This document shows positions 1 through 30,202 of a DNA stretch of 30,202 bases, piece after piece. Source of the stretch: a virus. Every line of letters begins with the position of its first letter. The first letter of the stretch is position 1. A program made the translations under genes and the position numbers. The notes beneath the pieces were generated by a model that did not search any database, was not told the DNA's origin, and saw only the letters and a list, made by a program, of their open reading frames with translations. The DNA lies in the IMG/VR virus record IMGVR_UViG_3300036859_000598, positions 1 to 30,202 of that record, one strand, 5' to 3'.

Positions 1-8
1 ACAGGCCT

Positions 9-69
9 CACAAGTTATCCACAGGCGGACCCGAAACCCCACAGGCTTTCCCACAAGTTATCCACAGGC
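9..69. repeat. Direct repeat carrying two consensus DnaA boxes
   Basis: The 18-bp sequence CACAAGTTATCCACAGGC occurs at 9-26 and again, unchanged, at 52-69. Each copy contains a perfect TTATCCACA DnaA box (15-23 and 58-66), both in the same orientation and 43 bp apart. The hexamer ACAGGC also occurs at 1, 21, 41 and 64, giving a 20/20/23-bp spacing that looks iteron-like. Repeated DnaA boxes are typical of replication origins and of DnaA-regulated promoters. The first plus-strand gene begins about 10 bp downstream, so either role fits. The window starts here, so more boxes may lie outside it. Confidence 0.7.
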
Positions 70-78
70 TCACCCGCT

Positions 79-381
79 ATGAGTGAATGCCCTGTCTGCG
101 AGAGAAGTCCGTGCATCTGGGTACCGGTGATGAGCTGTCTTGAGCTGAGAGCGCCGCGCGCCAAACGTCCCCAAAACACTGGGATCGATCTGCATGCCCT
201 CTCTAGGGCCGATCCTGTCCGCGCGTACATGCTGGGGTGCGAGGCCCGGGATGAGCTCGAGGCAGGAACTCCAGCGCCCGAGGTAGCGGCTTTCACCGTT
301 ATCAAGCTCTCCACGCTTCACCAAATGACCAGCCGGGCCCGGAGGAAGGCCAGAAAGGCAGGCGCCAGTGGAAACGGTTGA
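79..381 (+). CDS. Small Cys-containing hypothetical protein
   Basis: A 100-residue protein that I do not recognise. It opens with a cysteine cluster (CPVCERSPC, residues 4-12) and has two further cysteines at about 20 and 54; the first cluster could bind a metal. The C-terminal third is basic (RARRKARKAGAS). It is the first gene after the DnaA-box repeat and no clear Shine-Dalgarno precedes the ATG. Its end overlaps the next gene's GTG start by 14 bp, as expected for consecutive phage genes. The overlap and the collinear plus-strand order are the main support; it could still be a chance frame. Confidence 0.45.
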   Translation: MSECPVCERSPCIWVPVMSCLELRAPRAKRPQNTGIDLHALSRADPVRAYMLGCEARDELEAGTPAPEVAAFTVIKLSTLHQMTSRARRKARKAGASGNG

Positions 382-736
382 TGGGTTTGAGGAGCTCCTC
401 GAGGAGATCTGCCAGCTGGCGCGCCTGGAGTTAACGCGCGCCCGGGTGCGCGCGGCCGTGCTCTCCGAGGAGGTCATCCTCCTACCCGCGCGGCTCTTTC
501 GAGAGGCCTCCGAGCACCTCGAGGGGTGCTGCGTGACGTGCTGGGCCCCGCGTCCGAAGGGCGCGCGGCTCAAGGAGGTGAGCGAGAGACCTCTCTATAC
601 CTGCCCGCGCTATGCCTGTGCCTACCTCTGGGATCAGGCTCGGCAGGCAGCCACCGAGGAACAGGCCTATGTGCGAGCCCTCGAGGCCTCACCGGATCCT
701 GTCCTCATGAATGCCGTTTTCACCAACGTAGGTTGA
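368..736 (+). CDS. Hypothetical protein with Cys pairs
   Basis: A 122-residue protein from a GTG start, not recognised. Residues 1-50 are acidic and helical in character (GFEELLEEICQLARLELT). The middle holds CCVTC (about residues 54-58) followed about 25 residues later by CPRYAC, so a zinc-binding fold is possible. The C-terminus is Ala/Glu-rich. It sits between another small Cys-containing gene, overlapping it by 14 bp, and the DNA methyltransferase, which starts 19 bp downstream. Function cannot be assigned. Confidence 0.55.
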   Translation: METVDGFEELLEEICQLARLELTRARVRAAVLSEEVILLPARLFREASEHLEGCCVTCWAPRPKGARLKEVSERPLYTCPRYACAYLWDQARQAATEEQAYVRALEASPDPVLMNAVFTNVG

Positions 737-755
737 TAGGAGCTGTGCACGTGTC

Positions 756-1913
756 ATGGATCTACATCCCGGGATGCCCCTCCGAGTCCTTTCCTTCTGC
801 TCCGGAGGAGGAGGGCTCGATCTCGGCGTTGGATTGGCGTTTCCAGCTTCTCGCACAGTCTGTTACGTGGAACGAGAAGCCTACGCGATCTCGGTCCTGG
901 TATCTCAAATGCAAAAGGGCGCTCTGGCTCAGGCGCCTGTGTGGAGTGATGCCTATACCTTCGATGGCAAACCATGGCGCGGCAAGGTGGATCAGCTCGT
1001 TGGGGGAACCCCTTGTCAGGACCTCTCCCTCTCCGGGAAGCGAAAGGGCCTCGATGGACCCAAGAGCCGCCTTTTTTTCCAATACCTCAGGATCCTTGAG
1101 GAGACGGAAGCTCCGCTCGCCCTCTGGGAAAACGTTGGAGGATCAGCTCGGGTTCTTCCCCGAGTCTGCAGTGAGTTTGAAAAGCGAGGTTACCGCGGGG
1201 CCTACGCCCTTGTTTATGCAGGTGATGTTGGCTCCCCTCAGAGCCGAGGACGTTACTTCCTACTCGCCGTTAGGAATGGGGTTCGCCTCATTCAGACACC
1301 GGAGGACGTGGCCAACACCTCGAGCATCGGAACGAACCAGAGCAGGGGAGACAATGGAGAAACGGCCAGGCCCCAGATTGCCGGGCGTAGCCAACCACTG
1401 GACGGCGCGGAACTGGCCTACTCCGAGGGCCTCGGATGGAGACAAGGGCAGTCCCAATCAGATAGGCTCGAAAGGGGACGTGATGCTCACCGGGGCGGTG
1501 ATGAGGTGGCCCACCCCCACAGTCAACGAGCGGCCGTCCTCGAATACCATAGCAACGCGGTGGGCAACCCCGAAGGCGCGGGACTGGAAGAGCGAGGAGG
1601 CCTCAGAAGAGACGCTCTCGGCCAATTCCAGACCTTTGAACGAACAAGCCTTGCAGGCCTGCCAGTCTGGCCCCCTGGCCAGGATGATCAAGAGCGGTGG
1701 GCTGAGATCCTCGATCGGTGGCCGTTCCTCGCGCCTGCGGTTGAATCCGGCATTCGTGGAATGGCTCATGGGGTGGCCGATCGGCTGGACGTTGTCCGAG
1801 CCCTTCGTGAACTGCGATCCTTCCGGCTCAGGGTTCTGGGGAATGGCGTTGTCCCCCTCCAAGCCTTTCATGCCATCACGGGCCTCTGGAGACACCTCTC
1901 GAGAGGGTGGTGA
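756..1913 (+). CDS. DNA (cytosine-5) methyltransferase
   Basis: A 385-residue C5-MTase that transfers a methyl group from S-adenosylmethionine to cytosine C5 in a specific DNA sequence. The motifs are in the usual order: motif I with FCSGGGGLDLG (residues 14-24, SAM binding), motif IV GGTPCQDLS with catalytic Cys87, motif VI ENV (125-127), motif VIII QSRGR (162-166) and motif X GNGVVP (362-367). The variable target-recognition region lies at about 185-335. It contains four irregular copies of a VANT/LAYS/VAHP/VGNP-type segment, each about 20-40 residues apart. An AGGAG lies 13 bp before the ATG. No restriction endonuclease is visible nearby, so it is likely a solitary phage MTase used against host restriction or for regulation. 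Its target sequence is unknown. The gene's base composition (about 55% GC in a sampled line) is lower than the structural genes. A second frame through this gene is listed separately. Confidence 0.93.
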   Translation: MDLHPGMPLRVLSFCSGGGGLDLGVGLAFPASRTVCYVEREAYAISVLVSQMQKGALAQAPVWSDAYTFDGKPWRGKVDQLVGGTPCQDLSLSGKRKGLDGPKSRLFFQYLRILEETEAPLALWENVGGSARVLPRVCSEFEKRGYRGAYALVYAGDVGSPQSRGRYFLLAVRNGVRLIQTPEDVANTSSIGTNQSRGDNGETARPQIAGRSQPLDGAELAYSEGLGWRQGQSQSDRLERGRDAHRGGDEVAHPHSQRAAVLEYHSNAVGNPEGAGLEERGGLRRDALGQFQTFERTSLAGLPVWPPGQDDQERWAEILDRWPFLAPAVESGIRGMAHGVADRLDVVRALRELRSFRLRVLGNGVVPLQAFHAITGLWRHLSRGW

Positions 1914-1920
1914 GCAGTGA
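1216..1920 (+). other. Alternate-frame ORF inside the methyltransferase gene, with WPTP-type repeats
   Basis: A second plus-strand frame stays open through the whole methyltransferase gene and ends at 1920. From nucleotide 1309 it reads WPTPRASE, WPTPRASDGDKGSPN, WPTPTVNE and WATPKARDWKSEE, then LNPAFVEWLMGWPIGWT near 1741-1795. I recall segments of this style (L/WPTPxAxD repeats and xLNPxFVEWLMGxPxGWT) from phage methyltransferase-related proteins. Here they are in the wrong frame relative to motifs I-VIII and X. The frame is open from 526, but the upstream part looks like meaningless translation. An ATG at 1216 or 1225 is a plausible start, without a convincing Shine-Dalgarno. It may be a genuine overprinted gene, a relic of an alternative frame of the recognition domain, or the product of a frameshift. 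Length alone is not evidence in GC-rich DNA; the motif series is. Confidence 0.4.
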
Positions 1921-2408
1921 GGCTCCCAGGCATCACCTTTCACATCCCCATGCGCACGGTGAGCGCGTCCAACGTCCGAGAGTTCCATATGAGCCGAGCG
2001 CGACGTGTAAAGAAGGAGCGCACGGCCGCGCGCGTCCATGCCCCTAAATGGGTGCTCGAGCCGCTCCTGGAGGTAAAGATCACCCGGAAGGGGCCCGGCA
2101 CGCTCGATGATGATAATTTGAGGAGTTCCCTTAAGGCGATACGTGACGGCCTGGCGGACTGGCTTAGGGTGGACGATCGTTCACCGCTCGTTCGGTGGGA
2201 GTATGGCCAGGAGCGAGCCAGGGAATGGAGCATCACCGTGGAGGTGCGGCCCATGCTTCCAGGTGGGACTCTTCCAGGCGATGCCGCCAGAGCCAGGGCC
2301 TCTCTCGAGGCCAGCATTGGGAAATCCTCTCAGACAACATCGTCTCCCTCTTCCTCGATAAACAAAGCACTTGTGCGGCCCAACTTCTCGAGCGCGCGCA
2401 AATACTAA
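1917..2408 (+). CDS. RusA-like Holliday junction resolvase
   Basis: A 163-residue protein with the core of the RusA endonuclease family, which resolves four-way DNA junctions as a homodimer during phage recombination and replication. The acidic metal-binding signature is clear: DDDN at 64-67, Lys73, Asp77 and Asp-Asp at 86-87 (LDDDNLRSSLKAIRDGLADW, then RVDDRS). This matches the D-x-D-N...K...D arrangement of E. coli RusA. The first ~45 residues and the ~50-residue C-terminal tail rich in Ser/Pro are less typical. The GTG start lies four bases past the methyltransferase stop, so the two genes are probably co-translated. RusA enzymes are common in lambdoid and other phages. Confidence 0.85.
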   Translation: MRLPGITFHIPMRTVSASNVREFHMSRARRVKKERTAARVHAPKWVLEPLLEVKITRKGPGTLDDDNLRSSLKAIRDGLADWLRVDDRSPLVRWEYGQERAREWSITVEVRPMLPGGTLPGDAARARASLEASIGKSSQTTSSPSSSINKALVRPNFSSARKY

Positions 2409-2417
2409 AGCCATCAC

Positions 2418-2479
2418 CATGCTCAGGGCCCTTTCATCCCGTGGGCCATCCTTGAGCATGGAAACCTTCAGGCCCACGG
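2418..2479 (+). promoter_or_regulatory. Two overlapping, mutually exclusive hairpins before the lipoprotein genes
   Basis: Between the RusA stop (2408) and the lipoprotein start at 2488 there are two inverted repeats sharing one strand. Hairpin A pairs CATGCTCA (2418-2425) with TGAGCATG (2453-2460), with an inner GGCCC/GGGCC stem (2427-2431 with 2443-2447). Hairpin B pairs CCGTGGGCC (2439-2447) perfectly with GGCCCACGG (2471-2479). Bases 2443-2447 belong to both, so they cannot form together. There is no T-run, so a simple intrinsic terminator is unlikely. The layout resembles an attenuator or a translational switch, with B ending 8 bases before the ATG. Confidence 0.45.
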
Positions 2480-2487
2480 ATTCCTAT

Positions 2488-3129
2488 ATGAATGCAAACC
2501 TATTTTTCTGCCTAGCCATTCTCGCCCATGCTTGCACACCTCCAGATCCGATCCCAAGTCCACCGGATGGAGGGGTTCCTTCAGACGGCGGGCTCCTCTC
2601 CCCGCGCACCGTCTGGCGAGAGATCTGGAGCGGAGCCACCACCTCGGCCCCACCTGCCGGCTGGGATGCTGGGGGCCCTGCTGATGAGACGGGCAATCCC
2701 TGGACTGGCTGCCTCACCGTGGAGAGCGGGCTCGAGCCCTGGAAGGAGCATGGTGGACAGATCTTGAGGATCCGTCCACTCGAGAAGACTGCCAAATCAT
2801 GCACCCTTGAGGGGCCAGTCTTCAGGGTCCAGGAGTCAGGGCCCATCGTCTATGCGGCGGAGTACATGCGCCCTACACAAGCCTTTCCGGCAAACACGAT
2901 GCCCGCTCGATTCACCTTTTATCTGATCTGGCTTGGACCGGGCTGCACCAAGGAAATTGATAGACGAAAGCTCGAGACAGCCAACTACCCCACCACAGAG
3001 GTATGGCAACGGGTCGCAATCCAGATAGACGAGAAGCCAAGTTCGGCCGAGTGCGCGCGGGCTGTGTTGGTGATTGGGGCCGAGCCCCGAGAGCTCCTCC
3101 TCGGCAATGTGGAGATGGTGGCCTACTAA
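2488..3129 (+). CDS. Predicted lipoprotein with Pro/Asp/Gly linker
   Basis: From the ATG at 2488 this is 213 residues. It begins with a short hydrophobic leader (MNANLFFCLAILAHAC) whose Cys16 could be lipidated; the AHA-C box is weaker than the consensus LxGC. A flexible linker follows (DPIPSPPDGGVPSDGG), of the kind seen on surface lipoproteins of myxobacteria. The remainder (about 45-213) looks like a compact beta-rich domain with several aromatics and four cysteines. It is reminiscent of carbohydrate-binding jelly-roll modules, though I cannot assign a family. Longer starts exist (GTG 2371, ATG 2458); I chose 2488 because it places the signal at the N-terminus, but 2458 would also give a usable signal. 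It overlaps the next lipoprotein gene by one base. A role in host surface alteration or superinfection exclusion is only a guess. Confidence 0.6.
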   Translation: MNANLFFCLAILAHACTPPDPIPSPPDGGVPSDGGLLSPRTVWREIWSGATTSAPPAGWDAGGPADETGNPWTGCLTVESGLEPWKEHGGQILRIRPLEKTAKSCTLEGPVFRVQESGPIVYAAEYMRPTQAFPANTMPARFTFYLIWLGPGCTKEIDRRKLETANYPTTEVWQRVAIQIDEKPSSAECARAVLVIGAEPRELLLGNVEMVAY

Positions 3130-3284
3130 TGAGAGCGCTCATTCTGGCCGCCGCGCTTCTCTCCGGGTGCTTTGAAAGAGCGGGTTTACCCCCATGCGAC
3201 CCCGACATTTGCGATCCAGCATGCCACTTAACGCACACCCCCGAGATGTGCAATAAGAGGCAGCTATGTGAATGCCCGAAGTGA
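3129..3284 (+). CDS. Small Cys-rich lipoprotein
   Basis: A 51-residue protein whose ATG overlaps the previous stop (TAATG), indicating translational coupling. The N-terminus is a textbook lipoprotein signal: MRALILAAALLSGC with lipobox LSGC, giving Cys14 as the lipidated residue. The mature ~37 residues contain six more cysteines and could be a small disulfide-bonded domain. Size and location recall outer-membrane spanin (Rz1-type) lipoproteins, but the proline-rich character of Rz1 is weak and no inner-membrane spanin partner is adjacent. Its TGA stop abuts the stop of the convergent tail gene with no spacer. Confidence 0.6.
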   Translation: MRALILAAALLSGCFERAGLPPCDPDICDPACHLTHTPEMCNKRQLCECPK

Positions 3285-4283
3285 TCATTTCTTGGGTTTA
3301 CGTTTGCTCAGGGCCTTTTGAGAAGCGGGAGACGTAGACGCAGGGCCTCTCAGAAACACCATTGAGGCCTTGCGCTCCACGTTGATAATGAAAGAGCAGG
3401 AGGGGGGATCGTCTGCCCCTCCTGGATTTCCATTATAGAGGGTGATGGACACTGTATCTGTCGCCGTCACCCGGGCCTTGGAAACAAAGGTGGTTGAGGT
3501 GAGAGCGCAATCTGCCGTCACTCCTACCCAGTCCCCCGAGAGAGCCCCTGATATCGTAGCCGTGAGCGTAGAGGCGCTACTAGCGGCAATCGAACCAAAA
3601 TCCAGGGTTGCGGTTCCTAGATAGTGGTGAGTAATCGGTGTGCTCCCGTTGAGCGATAGGCCGTCATCATCAGTCATCAGCACGGGGCTTCCGACGTAAT
3701 CATTCGTGAAGTAGTTGTCTATTCCTACCCGTGAGTCGAGCCTTATTGATCCATTCACGATGAAATCACCGGGGGCGATGATGTTGGCCCCATTGCTATA
3801 GAGATAATCAGTGGTCCCCGTCCCGAGATGGAGCCTGGCCCCGTTCGTGATGAACTTCAGACCGTCTGATCCATTTGCGGCCGAGGACTCGAGCCTCAAG
3901 GCGCGGAACACAGAAGGTGTGAAGATGTTGGTTCCATCGCTGTAGAGGTAATCATTGGTTCCCTGGCCGAGATGGAGTCTCCCTCCGTTGGTGATAATAC
4001 GGATCGCGTCCGCACCTTCCGTCCCCAGAGCATAGAGCGCCTGAGCGCTAAAGAAATCAAAGCTGGAGGCGTTGAGACTGCTGTTGTCAAACCACAGATA
4101 ACGTGTCTGCGCATCGTCAAAGTAGATCTTCCCAAACGTGGGTATATTGATGGCTCCATTTGTGCTTAGAAGGGTGAGGCTATTAAAGGTGCAGTCTGTT
4201 CCCAGGCCGCACCCTCGGCCCCGAAGTCCTTGGGCGTGGGAGACGGTGGCCGACAGAAAAACGATAAACGCAAGGAGCCTCAC
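3285..4283 (-). CDS. Exported tail-fibre-like protein with repeats
   Basis: A 332-residue protein starting at a GTG that overlaps the previous stop as GTGA. It has an apparent Sec signal peptide (MRLLAFIVFLSATVSHAQ), unusual for a virion protein. The body contains two near-copies of a ~31-residue unit (about residues 90-120 and 138-168), each with the pattern ITNGxRLHLGxGTxDYLYSxG. Repeats of this style occur in phage tail fibres and spikes. A third segment (about 190-230) has NYFTNDYVG and LNGSTPITHHYLG motifs. The C-terminal ~90 residues look beta-rich with an Ig-like feel, ending in a basic tail (KALSKRKPKK). Its base composition is clearly lower in GC than the neighbours (sampled lines 47-52%), suggesting recent acquisition, as is common for receptor-binding genes. 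Confidence 0.65.
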   Translation of the reverse strand: MRLLAFIVFLSATVSHAQGLRGRGCGLGTDCTFNSLTLLSTNGAINIPTFGKIYFDDAQTRYLWFDNSSLNASSFDFFSAQALYALGTEGADAIRIITNGGRLHLGQGTNDYLYSDGTNIFTPSVFRALRLESSAANGSDGLKFITNGARLHLGTGTTDYLYSNGANIIAPGDFIVNGSIRLDSRVGIDNYFTNDYVGSPVLMTDDDGLSLNGSTPITHHYLGTATLDFGSIAASSASTLTATISGALSGDWVGVTADCALTSTTFVSKARVTATDTVSITLYNGNPGGADDPPSCSFIINVERKASMVFLRGPASTSPASQKALSKRKPKK

Positions 4284-4759
4284 CGAATCACCCCCGGATA
4301 GATGCGGACGGTTACGGTTGATCCGCCCGAGACGCCCACGGAATCAGCGGCGTAGAGAACAAAGCCATACCCCGTGTCCACCTCTTCCCCTGCGAATGTC
4401 TGGCATTGTTCACCGCTGATCGTTACCTGCCGATCGAGATCGGGGTTCCTCATCCATACCACCTCAAGCACGCCCCACCGGTAGGCACGCACGTAGCCCG
4501 TCCCATCGAGCGTCTCTCCCTCCTCGGCGCAGATCGTCACGAAGTAGGAGCGGAGTCCCGTCAGGGCCAGGGGCCGAACGGATGGGGCTTGCGTGTTAGG
4601 ATTGACGGTGGGCGCCGCGCGGGTGGTGGACTGCACCTCCACGAATGGCGGGTGTGAGAGCGTCTGCGCCTCCACGGTGGATCCCAGGAGGCCGAGAATC
4701 GCCAGGACGAGAAGAGCAAGGGCGGTAACGTGTCGATAGGCAATGACAACCTGTTTCAT
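4280..4759 (-). CDS. Small exported protein paired with the tail-fibre gene
   Basis: A 159-residue protein with a long hydrophobic N-terminal segment (about residues 12-30, ending LGSTVEAQ), predicted as a signal peptide or anchor. The mature part has two cysteines, and segments such as RAYRWGVLEVVWM and GYGFVLYAADSVGV suggest a small beta-sandwich. It is linked by ATGA to the 972-residue gene before it and by GTGA to the tail-fibre-like gene after it. Two consecutive signal-bearing proteins at the end of a morphogenesis operon is odd. They may work as a pair at the cell envelope or on the virion. I do not recognise a family. Confidence 0.6.
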   Translation of the reverse strand: MKQVVIAYRHVTALALLVLAILGLLGSTVEAQTLSHPPFVEVQSTTRAAPTVNPNTQAPSVRPLALTGLRSYFVTICAEEGETLDGTGYVRAYRWGVLEVVWMRNPDLDRQVTISGEQCQTFAGEEVDTGYGFVLYAADSVGVSGGSTVTVRIYPGVIR

Positions 4760-7674
4760 GACATGAGACTCCTACGGTTGGAAAGGCGCGCGGATTCGGA
4801 GAGCTCACCCTCGATCCGTCTGGAGCTCCGCACCCCGGAGGGCTTGCGGCTGGCACTGGCCTCCTCAGGAGTGAAGCCCGCTTGATAGAAGGCGAGCGCC
4901 TCGGGCGTGGCGGACTCCTCGAGGGACTCTCCGAGAAGATGGCCCAGAGAGAGTCTCTGGCGATAATCGAGTCGGCTTCCCCGAAAGGAGGCAAGGCGCT
5001 CGAGCACGGTGTTTCTCAGCTCCTCATGGAGCGCGGGATAGACGGCCCTCAGGGCCTCCACCGCTTCCTGTGTGATGGTGCCGGCCGCCATAGACTCGAG
5101 CACGCCGATCGGATTCTCCACGGCCGAGACATACCGGGCGAACCGCTCGAGCTCGGCATCATCCGGCCGGAAGGGCTTTCTCAGCGCGGGGACATCGATC
5201 GGCGCGGGAGGTGGCTGCGGGGCCTTCTCTCGGAGGAAGGCAACGGCGCGGCGCGCGGCCTCGCCCAGCTGAGCGGCCGTCTGGGGCGTGAGGTTGCCAA
5301 GCGGCGCGGTCCTTTCGGCCACCTGATCGAGAAGGCCCGTGGGGTTGTCCGCCAGGCGCGCGATCTGCTCCGCCCGCTCGAGTGTCTCCTTGGGAGAGAT
5401 GGCCTGGATCTTTCCGCGCGCCCCCTTAAGAAAGCCATCTACCGCCTTCCGGGCACGCTCCTGAGTCCTCATGGCGGATGATTCAAGGCTGGAGACGCCC
5501 CGGGCCCGCGCGGCGGCCCCCTTGTCTGCCTCGCTCGAGTAGTTGAGCCCCGCCGCCTGCATCGTCTCGCGGTAGCCCTCATCTGCAGACAGGGCACCGT
5601 GGAGTGCCCAGAGCTCGGCCTCGCCCGTCTGCGCCGCGCGCCTGAGGGCCTCGGTGAAGGGACCGAAGGGGGCCGCACCCGCCGCGGGCGTCTTCTCGGT
5701 GGCCTCCTGAACGATCTTCCGAAGGGCCCGCGCGCCCGCCCCCACCCCGCCGATCGTCCGTGCTCGGTGCATGTGGAGCGCCAGCAGTTGCGGCAACCGC
5801 TCTCGGCCCCACTTGTTGAGGATCGCTCCCGCCGCGCCAAAGAGAAGGCCCGTGGGAGAGGGCCCGCCGCCCGCCAGGAAACCCGCCGCCCCCGCGATGT
5901 TATCCGTGAGGGAAATGAAACGGTTGGACTCCCGGGCCGAGAGGCGCTTCTCGGCCATCTGCTCTAGTTCGCTCATGTCTCCATAGAGACGCTTGGCCCG
6001 CTTCCACGGTGAGAGGAGTTCCTCCGAGCCCTTCACCTTCCGCGAGAGGGCGGACACCTTCTCCTCGATCCCTGCGTTGATCATGCCCCGGAGTTTCCGG
6101 AGGGCCTCTTGCACGGGGCCCGGCTCGGCCGAGTCCCACCGGATGAAAGGATCGTAGCCGCGCTTGATCTCCTCTGCTTGCTGGAAGGAGAGCCGCTCGC
6201 CCATGCCCTCGAGGCGCTCGAGTTCCTTCTCGATCTTCGTGGCGATGCCCTCCCCCAGGGCGGGCCCGCGCTGCAGGGGCGCGAGGAGTTCCTTTCGGGC
6301 CCGCGCGGCCACCTCCTGGGGGTTGAAGAGATCCTCGGGCTGAGCCACCTCATCGAAGCGCCGCACCGCCTGGCCGATCTCCTCGGCCGCCTCCTGGCGC
6401 TTCTGTCCCAACAAACGGACCTTGTCCTCGAGCGAGACGGCCTTCTCATAGCGCGGATCCTCGAGGAGGGCGCGGGGAGCGCTCACCTCCTGGCCCTTCA
6501 TGCGGAGCCGCTGCTTGGCCGCGCGCTGAATGTCCAGATCCCTGAGGACCCAGTTTTCTGGCGTGGGCCAGTCAAGCTCGAGGGCCTCAAAGAGCCTACG
6601 TACCCGGCCCGCGTTTCGCTCCACGCCTTCCTTGAGCTGTCCCCGGAGCTTGTCCCCGAGCTGATCGTCTGCGAGCACCTCATCAAAGGCACGCACCGGA
6701 TCGGGCGCGCTTCCCTCGGGCGGGGCAGCTCGAGGCGTGGGGCCACCTGCCCCGAGCTCATCGATCAGCGTGGGCTCGGCATCCGGCCCCGCCGGCTGAG
6801 TGGCGGTGAGGGTGGGCTCGGCCTCATCGATCACCGCCTGGGTCTCTGGCGCCGCGCGCGTCTTGGCCGTCACGGTGCCGGGCTGTGTGGCCTCCTCGAG
6901 GGCCTCCACGGCTCGCGGGGCCGGGCGGGCCACCTCCTCGGCCGCGCGCGCCGCATCGTCCACCACCTCATCAGCGGCCCCGAATAGAGAGCGGAGTTTC
7001 TGGGCGCCCTTTACCGTCCCATAGCCCGTGCCGAGCCCCAGGAGCGCGCCGACCCCCACATCTGCAAGCACCTTCTCGGCCGTGGCATCCGCGCGCCCAA
7101 GGGCATCCTCGGTGATCGCGTGCCCCAGTCCTTGAAACCCGCCCTCCACCATGGCGGACACGGCCGCGCGCCGCGCGAGGCTGCCCCCCACCTGCTTTCC
7201 CACCGTGAGCCCCAGGCGAGCGACCGCGCCAGCTGGGGCTGCCTGCCCACCGGGGAGGAGCGCGGGGAGGATGGAACCCGCTATCTCCCCGCCGATCGAG
7301 GCCTCGGTGTTGCGCTTATCGAGTTCCCGGAGCGTCTCGGGGGAGACAAGGCCCGAGCGGGTGAGGAGCACGTCCGAGGCCCCGAGCGTAGCGCCTCGAG
7401 CAAGCCCGGCCGCCAGAGCCGAACCGGTGCGATCTCCATACTTACCCTGGAGCCGCTCCTCCTCGAGCTGCTTACTGGTGAGGATGCGATAGCCGCGGCC
7501 GGCCACCGCCTGGGGGGCCTCGAGGGCATCAATCGAGCCGCGGCGGCCGAGATCATCGAGCACCTCGACACGGCCCTTAGGAAGGACGTGGGTGCCGGCC
7601 GCAAGCCGCGCGTTCACCTCCTCATCCGGGATGGACTCCCACCGCTGAGAGGAGAGGTTGAAGAGCTCGGCCAT
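4756..7674 (-). CDS. Very large internal virion / ejection protein candidate
   Basis: A 972-residue protein. Residues 1-65 form a small domain (MAELFNLSSQRWESIPDEE...), followed by a Gly/Ala-rich, partly hydrophobic stretch (about 85-230) with possible amphipathic or membrane-inserting helices. A Pro/Ala/Glu linker follows (240-330), then long charged helical regions to the end. This order (membrane-active segment plus long helices) and its place after two other large helical proteins at the end of the tail operon resemble the ejection proteins of podoviruses (T7 gp14-gp16, P22 gp7/16/20). These form a DNA-delivery channel across the host envelope. I see no lytic transglycosylase or peptidase motif. 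It is followed by the signal-peptide pair through an ATGA overlap. Confidence 0.6.
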   Translation of the reverse strand: MAELFNLSSQRWESIPDEEVNARLAAGTHVLPKGRVEVLDDLGRRGSIDALEAPQAVAGRGYRILTSKQLEEERLQGKYGDRTGSALAAGLARGATLGASDVLLTRSGLVSPETLRELDKRNTEASIGGEIAGSILPALLPGGQAAPAGAVARLGLTVGKQVGGSLARRAAVSAMVEGGFQGLGHAITEDALGRADATAEKVLADVGVGALLGLGTGYGTVKGAQKLRSLFGAADEVVDDAARAAEEVARPAPRAVEALEEATQPGTVTAKTRAAPETQAVIDEAEPTLTATQPAGPDAEPTLIDELGAGGPTPRAAPPEGSAPDPVRAFDEVLADDQLGDKLRGQLKEGVERNAGRVRRLFEALELDWPTPENWVLRDLDIQRAAKQRLRMKGQEVSAPRALLEDPRYEKAVSLEDKVRLLGQKRQEAAEEIGQAVRRFDEVAQPEDLFNPQEVAARARKELLAPLQRGPALGEGIATKIEKELERLEGMGERLSFQQAEEIKRGYDPFIRWDSAEPGPVQEALRKLRGMINAGIEEKVSALSRKVKGSEELLSPWKRAKRLYGDMSELEQMAEKRLSARESNRFISLTDNIAGAAGFLAGGGPSPTGLLFGAAGAILNKWGRERLPQLLALHMHRARTIGGVGAGARALRKIVQEATEKTPAAGAAPFGPFTEALRRAAQTGEAELWALHGALSADEGYRETMQAAGLNYSSEADKGAAARARGVSSLESSAMRTQERARKAVDGFLKGARGKIQAISPKETLERAEQIARLADNPTGLLDQVAERTAPLGNLTPQTAAQLGEAARRAVAFLREKAPQPPPAPIDVPALRKPFRPDDAELERFARYVSAVENPIGVLESMAAGTITQEAVEALRAVYPALHEELRNTVLERLASFRGSRLDYRQRLSLGHLLGESLEESATPEALAFYQAGFTPEEASASRKPSGVRSSRRIEGELSESARLSNRRSLMS

Positions 7675-7681
7675 GGGCCAC

Positions 7682-9598
7682 CTACTGCGGCCGCTCGCGC
7701 GGCTGGAAGCTGGGCGCGCCTACGCGGCGGCCGGTGAAGTTGAACATCGCATCCGTATACCCGGAGGTGAAGGAGTCGAGGGCCTCCTCGAGCACCTTGC
7801 CCGTGCCCGCCTTCCACTCGAGCGGATCCTCTGGGAGGAGCGGCTCCATCACCTCAACGGTACCCTTGTCGAGAGCGCCTGTTTGCTCCAGGTTCTTGAT
7901 TGACAGGAGGGCTTGAGATCGGAGGGCGCGCCCGGTGCGCACGGCCGTGCGATTGAACGTCTCGGGCCCATAGGAGTCCCGAAGTTTGATCATTTTCTGG
8001 AGCAGGCCCGAGATCTTCTCATACCCCGTCTTGAGTTCCCTGCCCTTCTTGGCAGAGTCATCATCGAGGGCCTCGCCTATGCCCGGAATCAACCGCTTGC
8101 GTTGCTCGGGAGTGAGCGTGGCCGGATCTGCCTCGGGCCCGGCCAAGGCCAGACCAGAGGCCTTCTGTCGGGCCTTGAGGGCCTCGGTGGCGATCTGCGT
8201 CCTTCGGAGTTCAAGCTCCTGGCGCTTCAACGCGAGATCGCCCGCCTTCTGTCGGAAGTCCATGAGGGCGTTTTGAAGCTCGAGATCGAGCTTGGCCCTC
8301 ATCTCCACGCCGCGCTGCTTGGCCTCATCTCCTTGGGCATGGGCGAGGAGGATCTCGTTTCGTCCTTTGGCGAGGTTGATCGCGGCCACCTCGGCGGCGG
8401 CATCCGCCACGCGCTCATCCTGAAACCTCTGGCGCATGTAGGCGGTGAGCGTCTGTTCATTCCGGAGGGTGCCCTCGGCGGACGCAGTCTTTCGATCGAG
8501 ATCCTCGCGCTGCAGGGCCAGATCGTTGCGGATGGCCTCCATCACATAGTCAGGCCCCCCGCCAAAGCCCGAGAGGAAGGCGGAGATCCCCGCGAGCACC
8601 TTTTGGCCCGAGCTCCTCGACTTCCACCACCGATCGGGATCGATCTTCTCCTTGGAGACGCGCTCGAGCTCATCCATCCGGGAGCGGAGCTTTGCCTCCT
8701 GTGTCTCAGCCCCCTTCTTACGGATCTCCTCTTTCTGGAGCCGCTCAGCCTCCCGGGCTTCCGCCGCCTTGATCTCCTCCGTCTTTCGCGCCTCCTCGGC
8801 CGCCGCCTGGGTCGCCTCGAGGGAAGCGCGCGCGGCCGCGGCCTCCTGCAGCTTGTCGAAAGCCTGGGAGATCTTCTTTTCGCCAGCAGACGGCGCGGCG
8901 GGCTTGAATGAGGGGACACCCCCAGAACCGCCCTCGCCAGGCGCGCCCGGCACAGCTGCCCCAGCTGGGACGGCTGCAGGAGCCGCGAGGGATGGAATGG
9001 CGGCATCCTCCACGGTGAGAGGCCGTTGGCTCGGGGTGGCGGGCTTCTCCTCTCCTTGCTTGAGCGCCTCGGAGAGGGGCTTAAGTCCGAGGCGCTTGTT
9101 ACGATCGGCCTCGAGCGCAGCCGCGCGATCCCGGGCCTCCTGGCTGAAGGGCGGGGCCCAGTCCTGGAAGTGGCCTTTGATCTTGTCGAGGATCGAGGGC
9201 GCCTCCTTGGGCGTGGGTTTGCCCGTGTATTGCTCGAGCGCCTCCTCGGCGCGCGCCTGCATGAGAACGGACCGGGCCACCGGATCCGGTTCGTGCCGAT
9301 AGTCGGGATCGTTCGTAGAGAGCCGGTAGCCCTCCTGGGTGAGCTGAGTGAGGGCCTCGGGAGGAACGATGCCGCGGGAGATGGCCTCGGGCGCGCCGTC
9401 CTCTCCCAGCTGGATACGGATCTGCTCCATCTTGCCATCCGCTCGAGGGCGGAGAATCTTTCGATCCCTCTCGGGAGGCAGTGGGGCAGGCGGCTCGAGG
9501 CCTGTGGGCAGGACGGCCGAGCGAATGGGAGCCCCGCCGCCCTCGGGCTCGATGAGCCACCCTCCCGCGCTATCCTTTCCCAGAACGCGCGGCATCAC
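7682..9598 (-). CDS. Internal virion protein candidate, coiled coil
   Basis: A 638-residue protein. The N-terminal ~200 residues are Pro-rich and charged; a Pro/Ala/Gly linker is near 205-245. From about 250 to 320 there is an almost uninterrupted Ala/Glu/Arg/Lys helix, followed near 338-360 by an apolar segment (SSGQKVLAGISAFLSGFGGG) that could contact a membrane. A second long helical region covers about 370-500. The pattern and position between two other large, helical proteins suggest a component of the ejected protein set. The start is a GTG/ATG pair overlapping the previous stop; the stop lies 8 bp before the ATG of the 972-residue gene. No catalytic motif is evident. Confidence 0.6.
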   Translation of the reverse strand: MMPRVLGKDSAGGWLIEPEGGGAPIRSAVLPTGLEPPAPLPPERDRKILRPRADGKMEQIRIQLGEDGAPEAISRGIVPPEALTQLTQEGYRLSTNDPDYRHEPDPVARSVLMQARAEEALEQYTGKPTPKEAPSILDKIKGHFQDWAPPFSQEARDRAAALEADRNKRLGLKPLSEALKQGEEKPATPSQRPLTVEDAAIPSLAAPAAVPAGAAVPGAPGEGGSGGVPSFKPAAPSAGEKKISQAFDKLQEAAAARASLEATQAAAEEARKTEEIKAAEAREAERLQKEEIRKKGAETQEAKLRSRMDELERVSKEKIDPDRWWKSRSSGQKVLAGISAFLSGFGGGPDYVMEAIRNDLALQREDLDRKTASAEGTLRNEQTLTAYMRQRFQDERVADAAAEVAAINLAKGRNEILLAHAQGDEAKQRGVEMRAKLDLELQNALMDFRQKAGDLALKRQELELRRTQIATEALKARQKASGLALAGPEADPATLTPEQRKRLIPGIGEALDDDSAKKGRELKTGYEKISGLLQKMIKLRDSYGPETFNRTAVRTGRALRSQALLSIKNLEQTGALDKGTVEVMEPLLPEDPLEWKAGTGKVLEEALDSFTSGYTDAMFNFTGRRVGAPSFQPRERPQ

Positions 9599-10470
9599 CC
9601 ACCCCCGCCAGCTGCAGGGCCCGCCGCGCCCGTGCCGGCCGCCTGAGCTCCCGCGCGCGCCAGATCCTTCACGAACCCCACCCGCCGCCCGGCCGCACTG
9701 TCATAGGCGCCCGCCTGGATCGCGTTGATCTGGATGTTCTGATCGGTGAGGAGCTTCTCGAGGTCCATGGCCGCCTGTTGCTGCGCCAGGGCCAGGGAAT
9801 AGCCTTGGGAGAGATAATACTGCACGGCCTGATCGTTGAGGGCCCTCTGGGCCTGCTCACTCTGCAGGTTGGCAAGGTTCGCCTGCTGAGAGAGCCCGGC
9901 CTGCTCCGAGGCGAGGGCGATGTCCTGGCCGCGCGCGCCTCCAGCCACCTGCCCCAGGAGATTCGCGGCCGATTGCTGCTCCTGCAGCGCGAGGGCGGCG
10001 GAGTCCGCCGCGGCGCCCTGCATGATCTCGGAGCGTTGGTTTTGTACCTCTCGGAGGGCTCCCGCGCTCCCCGGGCCTCGCACCCCCGCCGCGATGGCCA
10101 GGGCGTTCTGAGCGCTCCTGTCCGCCGCGCGTTGCAGCTGAGCACCCGCCACGGTGGGCCCCTGGCCCGAAGCCTGGCGGGCGAGGCTCGAGACAAGGCC
10201 ACCTTGCGCGGCGCGGAACTCATCCTGTGGCCCCGTGGCGATCGTGGCTCCCGTGGTGGTGGCCGCCCCTCGGTCGCCCGAGTTCACCGCGCCTTGCTGG
10301 AACGTCTGGCGCATCCGCTCGGCCTCGGGGATCCGGGCCGCCCCCCGGTTCACGTCATAGGGATCGGCCTGATACTGGCCCGTGCCAAAGAAGCCCGGAT
10401 CCTTGCCCGTTCCAAAGAGCTTGCCTCCCACGTACCGCCCGCCATCTGCCAGCGTATCGAGAAAGCCCAC
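9595..10470 (-). CDS. Ala/Gln-rich internal virion protein candidate
   Basis: A 291-residue protein starting at a GTG with GAGGTGAGCA just before it. The first ~50 residues include GGRYVGGKLFGTGKDPGFFGTG. The rest is an Ala/Gln/Ser-rich helix bundle (residues 80-260, with QQSAANLLGQVAGGA and LALAQQQAAMDLEKLL), ending in a Gly/Ala tail. Such composition is typical of the smallest ejection protein or pilot-like proteins in short-tailed phages. It is the first gene after the tail nozzle and overlaps the next gene by four bases. Confidence 0.55.
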   Translation of the reverse strand: MGFLDTLADGGRYVGGKLFGTGKDPGFFGTGQYQADPYDVNRGAARIPEAERMRQTFQQGAVNSGDRGAATTTGATIATGPQDEFRAAQGGLVSSLARQASGQGPTVAGAQLQRAADRSAQNALAIAAGVRGPGSAGALREVQNQRSEIMQGAAADSAALALQEQQSAANLLGQVAGGARGQDIALASEQAGLSQQANLANLQSEQAQRALNDQAVQYYLSQGYSLALAQQQAAMDLEKLLTDQNIQINAIQAGAYDSAAGRRVGFVKDLARAGAQAAGTGAAGPAAGGGG

Positions 10471-10482
10471 TGCTCACCTCGC

Positions 10483-13400
10483 TTACATGGTCCGGCTGGC
10501 GGGGAGCTTCCGCGCCACACCGGGAAGGATGCCAACCTCAAAGGTGAGCGCCGTCAAGGCGATGTCCCCGAGGTCCGCATCAGGATCCCCCAGGAGGCCC
10601 TGGGGAGTAAAGGTCCAGAGCAGACGGAGGGCCGTGCACTTCTGATTGGCGAGGTGCGCACGGACTGACAGCACCGTGCCGGCCCCGTTGCCGCTGTGAT
10701 CGTAGGTCTTGGTTTCGGCGGCCGAGGTATCGTCATAGTCAATGAAGACCTCGGTCTGGATCTCGGTGTCCCCATCCACGGTGCCGAGGAGCAGGAAGCG
10801 GCGGATCCGCTGGATGCCCTGGATCTTGTCAAACACAAGCCACCCGGTGCCCACCTTCACCGGAACCGATACGCCTTGCGTGAAGTCCGAGATCGATCCG
10901 CCCTCCTTGCGCACGGCCTCGGACTCCTGGAAGAGTTCTTCCCCATCCGCTCTCACCGGGCGCCCGTTCCATACCGTGAGATCTTGGGTGGGCTGCAGGG
11001 TGAAGGTTGACCATTGAGACCACCGCCAGGAGTACACGAGCGTGCGTCCCTCCTCGGTGTAGAACCTCACCTCCTGATAGGGATCGGCCAGGCTCACCGC
11101 CTGAGTGATCGTGAGGGACTTGTAGAGATCCACCCCCGAGCCGATATAGGCGCTCTCGAGGGCCCGGGTGAGCAGATAGATCCCCGAGCTCGAGCCGTAC
11201 ATGATCCCGTCTGGCATGGAGACCACCGCGCGCCAGTCCGTGCACCCAAGGGCCCCGGTGATCGCGTTGGGCTTGGAGAAGCCGTTGTCCAGGCCATTGG
11301 CGGCGGGGCCTTCCCCGGTGATCACCGCGGCGGCCTCATCGGTGAAGAGGATGAGCCGCCCGTCAAGGGAGCTGAACGCCTGGAGTTCCCCCTTCACCTC
11401 CTCGAGGCCGTACACGAGCTGATCGCTCCAGGCGGTTCCCAGGCCTGAGACAATGGGCAAGCTGTGCGCGTAGCCCCGGGCATCCTCCATCCGGGTGACA
11501 AAGAGGTAGGAGCTATGGCGATGGATCGCGCGGTAGGCGGGAGGGGGCAGGTAGTCCAGGATCCTGCCCGTGGTGTAGAGGGCCTCCCCGGCCGTGAGAT
11601 CGGCATCCGACAGAGTGTCGTAGAAGCCTGCCCACTGCTGGGCCCCGCCCGGGGGGTTGTCGGGGATGTAGCTCCAGGCCTTGCAGGTGACGGGCGCGGT
11701 GGGACTACTCACGCGATAGAACACCGTGCCATTTGCGACCGTACGATACACTATGATCCGAGTGAGGCCCCGCCTTGTCATGAGCGGCATGGGCACGTTC
11801 ACCGTGACCATCTTGGCACTCGCGAGGGTGACGGACACGGCCGGGGAGGGCGCGCTCCTGTGGAGCCGCCCCTGAGCGTCCGTCCACTCATAGAGGGCGC
11901 GGTATTGGTAGGTGCCCGCGGGCAGGCCGCTCGATCCGCTTGTGGAGGTGGTGAGGCCCTCGGGAAACCAGTGGAAGCCGTCCTCGGTGAGGCTCGAGCC
12001 ATCCCACAGGAGCGGGCAGGCCCCGCCGATGTGAAGGACGCTGTCCACCTCGAGGCGCGCCAGCTGGCAGGGCTCAACGTCCGCCTCGAGGGTGAGCTGA
12101 GAGATGCCGAGGGCGGTTGCATCAAACGCCGTCCCTCCCGAGGAGGCAAACGCGAGCCGCCCCCGCTCGGGCGCGGCAAGCTGCACCTCCCCGCTCGAGG
12201 TGAGCATGGGCCTGGGAAGGCCTGGCCCCGTGAGGCCGCCCGAGAGTGCGGCCAGGGCCCGGAGTACAACGCGGCCGGTGCTCACTTCGAGGAGGAAATA
12301 GGTGGGCTGCACTCCATCCCCGCGGCTGGTAGTGCCATAGGTGTCCAGGAAGATCGCGGGGACATACTGCCTTCCCTCGAATGAGAAGCCGTCTCCTCCG
12401 AGCCTGAGCCAGGGCACCCATTCGATCATGTCCAGCCCGGATGCCCACTCCACGATCCCCGAGGAGGTGAACTGGACGCGCTGGATCTCCGAGGCCTCAT
12501 TGGGTTCAAGGAGAGCTGTCATCGTTCCGGTGGGACCTTCCACCATGGCCACCCGGTGCAGCGTGAAACCCGCCAGGGAGCCCATGACGTGCGTGGAGCC
12601 CTGTTGAACGTATGAGGTATTGAAGACGCGGAGCTCCCCCTGTTGAGCCGTTGCGTTGCGGTACACCAGAAAGAGGCGCGTTCCGTCTGCGAGCCTGGAA
12701 AGCGTCAGGCCCTCATTCTTGGCGGTGGAGATCACCACCGGGCCCGGGGAGGTGCTCGAGGGCGGCGCTCCAGTGGAGATCGAGAGGAAGGTGATGTCAT
12801 TCCCCGAGCCGCTCGAGAGGCTGGGGGCGAAAGTCCAGATGTCAAAGACGGTATATGCGCCCGCCGAGAAGGTGATTGAAAGACCCGTGTTCACGTACGT
12901 GCCCGTGTCATCCCTCACGGTGATCGCGGTGGGCACACCCGCGGTGATGAGGATGTCCTCGGTGTTGGTGAGGTAGCCGCCCTCCGTGTAGCTCACCGAG
13001 AATCGCTTATTGCCGAGCCCGTCCGAAGTCACCGTGATCTTGATCTCCTCGAAACGCTGCGAGGAGGTTCCGGAGATCGTTGGGGTGGGCGCGCTCCCGC
13101 CCCCGATGTTGACGCCCACCGGGTAGCTCCAGGCGGCCGAGCTCGAGGTGTACGCGAGGACCGTCAGGCCACCGGCCCTCAGCACGGCGTCAAGCTCAGC
13201 CGGGTAGAGGGCGCCTGTCCTCTCGGTGGTGGTGACGTTGGTTCTCAGCTTTCCCCAGGTGAGCGCCGCGCTATACCCATCGGCGGGAGGCGTGAGGATC
13301 GGGGTGGTGTAGTTGACGGCCGTCGAATAGAGGTTCGGGCCGTCCGTGCAGAAGATCTGGAACTGGCTTGTGTTGGCCACAACGCGCATGGCCGGCCGTT

Positions 13401-13950
13401 GCTCATCCCGGTAGAGGGTGCGGATGAGCACGGCATCGGTGAGATAGGTGTTGGTGCGCGTGTCCACGATGGTGCAGCGGATCTCGTACTTCGGATAGTT
13501 TTCGGCGGACTCAATACCATTGGGGAACGCCGTGGGGTTCTCGGCCCAGACGTAGATCGAAAGGTAGTGGCTCGAGGCGTGGGCGCAGCAAAACCCCTCC
13601 TGAGGAAGCGCGCGGCGCACCGCCTGAAATCGCTGGAAGGCGAGCGGCACGCCGTCTCCATCCTGGCCGATCTGCATCCACCCGGCCTCGGAGTAGGTAT
13701 AGACGTTGCCCGAGGACCACCGGAGGAGCTCCGTTCCCCGCCGCGCTACTGCGTTGGCCTCGGTTAGGTTCGATCCGGAACGGGCAATGTCCGTGATGGG
13801 AATGGAACCCCATCTCCTGCCGATCGTCCCTTTCCTGAAGACGGCATTCTCGAGCGTGAGGAGCTTGCCGGGGATGGTGAGCTTGGAATCGGTGGCCGTC
13901 TCGAGGCCCCCGGTGAACTTCACATCCACCACCTGTGTCACGAGCGCCAT
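10483..13950 (-). CDS. Tail nozzle / stabilisation protein (P22 gp10 / T7 gp12 type)
   Basis: A 1155-residue virion protein. The N-terminus (VDVKFTGGLETATDSKLTIPGKLLTLENAVF, split here into its features) has the FxGGLxTxTD...PGKLLxLENAVF pattern seen at the start of many podoviral tail nozzle proteins, followed by GRRWGSIPI. The beta-rich body and the C-terminal stretch with a GIYLL...ESAYIG segment and WRWSQWSTF fit that family. It would form the hexameric tube between adaptor and tip. It is considerably longer than P22 gp10 or T7 gp12. A region at about 290-420 (GTSSQRFEEIKITVTSDG, then ITFSAGAYTVFDIWTF) looks like an inserted Ig-like module. Neighbouring genes (adaptor upstream, ejection proteins downstream) support the role. 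Confidence 0.75.
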   Translation of the reverse strand: MALVTQVVDVKFTGGLETATDSKLTIPGKLLTLENAVFRKGTIGRRWGSIPITDIARSGSNLTEANAVARRGTELLRWSSGNVYTYSEAGWMQIGQDGDGVPLAFQRFQAVRRALPQEGFCCAHASSHYLSIYVWAENPTAFPNGIESAENYPKYEIRCTIVDTRTNTYLTDAVLIRTLYRDEQRPAMRVVANTSQFQIFCTDGPNLYSTAVNYTTPILTPPADGYSAALTWGKLRTNVTTTERTGALYPAELDAVLRAGGLTVLAYTSSSAAWSYPVGVNIGGGSAPTPTISGTSSQRFEEIKITVTSDGLGNKRFSVSYTEGGYLTNTEDILITAGVPTAITVRDDTGTYVNTGLSITFSAGAYTVFDIWTFAPSLSSGSGNDITFLSISTGAPPSSTSPGPVVISTAKNEGLTLSRLADGTRLFLVYRNATAQQGELRVFNTSYVQQGSTHVMGSLAGFTLHRVAMVEGPTGTMTALLEPNEASEIQRVQFTSSGIVEWASGLDMIEWVPWLRLGGDGFSFEGRQYVPAIFLDTYGTTSRGDGVQPTYFLLEVSTGRVVLRALAALSGGLTGPGLPRPMLTSSGEVQLAAPERGRLAFASSGGTAFDATALGISQLTLEADVEPCQLARLEVDSVLHIGGACPLLWDGSSLTEDGFHWFPEGLTTSTSGSSGLPAGTYQYRALYEWTDAQGRLHRSAPSPAVSVTLASAKMVTVNVPMPLMTRRGLTRIIVYRTVANGTVFYRVSSPTAPVTCKAWSYIPDNPPGGAQQWAGFYDTLSDADLTAGEALYTTGRILDYLPPPAYRAIHRHSSYLFVTRMEDARGYAHSLPIVSGLGTAWSDQLVYGLEEVKGELQAFSSLDGRLILFTDEAAAVITGEGPAANGLDNGFSKPNAITGALGCTDWRAVVSMPDGIMYGSSSGIYLLTRALESAYIGSGVDLYKSLTITQAVSLADPYQEVRFYTEEGRTLVYSWRWSQWSTFTLQPTQDLTVWNGRPVRADGEELFQESEAVRKEGGSISDFTQGVSVPVKVGTGWLVFDKIQGIQRIRRFLLLGTVDGDTEIQTEVFIDYDDTSAAETKTYDHSGNGAGTVLSVRAHLANQKCTALRLLWTFTPQGLLGDPDADLGDIALTALTFEVGILPGVARKLPASRTM

Positions 13951-13959
13951 GACTGCACC

Positions 13960-14376
13960 TCAGGCGGCCAGGACCAGCAGCCGCAACCGATAGGCCACCC
14001 CATTAGAGAGGCCCGAGATGGAGGAGACGCGGATCCCCTGGAAGGTTCCGATCGTGATCGGCTCCCAGGTGAACGAGCACCCCGAGACACGCGCGCCCGT
14101 GTCCGCCACCGCCCCGAGGAAGAGCACGTCTCCAGGCGCGCCCGGGAAGCTGGCGTCAAGGGGGATCTCCTGATCAGAGAGGGGCGCGGTGAGCGAGGGA
14201 TCTTCCGCGCGCGGCCACTCGAGCACCTCCCCTCGGAAGTGTTCCTCAAAGGTGAGGCCGTGCTCGAGCACCTTCTCTCGGAGGTTCTCGAGGACGCCCC
14301 GGAGATTCCGCTCGAGCCGGGTGAGGCTCTCGGGATCCTTGGGGCCCGTGACGGGGACATAGCGCTGCATTTTCAT
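13960..14376 (-). CDS. Small virion protein between adaptor and nozzle
   Basis: A 138-residue protein linked by ATGA to the adaptor gene upstream and lying 10 bp before the nozzle gene. The first ~45 residues are a charged helix (SLTRLERNLRGVLENLREK). The remainder is beta-like, ending with GLSNGVAYRLRLLVLAA. The position is typical of small accessory structural proteins in podovirus tail operons. No family recognised. Confidence 0.6.
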   Translation of the reverse strand: MKMQRYVPVTGPKDPESLTRLERNLRGVLENLREKVLEHGLTFEEHFRGEVLEWPRAEDPSLTAPLSDQEIPLDASFPGAPGDVLFLGAVADTGARVSGCSFTWEPITIGTFQGIRVSSISGLSNGVAYRLRLLVLAA

Positions 14377-15059
14377 TCAGGGCGGCTCGAGCGGCGCGGC
14401 GTGGCACTACGGTAGAGGACATCTTGCACGCGATCGGGCTCACCCTGATCCCGCTCACTGGCCGCCTCGAGGATCTGGGCATCGAGCACCGTGAGGCGCC
14501 GCTGGAGCGCGTCCGTGGGCCGCTCCTCCTTGTCCACGCACTTGATCGCGGCCTCGAGGACGGCGCGCTCCTCCCACCCGTGGGGGAACTCGCACGTGTC
14601 ACTTGGAGCTGTGAGATAGGTGAAGGACGGGACATAGAGGATCTCCGCTGTCACCGCCTGGCCGGGCTTGGGTCTGAGCTCGAGCGTCCTCAGGCCCTTC
14701 AACCGGTAGCGGACATCCTCTGGGGACGAGGAGAACTCCTCGGCGTTCCTGAGCCGGGCGCGGTCCTTCTGGGTGAACTTGCCCATCGGGAGCCACTTCC
14801 CGCTTGAGGAGTAGACATCGATCCCCAGGAGCTTGAGGAAGTCCGAGGGCAGGGCGTAGGTCTCCACGCCCTGGGGAAAGGTGGCCTCGAGCACCGTCTC
14901 GGCATAGTCCTCAAACAGGCCGATCAGCTTCTCATGAAGATCGGACAGAGCCCGGTTCAACCACTCATCCAGCCGATCGGTGGGAACAAAGTCGCTCCCC
15001 GTCTGATCGGCTGCATGAAGGGCGCGGGCCCTGAGCGTGGTGAGGGAGACGGCGGGCAT
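14373..15059 (-). CDS. Head-tail adaptor (T7 gp11 / P22 gp4 type)
   Basis: A 228-residue protein with the characteristics of podoviral adaptors that form a ring beneath the portal. The N-terminus is helical and contains FVPTDRLDEWLNRALSDLHE. Then come FPQGVETYALPSDFLKLLGI and, later, the beta-strand/loop TLELRPKPGQAVTAEILYVP followed by a PHGWEERAVLEAAIKCVDKE helix. This succession (L/N-rich helix, ALPxDF, RPxP, a YVPxF strand, xxAxKC helix) is common to this family. AGGAGTGACCA precedes the ATG. Placed between capsid-side genes and the nozzle, as expected. Confidence 0.75.
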   Translation of the reverse strand: MPAVSLTTLRARALHAADQTGSDFVPTDRLDEWLNRALSDLHEKLIGLFEDYAETVLEATFPQGVETYALPSDFLKLLGIDVYSSSGKWLPMGKFTQKDRARLRNAEEFSSSPEDVRYRLKGLRTLELRPKPGQAVTAEILYVPSFTYLTAPSDTCEFPHGWEERAVLEAAIKCVDKEERPTDALQRRLTVLDAQILEAASERDQGEPDRVQDVLYRSATPRRSSRPE

Positions 15060-15062
15060 TGG

Positions 15063-15290
15063 TCACTCCTGCGAATAGCTGCACATCCCCACGAAGTCTC
15101 GGAGGGCCGAGGTGAGGGCGGTGGCATCCCCGCTCTTGAATGCGTCCATTACCGCCTGTCCTGCGATCTCCAGGGAGCGATCGTCCGTCATCTCCTCGCC
15201 CTCTTCCTCGGCGGCTTCCTCCTTGGGCTTGCGCTTCTCGAGTCCCGCGACGATGGCCCCGAGGGCCTTCTCACTCTTTGGCAGGGCCAT
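15063..15290 (-). CDS. Small acidic hypothetical protein
   Basis: A 75-residue protein beginning MALPKSEKALG. A GTG two codons upstream is also in frame, but AAGGTG is spaced correctly only for the ATG at 15290. The middle is strongly acidic (EEAAEEEGEEMTDD); the C-terminal half is helical (AVMDAFKSGDATALTSALRD). Small proteins of this look often occur between capsid and adaptor genes in podoviruses. It starts three bases past the upstream stop and ends 4 bp before the adaptor ATG. Function unknown. Confidence 0.6.
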   Translation of the reverse strand: MALPKSEKALGAIVAGLEKRKPKEEAAEEEGEEMTDDRSLEIAGQAVMDAFKSGDATALTSALRDFVGMCSYSQE

Positions 15291-15292
15291 GA

Positions 15293-15688
15293 TCACACCT
15301 TGGTATTGCTGGAGCCGGCTAGGTTGAGGGTGAAGTGAATGCGGTTGTTCGCATCGGCGGCCACGTTGGCCACCGCCTCGATCCCGCTCACGGCGTCCTG
15401 CTTGAGGGTGCGGATCTCGATCTTGCGGCTGGCTTCGGTGTACGCGCCGAGTTCCACGCTAAAGAGAGCCGCCGTCACGCACTGGGGGGAGACGGTGCAA
15501 CTGATGATCTTCCGAAAGGGATCGGTGAGGGACAGCTCATAGACGCCTACCCCCGTCCTCACCACCGCCACCCCCACGCCCTTCACATCTGCCGGGCTCG
15601 AGGTGCCATTGGTATCGAAGCTCCCCGCCACGATGTAGATCCCCGGGGTGAGGGCACTCACATCCCACTTGCTTGCTCCACTGGGCAT
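15293..15688 (-). CDS. Small virion protein, possible head decoration
   Basis: A 131-residue, mainly beta-strand protein (GIYIVAGSFDTNG, VGVYELSLTDPF, KIEIRTLKQDAV, NRIHFTLNLAGS). CAAGGAG precedes the ATG. It directly follows the capsid gene and its terminator-like hairpin. The position after the major capsid gene suggests a capsid decoration or head protein, as in many tailed phages, but no decisive motif is present. Confidence 0.55.
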   Translation of the reverse strand: MPSGASKWDVSALTPGIYIVAGSFDTNGTSSPADVKGVGVAVVRTGVGVYELSLTDPFRKIISCTVSPQCVTAALFSVELGAYTEASRKIEIRTLKQDAVSGIEAVANVAADANNRIHFTLNLAGSSNTKV

Positions 15689-15701
15689 GACCTGGACTCC
15701 T

Positions 15702-15740
15702 TGAAAGAAAGGGCGCGCCCCCAGTCATGAGGGCACGCCC
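15702..15740 (-). terminator. Intrinsic terminator after the capsid gene
   Basis: On the minus strand GGGCGTGCCC pairs with GGGCGCGCCC (15731-15740 with 15711-15720): ten pairs with one T-G wobble. It is followed immediately by TTTCTTTCA. It lies 18 bp past the capsid stop and just before the Shine-Dalgarno of the next gene, so some read-through must occur. A partial terminator here would give more capsid mRNA than tail mRNA. Confidence 0.7.
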
Positions 15741-15757
15741 GGTGGGTACTGCTTGAA

Positions 15758-16975
15758 TCAGACCGTGGGCAGCTGAATACGGCCGCTCCCCCCGGGGTTC
15801 TCGCACTCGAGGTTCGCGTAGTAGGCGAGTTCAAAACTGAAATCATCGTCCGTGCCACGGACAAGCTCGAGCCCATCGTCCTGGATCACGTGAGGGCACT
15901 CCTTGAGGGAGTCGAGGGTCCAATCCTCCATCCGGAGCGGGAAGGCCCAGCCGCGGGGGAAGTAGGGATCGGCCACCACCTTGCACTCGCCGCGCGGGTG
16001 GGCGAACACGATCGCGCGGAACCCGATCCCGAGCTCATTGGTGATGCGCCCGAGCTGCAGCTCCCCACGGGCGATGAGAAGGGTCTGCAGGATCTTCCAG
16101 TCATGGAAGGAGGTGAAGGCCACATCGGGATTCGCCTCATGGCGGCCCATCGTCACCAGCCCCTCGATCATTGCCTCCACGTGATCGCCCGCATCGGCCG
16201 TGTCCGTTACGCGGATGCCGGCCAGGCGCGTAGGATCCACGCTCCGGTTGACGCCGAGGAAACTGTCCGAGCCGCCCGGGGCCGTCTCGGGGATCCACGC
16301 CTGGACTCCGGTGATCTTGGCGTCATAGTCCCCCTGGGCATAGAGATAGTCCCCATCCACAGGAGACCATCCGCCCGTTGCCGTGTACGTGATCGTGCCG
16401 GCGTCGCGGTCCACTGCCGTCACGGTGCCAGTGCCCGCGCGGATCGTGCCCGAGTTCCCCGTCTTGTTCGGGTTGGCCTGCAGGATCATGTCCACTTCGA
16501 CGTTGATCACGTCCTCGGCGTTGCGCAGGGTGATCACCCCGCCCGAGGGGTTGCCATCGAGCCGCCCGAACGCGCCCGAACCATCGCCCGTCACACCGAG
16601 AGCCAGGCTCTTCTTGATCAGGAGGATCTTGGACTTCATCTCCGTAGCGTAGGCCTTGACGATCGCGCCCTTGTCCTTCTCAGAAGCGAGCATCGTCTCG
16701 CGATCGATGTAGCCCACGGCGTAATCCTTCACGCGCTCGAGGGAGAACCGCTTGCCCCGGTGGGCCGTGGAGCCGCTCCGGGCCGTGGACATGGAGGACG
16801 CACGCCCCGCGCCCGTTCCATGGATGACCGCGATCTTTTTGTCCTCCCCGTAGAATTCTGTGTCCTTGTCCACCAAGGCCAGGAAGGGCATGTCTTGCTG
16901 CACTGCATACTTCACGCCCTTGGGATAGAGCGTCTTCAACGCCCATCCGAAGGTGTTCATATTGACGATCGTCAT
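15758..16975 (-). CDS. Major capsid protein
   Basis: A 405-residue protein that fits a HK97-fold-type major capsid protein of podoviral kind. It opens MTIVNMNTFGWALKTLYPKG, continues with the VQQDMPFLALVDKDTEF segment and has a positively charged loop with GRASSMSTARSG. The central part has LALGVTGDGSGAFG and DVINVEVDMILQANPNKTG, and the C-terminal part FHDWKILQTLLIARGELQ and ADPYFPRGWAFPLRMEDWTL, as in related podovirus capsids. It follows a scaffold gene and a portal gene and is followed by a strong hairpin, all consistent with the most abundant virion protein. Confidence 0.85.
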   Translation of the reverse strand: MTIVNMNTFGWALKTLYPKGVKYAVQQDMPFLALVDKDTEFYGEDKKIAVIHGTGAGRASSMSTARSGSTAHRGKRFSLERVKDYAVGYIDRETMLASEKDKGAIVKAYATEMKSKILLIKKSLALGVTGDGSGAFGRLDGNPSGGVITLRNAEDVINVEVDMILQANPNKTGNSGTIRAGTGTVTAVDRDAGTITYTATGGWSPVDGDYLYAQGDYDAKITGVQAWIPETAPGGSDSFLGVNRSVDPTRLAGIRVTDTADAGDHVEAMIEGLVTMGRHEANPDVAFTSFHDWKILQTLLIARGELQLGRITNELGIGFRAIVFAHPRGECKVVADPYFPRGWAFPLRMEDWTLDSLKECPHVIQDDGLELVRGTDDDFSFELAYYANLECENPGGSGRIQLPTV

Positions 16976-17032
16976 GGGTGCGACCCTTCAAAGGTTGAGG
17001 GGCGCGGATCGTGGTGTGCGGCGCGCCCTATG

Positions 17033-18103
17033 TCATCGGGCCCCGCGCATGGCGATCTTCAAGCGCTGCTTTTCGGAGAGCTTGTCCAGATCGAGCGCGC
17101 GGGGCTCCCCCACATGGCTTGCCGTGAGGGTCTTGGGAGTTTTCTTCTTGCTGCCGGGCCCCGCGCTTATGCCCTTGAGTTCTTCCGGAGTAAGGCCGAG
17201 TCTCTCCAAAGCCACGGGGTTTTTCAATAGGGCTTTGACTCGGGCCCGGTTCTTCTCGAGGAGGGCCTCCTCCACATGGCCGGCAAGCTCCTTGTAGTTG
17301 ACTTCCTCCTCCTTCACCTTCCCGCGGTTCTCCACGGCCCACGCGCGGATGTAGCGCTCAACCACCGCCTCTCCCTCAGGCTCGGCCTTAAGCATGGGGA
17401 ATTCCTCCTCCTTGCTCGAGGCGATCTCTTTCCACCCCTCGGTGAGGAACACGGCCGCGCGCCGATCGCTGAGGGTCGCTTCCGCCTTCTCCCGCTCATC
17501 CTTCATGCCCTTGAGCTCAGCCTCGATCCCCTCGAGCTTCTTGAGCTTCTCCTGAACCTCGGCGGGAAGCTCCGCCCGTTGCTCCTTGGTGGGCGCCTTC
17601 CCGCCCTTGAGCATGAAATCCGTGAGCTTCTGATAGACGCTCTCGAGCTTCTCACCCGTGGCCTCCTCGAGGCCCGCGATCAGATCCTCCTTGATCCGGG
17701 CCTGACGGGCCTCGAGTTCCTTGCCGCGGGCTTCCACCTGAGCCGCGCGCGCCTCGAGGTCCTTCTCCTTCTGAGAGAGGGCGGCTTCCTTGTCTCGAAG
17801 CGCCTTGTCTCGCCTCATGGCGCTCTTGAGATCGGAGGTGCTCGGCTTCTCCTCCCCGGGCTTACCCTTCTTGCCATCGCCTGCAGCGGCCTTCCCATCG
17901 CCCTCGAGCTTCTTGCCGTCCTCGCCCGGCTCCTCGCCCGGCTCCTCGCCCGGCTCCTCGCCCGGCTCCTCGCCCGGCTCCTCGAGGTTGTCGAGGTTGT
18001 CGAGGTTGGTGATCCGCACCTCCTCAGAGGTACTACCTTCCTGGCCCTCGCTCCCGTCTGCGTTCTGCTCTCCTCCCGTTGCTCCCTGCGTCTTTACGGC
18101 CAC
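17033..18103 (-). CDS. Scaffolding protein
   Basis: A 356-residue, highly charged protein between portal and capsid genes, the standard scaffold position. The order is: an N-terminal disordered region with five Glu-Pro-Gly-Glu units (about residues 42-62), a Lys/Gly-rich linker, a long coiled coil (about 100-240; KALRDKEAALSQKEKDLEAR), and a basic C-terminal end (KLSEKQRLKIAMRGAR). The C-terminus would bind the capsid protein, as in P22/phi29-type scaffolds. A GTG at 18103 preceded by AAGGAGG with 5-bp spacing is chosen over an upstream TTG at 18136. No protease motif is seen. Confidence 0.75.
   Translation of the reverse strand: MAVKTQGATGGEQNADGSEGQEGSTSEEVRITNLDNLDNLEEPGEEPGEEPGEEPGEEPGEDGKKLEGDGKAAAGDGKKGKPGEEKPSTSDLKSAMRRDKALRDKEAALSQKEKDLEARAAQVEARGKELEARQARIKEDLIAGLEEATGEKLESVYQKLTDFMLKGGKAPTKEQRAELPAEVQEKLKKLEGIEAELKGMKDEREKAEATLSDRRAAVFLTEGWKEIASSKEEEFPMLKAEPEGEAVVERYIRAWAVENRGKVKEEEVNYKELAGHVEEALLEKNRARVKALLKNPVALERLGLTPEELKGISAGPGSKKKTPKTLTASHVGEPRALDLDKLSEKQRLKIAMRGAR
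17921..18008. repeat. Adjacent 12-bp and 9-bp tandem repeats in the scaffold gene
   Basis: Five perfect copies of the 12-bp unit CTCGCCCGGCTC (plus-strand reading) fill 17921-17980. They are followed directly by three perfect copies of the 9-bp unit TCGAGGTTG starting at 17982. Both periods are multiples of three and therefore only lengthen the repetitive protein segments (Glu-Glu-Pro-Gly and Asn-Leu-Asp/Glu). Copy number probably varies between relatives through slippage. Confidence 0.9.
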
Positions 18104-18132
18104 GTGCGCCTCCTTGTTGAGAGGTGAAACTA

Positions 18133-20079
18133 TCAAGCTGCAGCTACAGGCGCCTGCCCAGCTGGCGCGGCGGCCGGAGGTGCGCCCGCCTGAGCGGCAT
18201 CCCTAGCGGCTTCCGCCTCCATGCGCCGCACCATGAAACGGGCCTGCTCCATCCAGCGGCGGAAGAGTTCGAGCACCTCCTCGGGCGCCTTCACCGCGCG
18301 CGCCCGGAGGTATTCACTCTGCATCCGCTTGATTCCGTACTTGAGATCCTGGAACGGCTCGGGCGGCTCATAGGCTTCCGCCTCCTCGCCCTCAGGCGCA
18401 TCGAGGAACCTCTCGACAAGCGCGTCTATGTCGTCTCGCGCGGCCGTCACCACATCCGAGGCCGCCACGAGATCAGGCATGTCCAGGAGGCGCCTGTAAT
18501 CGAGCGCATCGATCGCCCCATCATCAAAGAGCTCACGCACGGCCTGGCGCCGCGCGGCGGGCTGAGTGGGGAGGCTCGAGCTCGAGAAGATCTTCAGGAC
18601 AAAGGCGTCCTCATCGAGGGAGACCTCCTGCCATTTGATCCGCTCGGTGTAGCGCGCGCGGGGAACCTGGACATCAATCGGCTCTCCTGCCTCATCCGCC
18701 ACCCGGGCCAGTGCGATCGAGAGGTGGGCACAGTCCTCAAAGAAGGCCTCCCACTCCTGGTGTACCAGGGCGAACCGCTCGGATTCGGTATCGTTGTACT
18801 CACGCAAGGCCGCACCTGAGTTGAGCCCGGCCGGCTTCTTGGCGGCCACGCTCATCTGCGAGATCCCCACGGACTCATACCCCTCGGCAATCGCGCTCTT
18901 GTACATGGTGAAGAGTTCGGGGGGGATCACGTTGCCGGTAAGGACCTGGGGCGGCTCCATCCCCTCGAGGATGATGCCCGGCTCATTGGTGAGCTTCTTG
19001 ATGTTGATCTTGGATCCGCTCCGAACGAAGTAGCGGGCCACGGACATCAGCCGCGCGGTATCCTCGATGTTGCGCAAGATCGAATTGATGGCCCTCTGGC
19101 GCGGCGCTAGGAGTTCCGCCACGCCCTGAGCGTAGAAGCCGCGGCGCCTGTGAGCGAACCGGAAGAACACGAAGGGGAAGCGCGAGAGGTTCCACTCCTC
19201 ATCGAGGATCGTGAGGTTCTCGATGCAGATGGCATGTCTCCCGTCCTCGGCCCCCGGGTAGCTGGGCAAGCGCCAGATCTCTTGCACCTCCACCACATCC
19301 CCCAGCTGGGCGAGGTTCTCGAAATGCTTCTCGGGGTGACTCGATCTCTTGGCGATCTCCACCATCTCGAGGGCGTCCGAGAGGCGCTTTGCGTCCCATG
19401 GATCGTCACTCTCCGGGCCGTGCCAGTCCTCGATCATCCCGCGCACTACCTCCCGGGAGACGGTGCGCGTATGCAGGAGGGTGCGCGGCTCTTTCGCCCG
19501 GCCGTCCATGGCCCCGACCTTCACCTCATCGGGGTCCACCTTCTCAAAGCAGATCCTCCCGTCTGCCACGTACGCCTTGAGTACACCCAAATCTCTCACT
19601 GTCCCATCATGGAAGGCCTCTTGGGCCTTCCTGTAGAGGTTGGTGGAGTGAAATACCCCATACACCCACCGATCGAGCCGCGCGGCGCGCCGTTGCTGGC
19701 TCCAGGTTCCTCCATCGGTGAGGAAAGTGGCCTTGGGCTTGTTCTTGGAGATCTTGGCGGCCAGGGCTTCCACCGCGCCCCGGATCAGGTTGTAGGAGAG
19801 GCTTCCCCATTCGTTCCAGGTGGGGCGCATGTCGTAGCCATCTCCCACCACGTCATAGCGATCATCCCGATCACCAAAGAGGGCGGTAAAGAAGGCGTTT
19901 CGGGTGCGGCGCCTTCTCTGCTCCTCCTCCATGGCATCGGCCAGGGTAAACACCTCCTTGTGCACCTCGCCCGAGGGCGCCTTCCACCAATACCCGCGGC
20001 TGTTCCCATCATCGGAGATGGGCTTGTCCTGCCCGCCCTCCTCTGTCTCATCGTTCACCGCTGAGTGTCGCTTGGGCAT
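18133..20079 (-). CDS. Portal protein
   Basis: A 648-residue protein located between terminase and scaffold genes. It has the pattern of podovirus-type portals: an early RRRRTRNAFFTALFGDRDDRY, then NEWGSLSYNLIRGAVEALAAKISKNKPKATFLTDGG (read in parts), GTVRDLGVLKAYV, and the central FPFVFFRFAHRRRGFYAQG followed by LLAPRQRAINSILRNIED. It then has GMEPPQVLTGNVIPPELF and GISQMSVAAKKPAGLNSGAA, typical of the stem/clip region. The C-terminus is Ala/Pro-rich. It would form the dodecameric ring for DNA packaging and tail attachment. GGGAG precedes the ATG. Confidence 0.85.
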   Translation of the reverse strand: MPKRHSAVNDETEEGGQDKPISDDGNSRGYWWKAPSGEVHKEVFTLADAMEEEQRRRRTRNAFFTALFGDRDDRYDVVGDGYDMRPTWNEWGSLSYNLIRGAVEALAAKISKNKPKATFLTDGGTWSQQRRAARLDRWVYGVFHSTNLYRKAQEAFHDGTVRDLGVLKAYVADGRICFEKVDPDEVKVGAMDGRAKEPRTLLHTRTVSREVVRGMIEDWHGPESDDPWDAKRLSDALEMVEIAKRSSHPEKHFENLAQLGDVVEVQEIWRLPSYPGAEDGRHAICIENLTILDEEWNLSRFPFVFFRFAHRRRGFYAQGVAELLAPRQRAINSILRNIEDTARLMSVARYFVRSGSKINIKKLTNEPGIILEGMEPPQVLTGNVIPPELFTMYKSAIAEGYESVGISQMSVAAKKPAGLNSGAALREYNDTESERFALVHQEWEAFFEDCAHLSIALARVADEAGEPIDVQVPRARYTERIKWQEVSLDEDAFVLKIFSSSSLPTQPAARRQAVRELFDDGAIDALDYRRLLDMPDLVAASDVVTAARDDIDALVERFLDAPEGEEAEAYEPPEPFQDLKYGIKRMQSEYLRARAVKAPEEVLELFRRWMEQARFMVRRMEAEAARDAAQAGAPPAAAPAGQAPVAAA

Positions 20080-20091
20080 CGGAGCTCCCGC

Positions 20092-20388
20092 CTATGTGCG
20101 CCGAGGGCGCAGACCGTCAAGGAGGGGATCATCCGGCTCCAGCTTCTCAGGGTCAAGCGCGCCGCGCCCCTCCCGCGCGGCCGCCTTGCCCTCGGCATTG
20201 GGAGCGAGGGCATCCGAGGGCAGGGCATAGGGAAGGAACGTCACCCGGATCGGACCGATCTCGAGGATCGAGGCTCCCGCCGCGCGCGCGGTCTGGATGA
20301 TGCGCTCGAGCGAGTCCACCACTGCAGTCCCCGCCAGAGCCTCGAGGACTGCGGCCGTCTGCGGCCCCTGATCTCCTTGTCCTTCCAT
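20092..20388 (-). CDS. Small protein overlapping the terminase 3' end
   Basis: A 98-residue protein with a strong GAGGAGG Shine-Dalgarno 8 bp before its ATG. It lies inside the end of the terminase gene, overlapping it by 148 bp. The N-terminal half is helical (AVLEALAGTAVVDSLERIIQTARAAG), then comes GASILEIGPIRVTFLPYALPS. The C-terminus is acidic/Pro-rich. Small proteins with such a hydrophobic strand (EIGPIRVTF) commonly lie between TerL and portal in podoviruses. In the shared stretch the terminase frame is Arg/Ser-rich and looks non-functional, so this frame is probably the constrained one. Confidence 0.65.
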   Translation of the reverse strand: MEGQGDQGPQTAAVLEALAGTAVVDSLERIIQTARAAGASILEIGPIRVTFLPYALPSDALAPNAEGKAAAREGRGALDPEKLEPDDPLLDGLRPRRT

Positions 20389-21878
20389 ACGGTGCCCTCC
20401 TCCATTCTGTGCTTCCTGAGAATCTCGAGCTGAGCGCGCTCAATGTGCCGGGCCTCACGCTCGGCATGCTGCTTTTCCCGGGTGCGCGGCGGCTCGGGCG
20501 GCTTGTCCTCGCCCATTCTCTGCCACGCCTCGCGCCAGGCGTACAAGGCCGCATCGCTCGCATGGTTCGGGAAAGAGGGGTGCTCTCGGGGCGGCTTGTC
20601 CTTGGGGCCTTCCGGATCTTTGGGAAGGACGGCCATCTCCCCGGCCACCGCCCCATCCTTAAGGAGGAGGAAGGTTCCATCCATGAGAGCCGCGTTGAGG
20701 TTCGCCACATAGGCAGGCTTGCCCGCCTTGTCGGCCGGCTCAACGGGAAGCCCATATTTGAACCGCCAATCCTCCACCGTGGCCTTCACCGCGCCCGAGC
20801 GATCCACCTTCACCGCCACGGGATTCCAGCGCTCCACGGCCTCCCGGATCTTCTCCACCTGTTGGCTCGAGGTGAGGCCGCTCCTCTTGAAGCTCTCCAC
20901 CTCGTACACCTTTCCGTGGGTGTGCGAGAAGGCGAGCACGACAAGGGCGAAAGCATCATCAAAGCCGAGGTCCACCCCCACCACATAGAGCCAGACATGC
21001 CCCTCGGGCAGCTTGCCGATATAGCAGTTGCGCTCCTCATTGAAGGCGTAGAAGAGCGCCGAGGAGTCATTGACCCACTGGCCGCGCCACTCGCGCAAGG
21101 TGGACGGATCGCCCGGCCCGGTGCGAGCCTCCCGCGCCTCGAGTTCGGCCCGGAAGCGATCGGCTATCTTCTGTCCCTTGAAGTTTAGAGAGAGGTTGTC
21201 CAGGCCGCTCCACTCATGCACCTCCCAGCCCTTGAGGCGTAGGGTTCGGCTATTGGCGTCCTCATTCCGGGTGATCTCGTACCAGAATCCCGAGCACACC
21301 ACTCCAGGGGTTCCGCACAAGAGGATCGAGCCCTCCACGTCCATGAGGGCCGGCCAGAACACATCATCCACAAGGGCCCGGAGCACGCGCGGCGGGAAGG
21401 CCTGAGCCTCATCCACCACCACCAAGGCCACCTTGTCACCGCGTTTCTTGCCGAGTTCCTCGAGATCGTCCGCCCCGGTGAGGCGGATCTCGGCCCCGTT
21501 CGGATGGTAGAGGGTGGCAAGCGTCTTGTTGACTTCACACCCGAGGGAAAAGTCCTTGTTGAACCGGGTGAGAGGCTTCCACATCAGCTCTCGGGCGCGC
21601 TTGCCGGTGATCCCCACGTAGTAGATCACGCAATCGGGGTTTTCAGCCGCGGCCTTGTGGAGGTAGGCGGGGATCGCCTCTGTCTTTCCCGCGCGCCGCG
21701 TACAGAAGGCGGCTTTCATGCGAGAGGGCGAGAGGATCAGTGCCCGTTGCCTGTCAAAGCGCGTCTGGAGCATGTCCCCCAGGCGCGGGGAGGGGCCCCT
21801 CCGGGTTCGGCGTGCTGGCCGGTGCCTCTTGGCCATCTCCCGGAAGAGGGAGCGCGCGCGGCGCGGAAGGGCCCCCAT
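20241..21878 (-). CDS. Terminase large subunit (packaging ATPase/nuclease)
   Basis: A 545-residue TerL that translocates and cuts phage DNA at the portal. The ATPase domain has Walker A CTRRAGKT (59-66), Walker B LVVVDEAQ (152-159, with Asp156/Glu157) and a GTPG coupling motif (189-192). The nuclease domain has VGVDLGFDDAF (Asp303), a second acidic cluster near VKVDRSG (about 350) and PNHASDAALYAW (about 435). The last ~49 residues overlap the next gene and read as a basic, low-complexity tail (RRRPQSSRLWRGLQWW onwards). GAGGT lies before the ATG. The start is 12 bp after the 401-residue gene. Confidence 0.93.
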   Translation of the reverse strand: MGALPRRARSLFREMAKRHRPARRTRRGPSPRLGDMLQTRFDRQRALILSPSRMKAAFCTRRAGKTEAIPAYLHKAAAENPDCVIYYVGITGKRARELMWKPLTRFNKDFSLGCEVNKTLATLYHPNGAEIRLTGADDLEELGKKRGDKVALVVVDEAQAFPPRVLRALVDDVFWPALMDVEGSILLCGTPGVVCSGFWYEITRNEDANSRTLRLKGWEVHEWSGLDNLSLNFKGQKIADRFRAELEAREARTGPGDPSTLREWRGQWVNDSSALFYAFNEERNCYIGKLPEGHVWLYVVGVDLGFDDAFALVVLAFSHTHGKVYEVESFKRSGLTSSQQVEKIREAVERWNPVAVKVDRSGAVKATVEDWRFKYGLPVEPADKAGKPAYVANLNAALMDGTFLLLKDGAVAGEMAVLPKDPEGPKDKPPREHPSFPNHASDAALYAWREAWQRMGEDKPPEPPRTREKQHAEREARHIERAQLEILRKHRMEEGTVWKDKEIRGRRRPQSSRLWRGLQWWTRSSASSRPRARREPRSSRSVRSG

Positions 21879-21889
21879 GCTCGGCTACC

Positions 21890-23095
21890 TCACTTCTTGG
21901 AGCGGGCGCGCGCGGCGCCTTCCGAGCCCGCCTCAAGGAGCTTGCCGAGGAGCTCCGGGAGGTTGGTGGCCTTCTCGATCGTCTTCTTGGACACCTTCAC
22001 CTCACGGCCGCTCGAGTGTTTGAACACCACCGCGCCCTCGAGGCCTTCCGTCTCATCATGCGCCTCAGTCCACCCAATTGAGAGGAGCTTCTCGATCACG
22101 TTCTTGTCGATGCGCACGGCCCACGGAAGGCCGCGCACATCCTGGATCCTCGAGGGCTCAGCTGGAGCAATCTGGGGTTTCTCCACCGTCTGGCCCGGCC
22201 CGGGAGGCTCCTGGCCAGGAGGGATGGAGCCTTGCACCTCGAGGGCGGTGAAAAGGAGGCGCTCGAGCACGTCCACGGGCGCGGAAGTAGGGTCCATCCG
22301 GGTGTGATCCTTGAGGACGGTCCTGATCCGACCGAACACGGCCGAGACCTGGCCGAGGGTGCCCTCGAGGCTCAGGTGGTGGAGATCCTCGGGATCCACC
22401 GCCTTCCTGAGCATGAGCGCCACATCCTCGATTCCATCCCCATGCCCGGCCCGGTAGCTCTCCGAGTGCCGATCGATCCCACCGTAGCGCACGGCCTCAA
22501 GGATGCGCTCCATTGCAGGCGCGGCCATCTCCTCGGTGAGCCCGGGGAAACTGGCCCTGAGCGCCTCGAGAAGGAACGTATAGAACTTCCCACCCCGAGG
22601 CGGTGAGGTGATGGCTCGCCAGACGGTGCCCTCCTCCTCGCGCTTCACCGGAAAATCCCCGATGCCCTCCACCGCAACGGCCGTCACTGCCTCACCGTGC
22701 GTGATGAGGAAGCCCGCGCGCCACTGGGGCGGAAGGCCCGTCCCATGGTTGATGTTCACCTCGGCGCGCGGGGCCGTGGGCCGCTCGGGCACGGGGGGTG
22801 CCTCTGGCGGCTTACCCTGGGAGGCCATGGCCTCATACTCGGCCCGGAGGAAGTCCCCGCCGTTGATGGGGATCGAGATCGTCTCCCACTTCCTCTCGAT
22901 CAGGCGGCTCACGAACACCATGCCCCGATCAAACCAGATGCGGCACTCGGGGCCGGTGGTGGCCACCGCCAGCACGTTGGAGCCGTGCTGCACCCGGGCG
23001 AGCATGTCTCGGCCCGCCTGGATTGTGCTACGAAAGACTGCCTTCCTGATAATGGGCTCCTCGATCTCCGGGAGCTCCGCCTCCTGAGTCCCCAT
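21890..23095 (-). CDS. Hypothetical protein upstream of terminase
   Basis: A 401-residue protein, not recognised. The ATG at 23095 (MGTQEAELPEIEEPIIRK) has GGAGGTGTTGT in front and was preferred over an upstream frame start at 23179. The first ~100 residues contain a beta-rich block (VLAVATTGPECRIWFDRGMVFVSR, broken here). A Pro-rich linker is near 105-125. Then RAGFLITHGEAVTAVAVEG and KFYTFLLEALRASFPG suggest another small domain. A middle helical region (LMLRKAVDPEDLHHLSLEGT) and a C-terminal AVVFKHSSGREVKVSKKT complete it. It overlaps the acetyltransferase gene by 68 bp and lies 11 bp from TerL. Confidence 0.65.
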   Translation of the reverse strand: MGTQEAELPEIEEPIIRKAVFRSTIQAGRDMLARVQHGSNVLAVATTGPECRIWFDRGMVFVSRLIERKWETISIPINGGDFLRAEYEAMASQGKPPEAPPVPERPTAPRAEVNINHGTGLPPQWRAGFLITHGEAVTAVAVEGIGDFPVKREEEGTVWRAITSPPRGGKFYTFLLEALRASFPGLTEEMAAPAMERILEAVRYGGIDRHSESYRAGHGDGIEDVALMLRKAVDPEDLHHLSLEGTLGQVSAVFGRIRTVLKDHTRMDPTSAPVDVLERLLFTALEVQGSIPPGQEPPGPGQTVEKPQIAPAEPSRIQDVRGLPWAVRIDKNVIEKLLSIGWTEAHDETEGLEGAVVFKHSSGREVKVSKKTIEKATNLPELLGKLLEAGSEGAARARSKK

Positions 23096-23597
23096 ACAAC
23101 ACCTCCGGTGTGAACCGGGCGCTGTAGCGCTCGACAAGGCGCGCGCCCGCCCGGGTGTGGAAGGTGTAGCATGCCCCACGCGCGTTAACTGTGTCGAGGA
23201 GAAGCCGGGCGAGCCCGTGACGGCGCATGGCCTCTTTCACATAGACCCAATGGACGATGCCAGCTACAGGCGGCATGGCTGGCACGCTGGAGACGCGCTC
23301 GAGCACGGCATAGGCCGCGATCTCCTCCGGGTATTCCGCATCCACCGCCAGGAGCACACAGCCTCTCTTGAGGATGGCCATGGCCCTGGCGTGGTGACTC
23401 TGGGCGTAGCGCTCCCCCACCACGCGCGCCACCTCGGGGGCCAGCCGTTTCATATTGAGGCCCGCGATCTCCTCGAGCGCGGTGGGCCGCCAGGCCTTGC
23501 GCCAGGAGTCGAAGATCAACGGCCAGTCCGCTGAGGTGGCCCACCTGAGCCGAACCGGAAGGGACGGATCCACAGGTGGAAGCGTGGGGAGGTGCAT
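23028..23597 (-). CDS. GNAT-family acetyltransferase
   Basis: A 189-residue protein with a GNAT core. The acetyl-CoA site is VHWVYVKEAMRRHGLARLLL (about 114-133), matching the motif-A R-x-x-G-x-A pattern (RRHGLA). The N-terminus (LRWATSADWPLIFDSWRKAW) resembles a group of phage GNATs found beside terminase genes. AAGGAG precedes the ATG with a 6-bp spacer. The last ~25 residues overlap the next gene and are low-complexity, so the C-terminus may be poorly constrained. The substrate cannot be inferred; a host or virion protein or a small molecule is possible. Confidence 0.75.
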   Translation of the reverse strand: MHLPTLPPVDPSLPVRLRWATSADWPLIFDSWRKAWRPTALEEIAGLNMKRLAPEVARVVGERYAQSHHARAMAILKRGCVLLAVDAEYPEEIAAYAVLERVSSVPAMPPVAGIVHWVYVKEAMRRHGLARLLLDTVNARGACYTFHTRAGARLVERYSARFTPEVLYGDSGGGAPGDRGAHYQEGSLS

Positions 23598-23600
23598 GGG

Positions 23601-24887
23601 TTACTCCTTGATCGCGAGATCGGGAACCGCGCGGGCCCAGTCACTCGGGCTGAACTCGTACGGGAGCCAGCCCACTTCCCCGCGGGCAGGAGGCCAGGAG
23701 CGGACGCGCCAGGGCCAGCCCTCGAACGAAACCGACACGAGAGGGACGCCGGTCTCCCCAGAGGCGATCTCGAGGAGGCCCATCCGGCAGGCATGGGACT
23801 CACCCACCGCGAAGTGACGCGCGGCAATCACCACCGCGCTCAGGAGGCTCTCCTGAGACCAGCCGCCCTCTTTCGCCTGGGCTTTCTTCTCGGTCACAGT
23901 GGCGCGGAAGAGCTCGAGCGTCTCCCCCTCCTGGCGCGTGAGGTCTGCACCCGCCGCCCGCTCTTCATGCTCCCGGAGCGCCTCAAGGGCCTGGACCTGC
24001 AGCTGCAGCCCCCGGATCCCATCTCTCACCGCTCCGGGCGGGAAGTTGCCATCCAGCCCCCTGAGGATGTTCCCGAGGGCGTTGAGCATGTAGGGCGCGG
24101 CCTCGGGCCTCATGTGGCCCTCATAGCCACCTGTCTTGTAGACCCTCCCCTCGAAAGCCACATCCGGATCGAACCCGCTATCCCGCTCACCGGCATAGGG
24201 CTCGAGGTGGGCGATCAGCTGGCGAACCTCGGAGGGCTCGAGGATGGCCTGAGAGGCCGATTCCTTGACTCCGCGCAACCTCAGCGAAAGGACACAGCGG
24301 CCGCGCACCTCCTGGCTGAGTTCCTCGGTGACATGCACGACGCGGCCGGGTGGATTCGTGGGGGCCTCGGGGATGATCTCGGACCACGGGCGGCCCTCCT
24401 CCTCATCATCCCCGAAACCGTCTTCAACGTGGGTGCTGAACCCGGGCATGCCCGTCATGATGCGGCCAACGTACGTCCTCAGCTCCTCCTCGGTGGGTTC
24501 AGGCACCTCCTGGCTCAGCGCTCCGCTCCGGTAGCGCATCGTCCAGATGAGCTTCCGGGCGGCCTCATCATTTGCCTCCCACACCGCGGTGTATCCGGGC
24601 GGCTCGGGCCACGTCTCCCCCGTCCAGTAGTGGGGATCCCGGGGCAGCTCGAGGGCCTCATAGGTGCTGGCCAGGATGTCAGGCTTGATCGGGTAATAGC
24701 CCTGGCCGTTGGGCTCCTGAGTAACCCAGTCCCCCGGCTCGAGAATCACTCTCTGATTGTGCGCGGTGATCACATAGGGACGCCTGTGCTCATCTCTCAG
24801 CACGCCTGCAGGATCCTCCACGCCCTCGGTGAGCTGAACCGCTTTGATGATCGTGGCCTTCCGTCGAAACAGCTTCACGTGCTCCAT
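23601..24887 (-). CDS. Phage protein with N-terminal PGDWV...YPIKPDI domain
   Basis: A 428-residue protein. Residues about 8-78 form a small domain common in tailed-phage proteins: KATIIKAVQLTEG, then VILEPGDWVTQEPNGQGYYP and IKPDILASTYEALE. In other phages this domain is often a stand-alone ~90-residue protein; its function is not known to me. Here it is fused to ~350 residues of unknown type, including a CVLSLRLRGVKESASQAILE block and a helical GLQLQVQALEALREHEERAA region. The start is fixed by GGAGG eight bases before the ATG. Its stop lies 3 bp before the acetyltransferase start. Confidence 0.7.
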   Translation of the reverse strand: MEHVKLFRRKATIIKAVQLTEGVEDPAGVLRDEHRRPYVITAHNQRVILEPGDWVTQEPNGQGYYPIKPDILASTYEALELPRDPHYWTGETWPEPPGYTAVWEANDEAARKLIWTMRYRSGALSQEVPEPTEEELRTYVGRIMTGMPGFSTHVEDGFGDDEEEGRPWSEIIPEAPTNPPGRVVHVTEELSQEVRGRCVLSLRLRGVKESASQAILEPSEVRQLIAHLEPYAGERDSGFDPDVAFEGRVYKTGGYEGHMRPEAAPYMLNALGNILRGLDGNFPPGAVRDGIRGLQLQVQALEALREHEERAAGADLTRQEGETLELFRATVTEKKAQAKEGGWSQESLLSAVVIAARHFAVGESHACRMGLLEIASGETGVPLVSVSFEGWPWRVRSWPPARGEVGWLPYEFSPSDWARAVPDLAIKE

Positions 24888-24955
24888 TGCGTGTACCTCC
24901 GGTGTTGGTGCTGCCTGATGAAACGCGAAAGGTCCGGGATGTTACCTGCCCGAGC

Positions 24956-25303
24956 TCACTTCTCCACGTGGCCGAGGATGCGCTCCCGGATCAGCTCGAG
25001 CGCGCCGAGGAGCAGAACGGGGCGGTAGGCAAGGCGAGTGAAGGTGAGGCCGCCGCCCGTGTATTCCTGGCCCTCGATGTGGTGGATCCCGATGATGGCA
25101 AAGGACTGGAGTTCCCCGCGGCGGGCCCGCTCGAGCATGTCCTCGAGCATCGCCACGCCCTCAGAGCTCGCCTCGAGCACGCCTGGCGCGCGGCCTCCTG
25201 GGATGAGCCGGAAGGGGATACTCAATGGCTGCCCGAGGTTGCCGAACATATGACCGTCAGGCGCCGCTGGCTTCTGTTCCCCATCTCCGGTGTCACCGCT
25301 CAC
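24956..25303 (-). CDS. Hypothetical phage protein
   Basis: A 115-residue protein starting at GTG 25303 with AAGGAGG six bases upstream; the start overlaps the previous gene by 11 bp. Residues about 20-40 are GNLGQPLSIPFRLIPGGRA. The centre is GVAMLEDMLERARRGELQS followed by FAIIGIHHIEG, and the C-terminus is helical (LLLGALELIRERILGHV). The EDMLERAxxGExxxFAIxG pattern occurs in small phage proteins of unknown role. Confidence 0.65.
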   Translation of the reverse strand: MSGDTGDGEQKPAAPDGHMFGNLGQPLSIPFRLIPGGRAPGVLEASSEGVAMLEDMLERARRGELQSFAIIGIHHIEGQEYTGGGLTFTRLAYRPVLLLGALELIRERILGHVEK

Positions 25304-26132
25304 CCTTTGCCTCCTTGGTGGGTTCACTCGCAGTCTTGTCCAGAATCGCGCGCCTGAGAAGCTCCATCCTCTCGGGCGGGAGCTTCTCGAGGCCAGCCGT
25401 GAGCTTCTCGGCGGGGCAGGCGTTGAGGGCTTCCGTCACGAGTTCATCATCTGAGAGCTGATCGGCCCCATCCGCCTTGTTCGCCTCCCGGTCCTCTTTG
25501 GCTAGGGCGGCAAGCGCGGATGCCACCTGCCCCAGGGCTGAGACCATCTCTGAATCCGGCATTGCCCCTGCCGAGACTTGCGCCTCGAGGCGGCCCACGA
25601 TACGCCGGAATAGACGGCCGCACCGATCCACCTGATCGGCCAGAGTGCCACCCTCCTCCTCGGTGGAGATCTGGAGCTCCTCAGGGTCCACCATCTGGTG
25701 AGTAGGCACGGCCTTTCCAAAGCCCCACTCTTTCAGCTGGCGCGACGACTCCTGAACCTCACGCACATTGGGCTTTCTGCGGTGGATGAGGATCCCGTCC
25801 TTGTCCTTGTCCACCCGGCCAACGAAGGTTTCCTCAACCTCGATCCGCCCTTCAACGATCGCGAGGTGCACCTCCCAGAGGGCCTGCCCGTTGCGCGTGG
25901 CTTCCCGAATGGCTCGAGCAAAGCGGGTGCCGGCCAGGCCTCGCCCACCCGGGCAAGGGCTATTGCCCGGCCCTCCTGCAAATGTCCCGTCTTTCTTCCG
26001 TGCTACCTCCGAGCCCTCGGCCACGGGTTTCTCCTGGGGCCCGGTGGCTGGATCGCCTGTACCTGAGAGGCCCCTGATCTCAGGCTTGGGGTGCCGAGAC
26101 CTTCGACGTGTGGGCTTGTCCTGCTCAGGCAT
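25293..26132 (-). CDS. Possible small terminase subunit
   Basis: A 279-residue protein, first gene of the morphogenesis block. The first 70 residues are basic/Pro-rich and contain KKDGTFAGGPGNSPCPGGRG, which resembles the Gly-rich GRFxxGNxGGPGR start of DUF5681/TerS-like phage proteins. A helical segment follows (LAGTRFARAIREATRNGQAL). The rest contains HRRKPNVREVQESSRQLKEW and an extended acidic helix with ALGQVASALAALAKEDREAN. Position at the head of the packaging operon supports TerS, but the protein is longer than usual and no HTH is obvious. The ATG at 26132 is preceded by AAGGAAGGAA. Confidence 0.4.
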   Translation of the reverse strand: MPEQDKPTRRRSRHPKPEIRGLSGTGDPATGPQEKPVAEGSEVARKKDGTFAGGPGNSPCPGGRGLAGTRFARAIREATRNGQALWEVHLAIVEGRIEVEETFVGRVDKDKDGILIHRRKPNVREVQESSRQLKEWGFGKAVPTHQMVDPEELQISTEEEGGTLADQVDRCGRLFRRIVGRLEAQVSAGAMPDSEMVSALGQVASALAALAKEDREANKADGADQLSDDELVTEALNACPAEKLTAGLEKLPPERMELLRRAILDKTASEPTKEAKGER

Positions 26133-26199
26133 GGCGGGAGGTTCCTTCCTTTTCGCGATCCATAGCACGCCAACCGCTCTCTCGCGCTAGGCTTCCTCT

Positions 26200-26298
26200 T
26201 GGCCCGTGGAGTCCGGTGGCCGCGGTGGCGGGTTCGACTCCCGGAAGTCCATCGGCGTGGTGTGAGGGGTTCGATTCCCCTCAGGACTCCATGGGCCA
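26200..26298 (+). ncRNA. tRNA-like structured element with two T-loop hairpins
   Basis: A 15-bp stem, TGGCCCGTGGAGTCC (26200-26214) with GGACTCCATGGGCCA (26284-26298), is complete apart from one G-T wobble. It encloses two hairpins. The right one (26263-26283) is a perfect 7-bp stem TGAGGGG/CCCCTCA with loop TTCGATT and abuts the closing stem directly, as a tRNA T-arm abuts the acceptor stem. The left one (26219-26256) has a CGGG/CCCG tip with loop TTCGACT and imperfect lower pairs (GTGG/CCAT, GCCG/CGGC). Both loops match the TTCRANY T-loop pattern only on the plus strand. No D-arm, proper anticodon arm or CCA end fits, so it is not a normal tRNA. It sits 26 bp before the plus-strand gene at 26325, in a divergent spacer. 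Confidence 0.55.
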
Positions 26299-26324
26299 CC
26301 TGACTCATAACCTCGAGGTCTCAC

Positions 26325-26750
26325 ATGCGTCCTGTTCTCGCCGTTGCCGCGATCCTCTTTCCCTTCCTGGCCCTGGCCGATCCCCCCCAGGATGCCCCGA
26401 TTCAGCACACCGAGCGCACCGTCCTAGTGCCCCCCCTCTATGTCACCTCCGGGGATGCCGCGCCGCGCTTCCCGCCTACTCAGCTGGAATGCCGAGACTG
26501 GGAGAAGCGGGCTCAGGACTGGGGAGCTTTCTCCAGGGTGATGGCAGGCCTCGGGGCCACTTCCACCGCGATCGGCGCGGCGCTCATCGCCTTCACCAAC
26601 CGCAAGAAGCAGGCGGCGGCCGTCTCGGGCCTTGTTCTGGCGCTCTCGGCGGGAGCGGGAGGGTGGGCTCTCTACAATGAGAGCGCCTACTCGAGCCGCT
26701 GGAATGAGCGCTGCACCGTGAACGGAACCGCCCTCTACCCGAGGACGTGA
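26325..26750 (+). CDS. Small exported / membrane protein
   Basis: A 141-residue protein, the only plus-strand gene in the right two thirds. It has an N-terminal signal-like segment (MRPVLAVAAILFPFLALADP) and two apolar segments at about 66-88 (RVMAGLGATSTAIGAALIAF) and 93-115 (AAAVSGLVLALSAGAGGWAL), joined by a short basic turn (TNRKKQ). Two cysteines (about 57 and 129) flank them. GAGGT precedes the ATG by about 6 bp. Its lone orientation and membrane topology would suit a lysis, exclusion or morphogenesis-support role, but no family is recognised. It follows the T-loop element and ends before a terminator. Confidence 0.6.
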   Translation: MRPVLAVAAILFPFLALADPPQDAPIQHTERTVLVPPLYVTSGDAAPRFPPTQLECRDWEKRAQDWGAFSRVMAGLGATSTAIGAALIAFTNRKKQAAAVSGLVLALSAGAGGWALYNESAYSSRWNERCTVNGTALYPRT

Positions 26751-26851
26751 CAGACCGCTCTGCTACAACCCTTCTGAACCGCTCGAGGTGCTCATAACCG
26801 AGGTATGCCCTCCATACCCAGGCGAGGGCGTCTCGAGCATAGCCAGGAGGT

Positions 26852-26898
26852 GAATAGGCCCGGTCCTCTCGCTCACAGGGGACTGGGCCTTTCTATTC
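26852..26898. terminator. Hairpin terminator between convergent genes
   Basis: AGGCCCGGTCC (26856-26866) pairs with GGACTGGGCCT (26880-26890) along eleven positions with one G-T wobble, followed on the plus strand by TTCTATTC. Outer GAAT/ATTC bases can extend the stem. It lies between the plus-strand gene ending at 26750 and the minus-strand gene whose stop is at 26897. It probably mainly serves the plus-strand transcript, as the minus-side tail is not T-rich. A second small hairpin, GGTATG/CATACC (26802-26818), lies upstream in the same spacer. Confidence 0.6.
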
Positions 26899-27313
26899 AG
26901 CGGCCCCTCCGGTCTTTTACTCCGCGCCACTGCTGGCCGATCATCGAGACAGCCACCATGGCAACATCCTTGCTGCACTTCGCACAGCTCAGCACGGCCA
27001 CCCGCGCGCCTGGCCCTGACTCCTCCCTCATCTCTGGAGAGGAGTGAAAGGCGAGGCGGAACACCGAACCGCTGCAGCTGGAGCACGCCTTGTGCTCCAC
27101 ATCATCATGGACCTCGATCTCCTGCGGCGCTTGGCCGGCAAGGCCCAGCTGTGACGCTTCCCGGTTCTCCTCTATCTCCTGCGGATGCGCGCACCTCGCA
27201 CAGACATAGGCTCCCGTCTTCTGTCCTGGGACGGTGATCAGAAGCCACCCCGAGCGGCCGCACCCCCTGGGGCACCGTCTCGCCGCGCGACTTGGCACCT
27301 TGCCCGCTTTCAC
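26897..27313 (-). CDS. Zinc-ribbon-like protein with four Cys pairs
   Basis: From the GTG at 27313 (overlapping the previous stop as GTGA) this is 138 residues. Four cysteine pairs are spaced as in double zinc ribbons: CPRGC (about residue 14), CARC (about 38), CSSC (about 77) and CAKC (about 109). The first two frame a WLLITVPGQKTGAYV hairpin; the second two frame SGSVFRLAFHSS and RVAVLSC. A longer frame to 27400 exists but would overlap the upstream gene by 91 bp without a Shine-Dalgarno. Function is unknown; nucleic-acid or protein binding is plausible. Confidence 0.6.
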   Translation of the reverse strand: MKAGKVPSRAARRCPRGCGRSGWLLITVPGQKTGAYVCARCAHPQEIEENREASQLGLAGQAPQEIEVHDDVEHKACSSCSGSVFRLAFHSSPEMREESGPGARVAVLSCAKCSKDVAMVAVSMIGQQWRGVKDRRGR

Positions 27314-27822
27314 GAGGAAGCTCTCGGGGCGGACTGGATCGAGATCTCCAGGGTTGCGCCGCTCCCCGATGCCTTCTCCTGAATCAGGAGTGTTGGCCAC
27401 AGGGGGACATGGTTCCGGTTAGCCACGTCCTTGAGGAGCTCCTTGATCCAGTAGGCATGTTCAAGCTCGGCATTGAGTCCAGCCGTCAGGTTGTAGGTCA
27501 CCGAGGATCGGCCGCGATCCTTGCCGGCCTGAATGGAGCCCTCAACACCCATCACCCGCTCTAGCACCTCCCCGAACGTGCGCCCGGTGAGCACGTTGCC
27601 AGTCCCCGCGCGCTTCACCTGATAGCGGCCGTCTGGGGTGGAGCCCACAATCTTCCACCGCGGGAAGTCTCGCTCGAGCGCGGACAGGAGGCGATCCCGC
27701 TCGCCGGCCACACGGTCAATCTGTCCAAAGACTCCGGGCTTCTCGGCCTCTGTGGACTTGCCTGTGTCCTTCACTTCAAAAAGCAGGGCTTGGACGGGGC
27801 CCGTCTTCTCCTTCTTTTTCAT
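27310..27822 (-). CDS. Hypothetical phage protein
   Basis: A 170-residue protein starting MKKKEKTGPVQALLFEVKDTG. AGGAGG is 10 bp before the ATG, and the start overlaps the previous stop (ATGA). The central region (RDFPRWKIVGSTPDGRYQVKRAGTGNVL, broken here) suggests a small beta domain. A helix with NLTAGLNAELEHAYWIKELL follows. The last residues are Ser-rich. It belongs to a run of four tightly coupled small genes downstream of the FKBP. No family recognised. Confidence 0.6.
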   Translation of the reverse strand: MKKKEKTGPVQALLFEVKDTGKSTEAEKPGVFGQIDRVAGERDRLLSALERDFPRWKIVGSTPDGRYQVKRAGTGNVLTGRTFGEVLERVMGVEGSIQAGKDRGRSSVTYNLTAGLNAELEHAYWIKELLKDVANRNHVPLWPTLLIQEKASGSGATLEISIQSAPRASS

Positions 27823-28253
27823 GGCGCGTTGGCCTCCTGGGAGAGGTGCTGGAGCTTCTCGAGAAGCTCCTTGGGTGAGGGCGCGAAAATGTCATGTGTC
27901 TCGAGGCCGGTTCCCGCGCGCCAGGCGCACCAACCCGAGCCCTTCACCCACCCGCCCCACCGGAAGCCGTAGCGCTCAACCCTCTCCGAGGCCTCGAGGG
28001 CTTCCGCCTGCAGCTGCAGTGTGTCCCCGTCACGCCTGAGCGCGCGCCGCACCTCGCGCACCCCGCCTGCCGTCGCCTCGAGCTCGGCCCACAGTCCCAC
28101 GCCCGAGCCGGGCGAGCCATCCACGCCACTGAGGAGCTTGGCCGCGCCCTCAATCTGCGTTAGAGCGTTGCTCAGCATGGACAGGGCCTCCTCGATGCTC
28201 AGCCGGGCGCGGCGCATGTCCCGCGGCCACGTGGCAGGATCCAGGGCGTTCAT
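27819..28253 (-). CDS. Hypothetical helical protein
   Basis: A 144-residue protein with an ATGA overlap at each end. Residues 10-45 form a helix (RRARLSIEEALSMLSNALTQ). A second helical region has LWAELEATAGGVREVRRALR and LQLQAEALEASERVERYG. A C-terminal WGGWVKGSGWCAWRAGTGLE segment is Trp/Gly-rich. LQLQxxAL helices also occur in the 428-residue gene at 23601, a faint resemblance. Role unknown. Confidence 0.55.
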   Translation of the reverse strand: MNALDPATWPRDMRRARLSIEEALSMLSNALTQIEGAAKLLSGVDGSPGSGVGLWAELEATAGGVREVRRALRRDGDTLQLQAEALEASERVERYGFRWGGWVKGSGWCAWRAGTGLETHDIFAPSPKELLEKLQHLSQEANAP

Positions 28254-28633
28254 AGAGTTGCACCAATGGCCTCGAGAAGCTCGAGGGAGCGCTCCACGAT
28301 CTTCCAGCGCCTCTCCGCCTCCTCATCCTTCTCGGCCGAGGAGAGATCGCTCTCGGTGGTGAGCCAATCGAAGTGAACCCGAACCATGCGCGCAAGATCA
28401 GCCACGTGAGGCCCTGGCACAGCTGGGCGAGGATCCGCCCCCCTGTTCCACCCGCGGGCACGCGCGGCCTCAAGGAGCGCCTCCTCCACCGCGCCCGAGC
28501 GGTTCGCCCGGGGAAGCTGCCCGTCCTTCCGAAAGCTCACCAGGAACTCGAGCGCATCCACCCCGGGCTGTGTGAGGGTAAAGCGCGCGTTGGGCTCGGC
28601 CACGGTGCCAGGAGCGGCGTTCTGGTGACTCAC
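28250..28633 (-). CDS. Hypothetical phage protein
   Basis: From the GTG at 28633, which overlaps the FKBP stop as GTGA, this is 127 residues. It contains FTLTQPGVDALEFLVSFRKD, a helical EALLEAARARGWNRG and DLARMVRVHFDWLTTESDL. The C-terminus is a charged helix (EAERRWKIVERSLELLEAIG). The gene is coupled to FKBP upstream and to a helical protein downstream. I do not recognise it. Confidence 0.55.
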   Translation of the reverse strand: MSHQNAAPGTVAEPNARFTLTQPGVDALEFLVSFRKDGQLPRANRSGAVEEALLEAARARGWNRGADPRPAVPGPHVADLARMVRVHFDWLTTESDLSSAEKDEEAERRWKIVERSLELLEAIGATL

Positions 28634-28956
28634 GAGAACCGCTCCCGAAGCTCGAGGCACTCCACTTCAAAGATCACCGTGGCGTTGGGAGGAATGACGG
28701 GGGGCGCGCCGCGCGCGCCATAGGCGTAGCTCGGGGGCAGGGTGATCCGCCGCACCTCCCCGGCCCGGATGCCCACCAAGCCGAGATTCCACCCCTCGAT
28801 CACCTTGTTCTCGCCGAGCCGGAAGGTGAAGCCCTGCCCGCGCGCGCGGCTGTCATCGAACACCGTTCCGCTCTCAAGCTTCCCCACGTAATGCACGGTG
28901 ATCGCCTGGCCGTTCCTGGCTTCCTTGCCTGTCCCCGCCTTGAGCGTCTCTTTCAT
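28630..28956 (-). CDS. FKBP-type peptidyl-prolyl cis-trans isomerase
   Basis: A 108-residue single-domain FKBP, the same size as FKBP12. The catalytic pocket is intact by comparison with FKBP12: Tyr23 (VHYVGKL), Phe33-Asp34 (GTVFDDS), Phe43/Phe45, Val52-Ile53 (KVIEGW), Trp56, Tyr79 (SYAYGARG) and Phe96 (VIFEVECL). It catalyses proline isomerisation and should act in the cytosol, since no signal peptide is present. The ATG at 28956 has GAGGTGCAGC before it; an upstream in-frame start at 29040 would add 28 residues unrelated to FKBP. A phage-encoded FKBP is uncommon; it may help fold a phage protein or act on a host target. Confidence 0.93.
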   Translation of the reverse strand: MKETLKAGTGKEARNGQAITVHYVGKLESGTVFDDSRARGQGFTFRLGENKVIEGWNLGLVGIRAGEVRRITLPPSYAYGARGAPPVIPPNATVIFEVECLELRERFS

Positions 28957-28976
28957 GCTGCACCTCTGGGGTTGGA

Positions 28977-29016
28977 AAGAAAACTCCCGAGATGCGGCCC
29001 CATGCCGCACCCCGGG
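28977..29016 (-). terminator. Hairpin terminator/attenuator before the FKBP gene
   Basis: On the minus strand TGCGGC pairs with GCCGCA (29004-29009 with 28993-28998) across a 5-nt loop. A CCCG/CGGG clamp lies outside (29013-29016 with 28986-28989). It is followed by AGTTTTCTTTCC. It lies after the tRNA gene and only ~20 bp before the FKBP start. It may end the tRNA transcript or attenuate read-through into the FKBP gene. Confidence 0.6.
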
Positions 29017-29097
29017 TGAGACGGGTAAGATCGTCGCCACTCGGCAGAGTAGCCCTACCTTTCTTTGTCTGCCTTGTTGAACTGCACCCGCCTCATA

Positions 29098-29168
29098 CTG
29101 GGGAGCCGGGGATCGAACCCGGGCCTATAGATTCAAAGTCTATCGCTCTACCCTTGAGCCACTCCCCG
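29098..29168 (-). tRNA. tRNA-Gln (UUG)
   Basis: A canonical 71-nt cloverleaf on the minus strand. It has a D-arm GCTC...GAGC, an anticodon stem ATAGA/TCTAT with loop CTTTGAA (anticodon UUG at 29134-29136) and a T-arm CCGGG-TTCGATC-CCCGG. The acceptor has six G-C/A-T pairs, and position 73 is G, as in glutamine tRNAs. The first acceptor pair is C1-A72, a mismatch where Gln tRNAs normally have U1-A72. The CCA end is not encoded. It would read CAA and CAG codons. Confidence 0.9.
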
Positions 29169-29208
29169 AAACCTCGAGGCCGGATTGCCCACCGGCCACC
29201 CTGGGCCC

Positions 29209-29619
29209 TTAACCTCCTCCGGAAGCCGCTTGCGTGGGAAAGGTGGTAACCACCGTCAGGAGGAGATTGGCCTCCTTGAGGCTCTCCCGCGCCCCATCCA
29301 TACACTCGGCCAGATCCGAGACGGCATCTTCAGTCTCGAGGTCAAGCTCGATGATCCCCGAGCGGGTGGGCAGGAGCGTGTTCACCTCGGAGAGCCGCTG
29401 CTTGATCTCTTCAAGCGCTCCAGCTTGCCGGGCATTGAGCGGGAAGACGCGCTCGAGAGACACGGGGCCCCGCTCACCCTCCACCCACACCACCGAGGCG
29501 GCCCGAGCAATGAGCGCCGCGCTACGGGTGCGCGTGATGAATGACTCGCCACTCTCCGAAACAACCACCACCGGAGATCCCGCCTTGTGCTTGCGGTTCC
29601 ACTCGAGCACATCACGCAT
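29209..29619 (-). CDS. Hypothetical phage protein
   Basis: A 136-residue protein. I chose the ATG at 29619 (MRDVLEWNRKHKAGSPVVVV) with AGGTG a few bases before; it overlaps the previous gene by 8 bp. Residues 1-60 look like a small beta fold (SPVVVVSESGESFITRTRSAA, broken here). A helical second half (LEEIKQRLSEVNTLLPTRSG and DLAECMDGARESLKEANLLL) follows. Unknown function. Confidence 0.55.
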   Translation of the reverse strand: MRDVLEWNRKHKAGSPVVVVSESGESFITRTRSAALIARAASVVWVEGERGPVSLERVFPLNARQAGALEEIKQRLSEVNTLLPTRSGIIELDLETEDAVSDLAECMDGARESLKEANLLLTVVTTFPTQAASGGG

Positions 29620-29887
29620 GCCGCACCTGCCTGAGCACCTTGAGCTTCCCAACCTGGATTACCTCGAACATCCCCAAGAGCCGCCGCACGATGCCGGGCC
29701 AGCCCCCGGGGCCCTGCTGGCCCTCGAGCTGTCCGATCACCTCAGGCGGCTTGCGCTGCAGCCTCGCAACGGGGCGCGCGTGCCCCTTCCCCGCGTTGGC
29801 GCGGCGCTCTTCCACCACGTAATACACCTTGCCGGGCTTGGCCTCCTCCCTGTCTACGGGGTGCACCTTGAGCTTTCCGATCTGCAT
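29612..29887 (-). CDS. Small basic hypothetical protein
   Basis: A 91-residue protein from the ATG at 29887 (MQIGKLKVHPVDREEAKPG), with AAGGAGG about 9 bp upstream. The KVYYVVEERRANAG segment suggests a beta strand. The C-terminus IVRRLLGMFEVIQVGKLKVL contains a second IQVGKLKV similar to the start. The upstream gene's frame runs on for 146 bp into this one; this frame seems the constrained one there. Confidence 0.55.
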   Translation of the reverse strand: MQIGKLKVHPVDREEAKPGKVYYVVEERRANAGKGHARPVARLQRKPPEVIGQLEGQQGPGGWPGIVRRLLGMFEVIQVGKLKVLRQVRHA

Positions 29888-30110
29888 GGGTTGCTTCCTC
29901 CTTACTGGGTGAATCCTCAATGAGAGTCAGGCTATCCCGGTGCTCGAGCTGCCAGGGGGTGTTGAAGGCATCCCCGCCATGCCGCGCAAGCAGCGAATCC
30001 CACATTACATAGACAACCGCCCTTTCCCTCCGGGCGGACATCACGGTGCCCACAAGGGAGCCCATCATCACCCGATCGCCCTTCGTTGCTTTCCCTGACT
30101 TGGTTGGCAT
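29742..30110 (-). CDS. Small protein with long overlap into next gene
   Basis: From the ATG at 30110 (GAGGGTGCCT before it) this is 122 residues. The first ~65 residues look like a small SH3/KOW-like beta domain (GDRVMMGSLVGTVMSARRER, AVVYVMWDSLLARHGG). The last ~48 residues overlap the next gene and are Arg/Gly-rich, resembling out-of-frame translation. The gene may naturally end earlier in relatives. Unknown function. Confidence 0.5.
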   Translation of the reverse strand: MPTKSGKATKGDRVMMGSLVGTVMSARRERAVVYVMWDSLLARHGGDAFNTPWQLEHRDSLTLIEDSPSKEEATHADRKAQGAPRRQGGGQARQGVLRGGRAPRQRGEGARAPRCEAAAQAA

Positions 30111-30118
30111 AGGCACCC

Positions 30119-30202
30119 TCAATGCTTTCCGCCACACTGGCAACGGCTCTTCACGATCTCGTCGATAGGCTTGAGGTGCTCGGGCCCCTGGACACCCGTG
30201 GC
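30119..30202 (-). CDS. C-terminal end of an off-window gene
   Basis: The last 27 codons of a gene on the minus strand, entering from the right edge and stopping at 30119. It reads EHLKPIDEIVKSRCQCGGKH at the end. The Cys-x-Cys-Gly-Gly terminus suggests a metal site completed further upstream. The next gene starts inside its end (30110 is 9 bp beyond the stop). Confidence 0.45.
   Translation of the reverse strand, partial: ATGVQGPEHLKPIDEIVKSRCQCGGKH

Follow-up and report, generated by a model that had tools for sequence, protein, structure and literature searches.

Does the methyltransferase gene near the start of this viral DNA encode one protein, with a second frame open by accident, or do two proteins share the same bases? 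The window (i.e., the whole stretch of DNA analyzed, 30,202 nucleotides) came to attention through an original prediction, which had noted VANT, LAYS, VAHP and VGNP repeats in the methyltransferase frame and WPTP-style repeats in the +1 frame, and had proposed either that two proteins are encoded or that the recognition domain switches frame. The repeats of both frames are all where they had been placed. The first frame, alpha (plus strand, 756-1913, ATG to TGA, 385 aa), reads as a C5-cytosine methyltransferase with motifs I-VIII and X, including the catalytic PCQ of motif IV (1011-1019), the ENV of motif VI (1128-1136), the RGRY of motif VIII (1245-1256) and the LGNGVVP of motif X (1836-1856; GNGVVP is invariant in the A1 alignment). 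The second frame, beta, lies +1 to alpha on the same strand and is stop-free over 526-1920, well outside the interval originally flagged; from a plausible GTG start to its TGA it spans 751-1920 (389 aa). A Shine-Dalgarno-like AGGAG at 738-742 stands 8 nt 5′ of GTG 751 and 13 nt 5′ of ATG 756. Beta carries WPTP units at 1309-1320, 1414-1425 (the second unit, WPTPRASDGDKGSPN) and 1507-1518, a WATP unit at 1561-1572, and motif IX, LNPAFVEWLMGWPIGWT, at 1741-1791, where alpha reads the identical bases as ESGIRGMAHGVADRLD. In the alpha frame the DNA of the beta repeats (1294-1740) forms a linker, which holds VANT (1308-1319), LAYS (1413-1424), VAHP (1506-1517) and VGNP (1560-1571), all on the plus strand.

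Long accidental +1 ORFs are common in high-GC genes, and base composition together with codon bias might explain the open second frame, with alpha as the only real protein. As a null, synonymous codons were shuffled with the alpha protein unchanged, and +1-frame stops were tallied as far as the stop codon of beta. Shuffles of the window had a mean of 3.2 stops in this frame and were fully open in only 2% of cases; across 80 genes, shuffled beta frames held ~4 stops on average vs. 0 observed. Because these 80 genes had been chosen via beta homology, which is a selection bias, the analysis was repeated with an alpha-only search, and the beta profile matched in the +1 frame at 80/80 of the loci so retrieved from viral contigs (the query was the alpha alignment; a single alpha protein gave no match in the viral contigs). 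The similarity of beta to its homologues had a median of 120 bits vs. 32 for shuffles, so that beta similarity to the window is far above the level forced by alpha conservation alone. The null also stays open in some GC-rich relatives (L338, p 0.21; L004, p 0.09); openness alone is not significant for these members, and the evidence there is motif and homology. At low GC, by contrast with a composition effect, beta is kept: it is free of stops in L038 and L081, whose third frames contain 27 and 33, respectively, and Lacticaseibacillus phage R9.1 (48% GC) retains beta as well.

The PF00145 match to alpha (1.6e-27) is confined to aa 10-178, the similarity of the alpha profile to M.HaeIII and M.HhaI ends at motif VIII, and the TIGR00675 match likewise stops there. 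Thus, alpha has what characterizes a C5 methyltransferase up to this point (motifs I-VIII, with PCQ and ENV), but a recognition domain and motif IX are not found on the core chain, and motif IX is in the +1 frame. Beta itself matched phrog_1008 (3e-16, “DNA methyltransferase”) and phrog_27243 (6e-12, function unknown), whose listed annotation is silent on a second-frame origin, and matched no family in Pfam or NCBIfam. It has 204 viral relatives. Most relatives have 1-9 WPTP units per gene with a median spacing of 31 residues, and the best-conserved part of beta is the block RRLNPxFVEWLMGWPxGWT, at whose bases the alpha reading has few invariant residues. Judged by its sequence, the LNPxFVEWLMGWPxGW stretch of beta is the C5-methyltransferase motif IX that alpha lacks: in relatives with a single frame it lies before motif X with the spacing that would be expected, and the C-terminal profile of these fused relatives aligns with canonical C5 methyltransferases over motifs IX-X (hhalign P 3.6e-5). 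As negative controls we used canonical C5 methyltransferases with a full-profile PF00145 match, taken from the same bacterial genomes and, at random, from Alphaproteobacteria; these mostly have a standard motif IX in frame, and their +1 ORFs are not longer than the shuffle null. Genes with a PF00145 match ending near position 168 have a long +1 ORF, which mostly contains motif IX.

A codon-rate analysis, the check suggested with the original prediction, was carried out on 22 disjoint pairs of relatives (each sequence in one pair, the pairs not being phylogenetically independent), with changes classed by their effect in both frames through a four-class counting that re-implements OLGenie in simplified form. 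Relatives were used because the nearest homologues of the window are only ~40% identical to it, so that the conclusion holds at the family level. Purifying selection was detected in both frames, with a marked division along the gene. In the core, the alpha ratio (dNN/dSN) was 0.17 [0.15-0.20] and the beta ratio (dNN/dNS) 0.53 [0.46-0.60]; in the repeat region these became 0.82 [0.68-1.03] for alpha and 0.21 [0.16-0.25] for beta, and over the last 60 codons 0.30 and 0.38, respectively. Substituting the unused third frame for beta gave ratios of 1.7-2.3. A scan located an abrupt switch at about alpha codon 180, which is the WPTP onset (alpha 1.60, beta 0.15); sub-windows of the alpha linker had dNN/dSN of 1.60 and 0.80, and constraint goes back toward alpha over motif X. 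The N-terminal part of beta is under purifying selection too (0.39-0.84 per window). The original prediction had taken the VANT/LAYS/VAHP/VGNP stretch as the recognition region, which does not fit with these values: because the alpha frame is near-neutral there in the family, the recognition region is assigned to the WPTP frame. On the evidence of selection, the alpha stretch is a tolerated by-product, the WPTP frame being the protein maintained over these bases. With similarity and selection both above the null, beta kept in low-GC members, and canonical methyltransferases devoid of the second ORF, we regard it as extremely improbable that alpha alone is real.

The beta start is conserved as well. 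An ATG, GTG or TTG stands 1-2 codons before a conserved W in 202/202 scored genes (i.e., those with a recognizable W[LIVF]xxP-type motif; 29 without it were left out), and 80 of these 202 share an ATGTGG in which beta begins from the ATG and alpha from the overlapping GTG. The second frame is therefore conserved, open beyond chance and provided with its own start, and both frames are under purifying selection (at the family level, by the simplified method), as expected for an overprinted gene. Of the two options in the original prediction, the encoding of two proteins is hence strongly supported, by the full-length second ORF, its conserved start and the selection in both frames.

Programmed frameshifting would be another way to use both frames: alpha ribosomes would move to +1 after motif VIII and produce a core-WPTP-IX fusion, beta not being a separate protein. 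Two observations are in line with this, namely that actinophage relatives hold core, WPTP repeats and motif IX in one chain, and that the core and beta frames meet at one place, after motif VIII. However, beta has its own 5′ start codon in every scored gene. Its N-terminal part lies before any position at which a shift would be of use; it shows purifying selection and is in part predicted to fold. The shift product in a gene of the window type would also be without motif X. The conserved starts fit better with separate initiation than with frameshifting, as far as sequence can tell, and we consider frameshifting unlikely.

Relatives display three combinations for the core, motif IX and motif X, [0,0,0], [0,+1,+1] and [0,+1,0]. 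The last, which is that of the window, was found in 78/80 viral loci retrieved by beta (the remaining 2 have a broken alpha), in 68/80 viral loci retrieved by alpha (3 others have a broken alpha), and in 79/80 bacterial genome loci retrieved by alpha, mostly from Alphaproteobacteria. A single frame holds the core, the repeats and both motifs IX and X in Mycobacterium phages Saroj and mcgavigan, as it does in 38 more viral loci; L001, L093 and L254 are examples of this layout. Motifs IX and X are both in the second frame in Arthrobacter phage DrYang (L089), L122 and L160; for DrYang and L122, this second frame consists of the repeats, IX and X, a split similar to that of M.AquI. As one-frame and two-frame relatives share modules, it is the frame assignment that varies. 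A switch of frame in evolution, as originally proposed, is thus borne out by the three patterns; its proposed role as a rapid changer of specificity found no support here, and close relatives look instead like products of cassette exchange. For L015/L018, L021/L077, L030/L052 and other pairs, the cores are 80-90% identical over ~170-190 residues and the local alignment goes no further, which suggests from these sequences that the whole recognition cassette may be exchanged between close relatives.

Two side observations concern individual members of these groups. DrYang has three successive genes (734-4219 of L089), each annotated as a DNA methyltransferase, the first two being the core and WPTP-IX-X in different frames with a ~70 nt overlap. 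Mycobacterium phage Kingsley (L092, 1360-2677) has two overlapping ORFs for the same methyltransferase that is one ORF in mcgavigan (L093, 1361-2677); the difference is a frame change at motif VIII, from either a natural indel or a sequencing error.

An intact methyltransferase next to a closed second frame, which the original prediction had named as the finding that would speak against it, was not seen in the family. The reverse did: five loci (L080, L084, L104, L107 and L163) have many stops in alpha between motifs VIII and X, with beta intact through motif IX. These broken alphas are unlikely to be sequencing artefacts, because an indel error would hit both frames. At the same five loci, motif X is left as a separate short ORF.

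Beta could alternatively be an overprinted protein independent of the methyltransferase, for instance an anti-restriction or regulatory protein. Its distinct N-terminal domain and the lack of Pfam or NCBIfam matches would agree with this. In the AlphaFold model of beta, helices are confident at residues 31-60 (at least 90 pLDDT) and at motif IX; over the repeats, confidence is low to moderate. Against such independence, beta bears the motif IX missing from alpha, relatives fuse the same repeats and motif IX in frame to the core and motif X, and the recognition region shows near-neutral change in alpha; a function for beta outside the methyltransferase is, in our view, improbable. The single-frame type was modeled (AlphaFold) on L254, a viral-contig relative close to Saroj: the core and motifs IX-X are confident (85-95), and the repeats are mostly below 35. 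Foldseek aligned only the catalytic core of this fused model, to M.HhaI and M.HaeIII, and returned no meaningful match for the low-confidence beta model; the beta profile had chance-level matches only among PDB sequences. The WPTP units are therefore proposed as a putative target-recognition domain from their position and selection, and not from structure.

In the light of these results, with both frames and their starts conserved, constraint passing from alpha to beta at the repeats, and motif IX confined to beta and motif X to alpha, the window probably specifies, by a full-length same-strand gene overlap, a C5-cytosine DNA methyltransferase that is a heterodimer of the M.EcoHK31I type. A single ribosome-binding site would serve two starts that differ in frame and are separated by 5 nt. 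Initiation at ATG 756 would give alpha, which would be responsible for cofactor binding and catalysis (motifs I-VIII) and would continue through a passive linker to motif X. Initiation at GTG 751 would give beta, in which a small helical domain at the N-terminus is followed by the WPTP repeats (the putative target-recognition region) and then by motif IX. Beta may then dock on alpha and provide the recognition domain absent from it, and the enzyme would presumably modify phage DNA against host restriction.

Two-polypeptide C5 methyltransferases are known: M.EcoHK31I, whose specificity is YGGCCR, requires both of its polypeptides for methylation, and M.EaeI is similarly organized. Lee, Kam and Shaw reportedly described in 1995 that the small polypeptide of M.EcoHK31I comes from a different frame within the gene for the large one. 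Motifs I-VIII and X are on the large polypeptide and motif IX on the small one (PMC3404938), and at the sequence level the window resembles this arrangement, alpha having motifs I-VIII and X without IX, and the second ORF having IX. Unlike in M.EcoHK31I, beta spans the whole alpha gene, starting a few bases away, and has WPTP repeats; in addition, the predicted recognition domain of M.EcoHK31I is in the large subunit (PMC3404938), whereas selection puts the recognition region of the window in beta. As in M.AquI, the catalytic and recognition halves would be on two polypeptides (for the window, a prediction), but the small subunit of M.AquI bears motif X too (PMC3404938), which in the window is in alpha; the AquI-type second frame is that of L089, L122 and L160. 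The single-chain enzymes of actinophages, gp68 of Mycobacterium phage Saroj and its mcgavigan counterpart, have the same core, LLPTP/WPTP repeats, IX and X as the window, but with everything in one frame and no full-length second ORF. Compared to these systems, what is new is that the two frames overlap over their full length from starts that almost coincide, with WPTP repeats in beta, and likewise the hand-over of selection between frames, the varied frame arrangements, and the breadth among phages and prophages.

This breadth is considerable, as hundreds of genes in phages and prophages share the two-frame layout, mostly with only one of the frames annotated. Distant +1 overlaps with WPTP-like units and an IX-like block were found in Acinetobacter phage ABMM1, Salmonella phage S9-5, Pseudomonas phage phPA-G, phage C75C1, a Manatee Spring phage, Bacteroides phage BS-TP4 and Lacticaseibacillus phage R9.1, and likewise in Rhodobacter phages and a Rhodoplanes plasmid. 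A literature search for overprinted methyltransferases in phages found none. To our knowledge, full-length same-strand overlaps have rarely been demonstrated in cellular or tailed-phage genomes; here such an overlap extends across hundreds of loci and many hosts, with labor clearly divided between the frames. It is tempting to speculate, though with less than even confidence, that the WPTP array consists of interchangeable recognition modules, whose gain, loss or swap, along with frame moves, would generate multi-specific two-frame methyltransferases, and that, across many phyla, mobile C5 methyltransferases may be generally built on this overlap, which has gone largely unrecognized.

The layout accounts for many phage “DNA cytosine methyltransferases” that match Pfam over the first 170 residues only. 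WPTP-style and VADP/VANT-style methyltransferases in databases can be one DNA read in two frames, of which pipelines retain one; cloning the annotated ORF alone, or codon-optimizing it, may ruin the other subunit. Specificity evolution in a dual-coded enzyme also becomes directly testable. Either frame may be the one that is annotated; for Acidovorax phage Alfacinha3, Synechococcus phage Ssp-JY39 and Pseudomonas phage phPA-G, it is beta that was entered as the CDS. Beta-frame CDSs are deposited at 1409-2575 of L002 (OP131587.1), 1478-2593 of L003 (PP438429.1) and 1739-2467 of L333 (PP083311.1), the true methyltransferase frame of each being without annotation; in OP131587.1, the beta frame carries the label “cytosine-specific methyltransferase”.

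Downstream in the window, a RusA-like Holliday junction resolvase gene occupies 1917-2408 (phrog_34 match, 5.6e-8). Its GTG start at 1917 overlaps the beta stop (TGA, 1918-1920), an arrangement which suggests that the resolvase may be translationally coupled to beta rather than to alpha, as in coupled phage genes. Further along, large proteins on the minus strand (e.g., 4756-7674, 7682-9598 and 10483-13950) had no PHROG match, and a head and packaging module follows at 14373-24887, also on the minus strand, with weak PHROG matches to a structural protein, major head protein, portal and terminase large subunit.

Follow-up and report, generated by a model that had tools for sequence, protein, structure and literature searches.

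What is the 99-nt element at positions 26200-26298 of the virus record IMGVR_UViG_3300036859_000598, and what might it do for the gene that follows it? The record was analysed over its positions 1 to 30,202, and this whole 30,202-nt stretch is referred to here as the window. The element occupies a divergent intergenic gap, and its 3' end lies 26 nt before the ATG of the gene at 26325-26750. The answer that we tentatively favour, and to which we give somewhat less than an even chance, is that it is a plus-strand structured 5' leader of this isolated, separately terminated gene, one that mimics the acceptor/T-arm stack of a tRNA. The element and its surroundings comprise the following features.

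25293-26168, minus strand: divergent ORF across the gap; its true start is likely the ATG at 26132, which has a purine-rich stretch upstream.
26200-26214, plus strand: 5' strand of the closing stem; predicted pair probability 0.54 for the outermost pair and at least 0.997 for the other pairs.
26229-26243, plus strand: left T-loop hairpin, with a 4-bp stem (26229-26232/26240-26243) and the loop TTCGACT at 26233-26239; predicted pair probability 0.027.
26263-26283, plus strand: right T-loop hairpin, with a 7-bp stem (26263-26269/26277-26283) and the loop TTCGATT at 26270-26276; predicted pair probability 0.81 for the outermost pair and at least 0.997 for the rest.
26284-26298, plus strand: 3' strand of the closing stem, pairing with 26200-26214.
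26315-26319, plus strand: Shine-Dalgarno-like GAGGT, read from the sequence, 5 nt before the ATG.
26325-26750, plus strand: 141-aa ORF with, as judged by eye, a signal-peptide-like N-terminus and a hydrophobic segment.
26856-26890, plus strand: strong intrinsic-terminator-like hairpin of 14 pairs with a T-rich tail, which ends the plus-strand unit.

The architecture described by the first-pass annotation is present in the sequence. Its 15-bp inverted repeat with one G-T wobble is a closing stem of 15 contiguous pairs, 14 Watson-Crick and one G-U, that encloses 69 nt; its two 7-nt loops of tRNA type, TTCGACT and TTCGATT, both fit the tRNA T-loop consensus G-TTCGANY-C; and the 7-bp stem of the right hairpin, which had been proposed to stack on the closing stem, meets it at its 3' strand with a gap of 0 nt, so that a coaxial stack of 22 bp is possible. 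The left hairpin can alternatively be read as an anticodon arm with the anticodon CGA. The window has just one other T-loop hairpin of at least 4 bp, which serves as T-arm in a genuine tRNA-Gln (29097-29169, minus strand).

This tRNA-Gln is the only tRNA gene of the window and adjoins an FKBP-type prolyl isomerase at 28630-29040 on the minus strand (PF00254, E 7e-33). Across 95 genomes of Myxococcota, the sole phylum compared, the best match of the FKBP is 59%, and the tRNA-Gln has weak matches in 13 of 282 Myxococcota genomes. The hexamer CTCGAG occurs in 128 copies in the window, 12 times the roughly 10 copies that base composition predicts, and the Markov estimate from its 5-mers is 117; this composition ratio is the highest among the checked loci of at least 5 kb.

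As a background for the element we used 100 dinucleotide shuffles of the whole window and counted stems of at least 15 pairs, allowing a single G-U and up to 120 nt in the loop. Such stems appear with a mean of 0.04 per shuffle and are present in 4 of the 100 shuffled windows, and T-arm hairpins of at least 4 bp have a mean of 0.17 per shuffle (0.02 for at least 7 bp), compared with three in the real sequence, two in the element and one in the tRNA-Gln. Given these frequencies, the conjunction of stem and T-arms is not due to chance. The same counts bear on a reading at the level of DNA, in which the inverted repeat binds a protein or serves replication, or else arose recently as a template-switch duplication, and the similarity to T-loops is incidental. 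Its position between divergent genes would suit such a reading, as would the fact that the repeat is single-copy and lineage-specific as far as searched; however, two of these rare hairpins lie inside the repeat and one of them meets the stem exactly, and we consider it quite unlikely.

The predicted fold of 26190-26310 has an MFE of -62.2 kcal/mol and a z of -3.27, equalled by 1 of 200 shuffles, whereas with longer flanks the z weakens to -1.80, 10 of 200 shuffles equal it, and the stretch 5' of the stem is predicted to pair with the Shine-Dalgarno region. The left T-loop hairpin is energetically marginal, with its pair probability of 0.027 under the nearest-neighbour model, which in the form used gives no bonus to T-loops; a constrained fold that contains it lies 2.7 kcal/mol above the MFE and shows an extended left arm capped by the T-loop. 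The prediction of a three-way junction that carries a stacked T-arm is firm, and to describe it as having two T-arms would be to rely on the sequence match of the left loop.

The likeness to tRNA is partial. The search against Rfam that the first-pass annotation had suggested gives no family at cut-off, the sole match at the element being tRNA-Sec (RF01852) with 21.6 bits and an E of 0.049 against a cut-off of 47. Neither ARAGORN at its default threshold nor RF00005 at its gathering score makes a call at the element, and the tRNA-Gln is their only call in the window. The YrlA / Y RNA-like family (RF02553) is absent at E<=10 in 26100-26400, and GOLLD (RF02032) is absent at the element; the positive control for the latter was the viral contig L057, which carries at 9422-9892 on the minus strand (L057:9422-9892) a GOLLD RNA of 198.6 bits with an embedded tRNA match. 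An ordinary tRNA, a tmRNA or a known RNA family is ruled out by the default ARAGORN and Rfam results. A functional tRNA has a 7-bp acceptor, a D-arm with GG in its loop and a 5-bp T-arm in register; the element departs from this layout, with its 7-bp T-arm continuous with the 15-bp stem and no credible D-arm.

The main rival reading is a tRNA-derived relic without present function. It could be what an attachment site, with the 3' end of a host tRNA and perhaps of tRNA-Ala, left behind when the integrase was lost, or else a phage tRNA of the Ser(CGA) class that has decayed. Loosened to a 95% threshold, ARAGORN does report a tRNA-Ser(CGA) at 26200-26290, but its acceptor has mismatches and, as noted above, no D-arm is credible. 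The right arm and its tail match the 3' ends of Myxococcota tRNA-Ala at 27 of 30 positions (90%) with a 2-nt insert. This likeness is equalled by 3 of 60 flank-shuffled controls with a 5-bp core and is weak with a 7-bp core (11 of 60), while the flanks of the left arm are no more tRNA-like than shuffled ones, with 33 of 60 controls scoring as high with the 5-bp core and 30 of 60 with the 7-bp core. From these counts the right arm may stem from the tRNA end of an att site, and the left arm has no such sign; the earlier suggestion that the element is a relic of two tRNA 3' ends is thus not supported for the left hairpin and may hold for the right one. The exact 22-mer made up of the T-loop and the 3' strand of the right arm is absent from the species-genome collection, and an exact 25-mer of the element is absent from the viral contigs, which argues against a relic.

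The relatives of the phage bear on this further. No close relative was found for its terminase, its portal or either of the proteins flanking the element, so the phage is remote; the downstream protein has no relative in viral contigs or phages, and protein and DNA searches for direct homologues gave none, only one 30-nt match with an E of 0.5. A search with the terminase in the 282 Myxococcota genomes led to G094:C39 (hereafter C39), a contig of 36.7 kb whose genes stand in the same order and are about 30% identical, and whose portal is 31% identical to that of the window. A profile search with the portal led to 60 viral contigs, 20 of which extend at least 6.5 kb upstream of the portal match, and the double T-loop element is in none of the 60. 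Three of these relatives, L285, L295 and L300, each carry, some 6.1-6.7 kb upstream of the portal and on the opposite strand, a single T-arm resembling a tRNA 3' end; the element is about 6.2 kb from the portal and on the same relative strand, which favours an attachment-site origin. The three T-arms adjoin integrase sequence, including two full ORFs with PHROG integrase matches, and on C39 a tRNA-Phe-like 3' half is repeated at both ends, as expected of an att site. The flank-shuffled controls equal these four att-like arms in 3 of 60 cases for L285 and L300, just as for the right arm of the element with the 5-bp core, and in 0 of 60 for the other two.

Two observations weigh against the relic. 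The tyrosine integrase domain (PF00589) has 0 matches in the window, whereas all four arm-bearing relatives match it, over the cut-off in L285, L300 and C39 and as a sub-threshold fragment at the contig edge in L295. In addition, the best enclosing stem has 14 Watson-Crick pairs at the element, compared with 6-8 around six other T-arms in the same test (the three att-like arms, with at most 6, the C39 leader described below and two arms of L061). Neither an att-site nor a tRNA-relic origin accounts for the 15-bp stem, and we regard the relic as a real possibility, though a somewhat doubtful one.

The gene downstream of the element has a setting of its own. Its product has no Pfam match at 0.001 and no PHROG below 0.07, and its GC content by codon position is 0.65/0.57/0.80, with a third position as high as in the structural genes of the phage. 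It forms a plus-strand island, with minus-strand ORFs on both sides and a terminator-like hairpin of its own, which is the layout of a moron-type accessory gene. The sequence of the element, its non-chance nature, its position and the terminator-like hairpin are directly supported. A sigma-70-like promoter for the unit of element and gene was searched for and none was found, and the stretch from the stem to the gene contains no terminator-like site. Both of these results speak against a separate small, stable tRNA-like RNA that would act in trans, for example by engaging a host enzyme that binds tRNA. Stable tRNA-like RNAs are known from phages, such as species 1 and 2 of T4, and two loops of T-loop consensus combined with an extended acceptor-like stack would fit such a product; with the ATG at only 26 nt and no conservation in the 60 portal relatives, we find it unlikely.

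The distant relative C39 offers a case that resembles a leader. A non-tRNA T-arm with an 8-bp stem (L246:14571-14593) stands there before a plus-strand gene with its RBS at 14600-14605 and its ATG at 14612, within a predicted multibranch fold (L246:14497-14600) that is closed by 14497-14501/14596-14600 and ends at the RBS. The fold has a z of -2.76, with 2 of 200 shuffles as good; the flanks of the T-arm show no likeness to tRNA, with 42 of 60 controls scoring as well, and Rfam gives no tRNA there at E<=1. The genes downstream of the C39 leader and of the window's element have no common family match. The C39 leader is one parallel case, not conservation.

We also scanned for pairs of T-loop hairpins 10-40 nt apart, which gave at least 120 stretches in viral contigs and at least 120 in genomes. 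Among the matches listed (259 double-T-loop sites), 94 are clear of any default ARAGORN call, and these comprise degenerate tRNAs, duplicated tRNA ends, simple repeats, the GOLLD contig L057 and other elements. An ORF with an RBS lies within 75 nt of 12 of 95 non-tRNA sites (the 94 among the matches listed and the window, whose entry used an ATG inside the stem and not 26325), against a background of 8.2%, so that among the matches listed T-loop pairs are generally not leaders. Closely spaced T-loops are common and are mostly tRNA debris or other RNAs, and a leader placement is not typical of them. The sites in L061, L187, L206, L141, L021 and L035, with closing stems of 7-10 bp, were considered as members of the same class and dropped, because a search over about 100 positions yields stems of this length easily, comparable T-arms elsewhere reach 6-8 pairs, and RBS-bearing ORFs are not enriched among the 95 sites. 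The fold of L061 is no better than shuffles (z 0.19).

Other RNAs with two T-loops came to light. One recurs in the viral contigs L003, L008, L009, L029, L119, L316 and L319-L324, where in each half a GGTGAATATC hairpin, or a variant of it, precedes a T-loop hairpin; in some of the contigs a clamp-loader-like ORF begins about 24 nt after its end, and in others the last T-arm enters a T-tract. A second family (L053, L064, L067, L087, L109, L111 and L237) has in common a CTCGYTGGCCGAG-like hairpin and a GGTGAAAG-like segment between the two T-arms. Rfam gives no match at gathering for L008, L009 and L029 of the first or for L053, L064, L109, L111 and L237 of the second. In a 40-kb viral record, an ARAGORN call of tRNA-Ser(CGA) at L110:310-377 is a compact structure of two T-arms with a 7-bp closing stem, overlapped by a weak, sub-threshold YrlA match (27.5 bits against a cut-off of 69), and ARAGORN may mislabel RNAs of this kind.

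Returning to the leader, a local element controlling the expression or stability of 26325 is the likeliest role, since the structure is too regular for chance and yet common to no relative found. In the mechanism that we propose, the right half, with its 15-bp stem and stacked 7-bp T-arm, would imitate and lengthen the acceptor/T-arm stack of a tRNA, and the second, weaker T-loop arm would sit within the junction. The structure would fold during transcription, close to or at the 5' end of a short mRNA that stops at the terminator at 26856-26890. In vivo it may either protect the 5' end of the mRNA or set a point of trimming, with a putative protein partner and a putative effect on expression. 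The trimming could be done by RNase III on the stack of about 22 bp, or by a tRNA enzyme drawn by the T-arm; RNase III or plain end protection seems preferable to RNase P, because the unbroken 22-bp stack has no end at the normal distance. The Shine-Dalgarno at 26315 would stay outside the stem, 16 nt downstream, and the right T-arm may descend from the tRNA 3' end of an old attachment site.

In favour of this leader are a stem and T-arms far above shuffle expectation, the 14 enclosing Watson-Crick pairs, the location in the gap just before the ATG of a plus-strand island with its own terminator-like hairpin, and the non-tRNA T-arm of C39 in a predicted fold that reaches the RBS. Against it are the 0 of 60 portal relatives (20 with sufficient upstream sequence) and the lack of relatives of the downstream protein, the missing sigma-70-like promoter, the weak left T-loop, the z of -1.80 with flanks and the Shine-Dalgarno region then paired, the count of 12 of 95 among the matches listed, and a C39 gene with no family link. 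What holds of the initial interpretation as a tRNA mimic or a leader is a non-chance, plus-strand, tRNA-like candidate for a three-way junction just before 26325, as indicated by the shuffles and the position; the partners named there, EF-Tu and RNase P, are putative, and a 7-bp acceptor is poorly matched by an uninterrupted stem of 15 bp. The support as a whole comes from a single sequence.

If real, the element would supply a DNA-phage case of tRNA mimicry, whose best-known examples come from RNA viruses and from large non-coding RNAs, and would connect the leader of a single accessory gene with a T-arm stacked on an acceptor-like stem of extended length. It also offers a small system in which to ask whether phage mRNAs are substrates of RNase III and of enzymes that act on T-arms (TruB, TrmA, RNase P). 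By the rules of T-loop recognition, both loops are presumably candidate sites for TruB or TrmA. TruB makes pseudouridine 55 in most tRNAs (PMC11421799). No description of a phage leader of this kind was found in the literature searched (one library, with limited terms).

Among known systems, RNase P uses the tRNA elbow as the point from which it measures along the stack of T-arm and acceptor (PMC4919913). Like the tRNA minihelix and the non-tRNA RNase P substrates tmRNA and 4.5S RNA (PMC4919913), the element would have a T-stem-loop stacked end to end on a helix closed by both of its ends; unlike the minihelix of 5 + 7 bp, it has 7 + 15 bp, no free NCCA end and no D-arm, and it stands before an ORF. 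It resembles class II tRNAs (Ser/Sec) in its size (about 84-99 nt), its T-arm and a short hairpin readable as an anticodon arm (CGA), and differs from them in that its helix register and its D region depart from theirs and that it receives no default ARAGORN or RF00005 call. With the attP-like cores from tRNA 3' ends (L285, L295, L300 and C39) it shares a T-arm and a tRNA-like tail, and with three of them a similar portal distance and strand, whereas the window has no integrase and the three cores tested have no long enclosing stem.

Finally, two interdigitated T-loops in 23S rRNA (the L1 stalk), RNase P RNA and T-box leaders bind the tRNA elbow, according to a review (PMC4810234). The element would likewise bring two T-loops into one compact RNA, although the loops described in the review are interdigitated pentaloops in other contexts, and those of the element are two tRNA-type 7-nt hairpin loops. 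Under a more specific version of the leader, the two loops would dock on each other within the three-way junction into a flat surface that resembles, or binds, the tRNA elbow and would place the gene under the control of a tRNA or of a tRNA-binding host protein, outside the T-box class; we judge this arrangement highly improbable. The review expects further interdigitated double T-loop RNAs to be found (PMC4810234).
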